In this document: positions 1 through 64,000 of the stretch, piece after piece
How positions within the stretch are numbered: the stretch's first letter is position 1
How the letters are laid out: each line of letters begins with the position of its first letter
Origin: Pseudomonadota bacterium
GTDB lineage: Bacteria; Pseudomonadota; Gammaproteobacteria; Burkholderiales; Rhodocyclaceae
Assembly (NCBI GenBank): GCA_018240785.1
Contig: JAFEFC010000011.1
Span: 125,435-189,434, forward strand
Length of the DNA: 64,000 nucleotides
Reading direction: 5' to 3'
Program-made: the position numbers and the translations under genes
Notes under the pieces: generated by a model
Told to the model about the DNA's origin: nothing
Database searches by the model: none
What the model saw: only the letters and a program-made list of their open reading frames with translations

Positions 1-1
1 C

Positions 2-1027
2 GCCGACGACGAGGACAAGGCCGATGCCTTGCAGGAGGAAGGCGAAGCCTTGGGCCAGCAGTTGCAGGCGCTGGAAGATGGCTTGCTGGACTATGCTCCG
101 AACGTGCGGGCCGCAGCCGGTGCCATTGTCAGCATCGACCGCAACGGCCAAATTGCGATTCATCGCGGGCTGATGCGTGAAGCCGAGTCCAAGGCGCTGC
201 GCACGCTGGAACGCCTGCGCCAAGGTTTCGGCGGTGAGGATGCCGAGAACGACGACGAAGGCGAGGACGGGGACGATGCCAGGCAGCCCAAGACCGCCGC
301 CATGTCCGACCGGCTGGCGCAACGGTTGAGCGCCCACCGCACGGCTGCGCTGCAAATCGAAGTGGCACGGCATCCGCAAGTGGCGCTGGCCGCGCTGGTG
401 CATGGCATGGTGCAGACCGTCTTGCAGAGCAGCCATTATGGCCACAATCTACCGCTGGGCGTGCGCCTCACGGTGCAAGACCGGCTCGAAGGCATGGCCC
501 CGGACTGGCCGGACTCGCCCGCCGCCGTGGCGCTGCGCGAACTGCAACAGATGGCGGGCGGCAGGTTGCCAGAGGACAGCGCCGAATTGTTCGCCGCGCT
601 GCTGGTGAAGTCGCAAGACGAACTGGTGCGACTGCTGGCGGTATGCGTGGCTTCCACGGTGGACGTGGTGACGCCTCGCGCCACGCCGCACCAACTCGGC
701 GAGGAACTGACGCAGGCCGTGGGCCTCGACATGGCCGCGTGGTGGCAGCCGACCGCAGACGGCTACTTCAGGCACGTTCCCAAGGCCGTGATTCTGCAAG
801 CCGTGGGCGAGTTCGCGCCGGACTCCGTCAACCGGCTGGCGAAGCTGAAGAAGGCCGACATTGCCAGCGAAGCCGAACGGCTGGCCGATGGCACGGGCTG
901 GATGCCCGCCATCTTCAAGGCGGAACGCCCGCAGGAAGCCACGCAGGCGGAACCGCAGGAGCAGGACGACACCCCGGAAGATGCCAAGGCAATGGCGGAT
1001 GAACCCGCCGTGGCGCTGGCCGCTTGA
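2..1027 (+). CDS. ParB/RepB/Spo0J-like protein, C-terminal part (5' end outside window)
   Basis: The frame is open from the left edge to the stop at 1025-1027, leaving about 341 C-terminal residues. I recognise it, with moderate certainty, as the tail of the large ParB-like proteins that sit in the left maintenance block of Tn4371-like ICEs. The ParB nuclease domain that would prove this lies upstream of the window. The visible part is mostly helical, with a strongly acidic linker (about 20 D/E residues around 240-280 nt) and an Ala/Glu-rich tail. An internal TTG at 29 is in frame but is not the start. The expected role is element stability or partition. A strong hairpin follows the stop. Confidence 0.6.
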   Translation, partial: ADDEDKADALQEEGEALGQQLQALEDGLLDYAPNVRAAAGAIVSIDRNGQIAIHRGLMREAESKALRTLERLRQGFGGEDAENDDEGEDGDDARQPKTAAMSDRLAQRLSAHRTAALQIEVARHPQVALAALVHGMVQTVLQSSHYGHNLPLGVRLTVQDRLEGMAPDWPDSPAAVALRELQQMAGGRLPEDSAELFAALLVKSQDELVRLLAVCVASTVDVVTPRATPHQLGEELTQAVGLDMAAWWQPTADGYFRHVPKAVILQAVGEFAPDSVNRLAKLKKADIASEAERLADGTGWMPAIFKAERPQEATQAEPQEQDDTPEDAKAMADEPAVALAA

Positions 1028-1041
1028 CTTGCGCCGACAGC

Positions 1042-1069
1042 AAGCGCCCCGGCCTCGACCGGGGCGCTT
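1042..1069 (+). terminator. GC-rich hairpin after the ParB-like gene
   Basis: Perfect 11-bp arms AAGCGCCCCGG (1042-1052) and CCGGGGCGCTT (1059-1069) with a 6-nt loop, 14 bases after the stop codon. There is no long T run, so termination is inferred from stem strength and position. The AGCGCCCCG arm recurs in hairpins at 2601 and 3506. Confidence 0.6.
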
Positions 1070-1090
1070 TGCTTGAAGGAGGAACGCCCC

Positions 1091-1303
1091 ATGACCCGCG
1101 CCACCACCACCAGCCGCCCACGCATGGCGGCGATCTACGCCCCCGGCACGGTACGCGCCCGCCGCTGGCACGGCGATGGCGACGTGCGCGGCTACCGCCC
1201 GCCCTCGGGCTGGTCAGCGCGCGCCGACCTGACCGACATTCACCCCATCACGGGCCGCGCCTTGCCGCGTGCCGTGTGGTGGCTCATCGAGACGAAGGAA
1301 TAA
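1091..1303 (+). CDS. Small conserved-looking ICE protein, function unknown
   Basis: A 70-residue, Arg-rich protein. The ATG at 1091 is chosen because GGAGG lies about 8 bases upstream; an upstream in-frame start would place the Shine-Dalgarno inside the gene. I see no named domain. The C-terminal half contains a short hydrophobic, Trp-rich stretch (PRAVWWLIETKE) at the very end. It lies between two hairpins, so it is probably its own transcription unit or co-transcribed from the ParB-like gene. Small proteins of this type are common in the maintenance block of this ICE class, but I do not know a function. Confidence 0.6.
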   Translation: MTRATTTSRPRMAAIYAPGTVRARRWHGDGDVRGYRPPSGWSARADLTDIHPITGRALPRAVWWLIETKE

Positions 1304-1312
1304 CCCGATCAG

Positions 1313-1347
1313 CACCGCGCCCAGGCCGTTCCGCCCTGGGCGCGGTG
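1313..1347 (+). terminator. Strong hairpin after the 1091-1303 gene
   Basis: Perfect 13-bp arms CACCGCGCCCAGG (1313-1325) and CCTGGGCGCGGTG (1335-1347) with a 9-nt loop, starting 9 bases after the stop and followed by AAAAGC. The position and stability fit a terminator. Confidence 0.65.
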
Positions 1348-1358
1348 AAAAGCAAAAT

Positions 1359-1384
1359 CCGGGCGCGGCAGTGGCCGCGCCCGG
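1359..1384. terminator. Second hairpin, possibly bidirectional
   Basis: Perfect 11-bp arms CCGGGCGCGGC (1359-1369) and GCCGCGCCCGG (1374-1384) with a 4-nt loop, only 11 bases beyond the previous hairpin. It could be a second terminator or a structural site. It insulates the HEPN-type gene from upstream transcription. Confidence 0.45.
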
Positions 1385-1535
1385 TGTTTAAAGCCAACAG
1401 CCACATCAGAACGCCGCCACCTTCGCTTCAGCTCAGATGGCGGCGTTGATGCGCATCGCGCTGTCCGCGATGCCGTTGGTCATCGTCTCCCTTTATGGCT
1501 GATGCCATTAAAGTGATATGTGGAGGCAATGAATA

Positions 1536-2354
1536 ATGAATAAAGCGCATCGTCCACACGGCAAGACTCCCACTACATGGGAGGCCGACATTCTCAAAAT
1601 CCGAGCCTTTGAGATGGTGCTGATCCTTTTCTACATGGAGGATTTGCGGCGCTTCATCATGGGCTCCATCGAGGCGACCGACAAACTGCATGGGGTGAAT
1701 CGGCTGACTGATGGCAAACCCAAGACTAAGGAAGGCAAGAAGCTGGAGTTGGCCCGCGCCGTTCTGGTTTCCGAAGGGGTCATTGACCAGACCGAGAGCG
1801 ATGAACTCAAGGAACTGGTGAACTATCGCAACATCATTGGGCACACGATCCACGATCTGACCGTCGATGTGGGCGCCTATTCTGATCTGACCAGGCAGCG
1901 AGACCCCAAGACCTTCAAACCGATGCCTTTGTATGACTACACGGCCGCCAAGCGGGCCAAAGCGCTGCGGCAGAAGGTGAGCAAAGGCATGATGAAGAAA
2001 TTCATGATGATGGCGTCGCTCGACTTCCTGGCCTTTGAAGCAGCGGAGAAGACCTACATTGCGGAAATTGAGCGGCTGAAGAAGCGGGTCAACCAAGGCA
2101 TCGTGAAGGCCAACAAGGTGATGGCGGAAACGAACCGTATCATGAAGGCCATTCCGGAGTCGGTCATGGAATCTGCCCAACCAGGCCATCCGAGAAACAC
2201 CAAGGAAAATGGCACCCTGAGCAAGCGTGGGGCGGAATGCGTTTTCCAGCTCTTTGACGCCGATGCAACCCCGTTGGCGGTGGCTTACCTGATGAGGATT
2301 TCACACCGTTCGGCCACGCATTGGTTTGCCAAGTGGAAGGCCAGTAAGGTATAG
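1536..2354 (+). CDS. Uncharacterised protein with HEPN-type RNase motif and C-terminal HTH-like segment
   Basis: 272 residues; the ATG at 1536 has GGAGG about 9 bases upstream. I do not recognise a named family. Arg98-Asn-Ile-Ile-Gly-His103 fits the R-polar-x3-H signature of HEPN ribonuclease folds, and it sits between helical segments. The last ~40 residues (about 230-270), with AVAYLMRISHRSATHWF, read like a helix-turn-helix. The middle is Lys-rich with a helical stretch (about 150-200). The gene stands alone between backbone genes of the ICE, where accessory genes often sit, and its codon usage is less GC-biased than its neighbours. A toxin or abortive-infection role is inference only; no antitoxin gene is evident next to it. 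Confidence 0.6.
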   Translation: MNKAHRPHGKTPTTWEADILKIRAFEMVLILFYMEDLRRFIMGSIEATDKLHGVNRLTDGKPKTKEGKKLELARAVLVSEGVIDQTESDELKELVNYRNIIGHTIHDLTVDVGAYSDLTRQRDPKTFKPMPLYDYTAAKRAKALRQKVSKGMMKKFMMMASLDFLAFEAAEKTYIAEIERLKKRVNQGIVKANKVMAETNRIMKAIPESVMESAQPGHPRNTKENGTLSKRGAECVFQLFDADATPLAVAYLMRISHRSATHWFAKWKASKV

Positions 2355-3184
2355 GCGTTTCCGTCTGCTCTGTTCGGTCGAATATCTTGGGCGTGACGGC
2401 GCAATGCGCCGCCGGGCTTTCGGGCTACGCCCCGTGCCGTCTTTGTCGTCACGGCCATTCGGCTTCAATCCACTCACGCCTTCGTGCCTGCGGCACTGCG
2501 CGCTTAGCTTGCCTCCAGGGGAAAGCCCTACGGGCTATCCCCGCCGCGCGATGCTTGGCGCCCCTCGACACCGCCGAACCGGCTATGCCGGATCGGCCCG
2601 GCCAGCGCCCCGCCGCGATGGACGGGGCGCTGGCGAATACGCCGGCGCTTGCTGCGGCAGGTTGTGCAAATGCGTGCCGTCCTCAACGCTGGCGGTTCGT
2701 GTCCATCACGTCCACGAACGACGGTTCGCGCCAACTCATGTACGCCCGCCCGGTATCGCTATGGAGCTTCCATGCCACGCCTCAAGACCGGCGCCGCAAG
2801 GTACGGCGGGGCGTTCTCGCCTGTCGTCGGGGGGTTGACCTGGCTCGCGTCCGCGGGCGAGCCGGAGCAGCCTTCGTGCGGGGATGCCGACTCGGCCCCG
2901 TCTCCTTTCGGAGCGGTTCGTCCCAAGGCGTCCTTGTCTTGTCGTGAATCCTGGCGGTGGCGCGGCTGCGCCTCGGGCTTAATGGCTGCAACCGTCCAGC
3001 GAAAACAATTTCCCCTGCTTTGTCACTGCGTTCGGCGCATTCCTCGCGGGACAAATTCTTTTCGCCTCCCGGCTCTCCACTGCGTTTCGACCGCAAGCGG
3101 TGCAGCCAGCCCGTCCCCCGCCGGCCGGATCACAACAAGGACGCGATGGGCGCGAACCTTGTTCCACCGAAAGGAGAAATCATC
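2355..3184. other. 830-bp leader with no convincing gene; contains a 12-bp hairpin
   Basis: Several overlapping short frames exist here, but none has a good start, codon pattern or recognisable product. A perfect 12-bp inverted repeat, GCCAGCGCCCCG (2601-2612) and CGGGGCGCTGGC (2623-2634), marks a stable hairpin whose arm resembles the terminators at 1042 and 3506. It could be the terminator of a lost gene. The stretch ends in the Shine-Dalgarno of the DUF736 gene (AAAGGAG about 9 bases before 3185). It may hold a long 5' leader or a non-coding RNA. Confidence 0.5.
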
Positions 3185-3499
3185 ATGGCCAACATCGGCA
3201 CCTTCACCGCAGACAAAGACGGCTTCACCGGCATGCTTCGCACCCTGACGCTCAACGTCAAGGTCAAGCTGGTGCCCAACGACAAGGGCGACAACGAGAA
3301 GGCCCCCGACTTCCGCCTGCAGGCGGCCAGCCACGACATCGGCGCGGCGTGGAAGAAGACCAGCGAGGCCGGGCGGGAGTACATCTCCGTGACCCTCGAC
3401 GATCCTTCGTTCCCGGCCACGGTTTACGCCCGCCTGATCGAAGGCGAGGATGGTACGCACGACCTGATCTGGTCGCGCAGCAAGCCCCAGGCGACGTGA
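3185..3499 (+). CDS. DUF736 family protein
   Basis: 104 residues; ATG at 3185 with AAAGGAG upstream. The start [16 protein letters not shown], the small beta-rich fold with alternating hydrophobic strands, and the DLIWSR tail match DUF736, a family carried almost universally in the maintenance region of Tn4371-like and related ICEs. The biochemical function is not established; proteins of this family are cytoplasmic and probably bind nucleic acid or a partner protein. The gene is preceded by a very long leader and followed within 10 bases by a strong hairpin, so it appears to be a monocistronic unit. Confidence 0.85.
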
Positions 3500-3505
3500 C
3501 CGCCG

Positions 3506-3535
3506 CAGCGCCCCGCCCATCGCGGCGGGGCGCTG
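3506..3535. terminator. Hairpin after the DUF736 gene
   Basis: Perfect 12-bp arms CAGCGCCCCGCC (3506-3517) and GGCGGGGCGCTG (3524-3535) with a 6-nt loop, between the DUF736 gene and the convergent XRE gene. It probably terminates both. Confidence 0.65.
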
Positions 3536-3562
3536 TGCTGCTGATCGCAGCACATCACCGCA

Positions 3563-3868
3563 TCACGCACGCGGCTTCGCCGCGTCGCGTTCGCTCAACA
3601 CCGCCTCCAGCTCCCGGCGCACCTGCGCCAGCACCTCGTCGGCCTTGCTCGGGCTTTCGCCCGCATAGGCCAGCGTCAGCAGCGTGAGCGGGTGGATCTC
3701 CATGACTTCGCACAGCTCAGCCAGCTTGTGGAAGGTCGGGCTTTTCAGGTCGCGTTCGAGGGTACTCATATAGGTGCGGCTGGACACGTCAGAGAAGGCT
3801 TCCTGGCTCAAGCCACGCGCCTTTCTGACCGTCTTCAACGCCTTTGCCAATGAGTACCCAGCCGCCAC
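3563..3868 (-). CDS. XRE-family HTH transcriptional regulator
   Basis: 101 residues, starting with GTG at 3868. The N-terminal ~65 residues form a Cro/CI-type helix-turn-helix: KTVRKARGLSQEAFSDVSS, then a recognition-helix region with TYMSTLERD, then LCEVMEIHPLTLL. The C-terminal ~30 residues are charged and helical, probably for dimerisation. It is transcribed away from the DUF2958 gene across a 240-bp intergenic region that holds paired CTATAG elements, so it probably represses itself and the rightward maintenance and transfer genes. Regulators of this size hold this position in related ICEs. Confidence 0.85.
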   Translation of the reverse strand: MAAGYSLAKALKTVRKARGLSQEAFSDVSSRTYMSTLERDLKSPTFHKLAELCEVMEIHPLTLLTLAYAGESPSKADEVLAQVRRELEAVLSERDAAKPRA

Positions 3869-3911
3869 CTATGGTTTTCCTTCAAAAACCAAGATGACAG
3901 CTCATTGCGCC

Positions 3912-3932
3912 CTATAGGACTACAATCTATAG
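3912..3932. promoter_or_regulatory. Candidate operator: paired CTATAG palindromes
   Basis: Two copies of the palindrome CTATAG (3912-3917 and 3927-3932) lie 15 bp apart, about one and a half helical turns, in the region between the XRE gene (start 3868) and the rightward DUF2958 gene. The sequence around them is AT-rich in an otherwise GC-rich region, with TACAATCTAT resembling a -10 element. Binding by the XRE protein is inference. Confidence 0.35.
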
Positions 3933-4111
3933 TGTTCATTTGGTGTTGTTCTCCGTTTTTGTGCCTTTACGGAAATCCGTATCGGCGGGTTTCAGCAAAG
4001 CCACGGAACCGCATCCGTGCTTGCGCACGAAGGCGCAAATCCGGCTTGGCGGTTCTGCGCTTCGGCGTGAAACCGCGTTCGTGCATCATTGGATTTGTGG
4101 GATTGCCGACC

Positions 4112-4462
4112 ATGACCCAGCCACTCACCACCGCCTTGGAGCGCGCGCAACTGCTCGCCAACGGCGAGGCCCGCGCCGCTGGCCGGGCCATCGACCCGGT
4201 GCCCGTGGTGCGGCTGTTCACGCCGGACGCGCATGTGACCTGGCTACTGGCCGCGCTCGACCCCGCCGACGGCGACACCGCCTGGGGCCTCATCGACTTG
4301 GGGTTAGGGATGCCGGCGCAAGGCACCGTCAAGCTGTCCGACCTGGCCGGTATCGTCGGGCCGCTCAAGCGGCCCGTACTGCGCGACCTCTATTTCCGGC
4401 CCACGCGCACGCTGTCGGAGTACACCCGCTTGGCCAAGCGGGACGGGGCCATTCCGGACTGA
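4112..4462 (+). CDS. DUF2958 family protein
   Basis: 116 residues from the ATG at 4112; longer in-frame extensions upstream run through the operator region and are rejected. The core LFTPDAHVTWLLAALDPADGD-type opening, the GLIDLGLGMPAQGTVKLSDL stretch and the closing YFRPTRTLSEYTRLA segment match DUF2958, a standard companion of DUF736 in these ICEs. The function is unknown; members are small soluble proteins. It is the first gene rightward from the XRE/operator region and is followed by 310 bp without a gene. Confidence 0.8.
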   Translation: MTQPLTTALERAQLLANGEARAAGRAIDPVPVVRLFTPDAHVTWLLAALDPADGDTAWGLIDLGLGMPAQGTVKLSDLAGIVGPLKRPVLRDLYFRPTRTLSEYTRLAKRDGAIPD

Positions 4463-4772
4463 ACCCCGCGCACTGTGACTTTTTCAGTCTGGTGTCATAC
4501 CCAGCAAGTCTCAATCGGGATTCTTGCGGCATACCCATGCCAGTCTGATCCAAATAGACATGATGCCTCGCGCGGGCTGCGGCAGGCTGGACGGTACGGC
4601 GTTCCACAGCCGGGGCGCTGCTGCCCCGCCATTGAGACGACTACCGCAACGCATCGGAGCCAATCGGTCTTGACAGCCCCATCCATCTTTTTAACCCATG
4701 ACGTTCTGACGATACCGATGTAGCGCGCAGTCCTTCCGTGGCGGCCAGTCCTGTTCGCAGGGAGGTTGCGTC
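4463..4772. other. 310-bp intergenic stretch
   Basis: I see no gene here. It holds a small GACT/AGTC stem around TTTTTC near 4477-4490 and, at its right end, the ribosome-binding site (GGGAGG about 8 bases before the start) of the DUF2285 gene. It probably contains the promoter for the DUF2285-AlpA-RepA group. Confidence 0.4.
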
Positions 4773-5558
4773 ATGGTCGATCGCAGCGCCGAGCCTTGGT
4801 ATCCGACTGCCGCGTACCTGTACGTGCTGCATCTGGACGGCCTTGCGCTCGCCTGGGAATACCTGCGCAGGCATCCCGACTACCGGCTCGACTGGCTACG
4901 CCGTCATCGCCGGCCGCAGGCGGAGCAGGACGTCGCGCATCGCTGGGGCTTGCGCATGCTGGAAGACCCGGCGCTGGATGCGCGCGACGCGCATCCGGCC
5001 TGGTTGCCCGGCCATGCCGGCATGGTGCAGCTCTACCCGGACGAAGACCCGCCGACCGATGCGGCGGCCTTTGCGTTCTGGAGTATCCCTGGGCACAAGC
5101 AACTGCTGCATGTCGGCAAAGGGCTGGCGCTGATCGCACGCAGCCCCGGCCATTGCGCGCGCTTCGCGCTGGCGCCCCGCCTGGAGGACGGCATGGCTGT
5201 TGTCTATGCCTATCGCGGTGGCAGTGGCGGCGGCGCTGCCGCGCCTGCACGCGGGCATGCGTCCAGTTCCGGCCTGGCCGATGCCAAGCCCCGGCCAACA
5301 CACGCCGCACTGCTGGAACTGCACACCTTGCAGGCGCTCGACGCGACGCTGGCGGGTGCGTCCTTGCGCGACGTGGCCGAAGGATTGTTCGGCACCGACG
5401 CCGTGGCGGCCGACTGGCACGCCGACGGCGATCTGCGCGCCCGCGTGCGCCGCCTCGTGCGGCGCGGCGATGCGCTGATGCGCGGCGGCTATCGCCGCCT
5501 AGCACAGCTTCCGCTACTTGAGAAGGGACGTTTTGCATCCACTGCAAAACGTCCCTGA
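4773..5558 (+). CDS. DUF2285 domain protein (DUF6499-type N-terminus)
   Basis: 261 residues; ATG at 4773 with GGGAGG upstream. The N-terminal ~65 residues (EPWYPTAAYLYVLHLDG... AWEYLRRHPDYR... WLRRH) match the transcriptional-regulator-like N-terminal domain usually fused to DUF2285. The C-terminal ~90 residues (LQALDATLAGASLRDVAEGLFG... RVRRLVRRGDALM) form the DUF2285 helical domain with an HTH-like pattern. Such proteins sit upstream of alpA and repA in this ICE class and probably regulate them. A Gly/Ala-rich linker (about 150-175) joins the domains. The last codons are part of a perfect 13-bp inverted repeat. Confidence 0.85.
   Translation: MVDRSAEPWYPTAAYLYVLHLDGLALAWEYLRRHPDYRLDWLRRHRRPQAEQDVAHRWGLRMLEDPALDARDAHPAWLPGHAGMVQLYPDEDPPTDAAAFAFWSIPGHKQLLHVGKGLALIARSPGHCARFALAPRLEDGMAVVYAYRGGSGGGAAAPARGHASSSGLADAKPRPTHAALLELHTLQALDATLAGASLRDVAEGLFGTDAVAADWHADGDLRARVRRLVRRGDALMRGGYRRLAQLPLLEKGRFASTAKRP
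5525..5555. repeat. 13-bp perfect inverted repeat at the end of the DUF2285 gene
   Basis: GGGACGTTTTGCA (5525-5537) and TGCAAAACGTCCC (5543-5555) with a 5-nt loop, ending at the base before the TGA stop. It may be an intragenic terminator or attenuator, or a protein-binding site controlling the downstream alpA-like gene. It could also be part of a recombination site. Confidence 0.55.
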
Positions 5559-5641
5559 GCAAAAGGGTCGCGTTTTCTGAGACTGCCTCCATCCGGTTGC
5601 GCTGTGTGGCCGGAGCTTTGAAAGCTATGGAGGTTCACACC

Positions 5642-5923
5642 ATGCGTCCCGCTCCCTTGCGGCCTGCCGCCACTGTCTCGACCGCTGCCGCGCAGCCGCA
5701 GCGTTACCTCACCAACGACGAAGCCGCCGAGTACCTGCGCCTGTCACCGCGCACGCTGGAAAAGCAGCGCGTGATCGGCGGAGGCCCGCGCTTTCGGAAA
5801 TTCGGTCGGCGCGTCATGTACGCCGTGGCCGACCTCGATGCCTGGGCCGCCGACCGCAGCTTCGAGACGACTTCCGATCCCGAGTACGCCGAGCATCACT
5901 CGGCGGACAGCCGTGCGCGCTGA
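5642..5923 (+). CDS. AlpA/excisionase-like helix-turn-helix protein
   Basis: 93 residues from the ATG at 5642, with AGCTATGGAGG upstream. Residues ~22-65 (YLTNDEAAEYLRLSPRTLEKQR... GPRFRKFGRRVMYAVADLDAWAADR) are a canonical MerR-superfamily winged HTH of the helix-turn-helix_17 type. It lies between the DUF2285 gene and repA, with 26 bp to repA. Proteins at this position in Tn4371-like ICEs are annotated AlpA-like. It could act as an excision factor or as a regulator of repA; the sequence does not distinguish these. Confidence 0.85.
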   Translation: MRPAPLRPAATVSTAAAQPQRYLTNDEAAEYLRLSPRTLEKQRVIGGGPRFRKFGRRVMYAVADLDAWAADRSFETTSDPEYAEHHSADSRAR

Positions 5924-5949
5924 TCGGCGGTGCGCGGGTGGCCTTCGCC

Positions 5950-6792
5950 ATGTCCAAACCCTCGCAAGAGCGCGAACAGCTCGACCTGTTCCGCGCCTTG
6001 CCGGGCGACATGGCGCCGCGCGACAGCCAGGACTTGATGGCCTTTCCGTTCTTCTCGCTGGCGAAGTCGCGGCGCACGGCGCCGATCGACTTCCGGGCTG
6101 GCAACGTCACGATCCGCGTGGAGGGTACAGCCGAGCACGGTATCGCCACGATCTGGGATGCCGACATTCTGATCTGGGCTGCCAGCCAGATCGTGGAAGC
6201 CCGCGACGCGGGCCTGCGCCCGTCGCGGCTGATGCAGGCCACGCCCTACGAGATCCTGCGCTTCATCGGGCGCGGCACGTCGCTGCGCGACTACCAGCGC
6301 CTCAAAGCAGCCCTGGATCGGCTGCAATCGACCACGGTGGCCACGTCCATCCGCGAGACGACCGGGCGGCGACTGCATCGGTTTTCGTGGATCAACGAGT
6401 GGAAGGAGCTGGCCGATGCCAGCGGCACGCCGCTGGGCATCGAACTGATCTTGCCGGACTGGTTCTATGCGGGCGTGATCGACGCTGCCCTGGTCCTGAC
6501 CATCGACCAGGCGTATTTCCGGCTGACCGGCGGCATCGAGCGGTGGCTGTACCGGATGGTGCGCAAGCACGGCGGACGACAGGAAGGCGGCTGGCAGTTC
6601 GATTTCCGACACCTGTGGCGCAAATCGGGCAGCGCCACGCGCTTCTCGGACTTCGCCTACGACCTGCGCGCGCTGGTCACGCGGCAGTCGCTGCCCGGCT
6701 ACGTGCTGGGCATCGAGCGGATGCCGGGCGGTGGGGCCGAGCTGCTGACGTTCAGGCCTGTGCGTCCCGTGCCGCCCACGGCACGGGGATAA
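5950..6792 (+). CDS. repA: RepA-type replication initiator
   Basis: 280 residues; the ATG at 5950 (MSKPSQEREQLDLF) is preferred over a GTG at 5938 because it matches the family start I know. It belongs to the RPA/replication initiator A family (winged-helix initiators). Recognisable blocks are the PFFSLAKSRR start, IWDADILIWAASQI, TPYEILRFIGRGTS, the RLKAALDRLQSTTV helix and ERWLYRMVRKHGG. Tn4371-like ICEs carry such a gene next to parA, and it is thought to allow replication of the excised circle. Three iteron-like repeats begin 24 bp after its stop, consistent with a functional origin. Confidence 0.9.
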   Translation: MSKPSQEREQLDLFRALPGDMAPRDSQDLMAFPFFSLAKSRRTAPIDFRAGNVTIRVEGTAEHGIATIWDADILIWAASQIVEARDAGLRPSRLMQATPYEILRFIGRGTSLRDYQRLKAALDRLQSTTVATSIRETTGRRLHRFSWINEWKELADASGTPLGIELILPDWFYAGVIDAALVLTIDQAYFRLTGGIERWLYRMVRKHGGRQEGGWQFDFRHLWRKSGSATRFSDFAYDLRALVTRQSLPGYVLGIERMPGGGAELLTFRPVRPVPPTARG

Positions 6793-6815
6793 ACGGTGCG
6801 CGGCCTGTGGACGGG

Positions 6816-6883
6816 CTCGTGCTATCAGGAGTACGGGGACTCGTGCTATCGGGAGTACGCCTATCGTGCTATCAGGAGTACGG
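6816..6883 (+). repeat. Three iteron-like direct repeats (candidate oriV)
   Basis: The unit TCGTGCTATCRGGAGTACG occurs at about 6817-6835, 6841-6859 and 6864-6882, with 23-24 bp from copy to copy (about two helical turns) and one A/G difference in copy 2. They lie directly downstream of repA. A pyrimidine-rich, relatively AT-rich tract with repeated CTTAACTT/CCTAACTT motifs follows at 6920-6952 and could be the unwinding element. This is the classic arrangement of an iteron origin. Confidence 0.7.
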
Positions 6884-7045
6884 ATCGGCCGCAAAGCCAA
6901 TGCTGGCGCGGGTTTCGACCTCCCTTAACTTCCCTAACTTAAAACCTCTAACTGGTAGTAGAAGCGCCGCGCCACGGTGGATAACCGCCACGCGGCCACA
7001 AGCGCAGCAGCAACAGCCAGGCTTTCCAACACGGAGGGCCAGGCC

Positions 7046-7684
7046 ATGATCCTCGCGCTGCTCAACCAAAAAGGCGGCGTGGGCAAGACCACGCTCGCCA
7101 CCCACATCGCCGGCGAGTTGGCGATGCGCGGCCAGCACGTCGTGCTGCTGGATGCCGACCCCCAGGGGTCATCGCTGGACTGGACACAGCGCAGAAGCCA
7201 GCAAGGCTTGCCACGGCTTTTCAGCGCCGTGGGCCTCGCCCGCGAAACGCTGCATCAGGAAGCCCCGGAGTTGGCACGCCGCGCCGATCACGTCGTCATC
7301 GACGGCCCGCCGCGCATCGCCGCCTTGGCGCGCTCCGCGCTGCTGGCGGCCGAGCGCGTGCTGATCCCGGTGCAGCCCAGCCCCTACGACTTGTGGGCCA
7401 GTGCCGAGATGGTGGCGCTGATCCGCGAGGCGCAGGTGTTCCGGCCTGCGCTACGCGCGGCCTTCGTCATCAACCGGCGCGTCAGCACCACGGTGATCGG
7501 GCGCGAAGCGCGCCAGGCGCTCGTCGACCAGCCGCTTCCTGCGCTGCGCGCGGAAGTGCATCAGCGCATCGTGTTCGCCGACAGCGTGGCCGCTGGACGG
7601 CTTGCACGCGAGACGGCACCAGACAGCGCCGCCGCGCGGGAAATCACCGCCTTGGTGGACGAACTGCTGCGGTGGACGACATGA
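7046..7684 (+). CDS. parA: ParA-family ATPase
   Basis: 212 residues from the ATG at 7046 (GGAGGG about 12 bases upstream). The deviant Walker A KGGVGKTT is at about residues 9-16, DADPQGSSLDW at about 38-48 and VVIDGPPR near 89. The short length without an N-terminal HTH places it with type Ib (ParF-like) partition ATPases. It overlaps the next gene, a ribbon-helix-helix protein, by the four bases ATGA, which is the usual parF-parG arrangement. Its role is segregation or stabilisation of the excised or replicating element on the nucleoid. Confidence 0.93.
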   Translation: MILALLNQKGGVGKTTLATHIAGELAMRGQHVVLLDADPQGSSLDWTQRRSQQGLPRLFSAVGLARETLHQEAPELARRADHVVIDGPPRIAALARSALLAAERVLIPVQPSPYDLWASAEMVALIREAQVFRPALRAAFVINRRVSTTVIGREARQALVDQPLPALRAEVHQRIVFADSVAAGRLARETAPDSAAAREITALVDELLRWTT

Positions 7685-7965
7685 CAGCGAAGCCACCACC
7701 GAACAGCAAACGCCCGGCAAAGCGCGTCGGCATCGGTGCGCGTCCGCCTGCGAATCCGCACGCCGAGGCGTGGATTCGCCAGGGCGACGCCGATGCGCTG
7801 GGCAAAGGCGACCTCTACACGGCCCGCCTAACCCTCGACATCACGCCCGCTCTGCGGGCGCGCATCAAGGTATCGGCCTTCACGCAAGGCGTGACCGTGG
7901 CCGACCTGCTGCGCGGCCTGCTGGAGCGGGAGTTTCCAGAACACCGCAGGGAGAACACACCATGA
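7681..7965 (+). CDS. ParG-like ribbon-helix-helix partner of ParA
   Basis: 94 residues, starting inside the parA stop (ATGA). A basic, disordered N-terminal half (PPPNSKRPAKR...) is followed by a C-terminal RHH-like fold, YTARLTLDITPALRARIKV, then a helix with GVTVADLLRGLLE. This two-part layout and the coupling to a type Ib ParA match ParG-type centromere-binding and autoregulatory proteins. It is an inferred assignment, since the primary sequence of this group is poorly conserved. It overlaps the DUF2840 gene by ATGA in turn. Confidence 0.65.
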   Translation: MTAKPPPNSKRPAKRVGIGARPPANPHAEAWIRQGDADALGKGDLYTARLTLDITPALRARIKVSAFTQGVTVADLLRGLLEREFPEHRRENTP

Positions 7966-8519
7966 CGGCATCCACTGCACCAGCCGCAGCGCCTGCCGCT
8001 GTCGCTGCCACGGCTGCGCAACAGCCATCATTCATCGCGCCTTCCGGCCAGCCTGCCAGCGCGCCGCTGACGCGCGTGGCACTGGCCTATATCGAGGCCC
8101 GCTTCAAGCTCTATCTGCGCTTTGGGGAACCCGCGCGCACGCTCCAGCTCGACCGCTGGCGGCGCTGCGCTGTGTTCTTGCCAGGCGCCATGTTCTGCCG
8201 CATCCGTTGGCAGGCCAACGACTACGGCACCGTGCGCTGGCAGCTCATGGTCATGCAGGCTTGCACGCCGCTCGATGCGGCGCAGCGCATCCCCGGCGTG
8301 CAGCCGGGCGCGCGCCTGCTGCTGCACGCCGAGGGCGAGAACGCAGTGCGCGCCGTGCTGGAACGCATCGACGCCATCGAGGCGCTGGGCATCGCGCCTG
8401 TCGGTGCCTCGCCCGCGTACTGGCGCACGCTCGCCAACCGGCTTGCTGCGCGCCAGCCGCTGCCCGAATACACAGCCGAGCGACACGCCGCTTGGCTCAC
8501 CGGGAGGGCGCTGCCATGA
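7962..8519 (+). CDS. DUF2840 family protein
   Basis: 185 residues; ATG at 7962. An Ala/Pro-rich N-terminal ~35 residues precede a domain starting LTRVALAYIEARFKLYLRFGEP, with the conserved RCAVFLPGAMFCRIRWQANDYGTVRWQL core and a C-terminal helical segment (ERHAAWLTGRAL). DUF2840 genes are a marker of the parA-traF-relaxase block of this ICE class. The function is unknown; the position suggests mobilisation or relaxosome support. It is coupled by 4-bp overlaps to both the RHH gene and traF. Confidence 0.85.
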   Translation: MTASTAPAAAPAAVAATAAQQPSFIAPSGQPASAPLTRVALAYIEARFKLYLRFGEPARTLQLDRWRRCAVFLPGAMFCRIRWQANDYGTVRWQLMVMQACTPLDAAQRIPGVQPGARLLLHAEGENAVRAVLERIDAIEALGIAPVGASPAYWRTLANRLAARQPLPEYTAERHAAWLTGRALP

Positions 8520-9103
8520 CCGCCGCTTGCGCTGCCGACACCGTGCCGCATCCTCGCTCGCGCCTACGCGCTCGCATCGTGCTGGCGGGCCTGTCCGCCT
8601 GCGGCCTCGCTGCGCTGGCCTGGGCGTCCTTCGTGCATCCGCTGCCGCGCCTGATCTACAACCCATCCGACAGCGTGGCGGTCGGCTGGTATCGCGTCGA
8701 TCCGCTGGGCCACGGCACCGGCTCGCTGCCACGTCCTTTGTCCGTGGACAGCATCGTCCTGACCACGCTGCCACCAGATGCCGCCGCGCTGGCTGCACAG
8801 CGCGGCTATCTGCCGGCGCGCGTGCCGTTGCTCAAGCGGGTGGGCGCGATCGCGCCGCAAGAGGTGTGCATCACTGGTCGCACCGTCCGCATAGACGGCG
8901 TGCCTTCGGCCGCCGTGCTGCCCGCTGATCGCTGGGGCCGCTCGCTGCCAAGCTGGCAGCAGTGCCGTCGCCTTGAACCCGGCGAACTGTTCCTGCTCAG
9001 TGTGACCAACCCGGCGTCGTTCGACAGCCGGTATTTCGGGCCGGTCAGCGCATCCGCCGTGATCGGCGTCGCGCATCCGGTCTGGCTGGAGTCACGCCCA
9101 TGA
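8516..9103 (+). CDS. traF: TraF, S26-family conjugal transfer signal peptidase
   Basis: 195 residues; ATG at 8516 overlapping the DUF2840 stop. A single N-terminal membrane anchor (IVLAGLSACGLAALAWASF, about 21-40) is followed by the S26C catalytic segment NPSDSVAVGWYRV (nucleophile Ser in the SDSxxxGWY context, about 56-60) and PLLKRVGA, with the general-base Lys near 107. The family processes and cyclises the TrbC pilin of IncP-type conjugation systems, which fits the trbC gene at 27946. It acts at the periplasmic face of the inner membrane. The length is normal. Confidence 0.9.
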   Translation: MTAACAADTVPHPRSRLRARIVLAGLSACGLAALAWASFVHPLPRLIYNPSDSVAVGWYRVDPLGHGTGSLPRPLSVDSIVLTTLPPDAAALAAQRGYLPARVPLLKRVGAIAPQEVCITGRTVRIDGVPSAAVLPADRWGRSLPSWQQCRRLEPGELFLLSVTNPASFDSRYFGPVSASAVIGVAHPVWLESRP

Positions 9104-9539
9104 TGGCCGCCGATTCGCTGCACGTCGCCGTGCATCTCATCGTGCCATCGGGCGTGCCGCTCCGGTGGCTTTCCGCAAGTCGTCGCGCGTGCAGTGCGAG
9201 CGCATCCGCGCTGCACTTCGCGCTGCCTTCCTATGTGCAGGCGTCTTGCCTTGAACGCGCCCGGCCTACGGCCGTGTCCGCGTTCGCCGGCGCGCTGGCT
9301 GCTCACGCAGCAGCGCCGCCGGGCCGCCGCTGCCCGGAGCGCCAGCGAGGGGCAAAGGCGGAAGGCAAGACAAAAGGACGCGGCATCGGGCCGCGTCGAA
9401 AGCCAGTCTGCACGTGGGGTTGGCGCGGCACGCAGCGGCTTCGCCGCCGTGCTGCTTGTGGCGCGAGGCCCGCGCCAATGCAGGCATGTCCGCGTGCTTC
9501 GCACGACAGGACACGCCAGAGCTTGCGGGGAGCGCAGCC
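9104..9539. other. 436-bp gap upstream of the relaxase gene; candidate oriT region
   Basis: One long frame crosses this region but has an Arg/Ala/Cys-rich, low-quality translation, so I treat it as non-coding. A perfect 8-bp inverted repeat GACGCGGC (9377-9384) and GCCGCGTC (9390-9397) with a 5-nt loop lies 140 bp before the relaxase start, just after an A-rich GACAAAAG segment. Relaxase genes often adjoin their oriT, so this is the best place in the window to look for nic. No nic sequence is identifiable by eye. Confidence 0.35.
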
Positions 9540-11555
9540 ATGAGCGACCGCCGCGACGACGATTTCCGCGTGCGGCCCAGTGCCCCGAAGAACCGGGGCA
9601 AGGGCCAGGGGCAGAGCTTTGTTTCCAAGGTGCTCAAGCAGACCGGCAAGGCCAGCGGCGGCAAGTCCTCGATGCGCCATTCCGCAGCCGGTGGTAAAGG
9701 CGCACGCACCGGCCAGCGGCCCGGCTCACGATTGGGACGCGGCCACACCGCGGCGCGCTTCGCAGGGGCGAAGCTGACGCCCATGTCCCGGCGCGTGACC
9801 ATCAAGACCTTGCTGGTCAACCAGCGCCAGGCCAGTCCGCAGTCGCTCGCCAAGCACCTGCGCTATATCGAACGTGACGGCGTGGGGCGTGACGGCGAAC
9901 CGGGCCAAGCCTACGGGCCGCAGACCGATGCCGCCGACCTTGACGCCTTCAAGGAACGTTGCGCCGACGATCGGCACCATTTCCGCTTCATCCTCGCGCC
10001 CGAGGATGGCGCGGAACTGGAAGACCTGCGCACCTACACGCGGCACCTCATGGGCCGCATGGAGGCCGACCTGGGCACGCGGCTTGAATGGGTCGCGGTC
10101 GATCACTGGAACACCGACAACCCGCACACCCACATCGTCGTGCGCGGGCACGACGACACCGGCAAAGACCTCATCATCGCGGGCGACTACATCGCCGATG
10201 GTTTCCGCCACCGGGCCGCCGAGCTGGCAACCGAATGGCTGGGGCCGCGCACCGAGCTGGAGATCCAGCAGACCTTGCAGCGCGAGGTGGATCAAGAACG
10301 GTGGACGAGCCTGGATCGCACGCTCAAGCGCGAAATCGGAGAGGCCGGCGGCGATGGCCTGGTGCATGTCGAACGGCTCAACGAACCCCGGCTGCAACGC
10401 CAGCGCCTGCTGCTGATCGGCCGCCTGCAACGCTTGCAGCGCCTGGGCCTGGCCGACGAGACGCAGCCGGGCACCTGGGCCGTCCATGCCGATGCAGAGA
10501 AGACTTTGCGCGCCCTGGGCGAGCGTGGCGACATCATCCGCACCATGCAGCGGGCCATGCGCGGCGAGCCGCGCGAACTGGCGGTGTTCGAGCCGGGCCA
10601 GAATGCAGATGGAAGCGGCCGCACCATCGTCGGTCGGGTAGCTGCCAAGGGGCTGGCCGACGAGCTGCACGACCGCGGCTATCTGGTCATCGACGGCGTG
10701 GACGGCAAGGCCCACTACGTCGCGCTCAACGCCCGCGATGAACTGGCGAACTATCCGACCGGCGCCGTGGTGGCGGTGAAGGGATCGGCCGACATGCGCG
10801 CGGCCGACAAAAACATCGCCGCGCTGGCGAGCGATGGCCTGTACCGCACTGACCATCATCTCGCCATTGCACAAGGTCAGGCCGTGCCGGGCCGCGATCC
10901 GCAGGAAGTCGTGGCGGCCCACGTCCACCGCCTGGAAGCCCTGCGCCGGGCCGGCATCGTGGAGCGCGTCGCCGAGGGGCTGTGGAAGGTGCCGGACGAC
11001 TTGCCCGAGCAGGGCCGCCGCTACGATGCGCAGCGCTTGGGCGACGTGGCCGTGGAACTGAAATCGCACTTGCCCATCGAGCGGCAGGCGCGGGTGATCG
11101 GAGCGACCTGGCTGGATCAGCAGTTGATCGGCGGCGGCAAGGGACTGGGCGACCTGGGCTTTGGCGGCGAGGTCAAGAACACCCTGCAACAGCGCGCCGA
11201 CTTCCTGGCCGAACAGGGGCTGGCCGAGCGGCGCGGGCAGCGCGTGATCCTCGCCCGGAACCTGTTGGAAACCCTGCGCAATCGGGAACTGGCGCAAGCC
11301 GCCAAGGACATTGCCGCCGACACCGGACTGGAGTATCGGCCCGTCGCCGACGGTCAGCGCGTGGCCGGCATCTACCGTCGCAGCGTCATGCTCGCCAGCG
11401 GGTGCTATGCGATGCTCAATGACGGCATGGGGTTCAGCCTGGTGCCGTGGAAGCCGGTGATCGAGCAGCGGCTGGGTCAGCAGCTTGCGGCACTAGTGCG
11501 CGGCGGCGGGGTGTCGTGGGAAGTCGGGCGGCGGCGTGGCATGTCGGTTGGTTAA
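9540..11555 (+). CDS. DUF3363 relaxase (VirD2/TraI-like, RlxS type)
   Basis: 671 residues; the ATG at 9540 (MSDRRDDDFRVRPS) is preferred over an in-frame start at 9414. A basic N-terminal ~80 residues leads into the HUH relaxase domain: AKHLRYIERDG near 105, HHFRFILAPEDG near 145, and the metal-binding motif DHWNTDNPHTHIVVRGHDD (about 188-206) with the paired histidines. The C-terminal DUF3363 region is long and charged. The protein would nick oriT and lead the strand through TraG and the Trb channel. Its length is typical for the Tn4371 RlxS group. The next kilobases are cargo, the usual site of accessory insertions in this family. Confidence 0.92.
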   Translation: MSDRRDDDFRVRPSAPKNRGKGQGQSFVSKVLKQTGKASGGKSSMRHSAAGGKGARTGQRPGSRLGRGHTAARFAGAKLTPMSRRVTIKTLLVNQRQASPQSLAKHLRYIERDGVGRDGEPGQAYGPQTDAADLDAFKERCADDRHHFRFILAPEDGAELEDLRTYTRHLMGRMEADLGTRLEWVAVDHWNTDNPHTHIVVRGHDDTGKDLIIAGDYIADGFRHRAAELATEWLGPRTELEIQQTLQREVDQERWTSLDRTLKREIGEAGGDGLVHVERLNEPRLQRQRLLLIGRLQRLQRLGLADETQPGTWAVHADAEKTLRALGERGDIIRTMQRAMRGEPRELAVFEPGQNADGSGRTIVGRVAAKGLADELHDRGYLVIDGVDGKAHYVALNARDELANYPTGAVVAVKGSADMRAADKNIAALASDGLYRTDHHLAIAQGQAVPGRDPQEVVAAHVHRLEALRRAGIVERVAEGLWKVPDDLPEQGRRYDAQRLGDVAVELKSHLPIERQARVIGATWLDQQLIGGGKGLGDLGFGGEVKNTLQQRADFLAEQGLAERRGQRVILARNLLETLRNRELAQAAKDIAADTGLEYRPVADGQRVAGIYRRSVMLASGCYAMLNDGMGFSLVPWKPVIEQRLGQQLAALVRGGGVSWEVGRRRGMSVG

Positions 11556-11788
11556 AACACTACCTGCTGCGTACAGGCTCTGGCCTGCGCGCTTCTCGTA
11601 CTCCGTTGCGACATCACCGGGTATCGTGAAGCGGTCAGGAGTTCAAGCGTTCATGGACTGGATTGAGGAACAAGCACTGAGCACCGGGTGACTGCGAGCG
11701 CTTTCTCATGAAGAGGCGAATTCTCCGGCGCGAAAGACTGGCTTTCCCAAATATCTGCGAGTCGACCTATATCGCTTGATGCCGGGCA

Positions 11789-12376
11789 CTATGGCATTCG
11801 GCTTCCTGGCAACATGCGTACCAATACGTTGTCGCGGCGAATCCAATGGTGAACCAACGCGGCGGCTACATGCAGGCCGACAACGACCCAGGCAACCCAT
11901 TTTCCCAAGAAGTGATGAACAGCATCGATTGGCGCCTCAAACTTTTCATAACTCAAATCGTAGGTACTGCTGATCCAGGAGAACAGCGCCGTCTCGTTGA
12001 AGCCGGTCACGCTGAACAGGCCGAAGTTGGTCGGCGCGCCGGTACCGAGATAGCCAGTCAGCGGCATCGCTATCAACAGGCCGTACAGTCCCCAATGCGC
12101 TATATGCGCGAGCCGGTGCTCAAGCTTTGATCCCGGTGGGTCTTCGGGCTGCACGTCCAGCAGCCGCCACAGCAGCCGAGGCAGCACGAGGAAGCCCACC
12201 AGTACGCCCAGTGCCCAATGGATGTTGAGCACTGGCCAGGATTCTGGCGAGGTGTCGTCCATGAACCAAATGACGTAGTAGACGACGATATAGGCTGCGA
12301 TGAACGCGGCCGCGCTCGTCCAGTGGAGAAACTTGGCGAGGACGCCAAAGCGGGTTGGGGTGTTGCGCCATTGCAT
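11789..12376 (-). CDS. Cytochrome b561 domain membrane protein
   Basis: 195 residues, ATG at 12376. Four transmembrane segments with the b561 layout: LAKFLHWTSAAAF near 13-25, NIHWALGVLVGFLVLPRLLW, IAHWGLYGLLIAMPLTGY, and a final pair containing AVHHFLGKWVAWVVVGLHVAAALVHHW. Histidines at the expected places could ligate two b hemes. Members oxidise quinol or relay electrons in the inner membrane. The gene starts 24 bp after the TetR stop on the same strand, so the two form one unit under the palindromic operator. Superoxide or quinone detoxification is a plausible but unproven role. Confidence 0.88.
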   Translation of the reverse strand: MQWRNTPTRFGVLAKFLHWTSAAAFIAAYIVVYYVIWFMDDTSPESWPVLNIHWALGVLVGFLVLPRLLWRLLDVQPEDPPGSKLEHRLAHIAHWGLYGLLIAMPLTGYLGTGAPTNFGLFSVTGFNETALFSWISSTYDLSYEKFEAPIDAVHHFLGKWVAWVVVGLHVAAALVHHWIRRDNVLVRMLPGSRMP

Positions 12377-12400
12377 TGAGTGTCTCCGAGGAAGCTGCGG

Positions 12401-13000
12401 TCAGCGGATAAGCAGGCCGCTCAGCAGGCTTTCCAAGCCTTCGAGCGCTTGGGAAAGGCGCGTCTCATGGTCGCTCTCCGACTCGGCGATCCAGAATGAC
12501 GCTTCGGTGACCGCGCCGTAGATCATCCGGGCGGTCACACCGGTATGGAGTGGTGCCACGCCGCCTTCCGCGATCAGCCCGTCCAGCGAGCTTTGCAGCG
12601 CCGCAACGCCGACCGATTGCGCGGCTTGGGGCACATCGCCGAATACGGCGCGCGCATCCTGCAAGATGATCCGGCGAATTTCTGGCTCTAACGCCAGTTC
12701 CAGATAGGTGCGGCAACGGCGACGGAATCCTTCCCAAAGTGAAGGTGCGGCGTCCGAGACGGCTTGCAGGCGTTCGCCGACCTCGGCCTCGATCTGCTCG
12801 ATGACCGCAATCAGCAGCCCTTCCTTGTTGCCGAAATGGTGATATAGCGCGCCCCGAGTTAGGCCGACCTCCGCGGTGAAGTCGTCCATTGAGGTGTGAG
12901 CGAAGCCTTGCGTGGCGAAAGCGTGCCGCGCTGTTGCCACCAGCTTGGCTCGGGTTTCCTCGATCATCTTGGAGCGGGTGCGACGTTGCGGCTGCGTCAT
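12401..13000 (-). CDS. TetR-family repressor
   Basis: 199 residues, ATG at 13000. The N-terminal HTH is TRAKLVATARHAFATQGFAHTSMDDFTAEVGLTRGALYHHFGNKEGLLIAV in sequence order, with the ALYHHF recognition-helix signature near residues 51-56. The C-terminal ~130 residues are the helical ligand-binding and dimer domain. A 44-bp near-perfect palindrome begins 18 bp upstream of the start, so autorepression is very likely. It is followed in operon by cytochrome b561. A scrap of an MFS gene lies on the other side of the operator, suggesting that an efflux gene was once the divergent target. Confidence 0.93.
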   Translation of the reverse strand: MTQPQRRTRSKMIEETRAKLVATARHAFATQGFAHTSMDDFTAEVGLTRGALYHHFGNKEGLLIAVIEQIEAEVGERLQAVSDAAPSLWEGFRRRCRTYLELALEPEIRRIILQDARAVFGDVPQAAQSVGVAALQSSLDGLIAEGGVAPLHTGVTARMIYGAVTEASFWIAESESDHETRLSQALEGLESLLSGLLIR

Positions 13001-13017
13001 GTACTGTTCTTCTCAAA

Positions 13018-13061
13018 TGACATACGTCGTGCATGTTAATTGACATGCGCGACGTATGTCA
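13018..13061. promoter_or_regulatory. TetR operator, near-perfect long palindrome
   Basis: Arms TGACATACGTCGTGCATGT (13018-13036) and ACATGCGCGACGTATGTCA (13043-13061) are inverted copies with one mismatched pair and a 6-nt AT-rich centre. The size is right for two TetR dimers, and it lies between the tetR start and the rightward genes. Binding is inferred from position and symmetry. Confidence 0.75.
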
Positions 13062-13106
13062 ATAAAATCAAATATGGCCCGCCGCTACAGGCTGCTGTCC
13101 GTCCTC

Positions 13107-13166
13107 AATCAGTCTCAAGGTCGATTACTTGCACTGATGACGACAATCATGGCGCTTACGGCCCCA
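13107..13166 (+). pseudogene. Scrap of a DHA3-type MFS transporter gene
   Basis: These 60 bp align without gaps to 22629-22688 inside the intact MFS gene of the same window, with about four of five bases identical by my count. They keep the frame, encoding NQSQGRLLALMTTIMAL against NQLQGRVLALMTTIMAL. The frame then runs into unrelated sequence and stops just after the start of the GNAT gene. It appears to be the surviving end of a second, divergent MFS gene once controlled by the adjacent TetR. Confidence 0.7.
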
Positions 13167-13185
13167 AACAAGAGAAAAGAATCAA

Positions 13186-13752
13186 ATGGAAGTCATTGAA
13201 ACCGAACGCCTTGTTCTGAGGCGCTTTGCCCAACGGGATGCAGCGGATCTTTTCGAGTATCTGCATGAGCCCGTGTCCAGTTGCTTTCTGTCGCTCGCGC
13301 TCACAGATATCAGAGACGCCGAGCGCGAAGTGCTGGAGCGAAGCACGGACGAAAAAAGCATCGCCGTGTGTTTGCTCACGTCCGGCAAGCTCATCGGCGA
13401 CCTGTTCGCTGAACCAGAAGGCGATACCTTCTCAGTCGGCTGGAACTTCAATCCTGGCTTCGGCGGGAAAGGCTATGCCCATGAAGCCGCTACGGCGTTG
13501 TTCACTCACCTGTTTGCGCAGCGGGCGGCGCGTCGGCTGTATGCCTACGTGGAAGACACGAACACGTCCTCTCAGCGGCTGTGCGAGAGGCTCGGGATGC
13601 GGCAGGAAGGGGTTTTCAAGGAGTTCGTCTCTTTCAGGAACGATGGCGATGGGAATCCGGTTTATGAGAACACCATGCAGTACGCCATTCTTCGGCGCGA
13701 GTGGTCACCGGCAATCGTCAACACGGGAGCGCGGCCTTCGATGTGCCCCTGA
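13186..13752 (+). CDS. GNAT N-acetyltransferase, RimJ/RimL type
   Basis: 188 residues; ATG at 13186 (MEVIETERLVLRRF, the standard opening of acetyltransf_3 proteins). The acetyl-CoA site motif NPGFGGKGYAHEA is at about residues 84-96, followed by LFAQRAARRLYAYVEDTN and the SQRLCERLGMRQEG segment typical of the C-terminal half. Relatives acetylate N-terminal residues of proteins, or small amines and antibiotics; the substrate cannot be told from the sequence. It lies 20 bp after the MFS scrap and converges on the histidine kinase gene. The last ~15 residues look like a short extension. Confidence 0.85.
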   Translation: MEVIETERLVLRRFAQRDAADLFEYLHEPVSSCFLSLALTDIRDAEREVLERSTDEKSIAVCLLTSGKLIGDLFAEPEGDTFSVGWNFNPGFGGKGYAHEAATALFTHLFAQRAARRLYAYVEDTNTSSQRLCERLGMRQEGVFKEFVSFRNDGDGNPVYENTMQYAILRREWSPAIVNTGARPSMCP

Positions 13753-13862
13753 CGTCCAGTACAGCGCTTCGCATTTCGTCCACGATCCGTGGGCCTGACA
13801 ACCTCTTCTTATCTTCGTCGGGAATCGTTGATGCCCTTGTTGTCTTGCGACGATCCCTCGGC

Positions 13863-14936
13863 CTAGTGGTCGATAGTGCGCTGGGGCCAGCGCAACTCGA
13901 AGCAGGCTCCGCCCCTTGTCGAAGGAATGCAACTGGCTTCTCCCCCATGGGCACGCGCAATGGCGGCCACCACCGCCAAGCCAAGACCACTTCCAGCATC
14001 CGCTCCTGCTTCGTCTCCGCTACGCACACGCCGGAACGCCCGGAACACCTGTGTGGCAGACTCGGGCGGAATCCCGGGGCCATCATCTTCCACGCGCAGG
14101 GAACACCACCCGTGCTCCTGTCGTGTCTGGACAAGGACCACCCCCGGAACCGCGTGCCGCCGGACGTTTTCCAGCAGCGCGAGTAACGCCTGGCGAATTC
14201 GCACAGGGTCGCATTGCACCGATCCCGCTTGCAGATCGAGGACCGGATGCTGACCTGCGACCTGGAGGGCATGCCGGCAGAAATCCACCACCGATTCAAC
14301 CTCCGTGGACAGATTGGCATCACGGACCTGAAGGCCCAGATGACCGCTTCCGGCAAGGCTGACCACGCGCAGGTCTTCGATCAGTCGAGTCAGCCCTTCG
14401 ACCTGATTGAGCAAACTGCGGAACTGAGACGCATCGGGCGTGAAAACGCCCTCGGCCAGCCCTTGCAGGCGCCCGCGCAGGATGGTCACCGGTGTACGCA
14501 GTTCATGGGCGATGGCCGCGTTCCAGAACGCCATTTCCCCGGTCGTGCGCTGCAACTGCGTGGCGAGTGCGTTGAAGTCGTCAGCCAGGCCTGCGGCTTC
14601 ACCCAACGAGCGATCCCCGGCGACTGCGCGAGCCTCCAGATCCCCCTGTGCAACCCGCCGAATGCTGTCCGTGACAGAGTTCAATGGCACCAGAATGCGG
14701 CGCGCCAGATGCACGGCAACCACGACCGCGAACGCAAGACCGGCCAACGTCGTCGTGGCGATCCAGATCCATTCGGGACCCGTTGGAACCAAGGTAGGTT
14801 GGCTGAACAAGTTCGGCCAATAGCTGATGGCAAAGAAATAGAAGACATAGGAAGTCAGCACCACCAGCAAGGTAACGCCAAAGGCCATCGCCATCATGGT
14901 CAGTGCGATCTGGCGGCTCAGGCCGACAAGCTTCAT
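13863..14936 (-). CDS. Sensor histidine kinase, AdeS/BaeS-like
   Basis: 357 residues; the ATG at 14936 overlaps the response-regulator stop as ATGA and is preferred over a start four codons earlier. Two transmembrane helices (about 10-38 and 57-76) bracket a very short periplasmic loop. A HAMP segment (RRILVPLNSVTDSIRRVAQGDL), the H-box AIAHELRTPVTIL (His about 144), the N-box ALLALLENVRRHA, and the G-boxes EDDGPGIPP and GSGLGLAVV follow. The short sensor loop suggests sensing in or at the membrane. With the adjacent regulator it should control the divergent RND efflux operon, as AdeRS controls AdeABC in Acinetobacter. Confidence 0.93.
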   Translation of the reverse strand: MKLVGLSRQIALTMMAMAFGVTLLVVLTSYVFYFFAISYWPNLFSQPTLVPTGPEWIWIATTTLAGLAFAVVVAVHLARRILVPLNSVTDSIRRVAQGDLEARAVAGDRSLGEAAGLADDFNALATQLQRTTGEMAFWNAAIAHELRTPVTILRGRLQGLAEGVFTPDASQFRSLLNQVEGLTRLIEDLRVVSLAGSGHLGLQVRDANLSTEVESVVDFCRHALQVAGQHPVLDLQAGSVQCDPVRIRQALLALLENVRRHAVPGVVLVQTRQEHGWCSLRVEDDGPGIPPESATQVFRAFRRVRSGDEAGADAGSGLGLAVVAAIARAHGGEASCIPSTRGGACFELRWPQRTIDH

Positions 14937-15667
14937 TCCGTGCCCCACAGCCGGTAACCCACCCCGCGAATGCCAACGGGAATGCCCTGGACCCCCAGGT
15001 CTTCCAGCTTCTTGCGCAGCTTGCTGATGTGGCTGTCGACCGTTCGCTCCAGCGAATCGCCCTCGGGCAAACAGGCCGCCAGCAGTTCTGCTCGCGTGCA
15101 GACCTTCTTGGGCGCACGTGCCATGTGCGTCAGCAATCTGAATTCGGTGAGCGTCAATGCGAGCGTATGAGTGCCTCCATTCACTTGCACGGTCACCTCG
15201 TGCTGGTCCAGATCGATTTCAAAGGGGGGCACCCGCAACACGCGCATGTGGCGGCTGGTGTCGGCCATCGAGCGACGCAGCACTGCTTGCGTTCGTGCAA
15301 CGACCTCTGCTGCGTTGAACGGCTTGACTACGTAGTCGTCAGCACCGAAGCGCAGGCCCATGAGCTTGTCGATGTCCTGGTCCATCGCCGTCAACATGAT
15401 GACCGGGGTATCACCGCGATGCCGGATCTCGGAGAGCACCCTCCAGCCGTCCAGCTTCGGCATCTGTACATCAAGCAACACGAGGTCCGGCTTCAGCGAC
15501 AGATGCATGTTCAGCGCCTTGCGCCCATCTTCGGCATGGAGGGTGCGCAGGCCGGCGCGCCCCAGGTAGGCCTGAAGGATCTCGGCAATTTCGGGCTCGT
15601 CCTCGGCGATCAGAACCAGGGCCTGGAGCGTCGCGGCGCCTCTTGGCGGGAGAGGGAAATCAGGCAT
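14933..15667 (-). CDS. OmpR-family response regulator, AdeR/BaeR-like
   Basis: 244 residues from the ATG at 15667. An alternative ATG at 15700 has a better-spaced GGAG and would add 11 residues. The receiver domain shows LVLIAEDEPEIAEIL (acidic pocket about 22-24), the phospho-acceptor in DLVLLDVQMPKLDGW (Asp about 66), and KPF near 117. The C-terminal winged-helix DNA-binding domain ends ERTVDSHISKLRKKLE...GVGYRLWG. It is translationally coupled to the kinase and divergent from the RND operon 130 bp away. Confidence 0.93.
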   Translation of the reverse strand: MPDFPLPPRGAATLQALVLIAEDEPEIAEILQAYLGRAGLRTLHAEDGRKALNMHLSLKPDLVLLDVQMPKLDGWRVLSEIRHRGDTPVIMLTAMDQDIDKLMGLRFGADDYVVKPFNAAEVVARTQAVLRRSMADTSRHMRVLRVPPFEIDLDQHEVTVQVNGGTHTLALTLTEFRLLTHMARAPKKVCTRAELLAACLPEGDSLERTVDSHISKLRKKLEDLGVQGIPVGIRGVGYRLWGTE

Positions 15668-15691
15668 GGAGCGACCGTAGAAGAAATCTGT

Positions 15692-15710
15692 TATCTCCAT
15701 CATATCTCCA
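15692..15710. promoter_or_regulatory. Direct repeat TATCTCCA x2, possible regulator site
   Basis: TATCTCCA occurs at 15692-15699 and 15703-15710, an 11-bp spacing typical of OmpR-family sites, in the region between the response regulator and the RND operon. Read on the minus strand the same bases supply the Shine-Dalgarno-like GGAG for the alternative regulator start at 15700, so the repeat may be coincidental. Confidence 0.3.
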
Positions 15711-15797
15711 CACAATGACGGCGTAAACATCACCCCACTTACTCAGAATGACGACCATTCGACTGGCAATCGCATGCCAGTACAAGAAGGAATCGTC

Positions 15798-16976
15798 ATG
15801 AAGATCGAACGACGCTGTCGCATGCGCGGCTTGCCCGTCCTGCGGCTGGCGGCAGCAGCGGTAGTCACCGCACTGGTCGGCTGCGGCCCTGCCGCCGAGC
15901 AGGGCATGAGCACGCCCACCCCCCAGGTGACGGTCATTACCGTTGCACCAACCCGGCTGGAGTTGACCGAGGATCTGCCGGCGCGGGTTGCTCCGGTTCG
16001 CATCGCCGAGATCCGCCCGCAGGTCAGCGGTATCGTGCGGCGCCGTCTGTTCGACCAAGGCGCGGATGTGCGCGCGGGGCAACCGTTGTTCGAAATCGAC
16101 CCCTCGCCCTTCCGTGCCGAGGAAGAGACGGCGGCAGCCGCTTTGCAGCGGGCCGAGGCTGCGTTGGCGCGAGCCAGCACGCATGCGGAGCGGCTGGAGC
16201 CGCTGGTCAAGGCGGATGCGATCAGCCGCCAGGTCTATGACGATGCGGTGTCGCAGCGGCAGCAGGCCGCGGCCGACGTGGCGCAGGCGCGCGCAACTTT
16301 GTCGCGCCGCCGGCTGGATCTGAAGTTCGCCATGGTGGAGTCGCCGATTGCCGGCCGCATCGATCAGGCCTTGGTGACGGAGGGCGCGCTGGTCGCCAGC
16401 AGCGACAGCACGCCGATGGCGCGCGTGCAGCAGATCGACCAGGTGTACGTCGACGTAAGACGCCCGGCGAGTTCGCTGGACGCGTTGCACGAGGCGATGG
16501 CGGCGCAACCGTCACGCAACGGTGGACTTTCCGTGTCCATTCTGCGCAGCGATGGTTCGCCCTACGAGGTGACGGGACGCATCCTGTTCTCCGGCATCAA
16601 CGTGGATGCCGGAACGGGCGACCTGTTGCTGCGCGTGCTGGTGAACAACCCGCAGCAGCGCCTGTTGCCAGGGATGTTTGTGCGTGCCCGGGTGCCCCGC
16701 GCCAACTATGCCGAGGCGATCATGGTGCCGCAGCAGGCCGTGGTCCGGGTCGACGGCAAGCCGCATGTCTGGACGGTGGATGGCAGCGCCAAGGCCAGGC
16801 TTGTCGCAGTGGAGCTGGGCGAAGTCAGTGAAGGCCGATACCGCATCGGATCGGGGTTGAGCGCAGGGCAGCAGGTGGTGGTCGCAGGGATTGAGCGCCT
16901 TGCCGAGGATGCCCTGGTCGAAACGCAGCCGCCGCAGGCACCTGCGCCCGCAGACGCGGCAGCGCCCGCGCGTTGA
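15798..16976 (+). CDS. RND efflux periplasmic adaptor, AdeA/MexX-like
   Basis: 392 residues; the ATG at 15798 has AGAAGG upstream. A lipoprotein signal ends at the lipobox LVGC (Cys about 27). The lipoyl-like/barrel domain shows VAPVRIAEIRPQVSGIVRRRLFDQGADVRAGQPLFEID in order, then a coiled-coil hairpin (about 105-175, Ala/Glu/Arg-rich), the second lipoyl half (ESPIAGRIDQALVTEGALV), and the membrane-proximal part with PQQAVVRVDGKPHVW. It bridges the RND pump and the outer-membrane channel. It is first in the operon, 18 bp before the pump gene. Confidence 0.93.
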   Translation: MKIERRCRMRGLPVLRLAAAAVVTALVGCGPAAEQGMSTPTPQVTVITVAPTRLELTEDLPARVAPVRIAEIRPQVSGIVRRRLFDQGADVRAGQPLFEIDPSPFRAEEETAAAALQRAEAALARASTHAERLEPLVKADAISRQVYDDAVSQRQQAAADVAQARATLSRRRLDLKFAMVESPIAGRIDQALVTEGALVASSDSTPMARVQQIDQVYVDVRRPASSLDALHEAMAAQPSRNGGLSVSILRSDGSPYEVTGRILFSGINVDAGTGDLLLRVLVNNPQQRLLPGMFVRARVPRANYAEAIMVPQQAVVRVDGKPHVWTVDGSAKARLVAVELGEVSEGRYRIGSGLSAGQQVVVAGIERLAEDALVETQPPQAPAPADAAAPAR

Positions 16977-16994
16977 CCCATCGGAGCCGTTGCC

Positions 16995-19900
16995 ATGCCA
17001 CAGTTCTTCATCCATCGCCCGGTGTTCGCCTGGGTCGTCGCGCTGTTCATCATCCTGTTGGGGCTGATCGCCATTCCGCAACTGCCGATCGCCCGCTTTC
17101 CTTCCGTGGCGCCGCCCGCGGTCAACATCTACGTGACGTATCCGGGCGCCACGCCGCAGACCGTGAACGACTCGGTGCTCAGCGTCATCGAGCGCGAACT
17201 GTCCAGCGTCAAGAACCTGCTGTATTTCCAGTCATCGTCCGACACCTCCGGCACGGCGGAAATCAACGTCACCTTCAAACCCGGAACCGATCCGGAACTG
17301 GCGCAGGTGGACGTGCAGAACCGCCTGAAGGCCGTCGAGGCACGTCTGCCGCAAGCGGTCAGGCAGAACGGCCTGAGCGTAGAGTCAGCATCGTCGAACT
17401 TCCTGATGATGGTGGGCCTGAAATCCGCGGACGGCCGTTACGACGGCACCGCACTGAGCGACTACATGGCGCGCAACGTGGTCGAGGAACTGCGCCGCAT
17501 CGAGGGCGTGGGCCGAGTGCAGTTGTTCGGCGCCGAACAGGCCCTGCGTATCTGGGTGGATCCGAACAAGCTGACGGCGCTCAGCGTGTCGATGAGCGAC
17601 ATCAGCAATGCGATCACGCAGCAGAACGCGCAGATCGCCCCGGGACGCGTGGGCGATGCACCCACGACACCCGGGCAGCGGGTCACCACGCCTCTGACCG
17701 TGCAAGGTCAGTTGGAATCACCCGAAGCGTTCGCCGCCATCGTGCTGCGCGCCAATGCCGACGGCTCCAAGGTGGTGCTGGGTGATGTGGCTCGGGTCGA
17801 GTTGGGCGCACAGTCCTACGGATTCTCGACGCGAGAGGACGGCCAGGTCTCCACGGCGGCAGCGGTGCAGCTCTCGCCGGGTGCCAATGCGGTGCGCACC
17901 GCCGACGCCATCCTCGCCCGGCTGGACGAGCTCAAGTCGACGCTGCCGGCGGGCATGAGCTATTCGGCCCCCTTCAACACCGCGCCCTTCGTCAAGATCT
18001 CCATCCAGAAGGTGGCGATGACCCTGATCGAGGCGATGGCGCTCGTGTTCGCGGTCATGTTCCTGTTTTTGCAGAACGCCCGCTACACGCTGATCCCGGC
18101 GATCGTGGCGCCGATCGCGCTGCTGGGCACCTTCGCGGTGATGCTGGCGGCCGGTTTCTCGATCAACGTGTTGACCATGTTCGGCATGGTGCTGGCGATC
18201 GGCATCATCGTCGACGATGCCATCGTGGTGGTCGAGAACGTCGAGCGCATCATGGCCAAGGAGGGGCTGGGTCCCAAGGAAGCCACCATCAAGGCGATGA
18301 AGGAGATCACCGGTGCGGTGATCGGCATCACCCTGGTGTTGACGGCGGTCTTCATTCCCATGGCTTTCGCCAGCGGCTCGGTGGGTGTGATCTACCAGCA
18401 GTTCACGCTGTCCATGGCGGTGTCGATCCTGTTCTCCGCCTTCCTCGCGCTGACGTTGACTCCGGCGCTGTGTGCAACGCTGCTCAAACCGGTGGACCCC
18501 GCGCACCACGAGAAGCGTGGTTTCTTCGGCTGGTTCAATCGCAAGTTCGAGCACATGACCCAGCGCTACGAGTCCGGCGTTGGCCGTCTGCTGGCGCGCA
18601 GCGGACGGGTCATGCTGGTGTTTGCGGCCTTGACGGCGATCCTGTTCCTCGCTTTCCGGCAGTTGCCCTCGGCCTTTCTGCCCGAAGAAGATCAGGGCTA
18701 CTTCATGACCACGATTCAGTTGCCGGCGGATGCGACCGTCGAGCGCACGCTGGACATCGTCAAGACCTACGAGAAGCACGTGGCTTCGCGGCCTGGCATC
18801 GATTCCAACATGTCGGTCCTGGGTTTCGGATTCTCGGGTTCGGGGCCGAATGCAGCCATGGCCTTCACCACGCTCAAGGACTGGAAGCAGCGCAATGGAG
18901 CGACGGCGCAGGACGAGGTGGCGCGTGTCCAGGACGCCATGGCCAGCATCGCTGAAGGCAGCGTGATGAGTCTGATGCCCCCGGCCATCGACGAACTGGG
19001 CACCAGCTCCGGCTTCACGATGCGCCTGCAGGACCGCGCCAATCAGGGGCATGCGGCCCTGAAGGCAGCGGAGGTGAAGCTGCTGCAACTGGCCGCACAA
19101 AGCAAGGTGGTCACCGGCGTCTACCCCGAAGGCCTGCCCGCCGGCACCAGCATCCGCCTGGACATCGACCGGGTCAAGGCCGAAGCCCTGGGGGTTTCGT
19201 TCGGCACGATCAGCGAAACGCTGTCGACCGCGATGGGTTCGTCCTATGTGAACGACTTTCCGAACAGAGGGCGCATGCAGCAGGTCATCGTCCAGGCCGA
19301 TGCGCCAGCACGCATGCAGATCGACGACGTGCTGCGCCTGTACGTGCGCAACTCCCGTGGCGGCATGGTGCCCTTGTCGGAAGTGGTCACGCCGGTGTGG
19401 AACGACACACCGTTGCAATTGGTGCGCTACCAGGGCTTTCCCGCCGCGCGAATCTCTGGTGCGGCGGCGCCCGGTGCTTCCAGCGGACAAGCCATGGCCG
19501 AAATGGAGCGGCTGGCGGCGCAACTGCCGCCGGGCTTCGCAGTGGCCTGGACCGGACAGTCGCTGCAGGAGCGTGATTCGGCGTCGCAGGCCCCCATGCT
19601 CATGGCCCTGTCCATGTTGGTGGTGTTCCTGGTGCTGGCCGCGCTCTACGAGAGCTGGTCGATTCCGCTGTCGGTGATGCTGGTGGTGCCGCTCGGCTTG
19701 ATCGGCGCGGTGGGCGCCGTCTTGCTGCGGGGCTTGCCCAACGACGTGTTCTTCAAGGTCGGCATGATCACCGTCATCGGCTTGTCGGCCAAGAACGCGA
19801 TCCTGATCGTGGAATTTGCCAAGCAGTTGCGCGATCAGGGCAAGGGCCTGGTGGAAGCCGCGGTGGAAGCGGCGCGGCTGCGGCTGCGGCCCATCCTGAT

Positions 19901-20141
19901 GACGTCCCTGGCATTCGGCCTAGGCGTGGTGCCCCTGATGATGGCCACTGGCGCCAGCGCCGAGACCCAGCATGCCATCGGCACGGGTGTGTTCGGCGGC
20001 ATGTTCACCGCCACCGTGCTGGCCGTGTTCTTCGTGCCGGTGTTCTACGTCGTGGTGATGGGGCTGCAGGAGCGCTTCGATGGTTGGAGAGCATCGCGCC
20101 AGCCAGCCCTCTTGCAAGCCCGTCGTGGACAGGAGGGTTGA
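16995..20141 (+). CDS. RND multidrug efflux permease (HAE1 family), AdeB/MexY-like
   Basis: 1048 residues, full length for HAE1 pumps. It starts MPQFFIHRPVFAWVVALFIIL, the usual first helix. The proton-relay aspartates lie in AIGIIVDDAIVVVENVE (about 402-418) and the partner lysine in GLSAKNAILIVEFAK (about 930). Two large periplasmic loops follow TM1 and TM7. It exports amphiphilic drugs, dyes or solvents from the periplasm and inner membrane by proton exchange. A dedicated outer-membrane factor follows 4 bp after its stop. The substrate range cannot be read from the sequence. Confidence 0.95.
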   Translation: MPQFFIHRPVFAWVVALFIILLGLIAIPQLPIARFPSVAPPAVNIYVTYPGATPQTVNDSVLSVIERELSSVKNLLYFQSSSDTSGTAEINVTFKPGTDPELAQVDVQNRLKAVEARLPQAVRQNGLSVESASSNFLMMVGLKSADGRYDGTALSDYMARNVVEELRRIEGVGRVQLFGAEQALRIWVDPNKLTALSVSMSDISNAITQQNAQIAPGRVGDAPTTPGQRVTTPLTVQGQLESPEAFAAIVLRANADGSKVVLGDVARVELGAQSYGFSTREDGQVSTAAAVQLSPGANAVRTADAILARLDELKSTLPAGMSYSAPFNTAPFVKISIQKVAMTLIEAMALVFAVMFLFLQNARYTLIPAIVAPIALLGTFAVMLAAGFSINVLTMFGMVLAIGIIVDDAIVVVENVERIMAKEGLGPKEATIKAMKEITGAVIGITLVLTAVFIPMAFASGSVGVIYQQFTLSMAVSILFSAFLALTLTPALCATLLKPVDPAHHEKRGFFGWFNRKFEHMTQRYESGVGRLLARSGRVMLVFAALTAILFLAFRQLPSAFLPEEDQGYFMTTIQLPADATVERTLDIVKTYEKHVASRPGIDSNMSVLGFGFSGSGPNAAMAFTTLKDWKQRNGATAQDEVARVQDAMASIAEGSVMSLMPPAIDELGTSSGFTMRLQDRANQGHAALKAAEVKLLQLAAQSKVVTGVYPEGLPAGTSIRLDIDRVKAEALGVSFGTISETLSTAMGSSYVNDFPNRGRMQQVIVQADAPARMQIDDVLRLYVRNSRGGMVPLSEVVTPVWNDTPLQLVRYQGFPAARISGAAAPGASSGQAMAEMERLAAQLPPGFAVAWTGQSLQERDSASQAPMLMALSMLVVFLVLAALYESWSIPLSVMLVVPLGLIGAVGAVLLRGLPNDVFFKVGMITVIGLSAKNAILIVEFAKQLRDQGKGLVEAAVEAARLRLRPILMTSLAFGLGVVPLMMATGASAETQHAIGTGVFGGMFTATVLAVFFVPVFYVVVMGLQERFDGWRASRQPALLQARRGQEG

Positions 20142-20145
20142 TGCC

Positions 20146-21564
20146 ATGAGACGTTTGATCCCTCTGCTCACGCTGTCGCTGTCGGCCTGCTCGCTGACGC
20201 CGCCGCTGCTCAAGCCCGACGCTCCCGTGCCGGCGGTGTTTCCCATGGCCGCGGCGGCACCCGCGTCGATCCCGGCCGCGGACATCGGGTGGCGCACCAT
20301 GTTCCCCGATGCCAGGCTGCAGCGCCTGATCGCGATGGCGCTGGAAAACAACCGCGACTTGCGGCTGGCTGCCTTGAACGTCGAGGCGGTCCAGGCCCAG
20401 TACCGCATCCAGCGCGCCGCGCGTCTGCCCGGTATCGACGCCAGCGGCCAGGCGACGCGGCAGCGGGCCGCGGCCAATGGACAGGACGCAACCTCCCAGT
20501 CCACGGTCGTCACCGAGCAGATCGGTGTCGGCCTCGGCCTGAGCGCATTCGAGATCGATTTGTTCGGGCGCATACGCTCGTTGTCAGAAGCTGCCTTTGC
20601 GCGCTACCTGGCCACCGAGGAAGGGCGGCGCGCTGCCCAGATCGCCTTAGTGGGCGCAGTGGCCGATGCCTACCTGGCCGAGCGCCTGGCGCTGGAGCAG
20701 CGCGACCTGGCCGAACGCACGCTGGCCGATTGGCAGCAGTCTCTCGACCTTGCCCGCTTGCTGCGGCAGGCGCAGCAGAACAGCGGGTTGGAAGTGGCTC
20801 AGGCCGAAGGACAGGTCGCAACGGCAGAGGCGGATCTGGAGGCACGCACCCGGGCGCTGGCTCAGGCGCAGAATGCGTTGCGCCTGCTGGCAGGTGCCGA
20901 TCTGCCCGATGATCTGCCCCAGGGCTTGCCGCTCGACCGCCAGCCGGTGCTCACGGCACTGCCAGCCGGCTTGCCCTCTGACCTGCTGACGCGGCGGCCC
21001 GACATCCGACAGGCCGAGCAGTCCATGGTCGCAGCCAATGCCGATATCGGCGCCGCGCGCGCGGCCTTCTTTCCGCGCATCTCGCTGACGGCATCGCTGG
21101 GCTATGCCAGCCCGGCCATGAGCGGCCTTTTCGACAGCCAGAACCGGGTCTGGAGCTTTTCGCCGCAGATCGTCCAGCCCTTGTTCCAGGGTGGGCGGCT
21201 GCGTGCCGAACTGCGCCTGGCCGAAGTGCGCAAATCCAGCGCCGTGGTCGAGTACGAACGCGCGATTCAGACTGCGTTCCGCGAGGTCGCCGATGGCCTG
21301 TCCGGGCAACAGACCTTCGGCCGCCAGATCGCTGCGCAGCAGCGCGTGGTGGACAGCGCCGAGCGCCGTTCCGAACTGTCCAATCTGCGTTATCGCGCCG
21401 GTGTCGAGGGTCGCCTGGAACTGCTGGACGCCCAGCGGCAACTGTATGCGGCTCGGCAGACGCTGCTGGACCTGCGCCGCGATGCGTTCGGTAGTGCCGT
21501 GGCGCTGTACAAGGCCCTGGGCGGAGGCCTCATTGAAGAAGCGACAGCTTCGGCCAGCCAATGA
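20146..21564 (+). CDS. Outer-membrane efflux lipoprotein, NodT/AdeC/OprM-like
   Basis: 472 residues from the ATG at 20146 (AGGAGGG upstream); the longer frame starting inside the pump gene is rejected. The lipobox LSLSACS gives Cys about 15. Two OEP repeats follow, with WRTMFPDARLQRLIAMALENNRDLRLAALNVEAVQAQYRI in order near 50-90 and the second repeat around NADIGAARAAFFPRISLTASLGY. The C-terminal GRLELLDAQRQLYAARQTLLDLR segment is typical. It forms the trimeric outer-membrane channel of the tripartite pump. It overlaps the MFS gene by ATGA. Confidence 0.94.
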   Translation: MRRLIPLLTLSLSACSLTPPLLKPDAPVPAVFPMAAAAPASIPAADIGWRTMFPDARLQRLIAMALENNRDLRLAALNVEAVQAQYRIQRAARLPGIDASGQATRQRAAANGQDATSQSTVVTEQIGVGLGLSAFEIDLFGRIRSLSEAAFARYLATEEGRRAAQIALVGAVADAYLAERLALEQRDLAERTLADWQQSLDLARLLRQAQQNSGLEVAQAEGQVATAEADLEARTRALAQAQNALRLLAGADLPDDLPQGLPLDRQPVLTALPAGLPSDLLTRRPDIRQAEQSMVAANADIGAARAAFFPRISLTASLGYASPAMSGLFDSQNRVWSFSPQIVQPLFQGGRLRAELRLAEVRKSSAVVEYERAIQTAFREVADGLSGQQTFGRQIAAQQRVVDSAERRSELSNLRYRAGVEGRLELLDAQRQLYAARQTLLDLRRDAFGSAVALYKALGGGLIEEATASASQ

Positions 21565-22826
21565 CGACGGGGCTCGACATTTCTCGGACAGAGCCGCCCG
21601 CGCACGCACCCGACGGTGTGGAAGGGACGCCGTGGCGGCTCAGGTTCTGGGCCATCTTCGGCGGACAGGCGATGTCGCTCGTCGGTTCGTCGCTGACGCA
21701 GTTCGTCCTGCTGTGGTGGATCACCGATATCACGGGGAGCGTGGCCGCGTTGTCCGCTGCCGGCATGGCGGCCTTGTTGCCGCAGGCCGTGCTGGGCCCG
21801 CTGGGGGGAACGCTGGCCGATCGCTACAGCCGCCGACTGCTGATGATCACGGCCGATGTCGTGAGCGCACTTTGCATGTTGGTGCTGATCGCCCTGTTTC
21901 TCACCGAGCGCATCGAGCTTTGGCACGCCTACACGATGATGGCCGTGCGTAGCGCGATGCAAGCCTTCCAGGCGCCGGCAGCGTCCGCGAGCGTTGCCAT
22001 GTTGGTGCCAAGGAGCTTCGTCGTTCGCGCGGCGGGCCTGAACCAGTCGCTGCAAAGCCTCACCTTGGTGGCAGCCGCCCCGTTGGGGGCGCTGGCGATC
22101 GGTGTGATGCCGATCGGCTGGGCGCTTTCGATCGACGTCTTCACGGCGCTGCTGGGCATCGTGCCGCTGCTGCGCTATCGCATTCCCCAGGCCATTGATC
22201 GCCATGCGCGCAAGAACGGCCTATGGAGTGAGTTCCGGGAGGGCGTTCATATGGTCTGGCATACACCCGGTCTGCGCCAGCTTTACCTCCTGCTCGGTGT
22301 GGTCGTGCTGGCGATCATGCCCACCTTCATGCTGGTGCCTCTGCTGGTCAAGGTGCATTTTGGTGGTGGAGCACCGCAGGTGGCCCTGATGGAAGGACTG
22401 GCAGGAGGCGGCATGTTGTTGGGAGGCATGCTGATGGCAGCCATGGCGCCGCGCAGACTGGTGCTCTGGATACTGGCGGGCTTTGCGCTGTCCTGCGCAT
22501 CGATCGCTCTCACGGCCTTGGCACCGAGCAGCCTGTTCGGCGTGGCAGTAGCCTGGTGGGTGATGAGCGGCATCAGCTTCGCGTTCGGCAATGCGCCCTT
22601 GACAGCTTTGCTGCAGACGACGATTCCCAATCAGCTTCAAGGTCGTGTACTGGCGCTGATGACGACCATCATGGCGCTCGCGTCGCCAGTGGGCTTGGCG
22701 CTGGCTGCGCCATTGGGCGAGTGGGTTGGTGTTCGGGGCGTTTTCCTTGTTGCGGGCTCGCTCGGTGCGCTAGCGAGCCTTGCTGGGTTTCTTTCGCCGT
22801 CCCTGCTCGCTCTGGGTCGCCGCTAG
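21561..22826 (+). CDS. MFS exporter, DHA3 (macrolide-efflux-like) family
   Basis: 421 residues; ATG at 21561 overlapping the outer-membrane factor stop. Twelve hydrophobic segments are visible. The loop 2-3 motif GPLGGTLADRYSRR (about 76-89) and FWAIFGGQAMSLVGSSLTQFVLLWWITD near the N-terminus are typical of DHA3 exporters such as Mef-like and enterobactin-exporter-like proteins. The translational coupling suggests it works with the RND system, moving substrate from cytoplasm to periplasm for the pump to collect. A related gene scrap is at 13107-13166. Confidence 0.92.
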   Translation: MTTGLDISRTEPPAHAPDGVEGTPWRLRFWAIFGGQAMSLVGSSLTQFVLLWWITDITGSVAALSAAGMAALLPQAVLGPLGGTLADRYSRRLLMITADVVSALCMLVLIALFLTERIELWHAYTMMAVRSAMQAFQAPAASASVAMLVPRSFVVRAAGLNQSLQSLTLVAAAPLGALAIGVMPIGWALSIDVFTALLGIVPLLRYRIPQAIDRHARKNGLWSEFREGVHMVWHTPGLRQLYLLLGVVVLAIMPTFMLVPLLVKVHFGGGAPQVALMEGLAGGGMLLGGMLMAAMAPRRLVLWILAGFALSCASIALTALAPSSLFGVAVAWWVMSGISFAFGNAPLTALLQTTIPNQLQGRVLALMTTIMALASPVGLALAAPLGEWVGVRGVFLVAGSLGALASLAGFLSPSLLALGRR

Positions 22827-22988
22827 TTAAGCCAGATATTCAACGAGACCATGAACGGGGTGCGCAAGTGATAGCGTCAAAAAAAAAGATATTTCGTTCT
22901 CTCGAAACTCAAAAGCCAAGATTAGCGCGACATAACGCTTGCGGTTGATCGCGGCCAGCTAGCGCACAAAAATGGAGACCACAAGAAG

Positions 22989-23930
22989 ATGGAGCTACGA
23001 CATTTGCGGTGCTTCCTCGCTGTTGCGGAGGAACTTCATTTTGCGCGAGCCGCAGAGCGGCTTCACATTGAGCAATCTCCCTTGTCGCGGGCAATCAAGG
23101 AGCTTGAAGAAGATCTTGGTGTGGTGCTATTTGCTCGCACCACACGCAGCACACGACTAACTCGTGCGGGTTATCTCTTCCTTGATCATGTGCGCCGCGT
23201 ATTCACTGCTTTGGAGCAAGCACGCGACAGCGTAAAAGCGGCGGCGAACGGTTTTCACGGGCAACTCCGCATCGCCTTATCTGATGGGATTACCCCTTCG
23301 CGCCTCCCCGCTTTGCTTGCACTGTGCCGGCAGGAAGAGCCTGAGGTTGAAATCCGATTCTTCGAGGTTTCTCTTTCGCAGCAGATCAAGGGACTGCATG
23401 ACGATCTGTACGACGTGGGATTTGCGCAGTCCGACGAAGTAGGCGACGGCATCGTCGCACTGCCTGTCTGGAGCGACCCGCTCATGGTTGCAGTGCCAGC
23501 TCGGCATCCGCTGCTGGCACACAAGCGTATTCCGCTAGACGAACTGCTGCGCTACCCGCTTGTCCTGTGTGACCCACAAGTCTGCGAAGGCCATGCCAAG
23601 CATGTCGAGCGAGTATTGCGCCGTACCGAAATGGAGCCGCTGATCGCGGAGCGGGTGGCATCCGTCGACCTGATGATGGCACTGGTGTCGGCTGGCTTCG
23701 CGCTCGGGCTGGCAGGCGCGGCACACATTGCCGCCAGCCGTGAAGCTGGCGTAGTGGCCCGGTCGCTGGCGGCGTGCGTGCCACCGCTGACCACCTATTT
23801 GCTGTACCCCGAAGGTGAGCCGCCAGAAGTGCTAGAACGGTTCATTGGGCGCGTACAGGCAATCGAATCGCTGGAATCTCCCAGGCCCATGCGAGGCTGT
23901 TCTGACGTACCGGAGGAACCCGCATCATGA
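22989..23930 (+). CDS. LysR-family regulator of the ICE transfer region
   Basis: 313 residues; ATG at 22989. The N-terminal winged HTH opens MELRHLRCFLAVAEELHFARAAERLHIEQSPLSRAIKELEEDLG in order (residues 1-44). The rest is a type 2 periplasmic-binding-like effector domain (about 90-295). It lies between the cargo and the conjugation genes and overlaps the EexN-like gene by ATGA, so it is transcribed toward traG. LysR genes at this position recur in this ICE class and probably regulate transfer or exclusion; the inducer is unknown. Its composition is slightly less GC-rich than its neighbours. Confidence 0.92.
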   Translation: MELRHLRCFLAVAEELHFARAAERLHIEQSPLSRAIKELEEDLGVVLFARTTRSTRLTRAGYLFLDHVRRVFTALEQARDSVKAAANGFHGQLRIALSDGITPSRLPALLALCRQEEPEVEIRFFEVSLSQQIKGLHDDLYDVGFAQSDEVGDGIVALPVWSDPLMVAVPARHPLLAHKRIPLDELLRYPLVLCDPQVCEGHAKHVERVLRRTEMEPLIAERVASVDLMMALVSAGFALGLAGAAHIAASREAGVVARSLAACVPPLTTYLLYPEGEPPEVLERFIGRVQAIESLESPRPMRGCSDVPEEPAS

Positions 23931-24205
23931 AGAAGATCCTTCCGTTTCTACTGGCTGCCGCGTTGACTGCTTGCAACCAGTCCGCGGCCCCTCAGAAGGC
24001 AGATGCCTCGGACACGAAAATCCCAACAGTGGAAGAACTGGCGGCCAACCCCCAACGGCTCAAAGAACTGCGCCAGCAATGCAAGACGGATCGCCCCAAG
24101 CTGGGTGACGTGTTGTGCAATCGGGTGGCCGAGGCCACGCGCAAACGGTTCTATGGTGACGGTGAAACGCCCTACACACCGCCGAAAGAATCGCCCAAGT
24201 TCTGA
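23927..24205 (+). CDS. EexN/TrbK-like entry-exclusion lipoprotein (copy 1)
   Basis: 92 residues; the ATG at 23927 overlaps the LysR stop. The lipoprotein signal MKKILPFLLAAALTAC puts the lipidated Cys at 16. The mature part carries EELAANPQRLKELRQQC...LCNRVAEATRKRF, the EexN pattern of a charged helix with two cysteines. Such lipoproteins sit in the envelope and block redundant entry of the same element. The tail KRFYGDGETPYTP closely resembles the C-terminus of TrbJ in this element. A second, diverged copy is at 31808. Confidence 0.82.
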   Translation: MKKILPFLLAAALTACNQSAAPQKADASDTKIPTVEELAANPQRLKELRQQCKTDRPKLGDVLCNRVAEATRKRFYGDGETPYTPPKESPKF

Positions 24206-24441
24206 TTTCTGGTTTTTCGCTGCATCGCCTTTAATTTTCTGTTCGACACGCCGCAATGCGCTATCGCTTGCGGCGTTTTTCTTTGATTCGACGCCGCGCG
24301 AATTCTGTCTTTTTGCTCGACCTTTCTGCTGGAAACGGTCTTTGACCGGCACTGACCCGGCACCGATCCTGACGCTTGCGGCACGCCCTTGTGCCGCTTT
24401 TTCCATGAGGAATCAGCGCAGGAGAAATCGGAGGCCAGGTT

Positions 24442-26439
24442 ATGCAAGGGACAAACGTGCTGTTCGGTCAGATCGCCGTCGTATTCGGCATCGTGATCGC
24501 CGGCGTGTGGGGCGCCACACAATGGACAGCAGCGGCCCTTGGCTACCAAGTACGCCTTGGCTCTCCCTGGTTCGATTTTCTTGGCACGCCGATCTACCAC
24601 CCGTGGAAGCTGTTTGAGTGGTGGTTCTTCTTCGATGCCTACGCGCCGCGTGTGTTCGACACCGGCGGCGCCATCGCGGGCGGCAGCGGCTTGCTGGCGG
24701 TGGTGGTCGCCATCGGCATGTCGATATGGCGCTCGCGCCAATCGCGGCTGGTCACGACCTACGGCTCGGCACGCTGGGCGAACGCGGAAGACATTCGTAA
24801 GGCCGGCCTCACACAGCCGGCCGGCGTGTTCCTCGGCCAGCACGACCGGCAGTACCTGCGACATGAAGGCCCGGAACACGTCCTGACCTTTGCGCCCACG
24901 CGCTCGGGCAAAGGTGTCGGCTTGGTGGTGCCGACGCTGCTGTCCTGGCCGGCCTCGGCCGTCATCCACGACATCAAGGGCGAGAACTGGCAGATCACCG
25001 CAGCGTGGCGCTCGCGCTTCTCGCATTGTCTGCTGTTCAACCCGACCGATGCGAAATCGGCCGCCTACAACCCACTTCTGGAGGTTCGACGCGGCGCGCA
25101 TGAAGTGCGCGACGTGCAGAACATCGCGGACATTCTGGTCGATCCCGAAGGCGCGCTGGAAAAGCGCAATCATTGGGAGAAGACCAGCCACGCGCTGCTG
25201 GTCGGGGCCATCCTGCATGTGCTCTACGCGGGCGAGGACAAGACGCTGCGCGGCGTCGCCAACTTCCTGTCCGATCCGGCCAGCCCCTTCGAGCTGACCT
25301 TGCACCGGATGATGACCACGCCGCACCTCGGCGATGGTCCGCATCCTGTCGTCGCTTCGGCGGCGCGCGAAGTCCTCAACAAGAGCGACAACGAACGCTC
25401 GGGCGTGCTTTCCACGGCCATGTCGTTCCTCGGCCTGTACCGCGATCCCACGGTGGCCGAAGTCACCTCGCGCTGCGACTGGCGCATCGCCGACCTGATC
25501 GCGGCCAAGCATCCGGTGTCGCTGTACCTGGTGGTGCCGCCTTCGGACATTTCGCGGACAAAGCCGCTCATTCGCCTAATCCTCAATCAGATCGGTCGGC
25601 GCCTCACCGAATCGCTCGACGGCTCCGACGGCATCGATCGCCGGCACAAGCTGCTGCTGATGCTTGACGAGTTCCCGGCGCTGGGGCGCCTGGACTTCTT
25701 CGAGACGGCGCTGGCCTTCATGGCGGGGTATGGCATCCGCAGCTTCCTCATTGCGCAGTCGCTCAACCAGATCGACAAAGCCTACGGCCAGAACCATTCG
25801 ATCCTCGACAACTGCCACGTGCGCGTGACGTTTGCGACGAACGACGAGCGCACCGCCAAGCGGATCTCCGAGACGCTGGGCACGGCCACCGAGCTGCGCG
25901 CGCAACGCAACTATGCCGGCCACCGGCTCGCGCCGTGGCTCGGGCACCTGATGGTGTCGCGCCAGGAAACGGCCCGGCCGCTGCTGACGCCGGGCGAAGT
26001 CATGCAGCTTCCGCCTGACGAGGCCGTGGTGATGGTGTCCAGCGTGGCGCCGATCAAGGCGAAGAAGCTGCGCTACTACGCAGACGCCAATTTCAAGCGT
26101 CGCGTGCTGCCGCCGCCGACGCTTGCGGACGGGCGGTACGCCGACGTGCCGCCATCGCGGCCCGATGACTGGAGCGGGTTGGCGATTCCCGCTGTGCCCG
26201 CCGCACCGGCCACGGCGTCAGCCGATGGCCTGGGTTCCGCCGATGACGGCGGCCCCCGCCGTCAGCCCGAGCTTTCCGAAACTGTCGCCTACGACCCCGG
26301 ACTGGCCGCGCCTGCAGCCGACCTTGGGCTGCTCGATGACGACGACTTGCCGCTTCCCCTTCCTCGCCAGCTCGATCCAGCCATGCAGCGCACGGCCCGG
26401 CTGGCTTCCCTCGACCCCAACGACGGAATCGAGCTATGA
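24442..26439 (+). CDS. traG: TraG/VirD4-type coupling protein
   Basis: 665 residues; ATG at 24442. Two N-terminal transmembrane segments (about 5-30 and 75-95) are followed by TYGSARWA, the Walker A TRSGKGVGLVVP (about 151-162), the Walker B-type LLLMLDEFPALG (about 402-413) and AQSLNQIDKAYG. The C-terminal ~100 residues are Pro/Ala/Asp-rich and less conserved. This ATPase docks the relaxase-DNA complex to the Trb channel. It overlaps the CopG-like gene by ATGA and opens the transfer operon. The 236 bp upstream hold no evident gene. Confidence 0.95.
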   Translation: MQGTNVLFGQIAVVFGIVIAGVWGATQWTAAALGYQVRLGSPWFDFLGTPIYHPWKLFEWWFFFDAYAPRVFDTGGAIAGGSGLLAVVVAIGMSIWRSRQSRLVTTYGSARWANAEDIRKAGLTQPAGVFLGQHDRQYLRHEGPEHVLTFAPTRSGKGVGLVVPTLLSWPASAVIHDIKGENWQITAAWRSRFSHCLLFNPTDAKSAAYNPLLEVRRGAHEVRDVQNIADILVDPEGALEKRNHWEKTSHALLVGAILHVLYAGEDKTLRGVANFLSDPASPFELTLHRMMTTPHLGDGPHPVVASAAREVLNKSDNERSGVLSTAMSFLGLYRDPTVAEVTSRCDWRIADLIAAKHPVSLYLVVPPSDISRTKPLIRLILNQIGRRLTESLDGSDGIDRRHKLLLMLDEFPALGRLDFFETALAFMAGYGIRSFLIAQSLNQIDKAYGQNHSILDNCHVRVTFATNDERTAKRISETLGTATELRAQRNYAGHRLAPWLGHLMVSRQETARPLLTPGEVMQLPPDEAVVMVSSVAPIKAKKLRYYADANFKRRVLPPPTLADGRYADVPPSRPDDWSGLAIPAVPAAPATASADGLGSADDGGPRRQPELSETVAYDPGLAAPAADLGLLDDDDLPLPLPRQLDPAMQRTARLASLDPNDGIEL

Positions 26440-26900
26440 GCCACTACCGCCTCAACCTGTTCATCCAGCCCGAGCACGCCCAGCGGCTCGATGAACTGGC
26501 CGCCAAGAAAGGCGTGTCCAAGTCATCCATCGTCGCGGCGGCGCTCGCATCGTGGCTGTCGCCCGATGCCGCCGACCAGCGCGAGGCGGCCATCGCCAAG
26601 CGCCTTGACCGCCTCTCGCGCCAGGCCGAGCGCATGGAGCGCGACCAGAACATCGCCATCGAAACGCTGGCGCTGTTCATTCGCTACTACCTGACTGTCA
26701 GCACGCCGGTTCCCGAGGCGCACCAAGACGCGGCCCGCGCCCAAGGCAAGGCGCGCTTCGAGCAGTTCGTCGAACAGCTCGGCCGCCACCTGCTTCGCGG
26801 ACGCAGCCTGGTGCGTGACGTGGTGGAAGAACTCCATCTTGATCCGGTACGGATGGAGGACGCGGCGGCAGCCGCCGATGCGCAGGAGCGTGCGTCATGA
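26436..26900 (+). CDS. CopG-type ribbon-helix-helix protein
   Basis: 154 residues; ATG at 26436 overlapping the traG stop. The N-terminal ~45 residues (YRLNLFIQPEHAQRLDELAAKKGVSKSSIVAAALASWL in order) are an RHH DNA-binding fold. The remainder is helical and charged, with a possible coiled coil around 50-75. This gene is fixed between traG and trbB in Tn4371-like ICEs. A role as autoregulator of the trb operon or as a relaxosome accessory is inferred from fold and position. Confidence 0.85.
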   Translation: MSHYRLNLFIQPEHAQRLDELAAKKGVSKSSIVAAALASWLSPDAADQREAAIAKRLDRLSRQAERMERDQNIAIETLALFIRYYLTVSTPVPEAHQDAARAQGKARFEQFVEQLGRHLLRGRSLVRDVVEELHLDPVRMEDAAAAADAQERAS

Positions 26901-27949
26901 GCGCCGTCCCCCAATCCATGAGTGCCACGTCGCTCGACCGGCGCATCCAGATGCTGCGCACGGCGATGGGGCCGCTGATCGCCACCGCGCTCGAAGACCC
27001 GGACGTGGTGGAAATCATGCTCAACCCGGATCGCACCCTCTGGGTGGATCGCCTGTCCTCGGGTCGCGCGCCGATGGGCGTCGAGATGCCCGAGGCCGAT
27101 GGCGAGCGAATCATCCGCCTGGTCGCCGCCCACGTCGGCGCGGAAGTGCATCGCGGCCAGCCCCTGCTGTCCGCCGAGCTGCCCGAAACCGGCGAACGCT
27201 TCGAGGGCATCCTGCCTCCGGCCGCACCGGGGCCGGCCTTTGCGCTGCGCAAGCGCGCCATCGGCGTGATTCCGCTGGAGCGGTACGTCGTGGAGGGAAT
27301 GATGACCGCCGCCCAGGCCGGCTTTCTGGTGCGGGCCGTGCGCGAGCGCCAGAACGTCCTGATCGCAGGCGCCACCAGCAGCGGCAAAACCACGCTCGCC
27401 AATGCCTTGCTCGCCGAAATCGCCGCCACGGGCGACCGCGTGCTGGTGCTCGAAGACACGGTGGAACTGCAATGCGCGGCCCGCGACCACGTTCCGCTGC
27501 GCACGCGCGCTGGCGTGGTGTCCATGACCGAGCTGGTGCGCTCGTCCATGCGCTTGCGTCCTGATCGCGTGGTCGTCGGCGAGGTGCGCGGCGCCGAGGC
27601 GCTGGATCTCATCAAGGTCTGGGGCACCGGCCACCCCGGCGGCATCGCCACGATCCACGCCGGCTCCGCGCTCGGCGCACTGCTGCGCCTGGAGCAACTG
27701 ATTCTCGAAGTGGCGGTGAATCCGCCGCGTGCGCTGATCGCCGAGGCGGTCAACGTGGTGATGCACATCGCCGGACGCGGACGCAAGCGCCGCATCGAGA
27801 GCATCGCCCGCGTCGTTGGCTTCGATGGCGTGGGCTACCAACTGGCGGACGCGCTGGAGACGCCGTTTCCCGAGCTGCCGCCAGTTCCCGAGGCCGCACC
27901 CGCTGCGGCGACTTCCCCGTCCCCTGACCACCTTGGAGAACTGCCATGA
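26897..27949 (+). CDS. trbB: TrbB, VirB11-type secretion ATPase
   Basis: 350 residues; ATG at 26897 overlapping the previous stop. Walker A GATSSGKTTLANALL is at about 157-171. The Asp box VLVLEDTVELQ follows, then MTELVRSSMRLRPDRVVVGEVRGAEALDLI (Walker B region), and the His box GHPGGIATIHAGSA in order. It is a hexameric cytoplasmic ATPase energising pilus assembly and DNA transfer. The C-terminal 30 residues are Pro/Ala-rich. It overlaps trbC by ATGA. Confidence 0.96.
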   Translation: MSAVPQSMSATSLDRRIQMLRTAMGPLIATALEDPDVVEIMLNPDRTLWVDRLSSGRAPMGVEMPEADGERIIRLVAAHVGAEVHRGQPLLSAELPETGERFEGILPPAAPGPAFALRKRAIGVIPLERYVVEGMMTAAQAGFLVRAVRERQNVLIAGATSSGKTTLANALLAEIAATGDRVLVLEDTVELQCAARDHVPLRTRAGVVSMTELVRSSMRLRPDRVVVGEVRGAEALDLIKVWGTGHPGGIATIHAGSALGALLRLEQLILEVAVNPPRALIAEAVNVVMHIAGRGRKRRIESIARVVGFDGVGYQLADALETPFPELPPVPEAAPAAATSPSPDHLGELP

Positions 27950-28338
27950 CGCAGATGATCGTTCCTGCTTTCCGTTTTTCTGCAAATCCGGCTTTGCGCC
28001 TGCCCACGCTGTCGCGGCTGCACCGCCTGGCCGGTCCTGCGGCGCAAGGGCTGCTGCTGTCCGCGCTGCTGCTGTTCCTGGCCGGAACCGCGCAGGCCGC
28101 TGGTTCTTCGATGCCGTGGGAAGGCCCGTTGCAATCCATCCTCGAATCCATCCAGGGGCCGGTGGCGCGCATCGTGGCCGTCATCATCATCATCGCCACG
28201 GGCCTGGCGCTGGCCTTCGGCGACACGTCGGGCGGGTTCCGCAAGCTGATCCAGATCGTGTTCGGCTTGAGCATCGCTTTCGCCGCGTCCTCGTTCTTCC
28301 TGTCGTTCTTTTCGTTCTCGGGCGGGGCAGTCGTATGA
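27946..28338 (+). CDS. trbC: TrbC, conjugative pilin precursor (VirB2-like)
   Basis: 130 residues. A long N-terminal signal region (about 1-48, hydrophobic near 32-47) precedes the mature part, starting near AAGSSMPWEGPLQSILESIQGPVARIV. Two transmembrane helices follow (IVAVIIIIATGLALAFG and IQIVFGLSIAFAASSFFLSFF), the pattern of TrbC/VirB2 pilins. The TraF peptidase encoded at 8516 is the expected maturation enzyme. It overlaps trbD by ATGA. Confidence 0.92.
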   Translation: MTQMIVPAFRFSANPALRLPTLSRLHRLAGPAAQGLLLSALLLFLAGTAQAAGSSMPWEGPLQSILESIQGPVARIVAVIIIIATGLALAFGDTSGGFRKLIQIVFGLSIAFAASSFFLSFFSFSGGAVV

Positions 28339-28607
28339 GCGGCCCGGACAGCTTCGCGGCCGGGTTCGAGGTGCCGCTGCATCGTTCGCTCACCGAGCCG
28401 ATCTTGCTGGGCGGCGCACCGCGCACCGTGGCGATTGCCAACGGCACGCTGGCCGCCGCCGTCGGGCTGGGCCTGCAACTGTGGATTCCTGGCGTCGTGC
28501 TCTGGATCGTCGGCCATTCGCTGGCGGTTTGGGGTGCGCGCGTCGATCCGCAGTTCATGGCCGTGTTCGCCCGGCACATCAAGCACCGCCCGCTGCTGGA
28601 CGTGTAG
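28335..28607 (+). CDS. trbD: TrbD, VirB3-like inner-membrane protein
   Basis: 90 residues; ATG at 28335. The VirB3-type opening FEVPLHRSLTEPILLGGAPR is followed by a hydrophobic pair of segments (about 32-62) and a basic tail. It is an inner-membrane component that partners TrbE in pilus assembly. The gap to trbE is 12 bp. Confidence 0.93.
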   Translation: MSGPDSFAAGFEVPLHRSLTEPILLGGAPRTVAIANGTLAAAVGLGLQLWIPGVVLWIVGHSLAVWGARVDPQFMAVFARHIKHRPLLDV

Positions 28608-28619
28608 GGGGATGCCGAA

Positions 28620-31073
28620 ATGCTGAACCTTGCCGAATACCGTCAGCGCCCGGCCTTGCTCGCCGACTGGCTACCTTGGGCCGGACTGGTCGCACCAGGT
28701 GTCGTCTTGAACAAGGACGGCAGTTTCCAGCGCACGGCCCGGTTTCGCGGGCCTGACCTCGACAGCGCCACGCAAGGCGAATTGATCGCCACGTCAGCGC
28801 GCTTGAACAACGCGCTGCGCCGGCTGGGTTCGGGCTGGGCGCTGTTCGTGGAGGCCGAGCGCCGCGCCGCCGCCGACTACCCGCACTCCGACTTTCCCGA
28901 GCCGCTGTCGTGGCTGGTGGACGAGGAACGCCGCGCTGCCTTCGAGGACTCGGGCAACCACTTCGAGAGTGGCTATCACCTGACTCTGGTGTACCTGCCG
29001 CCCGAGGAATCGCGAGCCCGAGCCGCCAAGATGCTCTACGAGAACACGCCGACGAATGGCGTGGACTGGCGCGAGCGGCTGCAAGCCTTCGTCGCGGAAA
29101 CGGATCGGGTATTTGACCTGCTCGATGGCGTCATGCCGGAAATCGCTTGGCTCGATGACGCGCAAACCCTGACCTACCTGCACGCGACCATTTCGACGCG
29201 GCGCTATCGCGTGGGCGTGCCCGAAGTGCCATTCCACATCGACGCACTGCTGACCGACTCGCCGCTGGTCGGCGGCCTCGCGCCCATGCTGGGGGACCGG
29301 CACCTGCGCGTGGTGTCGGTGCGCGGATTCCCGACCTCGACCTGGCCGGGGATTCTGGACGACCTCAACCGCCTGGGATTTGGGTATCGCTGGAGTACGC
29401 GGTTTCTGTGCCTCGACAAATCCGAGGCGGAACGGGAGTTGGGGCGCTTGCGCCGCCAGTGGTTCGCCAAGCGCAAGAACGTCATCGCGCTGCTGCGCGA
29501 AACCATCTTCCAGCAGGAAAGCCCGCTGGTCGATACCGACGCCAACAACAAGGCCGCTGATGCCGATGCCGCCTTGCAGGAGCTGGGCAGCGATCAAGTC
29601 GCCTTCGGCTACCTGACGGCGACCGTCACCGTCATGGACGAAGACGCCGCGGTGGCCGACGAGAAGCTGCGCATGGTGGAGCGCGTCATCCAGGGGCGCG
29701 GGTTCGTGACCATCCCCGAAACGCTCAACGCCGTGGATGCGTGGCTGTCCTCGCTCCCCGGCAACGCCTACGCCAACGTGCGCCAGCCCATCGTCTCAAC
29801 GCTGAACCTGGCGCACATGATGCCGGTGTCAGCGGTATGGGCCGGGCCGGAGAAGAACGACCACTTGGGCGGCCCGCCGCTGATCGTCACCCGCACCGAT
29901 GGCGCGACGCCGTTCCGGCTGGTGACGCACATCGGCGACGTCGGCCACACGCTGGTGGCCGGCCCGACCGGCATGGGCAAGTCGGTGCTGCTCGCTACGC
30001 TGGCGATGCAGTTCCGCCGCTACCCTGGTTCGCGCATCTTCGCGTTCGACATGGGGCGCTCGATGCGCGCCACCATCCTCGGGCTGGGCGGCGAGCACTA
30101 CGACCTGGGCACGGACGGCGAGATCGCCTTCCAGCCGCTCGCCCGCATTGACCGCGAAGGCTATCGCACCTGGGCCGCCGAATGGATCGAAGGCCGCTTG
30201 TTGCACGAGGGCGTGGCGGTCGGCCCGGACGAGAAGGCGGCCATCTGGTCGGCACTCGGCAGCTTGGCCGGTGCGCCGGTGGAACAGCGCACCATGACCG
30301 GCCTGTCGGTGCTGCTGCAATCGAACGCGCTGCGCCAGGCGCTCGCGCCCTATGTGCTAGGCGGTGCGCACGGCAAGCTGCTGGACGCCGACCACGACCG
30401 GCTCGGCATGGCCGACGTGCAGTGCTTCGAGATGGAGGAGCTGATGCACAGCAAGGCCGCCGTCATGGCCGTGCTGCATTACCTCTTTGCGCGTTTCGAT
30501 GAACGCTTTGACGGTGCGCCCACGCTGCTGATCCTCGATGAAGCATGGCTGTTCTTGGATGACCCGGTGTTTGCGGCGCGCATCCGCCAGTGGCTCAAGA
30601 CGCTGCGCAAGAAAAACGTATCGGTGATCTTCGCCACGCAGAGCCTTGCCGACATCAAGGATTCCAGCATCGCGCCCGCGATCATCGAAAGCTGCGCAAG
30701 CCGCATCTTTCTGCCGAACCCGCAGGCGACCGAGCCGCAGATTCGCACGATCTACGAGGGTTTCGGCCTGAACTCGCGGCAGATCGAAATCGTCGCCACG
30801 GCCGTTCCGAAGCGCGACTACTACTACCAATCCCGCCTCGGCAACCGCCTGTTCGACCTCGACTTGGGGCCGGCCGCGCTCGCCTTCGCGGGCGCTTCCA
30901 CGCCGCAAGACCAGCGCGACATAGACCGCGTCCTGCTGGACGCCGGCACGCCTGGCTTCGCGGGCGCCTGGCTGCGCCATCGCGGCCTCGATTGGGCGGC
31001 TGACCTGCTGCCTTCGTTCCCCGGCCTCGCGCCGGCTTCCCCCGCTGACCACCCACAGGAGATCCTGCCATGA
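28620..31073 (+). CDS. trbE: TrbE, VirB4-type ATPase
   Basis: 817 residues; ATG at 28620. The N-terminal CagE/VirB4 domain (about 1-400) is followed by Walker A AGPTGMGKSVLLATLA (about 446-461), Walker B TLLILDEAWLFLDD (about 634-647) and VIFATQSLADI, all in the expected order for VirB4. It is the largest assembly ATPase and associates with the inner membrane. The length is typical, and it overlaps trbJ by ATGA. Confidence 0.96.
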   Translation: MLNLAEYRQRPALLADWLPWAGLVAPGVVLNKDGSFQRTARFRGPDLDSATQGELIATSARLNNALRRLGSGWALFVEAERRAAADYPHSDFPEPLSWLVDEERRAAFEDSGNHFESGYHLTLVYLPPEESRARAAKMLYENTPTNGVDWRERLQAFVAETDRVFDLLDGVMPEIAWLDDAQTLTYLHATISTRRYRVGVPEVPFHIDALLTDSPLVGGLAPMLGDRHLRVVSVRGFPTSTWPGILDDLNRLGFGYRWSTRFLCLDKSEAERELGRLRRQWFAKRKNVIALLRETIFQQESPLVDTDANNKAADADAALQELGSDQVAFGYLTATVTVMDEDAAVADEKLRMVERVIQGRGFVTIPETLNAVDAWLSSLPGNAYANVRQPIVSTLNLAHMMPVSAVWAGPEKNDHLGGPPLIVTRTDGATPFRLVTHIGDVGHTLVAGPTGMGKSVLLATLAMQFRRYPGSRIFAFDMGRSMRATILGLGGEHYDLGTDGEIAFQPLARIDREGYRTWAAEWIEGRLLHEGVAVGPDEKAAIWSALGSLAGAPVEQRTMTGLSVLLQSNALRQALAPYVLGGAHGKLLDADHDRLGMADVQCFEMEELMHSKAAVMAVLHYLFARFDERFDGAPTLLILDEAWLFLDDPVFAARIRQWLKTLRKKNVSVIFATQSLADIKDSSIAPAIIESCASRIFLPNPQATEPQIRTIYEGFGLNSRQIEIVATAVPKRDYYYQSRLGNRLFDLDLGPAALAFAGASTPQDQRDIDRVLLDAGTPGFAGAWLRHRGLDWAADLLPSFPGLAPASPADHPQEILP

Positions 31074-31795
31074 AGAAGCGCCTTGTCGCCGCTGCCATCG
31101 CGGCCATGCTTTGCACCGCCACCGCCCATGCGCAATGGGTCGTGATCGACCCCACCAACCTCGTGCAGAACACGCTGACCGCGATCCGCACGCTGGAGCA
31201 GATCAACAACCAGGTCCAGCAGCTTCAGAACGAAGCGCGGATGCTGATGAATCAGGCGCGCAACCTCGCCAGCCTGCCGTCTAGCGTGGTCGGCCAGTTG
31301 CGCGCCAATCTGGCGACGACCGAGCGGCTGATCGCCCAGGCGCGTGGCCTGGCCTACGACGTGACGAATCTGGATCGGGAGTTTGCGCGCCTGTACCCGG
31401 AGCAGTACGCCGCCACGGTGAGCGGCGACCAGATGTACCGCGACGCCCAGGAGCGGTGGAAGAACACGCTGGGCGGCTTGCAGACCACCATGCAGATGCA
31501 GGCGCAGGCATCGCAGAACCTCCATGACGATGAGGGTGTTCTGGCCGATCTGGTCAGCAAGAGCCAGTCTGCCGTCGGTGCGCTGCAAGCCATGCAGGCC
31601 ACGAATCAGCTTCTGGCCTTGCAGACCAAGCAGTCGATCCAGACACAGCGGCTCCAGATCACGCAGGACCGGGCCGCTTCGCTGGAACTGGCGCGGCAGG
31701 CGGCGGCCACGGAGCGCGCCCGCGAGGTGCGGCGGCGTTTCCTGGGCGACGGCACGCCGTACACGCCGCAGTCCGTGAACTTCTACGGCAACTGA
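31070..31795 (+). CDS. trbJ: TrbJ, VirB5-like periplasmic/pilus protein
   Basis: 241 residues. The signal peptide MKKRLVAAAIAAMLCTATAHA precedes a mature protein starting QWVVIDPTNLVQNTLTAIR, the TrbJ/VirB5 pattern, with long coiled-coil helices (about 35-100 and 130-225). It probably caps or lines the pilus base. The C-terminus RRRFLGDGTPYTPQS is nearly the same as the tail of the EexN-like lipoprotein at 23927. The gap to the second EexN-like gene is 12 bp. Confidence 0.92.
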   Translation: MKKRLVAAAIAAMLCTATAHAQWVVIDPTNLVQNTLTAIRTLEQINNQVQQLQNEARMLMNQARNLASLPSSVVGQLRANLATTERLIAQARGLAYDVTNLDREFARLYPEQYAATVSGDQMYRDAQERWKNTLGGLQTTMQMQAQASQNLHDDEGVLADLVSKSQSAVGALQAMQATNQLLALQTKQSIQTQRLQITQDRAASLELARQAAATERAREVRRRFLGDGTPYTPQSVNFYGN

Positions 31796-31807
31796 CAGGA
31801 GGCCGCC

Positions 31808-32137
31808 ATGCGATGCGTCCTCGCCCTGTCTGTTCCGGTGCTGGTGCTGCTGGCCGCCTGCGGTGAGCAGCCGGCAGACAACCTCGCTGATGCCCTGGCC
31901 GCCGATCCCGTGCGGCTCAAGGCGTTGCGCGCGCAATGCGCGGCCGACCGGGAGGCCACGGGCGAGGACGCTTGCCGCGCCGCCGCCGAAGCCTTCCGGC
32001 GGCGCTTCTTTTCCGGCGAGGCCGGGCCGGATGAATACCGGACGCTGGCCGACCTGCCGACGATTCCGCCCAGCTTCGAGGAGCCAGCCGATGGCACCGC
32101 ACCGGCCTTGCCCGCCGCCTCGGAGGACACGCCATGA
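31808..32137 (+). CDS. EexN/TrbK-like lipoprotein (copy 2)
   Basis: 109 residues; ATG at 31808 (AGGAGG upstream). The lipobox LLAAC gives Cys about 18. The helix ALAADPVRLKALRAQC...DACRAAAEAFRRRFF aligns with the first copy at 23927, including the cysteines and the RRF ending, but the tail beyond is different (Pro/Glu-rich). Its place between trbJ and trbL is that of trbK, the entry-exclusion gene of IncP plasmids. The first copy may be the recently acquired or diverged one. It overlaps trbL by ATGA. Confidence 0.82.
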   Translation: MRCVLALSVPVLVLLAACGEQPADNLADALAADPVRLKALRAQCAADREATGEDACRAAAEAFRRRFFSGEAGPDEYRTLADLPTIPPSFEEPADGTAPALPAASEDTP

Positions 32138-33504
32138 ATGACGTGACCATCATCGACCAGTTCCTCAACACCTTCGCCACCTACATCGACTCGGGGTTCG
32201 GGCTGCTGCGCGGCGAGGTGGCGTTCCTCACGGCCACGTTGATCGTCATCGACATGACGATCGCCGGGCTGTATTGGGCCATGAGCCACGCCACCGGTCA
32301 GGGCGAGGACGTGATCGCCAAGCTGCTGCGCAAGGTGCTCTACGTCGGTGCCTTCGCCTACATCCTCAACAACTTCAACTGGCTGGCCAGCATCGTGTTC
32401 CGCTCGTTCGCCGGGCTGGGCATCACCGCCACCGGCTCGGCCATCACGATGGAGAACTTCTTGCAGCCGGGCCGGCTCGCCAAGACCGGCATCGACGCCG
32501 GGGCGCCGATTCTGGAGCAGATCGGCGAGATGGCCGGTTTCCCCGAGGTGTTCGCCAATCTCGATCCCATCGTGGTGATGTTCCTTGCATGGCTGGTCGT
32601 GGTGCTGTGCTTCTTCGTGCTGGCGATCCAGCTTTTCATCACGCTGATCGAGTTCAAGCTGACCACGCTCGCCGGGTTCGTGCTGGTGCCGTTCGCGCTG
32701 TGGAACAAGACCAGCTTTCTCGCCGAGAAAGTGCTGGGCAATGTCGTGGCCGCCGGCATCAAGGTACTGGTGCTGGCCGTGATCGTCGGCATCGGCTCGG
32801 GCCTGTTCTCGCAGTTTCAAGTCCATCCCGCCGAACCGAACATCGACCACGCGCTGGTCATCATGCTGGCCTCGCTCACCTTGCTGGCGCTGGGGATCTT
32901 CGGCCCTGGCATCGCCACGGGCCTCGTGTCCGGTGCGCCCCAGCTCGGCGCGGGCGCGATGGCCGGTGCCGCTGTCGGCGCAGCCGGAACGGCAGTGGCT
33001 GTCGGTGCTGCCGCGACGGGCGTGGGCGGTGCGGTGGCCGCTGGTGCCCGCATGGCCCCGGCTGCCGCCAAGCTGGCCGGCAGTGGCGCGCGTGCCGCCT
33101 CATCGGCGGCTGGCAGCGCGAAGTCGGCGTTCCAGACGGGTTCCGCCGCAGCAGGCGGCGGCGCGAAAGGCGCGATGGCGGGCCTGGGCAACGTCGCCAA
33201 GACCGGCGCGCAGTCCGCCGGGCGCGCTGCCGCATCCCGTGCTTCCGCTGCCGGGCAGCGCATGGCCGCACCGTTCCGCGCTGGCTGGAACGGCGACGCT
33301 GGCGCGTCAGTCGGCCAGGCCGCCACCAGCGAAGCGCCGGCAGGCGCTGCCGCTGCACAGGCGCCCGAGCAGCCAGCCTGGGCCAAGCGGCTGCATCGCC
33401 GCCAACAACTTACCCATGCCGCGACCACCGCCGCCCACACGCTGCGCGGTGGCGATGGCGGCGGCTCAGGGCAAGGCCCGAGCCTGCGCGATTCCGACTC
33501 ATAA
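32134..33504 (+). CDS. trbL: TrbL, VirB6-like polytopic membrane protein
   Basis: 456 residues; ATG at 32134. The N-terminal ~270 residues have about six to eight membrane segments (for example LTATLIVIDMTIAGLYWAM, VVMFLAWLVVVLCFFVLAIQ, VLVLAVIVGIGSGLF in order). The C-terminal ~180 residues are a low-complexity Ala/Gly-rich cytoplasmic tail, as usual in TrbL. It forms the inner-membrane passage. The low complexity explains the long spurious frames on the other strand here. Confidence 0.94.
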   Translation: MNDVTIIDQFLNTFATYIDSGFGLLRGEVAFLTATLIVIDMTIAGLYWAMSHATGQGEDVIAKLLRKVLYVGAFAYILNNFNWLASIVFRSFAGLGITATGSAITMENFLQPGRLAKTGIDAGAPILEQIGEMAGFPEVFANLDPIVVMFLAWLVVVLCFFVLAIQLFITLIEFKLTTLAGFVLVPFALWNKTSFLAEKVLGNVVAAGIKVLVLAVIVGIGSGLFSQFQVHPAEPNIDHALVIMLASLTLLALGIFGPGIATGLVSGAPQLGAGAMAGAAVGAAGTAVAVGAAATGVGGAVAAGARMAPAAAKLAGSGARAASSAAGSAKSAFQTGSAAAGGGAKGAMAGLGNVAKTGAQSAGRAAASRASAAGQRMAAPFRAGWNGDAGASVGQAATSEAPAGAAAAQAPEQPAWAKRLHRRQQLTHAATTAAHTLRGGDGGGSGQGPSLRDSDS

Positions 33505-33516
33505 GGAGAACTGACC

Positions 33517-34221
33517 ATGCGATTCAAGAAACCGCAGGTGCGCTACGCCGACACGCCGCAGCCTGCCACGCCGTACCAAGCTGCCGGCCAGGTGTGGGAC
33601 GACCGTATCGGCTCGCCGCGCGTGCAGGCGAAGAACTGGCGCTTGATGGCGTTCGGGTGCCTGACGCTCGCGCTGCTGATGGCCGGCGGCCTGGTGTGGC
33701 GCTCGGCGCAGTCCATCGTCACGCCCTATGTGGTGGAGGTGGACAACGCGGGCCAGGTGCGCGCCGTGGGCGAAGCCGCCACGCCGTACCGGCCCAACGA
33801 TGCGCAGACGGCGCACCACATCGCGCGCTTCGTGACGCTGGTGCGCTCGCTGTCCATCGACCCCATCGTCGTCCGCCAAAACTGGCTGGACGCCTACGAC
33901 TACACGACCGACAAAGGCGCAGCCGTGCTCAACGATTACGCGCGGGTCAACGACCCGTTCGCGCGCATCGGCAAGGAGTCGGTGACGGTGCAGATCACCA
34001 GCGTCGTGCGCGCCAGCGAAACGTCTTTCAACGTGCGCTGGACGGAACGCCGCTACGTCAACGGCGCCGCGGCGGGCCTGGAGCGGTGGACGGCGGTGGT
34101 GTCCATCGTGCTCCAGCCGCCGCGCACCGAAGAACGCCTGCGCAAGAACCCGCTGGGCATCTACGTCAACGGCCTGTCGTGGAGCCGCGAACTGGATTCT
34201 TCCGAAGGAGCAAAACCATGA
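33517..34221 (+). CDS. trbF: TrbF, VirB8-like assembly protein
   Basis: 234 residues; ATG at 33517 (AAGGAG upstream). The N-terminal cytoplasmic TPYQAAGQVWDDRIGS motif, the single membrane helix LMAFGCLTLALLMAGGLVW (about 44-62) and the periplasmic NTF2-like VirB8 fold (about 70-220, with VQITSVVRASETSFNVRWTE) are in order. It nucleates the channel at the inner membrane. It overlaps trbG by ATGA. Confidence 0.95.
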   Translation: MRFKKPQVRYADTPQPATPYQAAGQVWDDRIGSPRVQAKNWRLMAFGCLTLALLMAGGLVWRSAQSIVTPYVVEVDNAGQVRAVGEAATPYRPNDAQTAHHIARFVTLVRSLSIDPIVVRQNWLDAYDYTTDKGAAVLNDYARVNDPFARIGKESVTVQITSVVRASETSFNVRWTERRYVNGAAAGLERWTAVVSIVLQPPRTEERLRKNPLGIYVNGLSWSRELDSSEGAKP

Positions 34222-35219
34222 ACCTGTCTTTCCGCTTTTACGCTTTGCCGTTGATGCTTGTTGCCCTGGCGGGCTGCGCCACGCAGGGCAAGCCGCCGCC
34301 GACCATCTCGCTCGATGAGCCGGTGCAGGCCCAGGCGCTGCCGGAGCCGCCCGCGCCGGTGGAAGTCGTGGCCGTTCCCGAAGTGCTGCCGATGCCAGCG
34401 CAGTTGATGCCGGTTCCCGAGGCCGAGGGTACCAAGCCCACGCCCGAGCCGGCCGACGAGAAGGTGCGCGTTTCACGCGCCAATGCCGAGGCGCGTGTCG
34501 CGCCCACGCGCGAGGGCTACGTCAACGCGATTCAAGTGTGGCCCTTCACCGATGGCGCTCTCTATCAGGTCTATGCGGCCGTGGGCCGCGTGACCGTGGT
34601 GTCGCTCCAGCCTGGCGAGGAACTGGTGACGGTGGCCGCCGGGGATACCGTGCGCTGGATCGTGGGCGACACGTCCAGCGGCAGCGGTGCCGACCTGCGC
34701 GTCAACGTGCTGGTGAAGCCCATCCGCTCGGGCCTGAAAACCAATCTGGTCATCACCACCAGCCGCAGGACGTACCTGCTGGAGCTGACTTCCACGGACA
34801 AGACGTGGATGGCATCGGTGTCCTGGGAGTACCCGCGCGACCGGATGCTGGCCTTGCAGCGCCAGGCGCAGGCGGCCAGCGCCGCCGCGCCGGTCGATAG
34901 CGGCCTGTCGCTGGAGAACCTGCGTTTCCGCTACGCGATCAGCGGCAGCAATCCGCCGTGGAAGCCGCTGCGCGCCTTCGACGACGGGCAGAAGGTCTAT
35001 CTCCAGTTTCCCGCCGGCATCGCGCAGGGCGATCTTCCGCCGCTGTTCGTGATCGGGGCCGAAGGTGACGGGCAACTGGTGAACTACCGCTTCCGCTCGC
35101 CGTACTACATCGTGGATCGACTCTTTGGCGCGGCAGAGCTGCGCCTGGGCGGTGACAAAGGCGACGTGGTGCGGATCGAGCGCACAGATGGCGTCGTCAG
35201 CAGGGCCGGGAGGAACTGA
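34218..35219 (+). CDS. trbG: TrbG, VirB9-like outer-membrane complex protein
   Basis: 333 residues; ATG at 34218. The lipoprotein-like signal ends LVALAGC (Cys about 19). A Pro/Glu-rich linker (about 25-80) leads to the VirB9 N-domain (NAIQVWPFTDGALYQVYAA... LQPGEELVTVAAGDTVRW) and the C-terminal beta domain ending YIVDRLFGAAELRLG. It forms the outer-membrane ring with TrbI. The stop is 2 bp before trbI. Confidence 0.95.
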   Translation: MNLSFRFYALPLMLVALAGCATQGKPPPTISLDEPVQAQALPEPPAPVEVVAVPEVLPMPAQLMPVPEAEGTKPTPEPADEKVRVSRANAEARVAPTREGYVNAIQVWPFTDGALYQVYAAVGRVTVVSLQPGEELVTVAAGDTVRWIVGDTSSGSGADLRVNVLVKPIRSGLKTNLVITTSRRTYLLELTSTDKTWMASVSWEYPRDRMLALQRQAQAASAAAPVDSGLSLENLRFRYAISGSNPPWKPLRAFDDGQKVYLQFPAGIAQGDLPPLFVIGAEGDGQLVNYRFRSPYYIVDRLFGAAELRLGGDKGDVVRIERTDGVVSRAGRN

Positions 35220-35221
35220 CC

Positions 35222-36496
35222 ATGAGCCAGGACGACACTCCCGACCTCGCCACGCCGCAGGCGGGCAAGGTCGCGCCCGAGGCGGTGGCGCTTCGCTCCC
35301 AGCCGCGTGCTGTGACCCGGTTGAACCGGCGCACGCTGGCCGTTCTCGTCGGCGGCCTGTCGGTCGCCGTGCTCGGGGCCACGATCTGGTCGCTGCAACC
35401 GCAGCGGCGTGGTGCGGGCGAGCAGACCGAGCTTTACAACGTCGATCGCGTCTCGAAATCCGAAGGGCTGGACGGCCTGCCGGCCGACTACTCGAAGCTG
35501 CCGCCAAAGGTGCCCGAGCTGGGGCCGCCGCTGCCGGGCGATCTTGGCCCGGCCATCGTGAACTCGCAGCAGCCAGCCGTGGCCGCTTACGCGGCCCCCG
35601 GCCACGATCCCAACGACGCCTTGCGCAAGGAGGCGGAAGCCGCAGCGGCTTCGTCGGTGTTCTTCCGCTCGGGCGGCCAGGGGCAAGCTGCCGCCACGGT
35701 GGCGCAGGCGGCACCGGGGGCACCTGGCGCTGCCAGCACGCTCGCGGCCTTCGACCCGCTCGCCGCCGGGCCGGCCTCGGTGGCGGCCCAGCTTGCCGCC
35801 CCAGCCGCTGCACAGAGCCGGCAAGACCAGAACGAGGCGTTCCTGCAAAGCGGTTCTAAGGAAACCCGCAATTCCGGCCATCTGGCGCCGCCGGCGTCGC
35901 CGTATCAGGTCATGGCCGGAACGGTGATCGCGGGCGCGCTGGTGACGGGCATCAAGTCCGACCTGCCGGGCGACGTGATCGCCACGGTGACGGAGCCGGT
36001 CTATGACTCGGCCACGGGCAAGTTCCTGCTGATTCCGCAGGGATCGCGCATCCTCGGGCGCTACAACAGCCGGGTCAGCCACGGGCAGAGCCGGGTGCAG
36101 GTGGTGTGGAATCGGGTCATCCTGCCCGATACGTCCTCGCTGACGCTCGACAACCTCATCGGCACCGACCCGGCCGGTTACTCCGGCCTGGAGGATGACG
36201 TGGACTGGCACTGGGATCGCATCGTCGCGGGCGCGGTGCTGATGACGCTGCTGGGTGTCGGTGCCGAGCTGGCCGCACCGGAGAACCGCCAGGACGGCAA
36301 CCGCATTGTCATCGCGGGGCGCGACAGCGCCCAGGACAGCACCAATCAGGTCGGCCAGGAGATTACCCGGCGCAACATGGACATCCAGCCGACGCTGACC
36401 ATCAGGCCGGGTCTGCCGGTTCGCGTCATCGTGAACCAGGATCTGGTGCTGCGGCCGTACCAGCCGCTGTTCTTCAACCGGGGGGCTTCCCAATGA
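35222..36496 (+). CDS. trbI: TrbI, VirB10-like channel protein
   Basis: 424 residues; ATG at 35222. A short cytoplasmic start, one membrane helix (LAVLVGGLSVAVLGATIW, about 38-55), a Pro/Ala-rich periplasmic linker to ~230, and the conserved VirB10 C-terminal barrel (YQVMAGTVIAGALVTGIKSDLPGDVIATVTEPVYDSATG and LLIPQGSRILGRYN in order) are visible. It spans both membranes and transmits the energy signal. Its last ~45 residues are mirrored in the decayed copy at ~42010. It overlaps the DUF2274 gene by ATGA. Confidence 0.95.
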   Translation: MSQDDTPDLATPQAGKVAPEAVALRSQPRAVTRLNRRTLAVLVGGLSVAVLGATIWSLQPQRRGAGEQTELYNVDRVSKSEGLDGLPADYSKLPPKVPELGPPLPGDLGPAIVNSQQPAVAAYAAPGHDPNDALRKEAEAAAASSVFFRSGGQGQAAATVAQAAPGAPGAASTLAAFDPLAAGPASVAAQLAAPAAAQSRQDQNEAFLQSGSKETRNSGHLAPPASPYQVMAGTVIAGALVTGIKSDLPGDVIATVTEPVYDSATGKFLLIPQGSRILGRYNSRVSHGQSRVQVVWNRVILPDTSSLTLDNLIGTDPAGYSGLEDDVDWHWDRIVAGAVLMTLLGVGAELAAPENRQDGNRIVIAGRDSAQDSTNQVGQEITRRNMDIQPTLTIRPGLPVRVIVNQDLVLRPYQPLFFNRGASQ

Positions 36497-36708
36497 GCAC
36501 GAAGAAACTGCGGCTCGGGCCGCTGCCCAAGACCGAGAACGTCAAGCTGACCTTTGCCTGTCCGGCCAGCCTGAAAGCCGACCTCGACCGCTACGCTGCG
36601 CTGCACGCACAGGCGTATGGCGAGGCGGTCGATGTGGCAACGCTGATCCCGCACATGCTGGAGGCGTTCATGGCGGGGGATCGGGGATTTAGACGCCACG
36701 CAAGGTAG
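36493..36708 (+). CDS. DUF2274 family protein
   Basis: 71 residues; the ATG at 36493 overlaps the trbI stop. The opening KKLRLGPLPKTENVKLTFACPASLKADLDRYAALHAQAYGEAVD in order and the ending MLEAFMAGDRGFRR match DUF2274, the small gene that closes the trb operon in Tn4371-like ICEs. The LKADLDRYAALHAQ helix and LIPHMLEAF suggest an RHH-like fold, so it may be a regulator. It is the last backbone gene before the defence pocket. Confidence 0.88.
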   Translation: MSTKKLRLGPLPKTENVKLTFACPASLKADLDRYAALHAQAYGEAVDVATLIPHMLEAFMAGDRGFRRHAR

Positions 36709-36716
36709 ACGCCCAT

Positions 36717-37454
36717 TCAGCGGTCGGGATCGTTTCGGCCGTTTCTGAGAATCTCCAACGCTGCCTGTAGGTGTCGTTCTTCTGGCCCCAGGGCGGAAAG
36801 GGACGAGAACACCGCTGCTGTTTGGTGCCAATAGATGGCGTGACTAATGGCGGGGCGCAGCGCGTCGAGTTCTTCGCTCGTCAGGGACGCCGCAAACGCA
36901 CGTAGCCGGATCTCTGATCTCTCGCGCCGGATGTGGCACTCACGACACAAAGCACGCAGGGCACTGAGTGGGTATTCCCAAGGCTCGAAGCCTTCTCGCA
37001 TATTTGCGTAGTAGCAATGGTGGGCATCCAAAGGCTTCGTGGCTCCGCAGTCCTGACATTGATGTCCTGCCCGCTTCTTCACGGTGGCGGCCTTCTTGCG
37101 CCACCTTTCATCTTGGAGCTTGGATGCATAGGTACCTGAAAGCCGTGAGTAGTCATACCCCTTAATAGGGTAGAAGCCCATGTTCCAAGAGTGACCAAGC
37201 TCGTACCAGAATCCGAACGACTCAACCAGATCGTCAAACTCCATCGTGTCGCCACCGTAGTTCAACATGGTATGAAGCGTACTGCTGTCGAACACTAGGA
37301 CTAAGAGCGAGTCGTTCCCATAGGGCTCGTTTCGAGCTCTCCAAGCCTCGATATCGACGAAGAACGCATCCCCTAGGATTTCCTCTTTAATCATCCATTC
37401 GGTAAGAGCGACACGCATGCGCTCCAAGTTTCTACTCATTGCAGTGAAATGCAT
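36717..37454 (-). CDS. HNH-type zinc-binding nuclease domain protein
   Basis: 245 residues; the ATG at 37454 has GGAGGAGAAG directly upstream, whereas the longer TTG-started frame would include it. The N-terminal ~150 residues match nothing I recognise, though they are rich in aromatic residues. A C-terminal HNH/zinc motif follows: CQDCGATKPLDAHHCYY near 137-151, then CRECHIRRE near 176, a CxxC-HH-CxxC arrangement as in HNH endonucleases. It ends 8 bp from the DUF2274 stop and is transcribed toward it. Its lower GC content sets it apart from the backbone. A defence-island role is inferred from its neighbour. Confidence 0.72.
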   Translation of the reverse strand: MHFTAMSRNLERMRVALTEWMIKEEILGDAFFVDIEAWRARNEPYGNDSLLVLVFDSSTLHTMLNYGGDTMEFDDLVESFGFWYELGHSWNMGFYPIKGYDYSRLSGTYASKLQDERWRKKAATVKKRAGHQCQDCGATKPLDAHHCYYANMREGFEPWEYPLSALRALCRECHIRRERSEIRLRAFAASLTSEELDALRPAISHAIYWHQTAAVFSSLSALGPEERHLQAALEILRNGRNDPDR

Positions 37455-37692
37455 CTTCTCCTCCAAAGGGCAAGGGGATCGCGGAGCTTACGAATCAGGG
37501 TGGCTAACGCTGTGGCGCGTTCGATAGGCCGTTCCGCCGATGTAGCACCAGTCGAAAGTGTCCTTGTGGGTCGGCAGCAACCGGTGGCTGCCGAGTTCGT
37601 CGCCCCAAGTGAAACGCTATAGTTATAGTAATCTGCATAAAAATGCTGGCCTTTTGACCAGCCAGATGGTCCGATAACCGAGGGAGGTTGGG

Positions 37693-40011
37693 ATGCATTT
37701 GAAGAAGTTGGCCGTCCGGAATTTCAGGCGGCTGCGAAACGTTGTAATTGATCTTGCTTCCGACATCTCTATTTTTGTCGGTGCGAACAACAGCGGCAAG
37801 ACATCAGTCGGGCACGCACTCCAGTTATTCACTGGCAGTGGCCGCTTCAACATTCACGACTTTAGTGCCGAACTTTGGGCCGACATCGTTGCGTTTGGTG
37901 AGGGCGATGGCGAGGCGAGTCTTCCCACGATGGAAATCGACGTTTGGTTCGAAATCGGTCCGGACGATGTTCACCGCGTCATCGATCTTCTTCCGAGCCT
38001 TGCTTGGGAAGGCAAGCTGGTGGGCATGCGCGTTGCCTACGCGCCCACCAATCCTGCGGCGACGAATGCACGATATGTCGAAGTGCGCCAGCGCGTGCTC
38101 GATGTGGTCACTAAGGGTGAAGACGGAGCGCCCGCCTTCGATCCCTCGCCACGCAACCTGCGGGAGTTCCTTCGCGAAAGGCTAAATGACGAATATGAGC
38201 TGCGCTATTTCGTACTCGATCCCGCGCGGTTCGATGCGAAGATGGTCGCAGAGGCTGGCTATGACCCAGCCACTCTCACCGGACGCGACCGGAGCGGCCG
38301 TGAGATCTTGAACGGCCTTCTACACATTGACTTCTTGAACGCACAGCGCCATCTCTCGGACGGCCCAGGTGGCTCTCGCGCCGAGGATCTTTCCCGTGTA
38401 CTCAGTCGCTTCTACGGGCGCAACCTCGAACAGAAAGGCGAAGATATCGAAGCGTTGCGCGCCCTTGCAGCATCCGAAGTCTCGCTTAATGAGCATCTCG
38501 AACGAGTGTTCGAACCGACGCTCAAGAGCTTGTCGAAGCTCGGCTATCCGGGCCTCTCAAACCCGCGCATGATGATCCGCTCGGCCCTCGACCCTGCCCA
38601 GATCATGAGCGGTCGAGATGGCGCAATCGTTCACTATGCGTTGGGAGCCGATGACGGGAAGCCCGACCCGCCTACCTTGCCCGATCGGTATAACGGTCTT
38701 GGCTTTAAAAACCTCATCTTCATGGTCGTCGAGCTGCTCGATCTCCACGCTCAATGGTTGGCGATCGAGGAAAACCGTCCGCCGGTCCACCTGATCTTCA
38801 TCGAGGAGCCCGAAGCGCACCTCCATGCCCAGCTTCAACAGGCCTTCATCCGCAAGGTGATGGACATCCTAGCGCTCAAGGGCGAGGACCGCACGCACTA
38901 TACGAGCCAGGTCGTCGTCACGACCCATTCGACTCATATCCTTTACGAACGAGGCTTCCGGCCGATCCGCTATTTTCGCCGAAGCCGTGCACAGAATGTG
39001 TCGACCTCTGATGTACTCAACCTCTCGGTTTTCTACGACAGCACCGATCCGGACATCCGAAGCTTCCTCGAGCGCTACTTGAAACTCGCGCACTGTGATC
39101 TGTTCTTCGCCGATGGCACCGTGTTGGTCGAAGGCAATGTCGAACGGCTGCTATTGCCGCAGATGATCGCCAATGCCGCGCCGCGGCTGCAATCGACCTA
39201 TCTCACCGTCCTAGAGATCGGCGGAGCGTTCGGCTACCGATTCAAAACGCTGATCGAATTTCTCGGACTGACAACGCTCATCATCACCGATCTCGACAGC
39301 GTGTTCGGTCCACTGGAGCAGGATGGCGCGGGTGCGGCACCAGCTGGTCAACCGGAGGCCGTGGAACCAGCCGCCGATGACGCGCAGGCTGCTGGCGCTG
39401 ACGCTGAGGACATTGACGATGACGAGGAGGATGTGCCTGTGGCCGCGGAGAAGCCTGGGAAGGCGTGCATAGCCGGTCATCCGGGCGCGGCGACGTCCAA
39501 TCAGACTTTGCTCCAATGGCTACCGAAATGCGACACGGTCGCCGCCCTGTGGGAGGCGACGGCAGAGCAGAAGATCCAGGCGAGGACGGACGACAATGAC
39601 GCTTTGGTACGCGTTGCCTATCAGTGCCGGATCGATGTCACTTGGGGCGAAGAAACCCTGGCGCTAGCCGGGCGCACGCTGGAAGAAGCATTTGCACTCG
39701 AAAATCTTAAATGGTGCCAGGACAAGAACCGTAAGCCGCTTCAACTCCGCATCGCCAAGGCCGACGAGAAGAACCTGACCACGCTTGCGGAACGCATCCA
39801 CAAGCGCGTGCAGGCTAAGAGCTTCAGCAAGACGGACTTCGCGCTTGCCTTGTTAGCCGAAGATCCGAGCAGTTGGTCGGTCCCAACCTATATCGCCGAG
39901 GGCCTGAGCTGGCTTGAGACCGAGATTGCGCCGCCGGAACCGGACGAGGACTTGCCGCATGAGGACGCGCCCCAGGGGGCGCCAGCCGCCGCCGCCGAGG
40001 TAGCAGCATGA
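37693..40011 (+). CDS. OLD-family ATP-dependent nuclease, GajA-like
   Basis: 772 residues; ATG at 37693 (GGGAGG upstream). The ABC-type ATPase half shows FVGANNSGKTSVG (Walker A, about 28-40), LIFIEEPEAHLHAQLQQAF (Walker B, about 365-383) and VVTTHSTHIL (about 410). The C-terminal Toprim nuclease shows LFFADGTVLVEGNVERLLLP (catalytic Glu about 478) and LIITDLDSVFG (about 529-539). An acidic insert of about 40 residues follows the DLD motif. Together with the coupled UvrD-like gene this is the Gabija arrangement, an anti-phage defence system. It is longer than the ~580-residue reference GajA. GC is lower than in the ICE backbone. Confidence 0.85.
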   Translation: MHLKKLAVRNFRRLRNVVIDLASDISIFVGANNSGKTSVGHALQLFTGSGRFNIHDFSAELWADIVAFGEGDGEASLPTMEIDVWFEIGPDDVHRVIDLLPSLAWEGKLVGMRVAYAPTNPAATNARYVEVRQRVLDVVTKGEDGAPAFDPSPRNLREFLRERLNDEYELRYFVLDPARFDAKMVAEAGYDPATLTGRDRSGREILNGLLHIDFLNAQRHLSDGPGGSRAEDLSRVLSRFYGRNLEQKGEDIEALRALAASEVSLNEHLERVFEPTLKSLSKLGYPGLSNPRMMIRSALDPAQIMSGRDGAIVHYALGADDGKPDPPTLPDRYNGLGFKNLIFMVVELLDLHAQWLAIEENRPPVHLIFIEEPEAHLHAQLQQAFIRKVMDILALKGEDRTHYTSQVVVTTHSTHILYERGFRPIRYFRRSRAQNVSTSDVLNLSVFYDSTDPDIRSFLERYLKLAHCDLFFADGTVLVEGNVERLLLPQMIANAAPRLQSTYLTVLEIGGAFGYRFKTLIEFLGLTTLIITDLDSVFGPLEQDGAGAAPAGQPEAVEPAADDAQAAGADAEDIDDDEEDVPVAAEKPGKACIAGHPGAATSNQTLLQWLPKCDTVAALWEATAEQKIQARTDDNDALVRVAYQCRIDVTWGEETLALAGRTLEEAFALENLKWCQDKNRKPLQLRIAKADEKNLTTLAERIHKRVQAKSFSKTDFALALLAEDPSSWSVPTYIAEGLSWLETEIAPPEPDEDLPHEDAPQGAPAAAAEVAA

Positions 40012-41885
40012 CAAGCCGGATCGGCAGTCCTGACACACAAGCCGATCTAGATGTTCGAGCGTGTCTCGATCGGACGCCGCCACGCTCGTTTGTCATGGTC
40101 GCCGGTGCGGGGTCGGGGAAAACGACCTCGCTGATCAAGGCTATCGCGCACCTAGCCGAGACGCGCGGTCCTGCCCTGCGCCGAGCCGGGCAACAAATCG
40201 CCTGCATCACATATACCGAAGTCGCAGTCGGTGAGATTTCGGCCGATGTCGGGGCCTCGCCGCTATTCCACATCTCGACCATCCACAGTTTTCTGTGGTC
40301 AGTCATCCGGCCGTTCCATTCGGATATCGCGGTTTGGGTAGCCACCCGCATCGACGAGAAGATCGCGGAGCGACGTGCACACTACGACAAGCCTCGGACT
40401 CAGGCGAAAACGAAGGCCCGCCTCGAACAGGAGATTGCCGATCTCGAAGCCGATCTGGCTGCGATCAGTGAAGTAGAGAAGTTCGTTTACGGCACCGGCA
40501 GCAGCTACGCTGAAGGCATCCTTGGCCATGACGATATCCTCAAGCTCACCCCAGCCTGCGTCGCAACGCATCCGCTGCTGAGGCAACTCGTCGCCAAGCG
40601 CTTTCCCTACATCTTCGTCGATGAGAGCCAAGATACCAATCCGGAGGTCGTCGAGGCGTTGCGGCACATTGCGGGCGAACATCCCGGCCTGTGTGTCGGG
40701 TTCTTCGGAGACCCGATGCAAAAGATCTATATGAGCGGAGCAGGCACTGTCCCGCTGAACGACGGCTGGGCGGAGATCACAAAGTCCGAGAACTTCCGGT
40801 GCCCGACATCGGTGCTTGGGGTCATCAATGCAGTCCGCGCCCCTGGCGACGATCTTGAGCAGGTGCGTGGTCGGACGATAACCGTTGATGGCATCGAGCA
40901 GCCGGTTGCCGGTACATCCAATCTGTTCATCCTGCCGGCGGACGCGGAGCGGAGTGCGCGCCTCACAGCCATTAGGCAGTGGCTGGCCGCCGAAACCGGC
41001 GACGACCTGTGGTTAAGTGACGTGCGGGAAGGCGATGTCCGCCTGCTTGTACTGGTGCACCGCATGGCGGCCAACCGGCTCGGGTTCCCTAATCTGTATG
41101 CTGCGCTCAATGACCGAGCCCCCATGAGTCTGAGTGAGGGGCTGAGCGATGGCACAGCCTGGCCGCTCCGTCCACTTGTCCAGCACATACTTCCGCTCGT
41201 TGTCGCGGCGCAAGCGGGTGATCGGTTCACAGTGATATCGACCTTGCGCAGCGAATGCCCGAGGCTTGAACCAGCGCGGCTTCGAGGGCAAGCGACGGCC
41301 CCCGTTCTTACGGCGCTACAGCAAGCGCTCGACGGGCTTGTCGGTCTGTTGGCAGCAGGATCGCAGGCGACTATCCGGGACGTCTTGACGCATGTGCGAG
41401 ATAACGAGTTGCTGCGCCTCGATGATCGCTTCGCCATGCATCTGGTTGCAGAGCCTGTGGATGACGGCAGCAGCGGCTTCGAGAACGTTCAAGCCTATCT
41501 GGCATGCGGTGTCGACGAACTCTGGGCCTACCGGCGCTACTTTACGGAGGAGTCACCGTTCGCGACGCATCATGGGGTGAAGGGTGCCCAATTTGAGCGC
41601 GTATTGGTCGTCATCGACGATGAGGAAGCGGGCTTCCGGCAGTATTCTTACGGGAAGTATCTCGGGTACGTCCCCCTCTCGGACAAGGACGAAGCCAACC
41701 TGGCGGCAGGTGAAGAGTCCGTACTCGATCGAACCCGCCGCCTCTTCTATGTGTGCTGCTCGCGTGCAACGAAGGACCTGGCCGTCGTGGCCTTTGTGCC
41801 CGATGTCGCAGCGGCCCGCACGGCGATCGTGGCGCAGAATCTATTTCCCGAGGCCGTAATCCGAGGTGCGGAGCATCTGGGCTGA
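40008..41885 (+). CDS. UvrD/PcrA-like helicase, GajB-like
   Basis: 625 residues; ATG at 40008 overlapping the nuclease stop by ATGA. Motif I is AGAGSGKTTSL (about 32-42), motif Ia ITYTEVAVGEI, motif II YIFVDESQDTNP (about 202-213), motif III-like GFFGDPMQKIY, motif IV region ENFRCP, motif V HHGVKGAQFERVLVV and motif VI LFYVCCSRATKDL, all in SF1A order. A coiled stretch (about 125-155) may form part of an accessory domain. In Gabija the helicase-like subunit senses DNA ends or nucleotide depletion and works with the nuclease. The pair ends 120 bp before the trbI remnant. Confidence 0.87.
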   Translation: MTSRIGSPDTQADLDVRACLDRTPPRSFVMVAGAGSGKTTSLIKAIAHLAETRGPALRRAGQQIACITYTEVAVGEISADVGASPLFHISTIHSFLWSVIRPFHSDIAVWVATRIDEKIAERRAHYDKPRTQAKTKARLEQEIADLEADLAAISEVEKFVYGTGSSYAEGILGHDDILKLTPACVATHPLLRQLVAKRFPYIFVDESQDTNPEVVEALRHIAGEHPGLCVGFFGDPMQKIYMSGAGTVPLNDGWAEITKSENFRCPTSVLGVINAVRAPGDDLEQVRGRTITVDGIEQPVAGTSNLFILPADAERSARLTAIRQWLAAETGDDLWLSDVREGDVRLLVLVHRMAANRLGFPNLYAALNDRAPMSLSEGLSDGTAWPLRPLVQHILPLVVAAQAGDRFTVISTLRSECPRLEPARLRGQATAPVLTALQQALDGLVGLLAAGSQATIRDVLTHVRDNELLRLDDRFAMHLVAEPVDDGSSGFENVQAYLACGVDELWAYRRYFTEESPFATHHGVKGAQFERVLVVIDDEEAGFRQYSYGKYLGYVPLSDKDEANLAAGEESVLDRTRRLFYVCCSRATKDLAVVAFVPDVAAARTAIVAQNLFPEAVIRGAEHLG

Positions 41886-42002
41886 GGTTTCAACACATCG
41901 GGCAGTCAATCGGCGGAGGCCGCTGGACCTTGCTCATGGGCTTGGTCGCGGTCTAGCGCAGCAGAGTTAACCTTGACTGAACGCGCTTGGATGAGCCGTG
42001 TC

Positions 42003-42230
42003 ATGGAACTCCCTTATGAAATGGCCCGGCGCAGCCTCAACATCCAGCCGACGCTGACCGAGCGACTGGGCCTGCCGGTACGCATCATCGTCACCACGAC
42101 TTGGTCCTGCGCCCCTATCAGCCGTTGTTCTTCAATCAGAGGCGATCTTAAGCACCACGCGCAGACATATGGCGAAGCAGTCGACGCCATAACGCTGATG
42201 GCGAGGGACCGGGGATTCAGGAAGGGCATG
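42003..42230 (+). pseudogene. Decayed trbI 3' end fused to a deleted DUF2274 gene
   Basis: The frame gives RRSLNIQPTLTERLGLPVRIIV, matching the end of the intact TrbI (RRNMDIQPTLTIRPGLPVRVIV at ~36370). A frameshift follows; the next frame restores DLVLRPYQPLFFNQR. After a deletion come AQTYGEAVDAITLMARDRGF, the end of DUF2274 lacking about ten residues. Differences from the local copy are too many for a recent duplication, so it derives from a related element. Confidence 0.8.
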
Positions 42231-42263
42231 GCGACACCGAGCGCACCATCGAAGCTGACATGA

Positions 42264-42573
42264 TGGTGCCGCATACTATCCAACGGCATCCATCGAACGC
42301 GCAGCCCAAGGCTGCGCGTTCTTCGTTCTAGATGCCGCCAAGAGCCGCCTGGGCTATGATGACAAAACAAGCCCGCCGTCCCTCGGCAATCCAGCACGGC
42401 ACAGTGCGATGTGGCTTTCTCTCCCAACGCTCCTATGTGGCTCCTAGCCCGCGAGGCCACACCTCGCCAAAGTGGCCGAGAAAAGAGCTAACCTACTGTC
42501 CCATATACGGTTTCAAGCCTTGCGTGATTGGCACGTAAGACTTGACACCGGCACTTTTTTGTGCTGCGCGGGC
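42264..42573. other. 310-bp gap: probable right boundary between ICE and chromosome
   Basis: No gene is seen. It contains the terminator at 42295 and then sequence of lower coding quality up to the 3' end of ppsA. A short GCAC-TTTTTT-GTGC element at ~42551-42564 could terminate ppsA. I could not identify an att core; the octamer TTTTTCAT known from Tn4371 attachment sites is not present here. The boundary is therefore placed by gene content only. Confidence 0.45.
42295..42326 (+). terminator. 12-bp hairpin with T-rich tail
   Basis: GAACGCGCAGCC (42295-42306) and GGCTGCGCGTTC (42310-42321) with a 3-nt CAA loop, followed by TTCGTTCT. It lies after the decayed trbI/DUF2274 copy and fits the terminator of the former trb operon. 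Confidence 0.7.
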
Positions 42574-44943
42574 TTAGCGCTTGGCGGCGTGGTCGGCCAG
42601 TTTCAGCCAGGTGTCGACCACCGTGTCCGGGTTCAGCGAGATGGTCTGGATACCTTCATCCATCAGCCACTCGGCCAGATCCGGATGATCCGACGGGCCC
42701 TGGCCGCAGATGCCGACGTACTTGCCGAGGCGGTTGGCCGCCTTGATCGTCATCGACAGCAGCGCCTGCACTGCCGGGTCGCGCTCGTCGAAGGCGTGCG
42801 CCACCAGGCCGGAATCGCGGTCGAGGCCGAGCGTGAGCTGGGTCAGGTCGTTGGAGCCGATCGAGTAGCCGTCGAAGTGCTCCAGGAACGCGTCGGCGAG
42901 GATGGCGTTGGACGGGATCTCGCACATCATGATCAGCTTGAGATCATTCACGCCGCGCTTCAGGCCATGCTCGGCCAGCAGATCGACCACGCCCTTGGCC
43001 TCTTCGACGTTGCGCACGAACGGGATCATGATCTGCACGTTGGTCAGGCCGAGCTCGTTGCGCACCTTCTTCATCGCCGCGCATTCCATCTCGAAGCAGT
43101 CGCGGAACGAATGCGCGATGTAGCGCGAGGCGCCGCGGAAGCCGAGCATCGGGTTCTCTTCTTCGGGCTCGTAGATCTCGCCGCCCAGCAGCTTGCGGTA
43201 CTCATTCGACTTGAAGTCGGACATGCGCACGATGACCGGCTTCGGATAGAACGCGGCGGCGATGGTGGCCACGCCTTCGACCAGCTTCTCGATGAAGAAC
43301 TGCTTGGGCGTGGCGTAGCCGCGCGAACGACGGGTGATCTCGTCGCGCAGGCTGGCCGGCACCTGGCTCAGCTCGAGGATGGCCTTCGGGTGAATGCCGA
43401 TCATGTTGTTGATCACGAACTCGAGGCGGGCCAGGCCGACGCCGGCGTTCGGGATCTGCGCGAACTCGAAGGCCAGCTCCGGGTTGCCGACGTTCATCAT
43501 GACCTTCACCGGGATCTCGGGCAGATTGCCCATGTCGGTGGTGACAATCTCGAAATCCAGCTTGCCGCGATACACGTAGCCGGTGTCGCCTTCAGCGCAC
43601 GACACGGTCACCGATTCGCCTTCCTGCAGCACTTCGGTCGCGTTGCCGCAACCGACGATGGCCGGGATGCCCAGCTCGCGCGCGATGATCGCCGCGTGGC
43701 AGGTACGACCGCCGCGGTTGGTGACGATCGCGCTGGCGCGCTTCATCACCGGCTCCCAGTTCGGGTCGGTCATGTCGGTGACGAGGATGTCGCCGGCCTG
43801 CACGCGGTTCATTTCCGATGCGTCGCCCACCACGCGCACCGTGCCCGCGCCGATCTTCTGGCCGATGGCACGGCCGTGGGTCAGCGCCTTGCCGTACTGC
43901 TTCAGGCGGTACTTCTCCATCACCAGGCCGGATTCCTGGCTCTTCACCGTCTCGGGGCGCGCCTGCAGGATGTAGAGCTTGCCGTCGCCGCCGTCCTTGC
44001 CCCACTCGATATCCATCGGGCGACCATAGTGCTTCTCGATGATCACCGCGTAGCGGGCGAGCTCGAGCACGTCCTCGTCGGTGAGCGAGAAGCGGTTGCG
44101 GTCGGCTTCGGGCACATCCACGGTGCGCACCGAGCGGCCGGCAACCGCCTTTTCGGTAAACACCATCTTGATCAGCTTGGAGCCGAGGTTGCGGCGGATG
44201 ACCGCCGGCTTGCCCAGCGCCAGCGTCGGCTTGTGCACATAGAACTCGTCCGGGTTCACCGCGCCCTGCACCACCGTCTCGCCCAGGCCGTAGGAGGCGG
44301 TGATGAACACCACCTGGTCGAAGCCGGATTCGGTGTCGATCGAGAACATCACGCCCGACGCGCCGGTGTCGGAGCGCACCATGCGCTGCACGCCGGCCGA
44401 CAGCGCCACATCGGCGTGGGCGAAGTTCTTGTGCACGCGGTAGGCGATCGCGCGGTCGTTATACAGCGACGCGAACACTTCCTTCATCGCGTGCAGGATG
44501 TTCTCGTAGCCGTGGATGTTCAGGAAGGTTTCCTGCTGGCCGGCAAAGGACGCATCCGGCAGGTCTTCGGCGGTGGCCGACGAGCGCACCGCAAAGCTGC
44601 CCTCGCCTTCGGCAGTGATGGCCTCGTAGGCAGTCTTGATCTCGGCCTCGAGCTTGGCCGGGAAAGGCAGGTCGACGATCCACTGGCGGATCTGCGCGCC
44701 CGTCTTCGCCAGCGCGTCCGTGTCGTCCACATCGAGCGCATCGAGCGCCGCATTGATGCGGTCGGCCAGGCCGTCGTGGGCGAGAAACTCGCGGTATGCT
44801 TCGGCCGTCGTGGCGAAACCGCCCGGCACGCGAACGCTCGAAGGCAGTTGGCTGATCATCTCGCCAAGCGAAGCGTTCTTGCCTCCGACCTTTTCGACGT
44901 CGGTCATGCGAAGTTCGTTGAAGGGAATGACGTAACGCGACAT
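42574..44943 (-). CDS. ppsA: Phosphoenolpyruvate synthase
   Basis: 789 residues; the ATG at 44943 ([29 protein letters not shown]) matches the family start. The N-terminal ATP-grasp domain is followed by the phosphohistidine domain with [21 protein letters not shown] (His about 420) and the PEP-utilising barrel ([38 protein letters not shown] in order). It converts pyruvate, ATP and water to PEP, AMP and phosphate for gluconeogenesis. The divergent gene encodes its regulatory kinase/phosphorylase. The long frame opposite this gene is a codon-bias shadow. Confidence 0.97.
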
Positions 44944-45079
44944 GGCTGGTCTTCCGGAAACGTTGGAGAAAAAGCAAAATGCGATACGTTGAATTTTAGC
45001 TGGCTTTTGTGCTCTGCCGCACGGCAGGGTTTGCCCCAATACCCCTCCCATCGCCGCACTCGAGCCAAGGCAGTACATC

Positions 45080-45913
45080 ATGAGCGACGCAAAGACCCGC
45101 ACCGTATTCTTCATCTCCGACGGCACCGGCATCACCGCTGAAACCCTTGGCCACAGCCTGCTTGCACAGTTTCCGGAGACAAGATTCCGCCAGGTGCGGG
45201 CGCCCTTCATCGATGACATTGACAAGGCGATCGACTGCGCCACGCAGATTCGCGAGGCCGCTCAGGAAGATGGCGCCCGTCCGCTGGTGTTCAGCACACT
45301 CGTGAATCCCGACACGGTTGCTGCACTGCGCAAAGCCGACGCGCTGTTCATGGACCTGTTCGAACGCTTCATCGAGCCGCTCGAAACCGAGCTCGGCCAG
45401 CGCTCGACCCACGCCGTCGGACGTTTCCACGGCGTCGCCGAAAGCAACGACTACAAGCGCCGCATCGAGGCCATCAACTTCGCCCTCGCGCACGACGACG
45501 GCGTGTCGAGCGACGGCGAGCTGGAAGAGGCCGACGTCATCCTCGTCGGCGTATCGCGCTCGGGCAAGACGCCCACCAGCCTCTACCTGGCGATGCAGTT
45601 CGGCGTCAAGGCGGCCAACTACCCGCTGATCCCGGAGGATTTCGAGCGCAACAAGCTCCCCGGCGAACTGCACAAGTACCGCGTCAAGCTGTTCGGCCTC
45701 ACCATCGCGCCGGAGCGCCTGTCGCAGATCCGCCAGGAGCGCCGCCCCAACAGCCGCTACGCCTCGCTCGACAACTGCCGCTACGAGATCGAGGCCGCGC
45801 AGAGACTCATGCGGCGCGAGAACATCCGCTCGCTGGACTCGACGACCAAGTCCATCGAGGAAATCTCCGCCACCATCCTGCAGACGGTCCGGCTCGACCG
45901 GCCCGGCTACTGA
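45080..45913 (+). CDS. ppsR: PEP synthase regulatory protein (DUF299 kinase/pyrophosphorylase)
   Basis: 277 residues; ATG at 45080. The start [27 protein letters not shown] and the P-loop-like [15 protein letters not shown] (about 151-165) are diagnostic of the bifunctional ADP-dependent kinase/pyrophosphorylase family. It phosphorylates and dephosphorylates the threonine next to the catalytic histidine of PpsA. It is divergent from ppsA across 136 bp, a conserved pairing that supports both calls. Confidence 0.96.
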
Positions 45914-45932
45914 CAAACCCACAGGTAACGCA

Positions 45933-47102
45933 ATGAAGAGAACGCGCCTCAAGCGCCGCGGCGGCCTCGGCCGCAACGCCGAACAACTCGTATGGCTGGC
46001 CTCCGGCCTGGCCGACTCCGGCAGCCGCGTCGAAGACCGCTACTGGGAGCAGCAGCTCTCCGCACGTCTCGACCACCTCCTGACCGAAGACGAGGAAGAA
46101 ACGCTCAACGCCGCGCTCGACCACCTGTTCAGCGCCGCACCGCCGGGCTACGACGAACTCGCCGATTTCATCGAGTCGCGCGCCGAATCAGCCGCTGGCG
46201 TCTCGCCGCAGCACGACATCCTGCTGATCGCCGCGCCGGTGCTGGCGTGGTCGCGCTACCGCATTCCGGCCACCTCGATCCCGCCCGCGGTGCTCGCCAA
46301 CCTGCGCGTCCATCTCCAGGCGCACATCCTCGCGCGCGGCGCAAACCTGTCGCTGGCAGATTTCCTGTTCAGCCCCGACCAGTTGCCCCAAGGCTACTGC
46401 GCGACTGCCGAATTCGCGCGCGTGCTGGGCAACTCCGCGCTGGAAAACCGTGACCTTCGCATCGAAACCGAAGGCATGCCGGAAACGACGCAGTTCCTGT
46501 CCGACACCCGCTACCTGCTCGCCGCGGTGGCCGTGCCCAAGGGTGAAGCCATCTTCCGCTGGCAGGAAACCGACGGCAGCCGCGAAAACGCCCTCGCTCA
46601 GTGGCGCACCCAGGGCGGCGCCTGCCTCGCGCCGCTGCTGCCGGGCTGCGCGATCGACCTCGTGCTGCCCGAAGCGTATTTCGCCGCCAGCCGCGCCGCC
46701 GACAAGGACAGCCGACCCTACTCCGTTCGCGCCTCGGTCGCCTTCCTCGGCACCGCACTGGAAACCCCGGCCGCCAACCTGCGCGCAGTGATCGCCCCGT
46801 TCTGGGATCGCCAGTTGGAGGAATACCGCATCGGCTTCACCGTGCAGGGCGACGACCAGGTCGTGCATGGCGTGGTGTGGCCGCTGCTCGGCGCCGAGGA
46901 CGACACCAGCGACAGTCCGTCGCAGATCGAAGCCTTGCTGCGCGAATGCGGCGTCGCCGATGTAGTGAACCTCGACCACCATTTCCCGCTCGAATACTGT
47001 GACGACTGTGGCGCTCCGCTCTACCCGTCTCCCGAAGGCGAAGTCGTCCACGCCGAGATGCCGGAGGCCCAGTCCGAGCAGATGCCCCGCCACCTGCACT
47101 GA
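45933..47102 (+). CDS. DUF2863 family protein
   Basis: 389 residues; ATG at 45933, 19 bp after ppsR. The opening [38 protein letters not shown] in order is characteristic of DUF2863, found mainly in betaproteobacteria. The C-terminal end has a [23 protein letters not shown] segment with a CxxC pair, which may bind zinc. No signal peptide or membrane segment is evident. The function is unknown. The placement suggests co-transcription with ppsR, or a separate weak promoter. Confidence 0.85.
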
Positions 47103-47211
47103 CAGCATCTCCCTGCAGGAGCGGGCTCGACCGCGATCGGTGGAAGCCGGGATCGCCGTCGAGCCCGCCCGACAGGGGGCCCGGCGGCGCACCCACCCCA
47201 GGAGAACAGCC

Positions 47212-47616
47212 ATGAGCCGCAAGATCGAGAAACCCGACGCAGAATGGCGCGCCACGCTCAGCCCGCAGCAATACCACGTCACCCGTGAGAAGGGCACCGA
47301 ACGCGCCTTCACCGGCGAATACTGGGACAAGTGGGACGCCGGCACCTACGCCTGCGTGTGCTGCGGCGCGCCGCTGTTCCGCTCCGAACACAAGTTCGAC
47401 GCCGGCTGCGGCTGGCCCAGCTTCTGGACCGCCGCCGAGCCCGAGAACATCGACACCGCCGTCGACCGCAGCCACTTCATGGTCCGCACCGAAGTGATGT
47501 GCGACCAGTGCGGCGCCCACCTCGGGCACGTCTTCGAGGACGGCCCCCAGCCCACCGGGCTGCGCTACTGCATCAACTCGGCCTCGATCAAGCTCGACCC
47601 GGACGCGCAGCCCTGA
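47212..47616 (+). CDS. msrB: Peptide-methionine (R)-S-oxide reductase
   Basis: 134 residues; ATG at 47212 (CAGGAGAA upstream). Zinc-binding CVCC (about 45-48) and CDQC (about 98-101), the core GCGWPSFW (about 64-71) and the catalytic Cys in RYCINSASI (about 121) are all present. It reduces methionine-R-sulfoxide in proteins using thioredoxin. The length is typical for a single-domain cytoplasmic MsrB. Confidence 0.97.
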
Positions 47617-47640
47617 CCGCGCCGCACCCTCAGGCGCGGA

Positions 47641-49020
47641 TCACGGCAGCAGGCGCTCGGCGATCCGTTCGACGTTCACCGCATTGTCGGCGCAGATCGA
47701 CCGGAATTCCGGCGATATCCGCCCGTCCCCGGCAGCCTGGCGCCAGAACCGGATCGCCGCTCCCGCCACCTCGCCCCACACGCCAAGCTCCGCAGGCAAC
47801 GGCAGTGGCGGCTGCCAGGTCAACGTCGGAATCTCGCCTCCCGCCAGTGGCGCGAAGGACATCGGCAGCATGTCGTAAGCCGGCGCAACGGCCAGCCCTC
47901 CGTCACCGCGCGGCAGGAAGCCGAGGTTGCCCAAATGCATGTCGCCATTGGCGATCAGGCGACCAAAGCACCAGAGCCGCTCCACGGCGGCCAGTGCTGC
48001 CGCATCGACAAAACCTTGATCGGCCAGCGCCTGAGCATGAATCCGCCAGTCACTCACGCCCAGGCCCAGCAGATGGGCGGAGAGCGACTGGAGGCTGACG
48101 AACGCCCGCCGACCGAAACGCCCTACCCGATCGAACCGCTCCGACTCGAGAAACGTCCGCCCTCCCGCCTGCAGCAGGCGACTGCTCGCCACGGCCACGC
48201 CCGGCAAGGTGGCAGCCGCCTCGAGCGCAAGATGCTCACAGACGAGCAGGTCGGACCACCGCCGCCCAGCATCACCGGCCGCAGAGAACTTCACGATGAC
48301 ATGCGGCGTCTGCTGCCCGCCATCGCGCATTGTGGTGAACTTTGGAAATTCGCCTGCAGCACTACTACCCGCCACGCCAAGCGAGGCGCTTCGATCAGCA
48401 AGCTCGCAATAGGCCTCTGCCAGCCGCACACTCGACAGGGGCTCAACCTCATCCAGTACCTCGCGCTGCCAGGCCAGCGCAGAGCGCTCGCCAAGGATGA
48501 GGTTGCCGCTCACATCCGCGCCGCGCCGGCTCAGGACGAACACGATGTCCTCGTCGTCCCAGCGGCGAGGATCCTCGGGCACCTCGAGCTCCACATGCGC
48601 CGCCCGTGCCAACTGGCGTCCCAGGTAGCCCTGCGGCTGCATGTCGTATAGCGGATACGGCAACCCGTCCCACCAGCCATCGCGGGACTCATCCGCCACC
48701 GGCCAGCGCGAGCCTGACAGCGCACACAAGCAGCCCCGGGGCTCGATCAATTGCAGCGTGGCTTCGTCCTGCAGCCGCCCGGCCTCATCCACTGCATAGA
48801 GCGGCAGACGGCGGTGGATGCCCCTCACCATGCGATTCAGCGCGTAACGAGTGCGTCCCGCCGCTCCACCGCTACAGCACGCATCGCCAAGCTCACCAAG
48901 CATGCGCAACACGGTGCGCGGCGACACCTCCAGGCGCTCGGCCAATGCCCTGGCGCCGGAAGGCCCCTTGCGCAGCAAGGTCGCCAGATCCCGTCTCAGT
49001 TGCTCATTCCTGGTGCGCAT
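47641..49020 (-). CDS. yjjJ: YjjJ-type HipA-like kinase
   Basis: 459 residues; ATG at 49020. An N-terminal winged HTH (about 1-65, LRRDLATLLRKGPSGARALAERLEVSPRTVLRMLGELG in order) is fused to a HipA-like kinase. HipA motifs are TPHVIVKFSA near 236, FLESERFDRVGRFGRRAFVSLQ in the middle, and the catalytic-loop type RLIANGDMHLGNLGFL (about 354-369), then APAYDMLPM. This is the YjjJ layout: one protein with both DNA-binding and kinase parts and no separate HipB. Two tandem 12-bp repeats abut the start codon, suggesting autoregulation. Escherichia coli YjjJ is reported as a HipA-like toxin. Confidence 0.85.
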   Translation of the reverse strand: MRTRNEQLRRDLATLLRKGPSGARALAERLEVSPRTVLRMLGELGDACCSGGAAGRTRYALNRMVRGIHRRLPLYAVDEAGRLQDEATLQLIEPRGCLCALSGSRWPVADESRDGWWDGLPYPLYDMQPQGYLGRQLARAAHVELEVPEDPRRWDDEDIVFVLSRRGADVSGNLILGERSALAWQREVLDEVEPLSSVRLAEAYCELADRSASLGVAGSSAAGEFPKFTTMRDGGQQTPHVIVKFSAAGDAGRRWSDLLVCEHLALEAAATLPGVAVASSRLLQAGGRTFLESERFDRVGRFGRRAFVSLQSLSAHLLGLGVSDWRIHAQALADQGFVDAAALAAVERLWCFGRLIANGDMHLGNLGFLPRGDGGLAVAPAYDMLPMSFAPLAGGEIPTLTWQPPLPLPAELGVWGEVAGAAIRFWRQAAGDGRISPEFRSICADNAVNVERIAERLLP

Positions 49021-49021
49021 A

Positions 49022-49045
49022 ATGTCGCGATTTATGTCGTGATTT
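49022..49045. promoter_or_regulatory. Tandem 12-bp repeats ATGTCGYGATTT x2 at the yjjJ start
   Basis: ATGTCGCGATTT (49022-49033) and ATGTCGTGATTT (49034-49045) are exact tandem copies except for one C/T. They start one base upstream of the yjjJ ATG (49020, minus strand). A binding site for the HTH domain of the adjacent gene product is the likeliest meaning. Confidence 0.5.
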
Positions 49046-49123
49046 ACCTTTCACTAAAAATTATAAATCAACATCTTGCGCTTCACCGTCCGACCCATTG
49101 TGTCGACATTCAAGACGAAAAAA

Positions 49124-49154
49124 AACCCGCGCCGGCCATGCAGCCGCGCGGGTT
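49124..49154 (-). terminator. Rho-independent terminator of bktB
   Basis: AACCCGCGC (49124-49132) and GCGCGGGTT (49146-49154) form a 9-bp stem with a 13-nt loop. On the minus strand the stem is followed by a run of about nine T. It begins 23 bases after the thiolase stop and is a textbook intrinsic terminator. Confidence 0.85.
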
Positions 49155-49176
49155 CTTGTCTGAGGCGGAAGCGCGC

Positions 49177-50358
49177 TTACACGCGTTCCCAGACGGTGGT
49201 GATGCCCTGGCCGCCGCCGATGCACATCGTGGCCACGCCATAGCGGCCATTCACGCGGATCAGCTCGTGCAGCAGCTTGGTGATGATCACCGCGCCGGTC
49301 GCGCCCACCGGGTGGCCCAGCGAGATCGCGCCGCCGTTCGGGTTCACCTTGCTGGTGTCCAGGCCCAGGCCGCGGTTCACCGTGATCGACTGCGCCGCAA
49401 AGGCCTCGTTCGACTCGATGACGTCGATCTGGTCCAGCTTCAGGCCAGCGCGCTGCAGCGCCAGCTTGGTCGCCGGGATCGGCCCCTCGCCCATCACGTC
49501 GTTCGGCACACCGGCAATGGCGTACGACACCAGGCGAGCGATCGGCTTCTGGCCGGCCGCAGCCGCCTTGGCCGCGTCAGCCAGCACCAGGAAGGCCGCT
49601 GCGTCGTTGATGCCCGAGGCATTGCCTGCGGTGACCGAGCCGTCCTTCTTGAAGGCCGGCTTCATCTTCGCCAGCGCTTCCATGGTGGTCATGCGCGGAT
49701 GCTCGTCGGTGTCGAACACCACCGGGCCCTTGCGGGTCTCGAAGGTGATCGGAACGATCTGGCTCTTGAAACGGCCTTCGGCGATCGCGGCGGCGGCACG
49801 CTTCTGCGACTCGAGCGCGAACGCGTCCTGCTCCTCGCGCGAGATGCCGTGCTTCGAGCACAGGTTCTCCGCGGTAATGCCCATGTGGCCGACGCCGAAC
49901 GGGTCGGTCAGCACCGCCACCATCGAGTCGATGGCCTTGGTGTCGCCCATGCGCGCGCCGTTGCGCAGTGCCGGCAGCAGGTAGGCACCCTTCGACATCA
50001 CTTCCACGCCGCCGCCGATCGCGTAATCGGCGTCGCCCAGCATGATCGCCTGCGCCGAGCTCACGATCGCCTGCTGCGCCGAGCCGCACAGACGGCTGAC
50101 CTGGAACGCAACGGAATCCATCGCCATGCCGGCGTTGATCGTCGCCACGCGCGACACGTAGGCGTAGCGGGAATCAGTGGGGATGCAGTGACCAACCGAT
50201 GCGAACGAAATCGCTGCGGCATCGACACCCGCCCGAGCGATCGCTTCCTTGATGACCGCAGCGGCCAGGTCCGACGGCTCCATGTCCTTCAGCGAGCCAC
50301 CGAAACCGCCCACGGCGGAACGCATCGCGCTCAGAACAACGACTTCACGATTTGCCAT
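49177..50358 (-). CDS. bktB: Acetyl-CoA C-acyltransferase (beta-ketothiolase)
   Basis: 393 residues; ATG at 50358 (GGGAGACGAGT upstream). The acyl-accepting Cys lies in VSRLCGSAQQAI (about 91), and the C-terminal motifs NEAFAAQ, GHPVGATGA (His about 350) and CIGGGQG (Cys about 380) are intact. The NREVVVLSAMRSAVGGFGGSL opening resembles BktB more than PhaA, but the gene name is a judgement from memory. It condenses or cleaves acyl-CoAs in beta-oxidation or polyhydroxyalkanoate synthesis. It ends in a strong terminator. Confidence 0.9.
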   Translation of the reverse strand: MANREVVVLSAMRSAVGGFGGSLKDMEPSDLAAAVIKEAIARAGVDAAAISFASVGHCIPTDSRYAYVSRVATINAGMAMDSVAFQVSRLCGSAQQAIVSSAQAIMLGDADYAIGGGVEVMSKGAYLLPALRNGARMGDTKAIDSMVAVLTDPFGVGHMGITAENLCSKHGISREEQDAFALESQKRAAAAIAEGRFKSQIVPITFETRKGPVVFDTDEHPRMTTMEALAKMKPAFKKDGSVTAGNASGINDAAAFLVLADAAKAAAAGQKPIARLVSYAIAGVPNDVMGEGPIPATKLALQRAGLKLDQIDVIESNEAFAAQSITVNRGLGLDTSKVNPNGGAISLGHPVGATGAVIITKLLHELIRVNGRYGVATMCIGGGQGITTVWERV

Positions 50359-50403
50359 ACTCGTCTCCCTCTATGGAAAAAACAGCGACTCACGCCGCCG
50401 ACA

Positions 50404-51330
50404 TCAACCACCCACCCAGCCGGCAATGCCGACCAGGGCCAGCAGCAACAGACATACCACGAGGGCCCGCCACACGAGGCCCACGGTACTTTGCATGTGA
50501 TCGGCATCGGCCTCGTCTCCCGCGCCCATTTCGGGACGCTCGACGATTTCACCGGTTTCATGCACCGGCATGCCCAGGCGCACACCCAGCGCGCCGCCAC
50601 CACTTGAAATCAGTATACCGGACGACTTGTCGGGCCAAAGCATGGCCTGCGTCCGCCAGCAATAGATCGCATCCTCGAAATCACCCACCACCGAGAACGA
50701 CGCCGCGGTGAGGCGCACCGGCAGCCAGTCTATGGCCTCGAAAGCGCGCTGGGCGAAGCGGCCAAACTGGCCGAACTCCACATCGGTGCGGCGCCCCCAG
50801 TCCTCGGCAAAGAAGCGCGCCAGGCGATACATCACCGCCCCGCTCGGCCCCGGCAGCAGGATGAACCAGAACGCCACCGCGAACACGTTTCGATGCGCCG
50901 CCACCAGCGCCTGCTCGATCGCCAGCCGCGCCACCTCGCTGGAGCTGGCCTCGTGATACTGGCCGCCGCGCCATTCCGCGAGCAGCGAGCGCGCACGGTC
51001 GATCTCGCCCATGCGCAGCGCAAGATGGATGTCGGTGAAAAAATGACTCTCCTGGCGGAAGCCCATCGTCAGGTAGAGCACGCCCACGTTGAACACGAAG
51101 GCCACTGCCGGATGCACATGCCACAGCAGGAAATGGATCACCGCGGTCGCGAAGGTCGCCAGCAGGACGATCAGCCACCAGGCCACCCTCCCGTGCCGCG
51201 CCTGGCCGTCGTTGAAGCGCTCCACCAGCAAGCGCGACAGCGCACGCAAGGGGTCGATCACGACGTGTTGCACTGGAAGCGGGCGGACCTGCTCGATGAG
51301 CAGGGCGATGATCAGCGAGAAAAGCGTCAT
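50404..51330 (-). CDS. CobD/CbiB-family membrane protein
   Basis: 308 residues from the ATG at 51330 (MTLFSLIIALLIEQVRPLP); 29 residues of upstream frame are rejected as non-family. The start, the LLATFATAVIHFLLWHV and FVFNVGVLYLTMGFR membrane segments, the EVARLAIEQALVAAHRNVFAVAFWFILLPGPSGAVMYRLARFFAEDWG block in order, and a C-terminal membrane helix match the CobD/CbiB-AmpE superfamily. Betaproteobacteria carry such a protein outside cobalamin operons, and no cobalamin gene is near, so a true CobD role is doubtful. Confidence 0.8.
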   Translation of the reverse strand: MTLFSLIIALLIEQVRPLPVQHVVIDPLRALSRLLVERFNDGQARHGRVAWWLIVLLATFATAVIHFLLWHVHPAVAFVFNVGVLYLTMGFRQESHFFTDIHLALRMGEIDRARSLLAEWRGGQYHEASSSEVARLAIEQALVAAHRNVFAVAFWFILLPGPSGAVMYRLARFFAEDWGRRTDVEFGQFGRFAQRAFEAIDWLPVRLTAASFSVVGDFEDAIYCWRTQAMLWPDKSSGILISSGGGALGVRLGMPVHETGEIVERPEMGAGDEADADHMQSTVGLVWRALVVCLLLLALVGIAGWVGG

Positions 51331-51458
51331 GCGAAGGGGCGTGAAACCGGGGGATGAAGCGGCGCGAACTGCGTGGCAAATATCGCGGTCAAGATACCAC
51401 AAAGCCAAGGCATTCACGCGGCGCGCCTGGGCACAGTCGCTGCCGCCGGGCCACGGTC

Positions 51459-52070
51459 TTAGTCGTCCTGCAACAAGCGGTAGAGCGACATGATGATGCC
51501 CGCCGTCGCCCCCCAGATGAAATGGTCATGGTATGGCATGGCGTAGAAATGGCGGGTGCGACCTTCGAACTCGCGGCTGAGGCGCTGATGGTTCGCCGGA
51601 TCCAGAAAATGCGTCAGCGGCACCTCGAAGGCCTCCGCCACCTCGAAGGCATCCAGATGCAGATCGAAGGGAGGATGAACCACCCCGACGACAGGCGTCA
51701 CCCGGAAGCCGGTACCGGTGAAATAGTCGGGTAGCGAACCGAGCAGTTCGACGTGCGAGCGGTCGAGGCCGATTTCTTCTTCCGTCTCGCGCAGTGCGGT
51801 TTCCACCGGGGAATCGTCCGCTTCCTCCACCCGGCCTCCAGGAAAGCTGATCTGCCCCGGGTGATGGTGAAGGTGGTCAGTGCGCCGCGTCAGCAGCACC
51901 GACGGCATTGCGCTGCGCGCCACCAGCGGCACCAGAACTGCAGCCGGCCTGTGCCCCGAGCCTTCACGCACCTCGGGCCAGTCGGCCGATGGCTGAAGGT
52001 CACGGGAAAGCAGGCGCTCGCGCAGATCATGCGGCCTGAACTGGTACTGATGGTGCGGCACAGCCTTCAT
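51459..52070 (-). CDS. NUDIX hydrolase, CoA pyrophosphatase type
   Basis: 203 residues; the ATG at 52070 (MKAVPHHQYQFRP) is preferred over a start 19 codons earlier that overlaps the neighbouring gene. The NUDIX box GGRVEEADDSPVETALRETEEEIG (about 89-112) fits Gx5Ex7REUxEExGU, preceded by LLTRRTDHLHHHPGQISFPGG, the extra signature of CoA pyrophosphatases. It hydrolyses CoA and its derivatives or related diphosphates. It lies 12 bp downstream of the frameshifted protease gene. Confidence 0.9.
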   Translation of the reverse strand: MKAVPHHQYQFRPHDLRERLLSRDLQPSADWPEVREGSGHRPAAVLVPLVARSAMPSVLLTRRTDHLHHHPGQISFPGGRVEEADDSPVETALRETEEEIGLDRSHVELLGSLPDYFTGTGFRVTPVVGVVHPPFDLHLDAFEVAEAFEVPLTHFLDPANHQRLSREFEGRTRHFYAMPYHDHFIWGATAGIIMSLYRLLQDD

Positions 52071-52082
52071 CCTCGAGCGTTT

Positions 52083-52727
52083 CAGTAGCGCTTCTGCAAA
52101 ATCAGTTTGTCTCCATCGCGCAGCCACTGCATGCGGTTCAGAAAGCTCATGCCGAGCAAGCTCACCGGCAGATCCTGCTCATGCACGGCATGCCTGCACC
52201 TTATGGACCTTCACACCGCCAACTACAAGCGTGTCGACCTGCACAAGCCACACCGACGCAGTGCCGTTAGCAGTGCTCGTCAGCGCAGGTGTGCCCTTGC
52301 GGAAATCAACGCCTGCACGCTCTGCATCGCCGCGCCCAAGCGACACCGAGGTCGCACCGGTATCGACGAGAAAGCGCACCGCCTTGCCATTGACACGGCC
52401 CTGCGTCAAAAAGTGCCCGCGCGAATCGGCCTGCAGCACCAAGCCGTCGCCGCCTGTACTGCCGGCGCTGACCACTCGCTCACCAAGACGCGCGTGCTCC
52501 GTTCGCCCCGCGAACTCTATCGTCGCCATTTCACCATTGATCGCAATGAGTCTGGCGCCCTCCCGCGTACGCCCGCCCACCGCAATAGTCTGCGGCTCGC
52601 CGTCATCGACAACGAGCACGGCACGGCTACCGATTACACCGGCAAGAGCCACCTCTGCGGAAGTAGCCCTACCCATCGCCAGCGCAAGCGCTACGCCGAC
52701 CAGGGCACGAACAAGCGTCACCAGCAA
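52083..52727 (-). pseudogene. Retropepsin-like aspartic protease gene with a +1 frameshift
   Basis: The upstream frame (TTG at 52727) has a hydrophobic signal-like start and the active-site motif RFLVDTGATSVSLGRGDA (Asp-Thr-Gly about 139), as in the TIGR02281 clan-AA proteases. It ends early at ~52179. The family C-terminus, VHEQDLPVSLLGMSFLNRM...GDKLILQKRY, is present in the next frame and stops at 52083-52085. Removing one C from the CC within GCATGCCGTG near 52189 would restore a single gene of about 214 residues. It may be a genuine mutation or a sequencing error. Confidence 0.8.
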
Positions 52728-53146
52728 TCCCTCACCGTAACACCCCCAGCCGCGCCAACCATGCCCTTCAAGCCGGTGTTATCCAGGGTCAGGGTTCCAC
52801 ATTTGTCGCCAACCTGGGCACCGGCTGGCGCAGCCCGAATCAAGAAAGTCGTTGCGGTAGGCTCACCGCCTGCAAAACCCACGTTGTAGTACGGCGCCCC
52901 ACCGTCGCGCGGACACTGCTGAGGTTCTGCGGCAGGCCAGGCACCTGCATATGAGTTCGAGGAAGAGAATCTACGCTCCATCGCATTCGCAACCCCAACC
53001 AAGACGGCAGCGCACTCTGCCCGTCGCGACTTCCGGACGTATTCCTGATAGTTCGGATATGCGATTGCCGCAAGAATGCCGATCACTGCGACGACGATCA
53101 TCAGTTCGATCAGCGTAAACCCGGGCTCCCGCAAGACCGTCCTCAT
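52718..53146 (-). CDS. pilE: Type IV pilin (PilE-like)
   Basis: 142 residues; ATG at 53146 overlapping the previous stop by ATGA. The type III signal is MRTVLREPG followed by [22 protein letters not shown], with cleavage after Gly9 and Glu5 of the mature protein present. [17 protein letters not shown] continues the first helix, and there are C-terminal cysteines (DKCGTL and VRDCW). It has the size and C-terminal loop of PilE-class minor pilins. It closes the minor-pilin operon. Confidence 0.92.
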
Positions 53147-53532
53147 TTCGCCGCTCCCATCGGCACCAGTTCCCGACTGACCGCAGCGTCAGCGCCGCGC
53201 ATCAGAATGCGGTCGACAACCGGCACCCCTTCTTCCGATATCGCAAATCCATACGCAATTCCCATCCCGGGCAGTTCATTCGCCACCTGTGCAAACGAGG
53301 CCCACTCGTTGACACCGTTCCTCGTCAGCATGATGCGGGAAGCCACAGGAAGACGTTTCCCGTCTATCACGATGGTTGCCGGGCTCACGGACACGGTACC
53401 AACCCGCCCGACCAGCTCGGGAACCTGAAATACCGGCGCTCGCGCAGTCTGCGCACCGACAGGCGCGGCCAGCGTGCACCCGAGCGAAGTCACCAGCACG
53501 AGGCACTTCTTGATCCACTTCGGCGAATTCAT
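53143..53532 (-). CDS. Small secreted protein, PilY2-like position
   Basis: 129 residues from the ATG at 53532; 12 upstream residues are rejected. The signal peptide ([26 protein letters not shown]) precedes a beta-rich domain with [26 protein letters not shown]. Weak resemblance and, mainly, the slot between pilY1 and pilE match PilY2 of Pseudomonas aeruginosa, a small protein needed for pilus assembly there. The identity is inferred from synteny. It overlaps pilE by ATGA and follows pilY1 by 55 bp. Confidence 0.6.
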
Positions 53533-53587
53533 GGAGTAAGCCCTTTCAAGTGAGTCGTTTCTTCTCATCCGCCCTCAACCACCCTGG

Positions 53588-56500
53588 TCAGCGAAGCTGC
53601 CGCCACGACTGCCGCCCCACCAATCCTCCCGGATTATTCTTGGTGCTGGACAACACCCCGCCGGCGGAGCCTGAAGTGTACTTGTAGACGCCCCCATTAC
53701 CGGACAAGGCAGCCGGCGTCTTCGCCAAACCTCCAGGTACCTTGCGGCCATTGACGATCGTCTTGTCCATGCTGTCGCCGCCATCGAAGCTTCCGTCAGC
53801 ATTCATGTCGAACACTGCAAAGTTTGTACGCCCGCCCGATTGAGGATTGATTTCCATCAACCAGCTCGTACCACCATAAGCGCAGGGGTCCGGATCCGGA
53901 ATCTGCGTCACGAAAATCACTCGGTCGCCCCACACCAACGGCTGACTGACCGAGCGCTCACCTTGCTGGCCCTTCGTCGGCGAAATGAGATCGAGGTAGA
54001 AACCCAGCTGCTTGTCGCTCATCGTATTGACGCTGAGCAAGCGCGCATCCCATTCGAGATCGCCGAACGTACCGGTCTTCTCGACGTCGATTGTCTGCCG
54101 CAGCAGGTCGCTACGCAGTACGTGGGCGCCGCCCGTTGCCTTTGCGCAGGCCCCGGTGGTCTCTCGCGCGCATTTGTCCATGATGCCGTAGAAGCTCTGC
54201 ACGCTCAGGTCCGCCTGGTCGCCCACTTCGAAGAACTGTCCGGTGCCGAAATACACGATCACTCCACCGCTGCGATTGCGGGCTGCCTGCGGCTTGCCAG
54301 TGATCGGCTGGCGCGCAGTGCCATAGCTCGCGGTGAAAAGGGGCTTGGCCTTGCCCGAGTCACTGAATGGAATTCCCCAGGTACTGCTGTTCGCGCCGCT
54401 GAGGTTGAACTTCCACATGTTGCCGTACATGTCTCCAGCGTAGACGAGATCGGCGGCGCCGTTCTGGTCGGAATCGATGACTAGCGGTGTTGCAAGACCA
54501 TTGGGATCGGACGTGCTGCCAACGCCGGTGTCGATCCGCTTGACCAGCTTGCCTGTTTCCAGATCGACGATGAAAAGTTGCGCCGTCTGCGACTTGCTGT
54601 TGTAACCGTTGCCGAAAATCGCAAGCCACTGTCCGTTCTCGCCCAGCACGATCGACGCCTGACCGATGGCAAGCCCCAGCTCGTCCGCATCGGCAGTCGC
54701 GACCGCAGAATTGGGGAACTCCCACAACACCTTGCTCTGGCTCATGGCGCCGGGATTCTCGACGTCCAGAGCGAAATAACCCCTGCCACCCGCACCGGTG
54801 GAGCCGAGCAGCACTGTGCGCCACGAGGGAGAGCTTTCGCCCGCGCCCCTGATGTACGCATCGGCCGCACGCGGCGGCCCATCGACGAAATAGCGATGGG
54901 TGTAGCTCGGCTGCGAGAGGTTGTACAAATTCGCATAACCTACGGCATTGGGAATGTAGGCGAACTCCTCTATACCGGTCTCGGCATTGAACCCATGTAG
55001 CATGCCGTCGTTGGCGCCGACATAGACCATCTTCTTGCGCGTCTTGAATGCCGTGCTCGCCTTGCGTTCTCCGTAAACGGCCCGGATGTCGGCACTCAGC
55101 TTGCCAGCCGACCCATAGCCGTAATCCTCCGTGCCAACGAAATATGGGTCGGAATTGACGATGTCTCCCAGCCGCTTGGAGCGGTTGCGTAGCGTACCGC
55201 CGGCAGCCTGTTCCTTGCTCTGATCGCCACGTAGCCAGTTGAGCACATCCTCGGATTTCAGCGCGGTCTTCTGCGCGGCCGAAATGTCGCTCCACGTGAA
55301 CGGAGCGCCGCGATTTGGCGAGGTGTCGGGACGCCATGTCAGGATGTTGCGCGTGTTCGCCGACGGGATCAGCGAACTGGCACTCCAGGTCGGCGTGCTG
55401 GCCGGCTCACCGGTTGTCGCGTCGAGCTTGAAGGCGGAGAGCTCACTGGTCCACCCTCCGCTCTCGAAGGTAACCTGATAGATCAGGCTACCGGACGACA
55501 GGCGGTTAGAGTTCGTGGCCACGGCAGCAGCCGAGCTGGTGCGGTCGGCGATCTTCGCCAGCGTGTCGCTCAGCGCTTGCGCGAACTTGTCCGGATCCTT
55601 CGCACTGTAAAACGCACCCCGACCGTTAACCGCCGCATGCAGCAGGTCGTCGATCTGACTCGCCGCCCCATCAGGCCAGTTGATCTTTGTCGTCGTACCG
55701 ATTGCAGCGAAGGCATCGGACGGATTGATCGTCCCTTCGACCCCAAGCCCGATACTGAAGGTCACCATGTGCTGCCAGAATGCAGGATCGATGACCGAAG
55801 ACGGTACCCGGTTGGCGATGTCAGTGCGCAAATCGCGCTTCCAGTAATACATTGCGACGTCCGCAAGCGTATTGCTGTAGCTGTCGGTAAACGGCGAAAC
55901 GGCCTTGTAGCTGAACGAGGTTCCATCCGCGCTCGTGACTGTCGGTCCTGCCGTGCCATCGACGTTCTTACGCGCATCCGACGTCGACGCGGAATCAACG
56001 TTCCAGTACCCGTCAGTCATCATGACGGTGTAGCTTTGGCGGCAGGAGAGATTCGTGCCACCTGCAACGCCAGGGGTCGTGCTCCAAGGGCTAGTACTGC
56101 TACTATTTTCATAATACTGGCCCGCCGCGTCGAGCGCTCGCCTCAGCGGCGTGTTTCCATCCGGCTGCAAGGCAAACAACCAGTCGAAAAAGGCCTTGCG
56201 ATCGGCGCCAGAGAAGGTGCGGACACCCCGCTCTATCGTCGTCAGGCTCTTGCCGTCTACCGTGCTGGAAGTCGACTTGTTGATCCGCCCGTAGCCGACG
56301 CGAATCGCACTGCCCAAGGTACCGAAGGCTCGGCTCACTCCCGCCCTGGCCGCGTAATTGCGCGTGCGGTAATAGGAATACCAATTGGCGAAGTTCTGAC
56401 GCTCGTCCTTGTCAGACGCGTCAACCTTCCCGTCGCCATTCAAGTCAAGACTGCCTGGCCCGGAAGTCGCGCTCACATTAACGAGCGTATAACAACGATC

Positions 56501-57085
56501 ATCAGTGGCCGTTCCGCTACAGCCCGCATTCCCTTTATTGAAGACGTAATAATGAGCGGCACCCTTTGGCCCGGAAAATTCGTCAGAATATCCTTTATAG
56601 TACCAAGTTGCCTGGAAATTCTTGCTCAGGTCAACCACGGTAGATGTGTGATTTCCTGAGCTATCACGCTGGTAGCCGTCAAACCACGCTGCAGTGAAGC
56701 TCGCATTCCCGAGTGATGCGCCATTTTCGTTCAATGGCGGCGGATAAAACACCAGAGGATTGTAGTAGACGTTGTTGTAGTAACTGGAGCGCGCGCGAAC
56801 CTTAGTGTAGGAGTCATATACGTCGTCCGGCAGAAAGGACCAGTACATCGACCCTGAGTCGTCGTGGATGTACATCAGATTGGGCTCGATCGTACCGCCC
56901 AGGTACAAAGGCACCTGCGAGACATCGAAGTTCACCGTGGTCGCCGCTGGCGCGCCTTCCATAGCGATCAGCGATACCGCGACGAGAGCAGAAAGAACGG
57001 CGGTTCTCGGCGCAGCAACGCCACTATGTGGGGGGGCCCGCCTCGAAACTGCTTCTGACCTGATCGATCGTTCCAACGCATTCAT
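53588..57085 (-). CDS. pilY1: PilY1, pilus tip adhesin/assembly protein
   Basis: 1165 residues; ATG at 57085. A secretion signal (about 24-49) is followed by a VWA-like half with the metal site IHDDSGSM (about 72-79). The C-terminal half is a PilY1 beta-propeller (YVGANDGMLHGFNAETGIEEFAYIPNAV in order near 690-717). Three EF-hand-like calcium loops are visible: DLNGDGKVDASD near 216, DSDQNGAAD near 872 (the classical PilY1 site) and DMNADGSFDGGD near 1093. Calcium controls pilus extension and retraction through this protein in Pseudomonas. The VWA half is variable between species and probably binds surfaces. Confidence 0.94.
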   Translation of the reverse strand: MNALERSIRSEAVSRRAPPHSGVAAPRTAVLSALVAVSLIAMEGAPAATTVNFDVSQVPLYLGGTIEPNLMYIHDDSGSMYWSFLPDDVYDSYTKVRARSSYYNNVYYNPLVFYPPPLNENGASLGNASFTAAWFDGYQRDSSGNHTSTVVDLSKNFQATWYYKGYSDEFSGPKGAAHYYVFNKGNAGCSGTATDDRCYTLVNVSATSGPGSLDLNGDGKVDASDKDERQNFANWYSYYRTRNYAARAGVSRAFGTLGSAIRVGYGRINKSTSSTVDGKSLTTIERGVRTFSGADRKAFFDWLFALQPDGNTPLRRALDAAGQYYENSSSTSPWSTTPGVAGGTNLSCRQSYTVMMTDGYWNVDSASTSDARKNVDGTAGPTVTSADGTSFSYKAVSPFTDSYSNTLADVAMYYWKRDLRTDIANRVPSSVIDPAFWQHMVTFSIGLGVEGTINPSDAFAAIGTTTKINWPDGAASQIDDLLHAAVNGRGAFYSAKDPDKFAQALSDTLAKIADRTSSAAAVATNSNRLSSGSLIYQVTFESGGWTSELSAFKLDATTGEPASTPTWSASSLIPSANTRNILTWRPDTSPNRGAPFTWSDISAAQKTALKSEDVLNWLRGDQSKEQAAGGTLRNRSKRLGDIVNSDPYFVGTEDYGYGSAGKLSADIRAVYGERKASTAFKTRKKMVYVGANDGMLHGFNAETGIEEFAYIPNAVGYANLYNLSQPSYTHRYFVDGPPRAADAYIRGAGESSPSWRTVLLGSTGAGGRGYFALDVENPGAMSQSKVLWEFPNSAVATADADELGLAIGQASIVLGENGQWLAIFGNGYNSKSQTAQLFIVDLETGKLVKRIDTGVGSTSDPNGLATPLVIDSDQNGAADLVYAGDMYGNMWKFNLSGANSSTWGIPFSDSGKAKPLFTASYGTARQPITGKPQAARNRSGGVIVYFGTGQFFEVGDQADLSVQSFYGIMDKCARETTGACAKATGGAHVLRSDLLRQTIDVEKTGTFGDLEWDARLLSVNTMSDKQLGFYLDLISPTKGQQGERSVSQPLVWGDRVIFVTQIPDPDPCAYGGTSWLMEINPQSGGRTNFAVFDMNADGSFDGGDSMDKTIVNGRKVPGGLAKTPAALSGNGGVYKYTSGSAGGVLSSTKNNPGGLVGRQSWRQLR

Positions 57086-57096
57086 GAAAACACCTT

Positions 57097-57687
57097 TCAG
57101 TCCTGCCTTTTCAGGCTGCTTTGCAACACCACGACTGCCGCGTCGCTACCGCCGACGCCACGACTTGTGACCTTGAAAACCTGGATTGTCTTGGGAACCC
57201 CCGCCTCCAAAGACGCCCCACTCATTGGCGGTTGCCGCTCGACGAAATAGCGCGGTGGATCCAATGACTCGGCTAGCTTCACATGGGTCCCAGGCGTATC
57301 GCAAGCCCCATTGAACTGATCAAAAAAGTGGCTGTTGTTTTCCCAATTGGCCTTGGAAGCGCTTGCAGCACCATTTATGAAGGCGCGTGGGGCAACATCA
57401 TCGATATCAAACGTTCCGCTGCCTGAGAAGTCCCCGTCCTTGATGCATCTCTCCATCAGCGCACTCTCGCCCCGGCGGAGCGCAGTCTCTGCTGCCTGGA
57501 ATGCGATGTTGCGATCTCGCAGGTTTCCAGCCATGCGCTCCTGCTGGGTCGTTGTTTGCATCGCAGTGAGGCCGATCATCGTCATGACTAATAGCATGAT
57601 CAAGCCCATGATCAGGGCCGATCCACGCTGCAGGCCAGAGAGTGCGTCACAGTCTTGAACACGTGGCAACATCAGTGGCACATTCAT
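57097..57687 (-). CDS. pilX: PilX-like minor pilus assembly protein
   Basis: 196 residues; ATG at 57687 overlapping the pilW stop. The pilin-like N-terminal hydrophobic helix reads GSALIMGLIMLLVMTMIGLTAMQ (about 22-44), preceded by a Gln-Arg cleavage-region pattern typical of PilX rather than Gly-Phe. The QQERMAGNLRDRNIAFQAAETALRRGE segment is diagnostic of the PilX N-terminal domain. It primes pilus assembly with PilV, PilW and FimT. It lies 11 bp before pilY1. Confidence 0.92.
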   Translation of the reverse strand: MNVPLMLPRVQDCDALSGLQRGSALIMGLIMLLVMTMIGLTAMQTTTQQERMAGNLRDRNIAFQAAETALRRGESALMERCIKDGDFSGSGTFDIDDVAPRAFINGAASASKANWENNSHFFDQFNGACDTPGTHVKLAESLDPPRYFVERQPPMSGASLEAGVPKTIQVFKVTSRGVGGSDAAVVVLQSSLKRQD

Positions 57688-58781
57688 GGCAGTCGGTTTC
57701 TCAGCGCAATGGTCTGAACGAATTCGCTCCGCATCACCTTGTCAGGTCCGTAAGGCTTACTGTCTAACTTCGAACTGGGAAATAAGACACTCTTCGCTTC
57801 ACTGAGCGTTGCTTCTTGTGTCGACATCAGCAAATACACCTGCACCGCAACGACGTTCTGCCAATCTGTCGACGCGACACCCCCAACGTTCGAAGATTTT
57901 CCAGCCCCACCATTGATTTCGAAGAAAAGCCGCATGCCTTCGATGCCCTCGGCGACCTCCTCGTCGACGCCATTAATGCGCCGAAAAAGCGATATCACCA
58001 CTTTGCCATCCTTCGTCTTGCGGCCGGAATCACGCAGGAAATATGCGATCTCTTCGAATCGCATGACTTGTGCATCCGAGCCATAGATCTTCGATAGCGC
58101 TGCTGACGAATTGGAGGCCGCCTCATGAAAGACTTCTGTCACGGTATTCGCCTTGCCGTCGCAACTCCCACTATCCGCGCTTCCATCCACTGCGGTTGCC
58201 TTGAAAAGCTCACCCGAACCGCAGTCAGTAACGAGCACAAGGTCATCCTTCTTGATCCCATCGGGATTGCAATCCAGTTTGAGCACGTCAGACGTCGATG
58301 ACATCTGCCCGACGAGACTCGCAGGCGTGACGGCTCCCCGCCGGACGACCAGCACATCCGACCCGGCAACCCCCTTGAGCGAACCGGCATCGACGAAGGA
58401 CGTCCCGGCGTCGCCGTAGCTGTATCCCGCCAGGGCGATCGTCTGATCCACTTTGGCAACGGGCGGCGAGTTGGCAATCACGTTGATGGGAATCAGATCG
58501 GCCTTTCCGCAGCCGAAAAAGCCAGCCATGCGCATGTCGTAGCTCAGGGCGTCGAGCGCAATCCTGGCATTCTCCTGTATGCGCGACAGAGACTCGTTGT
58601 AGCCATAAGTCGTGCGGCTCGCAAAGAATACGTAGGTCACACCCGAGAGCACCAGCATGCCAATGACGAGCGACACCATCAATTCGATTAACGTGACGCC
58701 TGATTCACGCCGGACGGCACTGGGCGCCGCACCCTTGCCTGAGGACGGCAACGCAACTTCCAATCTGCCGAGGTCGTTCAT
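57684..58781 (-). CDS. pilW: PilW-like minor pilin
   Basis: 365 residues from the ATG at 58781, which overlaps the pilV stop; an upstream 59-residue extension crosses pilV and is rejected. The type III prepilin signal ESG followed by VTLIELMVSLVIGMLVLSGVTYVFFASR is at about 27-55, followed by ENARIALDALSYDMRMAGFFGC, the PilW signature. The large C-terminal domain (about 120-365) is variable. It is an inner-membrane minor pilin that initiates pilus assembly. Confidence 0.92.
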   Translation of the reverse strand: MNDLGRLEVALPSSGKGAAPSAVRRESGVTLIELMVSLVIGMLVLSGVTYVFFASRTTYGYNESLSRIQENARIALDALSYDMRMAGFFGCGKADLIPINVIANSPPVAKVDQTIALAGYSYGDAGTSFVDAGSLKGVAGSDVLVVRRGAVTPASLVGQMSSTSDVLKLDCNPDGIKKDDLVLVTDCGSGELFKATAVDGSADSGSCDGKANTVTEVFHEAASNSSAALSKIYGSDAQVMRFEEIAYFLRDSGRKTKDGKVVISLFRRINGVDEEVAEGIEGMRLFFEINGGAGKSSNVGGVASTDWQNVVAVQVYLLMSTQEATLSEAKSVLFPSSKLDSKPYGPDKVMRSEFVQTIALRNRLP

Positions 58782-59296
58782 GGCTGCCCCACCACCCAGA
58801 TGGACTGTTTGCTCGTGTTTCGGTTGTTTTCGTCCGCCCAGCGGATCAACACGATCATGAAAGTTCCGCTTCCCGTGCATTCCCCCGACTCGGGATTGGC
58901 CGTGCGACAAATCATGCCCTCGGGCGCAATCAGACTTGTGTTCATCGCCGCAGCCCAATCGCGAATCGTCTGCTCGACATGACCATTCAACTCACCGAGA
59001 TCGAGAGGGACACTTCTGCCCTCGAACGTCTTCACGGCATCGTACTTGGCCGGAAGATCCCTGCTTCCGTAATTAGAGGCACTGACGAAGTCGCGATCGC
59101 TTCGCATGCGATCGAACACGTCGTAGGCGAGCATGGCGGCTTGCGAGCGTTGCATGGCGCCCTGGTTCACACGCAGGCCGGCGACCTGCAGGCCTGCAAG
59201 CCCCAGCAGACCTATGGACAAAATCACGACGGCGATGAGGACCTCAAGGAGACTAGTCCCCGTTTGGCACCGCGAGGGCTTTACTGAAACCGACAT
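58778..59296 (-). CDS. pilV: PilV-like minor pilin
   Basis: 172 residues; the ATG at 59296 (GGGAG 9 bases upstream) is preferred over one 36 bases earlier that would overlap fimT. The signal QTG followed by TSLLEVLIAVVILSIGLLGLAGLQVAGLR is at about 12-40, then the N-QGAMQRSQAAMLAYDVFDRMR helix typical of PilV/TfpW. The C-terminal third has a conserved Cys pair (ICRTANPESGECTG). It is coupled to pilW. Confidence 0.92.
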   Translation of the reverse strand: MSVSVKPSRCQTGTSLLEVLIAVVILSIGLLGLAGLQVAGLRVNQGAMQRSQAAMLAYDVFDRMRSDRDFVSASNYGSRDLPAKYDAVKTFEGRSVPLDLGELNGHVEQTIRDWAAAMNTSLIAPEGMICRTANPESGECTGSGTFMIVLIRWADENNRNTSKQSIWVVGQP

Positions 59297-59309
59297 TCCT
59301 TCACTCCCA

Positions 59310-59819
59310 TCAACTGCAGGGCTTACGTTCAACCGCGATGCGACCGGAGCCGAGTATGGAGATCTCGCGCTTGCGATCCGTGCCTATGCGGCATTCCGCG
59401 GCACTGAACGTCAACGTCACAGCTCCACCGACAAGTCCGCCGCGTCCACTGAACTGCAGCGACGCCCTGTCGGTGGTGATGGCGACCTCCTTCAAAGATT
59501 CATGGCAAACGAGCACAAGGGGGTCGCGAGAGTCGGGATCGCAAGGATCAGGATCGAAATTGCACGCCGTGCCCGGGATGATGAACCAGCCGTTGCCGAG
59601 GTTCACGCCGTCGCGGGCACATACCATCACGTCGAGCCCACGCTTGATCGCCTCGCTTCGCGCATAATTGAGCACAGCGACGACCTCGTTGGTTTGCGTG
59701 CTGACTCGGCTGTTGATGACCAGATCACGCAGGCTCGGAAAGGCAATGCCTGCAATGATCCCCATTACGGCGACTGTCACCATCAGCTCGATCAGCGAGA
59801 ACCCTCGATTGGATGGCAT
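59310..59819 (-). CDS. fimT: FimT/FimU-type minor pilin (GspH family)
   Basis: 169 residues; the ATG at 59819 has GGGGAG 5 bases upstream. The signal SNRG followed by FSLIELMVTVAVMGIIAGIAFPSLRDLVINSRVSTQTNEVVAVLNYARSEAIKRG in order is the GspH/FimT signature. It is the first gene of the minor-pilin operon, which runs leftward. Members prime pilus assembly; some bind DNA and support natural competence, which cannot be told from the sequence here. Confidence 0.92.
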   Translation of the reverse strand: MPSNRGFSLIELMVTVAVMGIIAGIAFPSLRDLVINSRVSTQTNEVVAVLNYARSEAIKRGLDVMVCARDGVNLGNGWFIIPGTACNFDPDPCDPDSRDPLVLVCHESLKEVAITTDRASLQFSGRGGLVGGAVTLTFSAAECRIGTDRKREISILGSGRIAVERKPCS

Positions 59820-60420
59820 TTTTCTCCCCATGATCTCGGTCGGAGGCTAAGACAGTTTGCGAAGCTCGTCCCGCGTCCCGTGACGGACGGTCTGAAGCCG
59901 GAGACGAATGGCCCATCCACAGTGCTGATGCAGACGGGAAAGGCATGCATCAACTGCTCCAGGGCCTTTTCACGACGACCGGGCCAGCCCGACGTCCCGG
60001 CATACCTAATCGTGGCAGCATCAATGGAAGAGGTTTACACGAACACGCTCCCCGATTTCGTTGCGCGACGATGTCGACAGAGCCCCACCGAATGACACCT
60101 TCCATCGTTGCGAAGCCTATCCCTGCGTACTTCACAGGCCCGCATGATTTTTCACAGCGCAGCACAAGGAGCAAGACAACACCAGTACACGACGACATGC
60201 TCCTGCCAGGCAGACATCCTCCGCCCTGACTCGCGTAGGTATCGAGTCAGGATGAGTTTCGGAGTACCGCAGACAGATGACTATTTGACAACAATTGCAA
60301 GCGTCCACAGCCGCACATCGAGCCGCGGGCTCCACATGATCAACCGGATAGCCGCCTTTCCATCACCGTCTACGTGTCATATTTCACGTGCAAGGATCAT
60401 TCACCTGTCAAGCGACACGC
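59820..60420. other. 600-bp gap upstream of fimT; one hairpin
   Basis: No convincing gene. The minor-pilin promoter should lie near 59830-59900. CCTGACTCG (60225-60233) and CGAGTCAGG (60243-60251) form a 9-bp inverted repeat of unknown role, perhaps the terminator of a gene removed by the IS21 rearrangement to the right. The stretch is otherwise featureless. Confidence 0.45.
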
Positions 60421-60424
60421 AGAT

Positions 60425-60456
60425 TTGACCCCGTGACGACATCTGGAATTGACCCC
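60425..60456. repeat. IS21-type terminal repeats (left IS end)
   Basis: TTGACCCC occurs at 60425-60432 and 60449-60456, 24 bp apart, just outside the end of the istB fragment. IS21 elements carry multiple short terminal repeats of this kind, so this is probably the right-type end of the first IS21 copy. No matching end was found on the other side. Confidence 0.5.
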
Positions 60457-60465
60457 CTGGGTTAA

Positions 60466-60759
60466 TCAATTTTCCGACGTGATCGGAGTGGGGGCAGCGG
60501 CCTTCTGCAGAAGGCCGCTGCGGCGCTTGTCGCGCAGCCGGTAGCGGTCGCCCCGGATCGTGACGACCTGGCTGTGGTGCAGCAGTCGGTCGAGGATGGC
60601 GGTGGCGGCGACCGCATCGCCGAACACCTGCCCCCACTCGCCAACCGGCCGGTTGCTGGTGATCAACATGCTGGCCCGCTCGTAGCGCCGCGACACCAGC
60701 TGGAAGAACAGGTGTGCGGCGGCCGGCTCGAGCGGCAAATATCCGAGCTCATCGAACAT
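60466..60759 (-). pseudogene. IstB fragment, IS21 family (leftward copy)
   Basis: About 97 C-terminal residues of the IS21 helper ATPase: MFDELGYLPLEPAAAHLFFQLVSRRYE (Walker B region) to the GDRYRLRDKRRSG tail. The N-terminal half with Walker A and all of istA are missing. It is broken exactly at the DELGYL motif, where a second, oppositely oriented istB fragment begins. Confidence 0.85.
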
Positions 60760-60762
60760 TAA

Positions 60763-61049
60763 TCGACGAGATCGGCTACCTCTCCTACTCGAACCGCCAC
60801 GCCGATCTGCTCTTCGAACTCATCAGCCGTCGCCACGAGAAGAAGAGCACTCTCATCACCACCAACAAGTCCTTCGCCGAATGGTCCGAGGTGTTACCCA
60901 ACGCCGCCTGCGTGGTTGCGCTCATCGACCGCCTGGTCCATCACGCCGAGATCATCGCCCTCAAGGGCCAGTCCTGGCGCCACAAGGAAGCCCAGGAGCG
61001 CGCCGCCACCAACGCCCGCAAACGCAAATCCGCACGGAGCCCCGCATGA
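60763..61049 (+). pseudogene. IstB fragment, IS21 family (rightward copy)
   Basis: About 95 C-terminal residues of a different IstB: LIDEIGYLSYSNRHADLLFELISRRHEKKSTLITTNKSFAEW in order, ending with a basic KRKSARSPA tail. It starts at the same Walker B motif as the leftward fragment, from which it differs clearly in sequence. It is inactive on its own. It overlaps the following small gene by ATGA. Confidence 0.85.
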
Positions 61050-61258
61050 AGACCTACCACCCTCCGTCCGGGTTGCTGCGCGGGCTCGATCTGCTCATCG
61101 ACGCCGACTGGACGCCCGAGCAGGCCCGGGCCGTGATCGAGCTGCTCGACGATCTGCGCGAGCGCATCTGGGCGCATTACCAACTCGCGCTGCTCGAGCA
61201 CTACCGCCAGGACCACCTCATGCAGATCGAGCTACCGTTCGACGATTCGCCGTTCTGA
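61046..61258 (+). CDS. Small IS21-associated protein
   Basis: 70 residues; the ATG at 61046 overlaps the istB fragment stop. It is acidic and helical: PPSGLLRGLDLLIDADWTPEQARAVIELLDDLRERIW in order. Short genes following istB occur in some IS21 elements, so I read it as the third gene of the second IS21 copy. It is probably a relic without function here. Confidence 0.6.
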   Translation: MKTYHPPSGLLRGLDLLIDADWTPEQARAVIELLDDLRERIWAHYQLALLEHYRQDHLMQIELPFDDSPF

Positions 61259-61292
61259 TCGAGCCGCGCCACCCGGCACAACGAGGGCCGAC

Positions 61293-61619
61293 TTGCGCGC
61301 CCCTCGTGCCGTTTACCGCGCCGGCGGCGCCTGCTCGACGACGCCGTTTAACGACGCCGGATTTGTGCGGAATCAGGCAGCCGGCAACACCCCATACACC
61401 TCGAACGCGAGTACGAGAGGATCCTCATCAAGATCGAGGCTCTGTGGGACACCGGACATCGCAGCGCTGCTCATCGAGCGCGGTGCGGATGTTCTTGCCA
61501 GCCGGCGTGATGGTGAAAGGGCGATTACTTTGGCTTGGAAACTGGGCGATGAAAGGCTGGTGCACCTGATCGAATTCAAGATCGACGAGCAGGCCAAGAC
61601 CAGAAGGCCTTCAGCCTGA
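61293..61619 (+). CDS. Small frame with ankyrin-like segment, possibly a gene remnant
   Basis: 108 residues as an open frame. Only the second half looks like protein: DIAALLIERGADVLASRRDG and ITLAWKLGDERLVHLIEF resemble ankyrin repeats. The first ~55 residues look like chance translation. It may be the end of an ankyrin-repeat gene cut by the IS21 rearrangement, or it may not be expressed. It converges on yjfB. Confidence 0.35.
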   Translation: MRAPRAVYRAGGACSTTPFNDAGFVRNQAAGNTPYTSNASTRGSSSRSRLCGTPDIAALLIERGADVLASRRDGERAITLAWKLGDERLVHLIEFKIDEQAKTRRPSA

Positions 61620-61627
61620 AAACGCAC

Positions 61628-61825
61628 TCACACCCAGGTGTCGATGACGCCCCCAGCGACACTGTCGACGGGGGTTGCGGGCGGCTGGGGAAGCGCCTGC
61701 AACAATTGCAGGGTCCCTTCGGCTTGAAGGTCGATGGCTTTCTTCAGGACTTTGACCGAGGCCTCGGCCCGAACAGAGGTGGCGGCGTTCGCACTGGCGG
61801 CTGCTGCAAGCGAGGATACGTCCAT
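61628..61825 (-). CDS. yjfB: YjfB-family putative motility protein
   Basis: 65 residues from the ATG at 61825 (MDVSSLAAAAS); 8 upstream residues are rejected. The start, the central VKVLKKAIDLQAEGTLQLLQALPQPPA and the short tail match the YjfB family, small proteins often near flagellar or motility genes. The function is not established. It has a leftward terminator-free end close to the converging ankyrin-like frame. Confidence 0.8.
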   Translation of the reverse strand: MDVSSLAAAASANAATSVRAEASVKVLKKAIDLQAEGTLQLLQALPQPPATPVDSVAGGVIDTWV

Positions 61826-61959
61826 CACGCGCTCCGAATGATCCCGCACTGAAAGGAGAAAACTTCAGTGCTTCATGTCCTCAAAGGGCAACACCACGTT
61901 ATCTGAAGCAGCCGGCACTCGATCCCCGCCTTTCTCGCCGATGCGGGAAGACTTCGACC

Positions 61960-62445
61960 TCAGTCGCGGAAGTTGCCGTACTGCAGCGGAAAGTCGGTGA
62001 TCTGCTTCTTGACCAGCGCGATGGCTTCCTGCAGCACGTCGCGCTTGGCGCCGGAGACGCGCACGGCGTCGCCCTGGATCGCGGCCTGAACCTTCATCTT
62101 GCTGTCCTTCAACAGCTTGACGATCTTCTTGGCGAGGTCCTGATCGACGCCGACGCGGACCTTCACCTCCTGCTTGACCTTGTTGCCGGAGATCTTCTGC
62201 ACGTCGCCGTAGTCGAGGCAGCGGACGTCGACGTTCTTCTTGGTCATCTCGGGCAGCAGGATGGTCTTGATCTGATCGAGCTGGAAGTCACTGTCACCAT
62301 AGAGGGTGAGCAGCTTTTCGGCATGTTCGATCTTCGCGCTGGTGCCCTTGAAGTCGTGCCGGCCGTCCACCTTGCGGTTGGCCTGCTCGACCGCGTTGCG
62401 CAGCGAAGGCTGGTCGACTTCGGACATGATGTCGAACGACGGCAT
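61960..62445 (-). CDS. yajQ: YajQ-family nucleotide-binding protein
   Basis: 161 residues; the ATG at 62445 ([21 protein letters not shown]) is the family start, and an upstream 39-residue extension is spurious. The [15 protein letters not shown] and [39 protein letters not shown] blocks in order are diagnostic. YajQ proteins bind nucleotides and in Xanthomonas act as cyclic-di-GMP effectors. The size is normal. It lies 22 bp after ppnP on the same strand. Confidence 0.95.
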
Positions 62446-62467
62446 GGCGCGCTCCCCTGCTCCGCGA

Positions 62468-62788
62468 TCAGCCGTAGTGGCAGATGTAGTGGAAGGGCTC
62501 GCCGGCGACTTCGATGTCGAAGCTGGAATTGCCGGGGACGTTGAAGGACTGGCCTGCGCCATAGGTCTTCCAGTCCTCGCCCTTCAGGCGCACGCGGCAG
62601 GAGCCGGCCACGCCTTCCATGATCTCGGGCGCGCCGGTGCTGAACGTCAGCGTGGCGGGCAGGATGACGCCGACGGATTTCTTCGTGCCGTCAGCAAACT
62701 GGATGCCGTGGCTGACGCACTTGCCGTCGAAATAGACGCTGGCCTTGGTGGTGACGGTGATGTTGTCGATCTTTTCGGTGATGTTCAT
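62468..62788 (-). CDS. ppnP: Pyrimidine/purine nucleoside phosphorylase (DUF1255)
   Basis: 106 residues; the ATG at 62788 ([28 protein letters not shown]). The cupin core [29 protein letters not shown] and the C-terminal [13 protein letters not shown]...FHYICHYG match PpnP, a broad-specificity nucleoside phosphorylase of the cupin fold. A longer frame running in from the argG direction is spurious. It is the second gene in a leftward run with DUF2788. Confidence 0.93.
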
Positions 62789-62796
62789 GCTTTTTC

Positions 62797-63027
62797 CTAT
62801 TCGATGCCGAGCAGTTTCATGATGAAGGCCTTGGCGACGAAGCCGACGAAACCGAGCCCCAAGCCAAGGAACATCCACATCGCGCCGTATTTGCCAGCCT
62901 TCGATTCCTTGGCCAGATTGCCGATGATGAACAGCATGTAGAGGATCAGCGCCGTGAAGCAGACCTTGAGGGAGATGTCCTCGAATTCTGCGATCGTGAG
63001 GCCGAAGATCAGTACGTCGTTGTCCAT
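62797..63027 (-). CDS. DUF2788 family membrane protein
   Basis: 76 residues from the ATG at 63027. Two membrane helices (VCFTALILYMLFIIGNLA and AMWMFLGLGLGFVGFVAKAFI) are linked by a short Lys-rich loop. The FGLTIAEFEDISLKVCFTALI opening identifies DUF2788, a small inner-membrane protein of betaproteobacteria. The function is unknown. It lies 8 bp upstream of ppnP and 33 bp after argG, so the run may be an operon. Confidence 0.82.
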   Translation of the reverse strand: MDNDVLIFGLTIAEFEDISLKVCFTALILYMLFIIGNLAKESKAGKYGAMWMFLGLGLGFVGFVAKAFIMKLLGIE

Positions 63028-63060
63028 CACCGGGTTTCCGTGGTGCGTGCGCCGCCCCGC

Positions 63061-64000
<940 letters not shown>

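Follow-up and report, generated by a model that had tools for sequence, protein, structure and literature searches.

How does a phage-defence cassette come to lie between a working copy and a dead copy of the same end of an ICE? The question is raised by a 64,000-nucleotide stretch of DNA (hereafter the window; contig JAFEFC010000011.1 of assembly GCA_018240785.1), which holds most of a ~51-kb Tn4371-family ICE inserted between fumA and ppsA. Read from 5' to 3', its distal part comprises an intact trbI-DUF2274 pair (to 36708), an HNH gene on the reverse strand, gajA, gajB, a dead trbI-DUF2274 fragment and the ICE right terminus. This overall layout, with cargo between a working end gene and a dead sister copy, suggests that ICEs trade cargo by recombination.

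The element and its termini

The trb operon closes with an intact trbI, its last mating-pair gene (35222-36496, + strand; Pfam TrbI, E = 1.7e-61; collinear with the annotated trbI of the SL151 plasmid ICE), and the working DUF2274 gene (36493-36708, +; Pfam DUF2274, E = 6.8e-26). The last codons of the latter are replaced by cargo-side sequence from 36693 on, and the matches to SL151, G073, MKUP_C22 and G022 all end at 36692. The 8-mer TTTTTTGT is present at both ends of the ICE, as attL at L003:11305-11312, 51 kb upstream, and as the attR core at 42555-42562, its single occurrence within the window. The right terminus occupies 42231-42562 (+), and the segment 42198-42562 is 87% identical to the corresponding right end of G073, 85% to MKUP_C22, 77% to G022 and 70% to the SL151 plasmid ICE. 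The ppsA-side chromosome begins at about 42565, and from there on a same-genus genome (G007) is 98% identical. A tyrosine integrase lies at one end (L003:11451-12695). Its amino-acid identity is 87% with the integrase of the ICE G073, whose right end is of the same type, 83% with that of G022 and 65% with the ICEbphKF708 enzyme, and many plasmid records also contain integrases 87% identical to it.

This family-type integrase, the direct repeats at both ends (here TTTTTTGT), of the T-run kind typical of the family (TTTTTCAT, TTTTTTGT and similar), and a collinear traG-trbBCDEJLFGI block (22989-36692, 83% identical to the annotated block of NZ_CP017058) identify the element by its sequence as a Tn4371-family ICE. 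TTTTTTGT is printed as the repeat of two Tn4371-like elements in Table 4 of PMC2789088, and the family as described in the part of that source used here shares with the window the backbone order, with a tyrosine integrase at one end and a trb operon reaching to trbI at the other. That part mentions no cargo beyond trbI, whereas the window has a defence cassette and a dead trbI-DUF2274 there. The window ICE is demonstrably recombinant as judged by alignment to the SL151 plasmid ICE, with 98-99.9% identity from attL to 11521 and 83% at 22989-36692. A second ICE to the left of the integrase was also looked for: the preceding 31 kb (L004, and L003 up to 11304) showed no trb-like DNA when compared with the window by blastn, and inspection of the L003 ORFs revealed no trb gene.

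A dead copy of trbI-DUF2274

The scar starts at 42018, slightly inside the ~42003 given earlier, and ends at about 42230. It consists of a frameshifted remnant of the trbI 3' end (42018-42142, +), 79% identical to the intact copy over 112 bp (blastn, E = 3e-23), and a remnant of DUF2274 (42143-42230, +) that has lost its start codon, bears an internal deletion and is recovered by blastn as two shorter collinear pieces (E = 3e-5 and 0.004); both remnants also align with a scar in a Burkholderiales MAG described below. The similarity is thus better than chance, and the claim of the preliminary description that the defence genes lie between an intact and a decayed trbI-DUF2274 copy is confirmed. 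When 41890-42560 was compared with the whole assembly, it matched only itself and the intact copy (E <= 0.001). Chance or an assembly artefact as the origin of the scar is ruled out by the E-value, the ~20% divergence of the copies and the MAG contig.

The differences between scars and intact copies fall mainly at third codon positions: 23 of 63 third-position against 22 of 123 other sites between the two copies in the window (p = 0.007), 39/98 against 24/188 between the scar and the intact copy within the MAG (Fisher p = 4e-7), and 31/98 against 23/188 between the MAG scar and the intact copy of KF708 (p = 1e-4). By this bias the scar and the intact copies were separate working alleles, which bears out the earlier view that they come from different ICE alleles or a related element and not from a recent duplication. 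The att sites of the window ICE bracket the scar, and since the remnant runs straight into the true right terminus, a point absent from the preliminary description, it belongs to the inside of the element. Between the two copies there are only the HNH gene, gajA, gajB and a 132 bp tail, and no integrase. Neither strand of 36400-42554 has any of the T-run att cores of the family or GATTTTAAG, the core of ICEbphKF708; an att site between the copies was therefore rejected, and the interval between DUF2274 and the HNH gene is likewise free of known family cores.

The Gabija cassette

The HNH-nuclease-like gene (36717-37466, -) matches PHROG HNH endonuclease families (best E = 1.3e-9) and no Pfam family at E <= 0.001. 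It is followed by gajA (37693-40011, +), encoding an OLD-type ATPase/TOPRIM nuclease (PADLOC GajA, E = 1e-256; OLD-like TOPRIM, E = 8.6e-15; PDB GajA chains, E = 3e-8), and by the overlapping gajB (40008-41885, +), encoding a UvrD-like helicase (PADLOC GajB, E = 3.1e-233; UvrD-helicase, E = 2.2e-21). In Gabija, GajA is a nucleotide-sensing DNA-nicking nuclease and GajB is its helicase partner. Given its GajA ATPase with an OLD-type TOPRIM domain and the adjacent GajB, the cassette should function as a Gabija system. It departs from other Gabija systems in its long GajA, of 772 aa against 575-675 aa in the PDB GajA chains, and in the HNH gene beside gajA, an arrangement that, among 80 fetched Gabija loci, recurs in only 2, those of KF708 and the MAG; the HNH gene is hence unlikely to be a part of Gabija. 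Its dN/dS is 0.06-0.13, and the range for HNH, gajA and gajB together is 0.06-0.15.

The non-coding tail of the cassette (41886-42017) is also found 3' of gajB in KF708, where it is split by an IS, and in the MAG; six other Gabija loci (L020-L025) align only up to 41813-41895. The plasmid collection contains Gabija relatives on three plasmids (H1-H3) at ~70% of the query. No record in the plasmid and phage collections combined the cassette with the scar, no phage matched, and no plasmid matched the tail.

Three carriers of the cassette

The same cargo occurs in two other genomes, the Burkholderiales MAG (MKUP01000006) and Cupriavidus basilensis KF708, which brings the known carriers of the cassette to only three. 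In the MAG the cassette is followed by the same scar at a different place in the chromosome, and the two scars share the loss of the start codon and then show private deletions; with these shared and private lesions beside another chromosomal neighbor, the scar is inherited. The integrase type of the MAG ICE is assigned by elimination only, its left end being on a different contig from the cassette. In ICEbphKF708 the same HNH-gajA-gajB cassette, ~97% identical, stands behind DUF2274, but without the scar, cleanly set between DUF2274 and the different native right end of that ICE, which has an intron-bearing tRNA-Leu gene. The true ends of this element are copies of GATTTTAAG 61,793 bp apart, in agreement with the portion of PMC6563109 used here; once they had been located, the sequence after the tail in KF708 was dropped as a candidate Tn4371-type attR. 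Four bases (42018-42021) are common to KF708, the window and the MAG, and from these KF708 continues into the tRNA terminator while the window and the MAG continue into trbI. As cargo-free ICEs of the KF708 type (G376C21, G374C17) join the DUF2274 end to the same kind of tRNA terminator, the KF708 form is a clean insertion.

The dS of the window cargo against both KF708 and the MAG is 0.06-0.12, whereas that of the adjacent trbI is 0.44 between window and KF708 and 0.34 between window and MAG. Identity to both carriers rises at 36650-36692: between window and KF708, 112 of 650 sites differ to the left of 36650 and 17 of 550 to the right (p = 1.5e-16), and the window-MAG step at 36650, inside DUF2274, has p = 7e-6, values to be read with the breakpoint having been picked after viewing the data. 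This step, as an alignment feature, shows the left exchange point to be the 3' end of DUF2274. With cargo nearly the same and trbI far more divergent, the cassette appears to have moved between ICEs by recombination, and comparison of the carriers shows it to have been in at least three ICE backbones. In a tree whose model was set by hand, without model selection, the scars group with the intact KF708 copy (UFBoot 87); all four topologies compared survive an AU test (p 0.24-0.60).

Scars of this kind elsewhere

A sample of 34 loci, namely 32 fetched stretches of at most 20 kb, some ending at contig ends, plus L018 and L019, was searched with tblastn (E <= 0.01). Two DUF2274 copies were seen in one locus, L019, which is the MAG with the same cargo; the expectation that different cargo would be found with a scar at the same position thus failed in this sample, which also held no tandem ICE. 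Three loci (L144-L146) hold DUF2274 or a part of it without trbI, and L162, L169 and L175 hold neither. Across 399 genomes there were 28 DUF2274 matches in 23, with no two on one contig, a weak negative since scars as decayed as that of the window escape this search (its own genome gave one match).

Origin of the arrangement

In our view, a second ICE lineage probably acquired the Gabija cassette, with homologous exchange at the trb/DUF2274 end and, on the other side, a join within the recipient trbI that relied on short homology. One cell would have harbored both ICE types, and the cassette (HNH, gajA, gajB and the ~130-bp tail) would have passed from a KF708-type end into a window-type ICE. 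On the trb side the exchange would have been homologous; on the far side, where the two right ends have no sequence in common, the join would have used about four shared bases and fallen inside the trbI of the recipient. The recipient would have received a functional new trbI-DUF2274 along with the cassette, its own 3' trbI-DUF2274 staying behind as a scar that has since decayed, and because the join fell inside its trbI it would have kept its own integrase and right end. This reading is favored because the window and the MAG share just 79% identity in their right termini against ~96% in their cassettes, because dS steps from 0.34-0.44 in trbI to 0.06-0.12 in the cargo with the identity step in DUF2274, because the cassette recurs with its scar elsewhere in a chromosome and also in KF708, where it is a clean insertion, and because the scars share the lost start codon, differ in their deletions and show the third-position bias. 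The window integrase, far nearer to that of G073 than to that of ICEbphKF708, and the recombinant nature of the window ICE argue in the same direction. Against it stand the grouping of the scars with the intact KF708 copy, unexpected under a simple two-lineage scheme, the small number of carriers, and a join of only about four bases. Nor are the window and the MAG notably close to KF708 in the trbI 3' end and DUF2274 (84.1 and 87.4% identity); the trbI of the donor may therefore have been replaced since, or the donor may have been another ICE.

The same local structure, with copies from different alleles, would also result if two related ICEs had stood head to tail and a deletion between the far side of the first element's cassette and the trbI of its neighbor had taken out the right end of the former and the bulk of the latter. 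A deletion would be consistent with the four bases shared at the join, and co-resident ICEs of such kind occur, the MAG having at least three trbI loci; nevertheless, we regard this collapse as unlikely. It predicts the integrase type of the first ICE at the left, but that of the window fits the right end, as probably does that of the MAG, so that a further swap would be needed, although the left half of the window ICE has been exchanged again and its original integrase is uncertain. It also counts against a collapse that neither an integrase nor a known att core separates the copies, and that no tandem was seen among the 34 loci or the 28 DUF2274 matches, where decayed scars escape. Of the proposal in the preliminary description, the joining of two ICE lineages and the cargo exchange thus stand, and no tandem array is required, though one may have existed; the idea of an edge passenger left by collapse is not supported in that form, the scar being inherited within an att-bracketed element and the cassette having been in several backbones.

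An insertion of the cassette with a ~330-bp duplication of trbI-DUF2274 in a single ICE, the left copy being kept under selection and later overwritten by recombination while the right one decayed, would explain the direct-repeat overlap of the two copies, of which the left stops at DUF2274 codon ~66 while the other begins in trbI, and why the scar is nearest to the intact KF708 copy. It is improbable, as the differences between the MAG scar and that very copy are also mainly at third positions and KF708 is without a scar. Least probable of all, by a little, is that the scarred form is ancestral and KF708 lost the scar on exchanging its right end for one fitting tRNA-Leu: its different integrase and right end indicate that end swapping happens, but the swap would need to hit the border of cassette and scar exactly, and, compared with cargo-free ICEs of the same type, KF708 shows just what a plain insertion would give.

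Defence cargo and ICE exchange

Hybrid ICEs of the SXT/R391 group arise from tandem arrays, and recombination between co-resident ICEs yields mosaics. The window ICE is likewise a mosaic; it differs from those hybrids in one non-homologous join that left a gene fragment. Our reading suggests recombination in a shared conserved end as a possible route for phage defence between elements with different integration sites, and it offers a readable fingerprint for counting such exchanges, namely the stub of a gene beyond the cargo. More tentatively, the trb-distal end of Tn4371-family ICEs could be an exchange port where modules are traded, these being defence cargo and also right ends that differ in attachment type (T-run terminators, or a tRNA-Leu(UAA) anticodon loop with tRNA replacement); homology would guide the exchange only on the trb side, the opposite side being closed by short-homology joins. 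Were this so, cargo would cross between ICEs of incompatible integration specificity, with trbI-DUF2274 stubs as its fingerprints.

The present comparison also points out Gabija cargo in ICEbphKF708; the parts of PMC6563109 and PMC11448139 used here do not name the Gabija genes. According to PMC11448139, ICEKKS102Tn4677 was the one member of the Tn4371 family with confirmed transfer. As ICEbphKF708 and ICEKKS102Tn4677 are reported to be almost identical in the portion of PMC6563109 used, the latter probably carries the Gabija cargo as well.

Gene order and termini of the ICE

The trb operon of the Tn4371-family ICE ends in an intact trbI-DUF2274 (35222-36708). Behind it lie an HNH-like gene (36717-37466, minus strand), the Gabija genes gajA (37693-40011) and gajB (40008-41885), a non-coding tail of 132 bp directly after gajB, a dead trbI-DUF2274 fragment (the scar; 42018 to about 42230), ~330 bp of remaining ICE DNA (to 42562), and a gene named from its sequence as ppsA (from 42574, minus strand). 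The genes from HNH to gajB together with the tail are here called the cassette. The dead fragment is real, which bears out the preliminary description of a second trbI-DUF2274 copy near 42.0 kb: it matches the intact copy with 79% identity over 112 bp (E 3e-23), and a query of 41890-42560 against the whole assembly recovered itself and the intact copy only (E<=0.001).

In a genome of the same genus (G022, L016) the terminus directly follows an intact trbI-DUF2274 and is 77% identical to 42198-42561 of the window; the window's right terminus is likewise 87% identical to that in genome G073, 85% to MKUP_C22, a contig of a Burkholderiales metagenome-assembled genome (MAG), and 70% to the SL151 plasmid ICE (NZ_CP017058). 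Chromosomal identity is back from ~42565 (98% in genome G007). The ICE left end lies behind a gene named from sequence as fumA, and 99.9% identity to the ICE of NZ_CP017058, a Citrobacter freundii plasmid, starts exactly at position 11305 of the upstream stretch L003. The 8-mer TTTTTTGT is found at L003:11305 and at window 42555, with no other occurrence in the window. The empty arrangement, with fumA adjoining ppsA, is seen in L009, one of 10 same-genus ppsA loci (within the fetched flank). As the right terminus lies behind the scar, TTTTTTGT is present at both ends and L009 provides an empty site, the ICE is ~51.3 kb long and the scar is inside it. RND efflux genes form further cargo (15774-~21560; adaptor subunit shown by search); the SL151 ICE likewise has an RND operon, two aligned pieces being only ~67% identical.

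Carriers and mobility of the cassette

A GajB scan of genome contigs confirmed 130 relatives, the best 80 of which were fetched. In two of these 80, Gabija is accompanied by both the HNH gene and a closely similar trbI-DUF2274: contig MKUP01000006 of the MAG, and Cupriavidus basilensis KF708. A third Gabija locus (L097) has TrbI/DUF2274 neighbours that are a distant pair (44 and 48% at the amino acid level). The MAG shows the gene order of the window and a fuller but also dead scar, with a different chromosomal neighbour; KF708 has the cassette with most of the tail, an IS within the tail, the last ~70 bp of the tail after the IS, and no scar. In six Gabija relatives (L020-L025, including LB400) the match is limited to ~37.6 to at most 41.9 kb. 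A search among open-access papers found none treating both Gabija and Tn4371.

The cassette has moved between ICE backbones. In 500-bp bins, identity of the window to KF708 is 93-99% at 37.0-41.9 kb versus 81-92% at 35.0-36.9 kb; the corresponding values for the MAG are 93-98% and 88-94%. Synonymous divergence from KF708 and from the MAG is 0.06-0.12 for HNH, gajA and gajB, against 0.44 and 0.34, respectively, for trbI. The identity step falls at ~36650, inside DUF2274: with this breakpoint, chosen after looking, differing sites number 112/650 to the left and 17/550 to the right for KF708 (p 1.5e-16), and 74/650 and 24/550 for the MAG (p 7e-6). Matches to all four cargo-free ICEs end at 36692, and the bases that follow are common to the three cassette carriers. 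The trb region (23.0-35 kb) is uneven, with bins of 71-95% to KF708 and 76-95% to G073, as would be expected for a much recombined backbone. Selection for function seems to maintain HNH, gajA and gajB alike (dN/dS 0.06-0.15).

Origin of the scar and probable direction of transfer

The window and MAG scars look like one inherited scar, since loss of the DUF2274 start codon is common to both and the deletions beyond it are private to each. Third codon positions are enriched among differences between scar and intact copy, both in the MAG (39/98 versus 24/188 at other positions, p 4e-7) and in the window (23/63 versus 22/123, p 0.007), whereas the two scars show no clear bias between them (11/59 versus 12/117, p 0.15). 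Scar and intact copy therefore diverged for the most part as working genes, and are two alleles rather than a fresh duplicate; the earlier view that the second copy is too different for a recent duplication thus holds. In a 32-sequence tree the scars group with the intact copy of KF708 (UFBoot 87) and not with their own intact neighbours; an AU test rejected none of four topologies (p 0.24-0.60).

Cargo-free KF708-type ICEs (G376C21 and G374C17) have their DUF2274 end abutting a tRNA gene terminator, and KF708 has the cassette at that point; relative to them the KF708 form is a plain insertion. In the window and the MAG the tail enters the same four bases as in KF708 and then trbI, and the right termini are of another type. 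We propose that the cassette was taken into a recipient ICE of the window's right-end type, with one side of the uptake being a homologous join and the other a short-homology join. One-sided events of such kind are known as homology-facilitated illegitimate recombination. The collapse of two tandem ICEs, suggested in the preliminary description alongside cargo exchange, would leave the integrase of the other ICE on the left, but the window integrase is of the type fitting its own right end: its amino acid identity is 87% with the integrase of G073, where the right end is of this same type, against 65% with the ICEbphKF708 integrase (a second integrase elsewhere in the KF708 genome reaches 78%). 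The same seemingly applies to the MAG, which has two integrases of the window type, 90% on contig C18 and 86% on C24; none at the 65% level of the ICEbphKF708 type was found in it. Because C18 and C22 look contiguous, the C24 integrase would be left for the cassette ICE. Both scar carriers thus seem to keep an integrase matching their right end, as expected if a recipient of this type took in the cassette.

The window ICE later recombined again, given that the part from attL to window 11521 is 98-99.9% identical to the NZ_CP017058 plasmid ICE (with one insertion in the latter) and 22989-36692 only 83%. Window 1-11521 and L003:11305-20000 are near-identical to the ICE on the IncC plasmid of Citrobacter freundii SL151, and the left part of the ICE has spread recently between distant hosts.

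KF708-type ICEs and tRNA-Leu(UAA)

In KF708 (L018:~13060-13590, NZ_BBQM01000030) and in G376:C21 (L148), G374:C17 (L149) and G217:C74 (L153), the host gene for tRNA-Leu(UAA) is split at its anticodon loop (core GATTTTAAG) by an inserted ICE of the ICEbphKF708/ICEKKS102Tn4677 type. The right end of these ICEs carries a complete tRNA-Leu(UAA) whose intron, 226-232 nt long, interrupts the att core as well; this gene adjoins DUF2274, or the cassette in KF708. In KF708, the one genome checked at both ICE ends, ARAGORN calls tRNA-Leu(taa) in the joined flanks and no tRNA at either occupied end. It calls the intron-bearing gene tRNA-Leu(taa) in KF708, G376C21 and G374C17, and tRNA-Phe in G217. With a pattern for the 5' half of tRNA-Leu(UAA) (2 mismatches allowed), the only exact match in the four genomes is the split gene at the ICE end; one other match, in G376, is tRNA-Leu(caa). 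The window's genome has no ICE of this type at that site, and its tRNA-Leu(taa) is intact. The replacement tRNA would make up for the split gene in the host and would itself no longer be a target of the integrase. Rfam gives a group I intron match (32.1 bits, E 3e-6) that falls short of the gathering score, which is 50; in five loci no group I match reached that score. In 17 of 20 further loci an intron-bearing tRNA-Leu is present although the fetched flank shows no ICE end of this kind, and capture of the gene by the ICEs is therefore probable.

One report places ICEKKS102Tn4677 upstream of a Gly-tRNA (PMC11448139); in G374C17 the split gene is followed by tRNA-Cys and tRNA-Gly. The listings of our literature searches included no paper on an ICE-split tRNA-Leu(UAA) with an intron-bearing replacement. 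A further right end, in G374:C1 (L159), has DUF2274 and then an intron-bearing tRNA-Leu, (caa) by ARAGORN, with no GATTTTAAG core within 900 bp.

Other cargo at the DUF2274 edge

A scar at the same place with different cargo, which the tandem model had anticipated, was not found: one of 34 loci has two DUF2274 copies, namely the MAG with the same cassette, and a search of 399 genomes of the order gave 28 DUF2274 hits, spread over 23 genomes, no two of them on one contig. Other defence-like genes do occur there: an AbiEii toxin-type gene downstream of an intact DUF2274 in G347 (L147:3545-6275), AbiEii and DUF6088 genes next to a stub of DUF2274 (G152, L145:12873-14886), and a TIR-domain gene adjoining DUF2274 in G424 (L172). 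This suggests that the DUF2274 edge is a cargo site, which does not prove the same mechanism as for the cassette. G401 has a solitary ICE-end remnant (L144:10175-10366), in which DUF2274 sequence, lacking trbI, lies close to a gene named from sequence as guaB-like.
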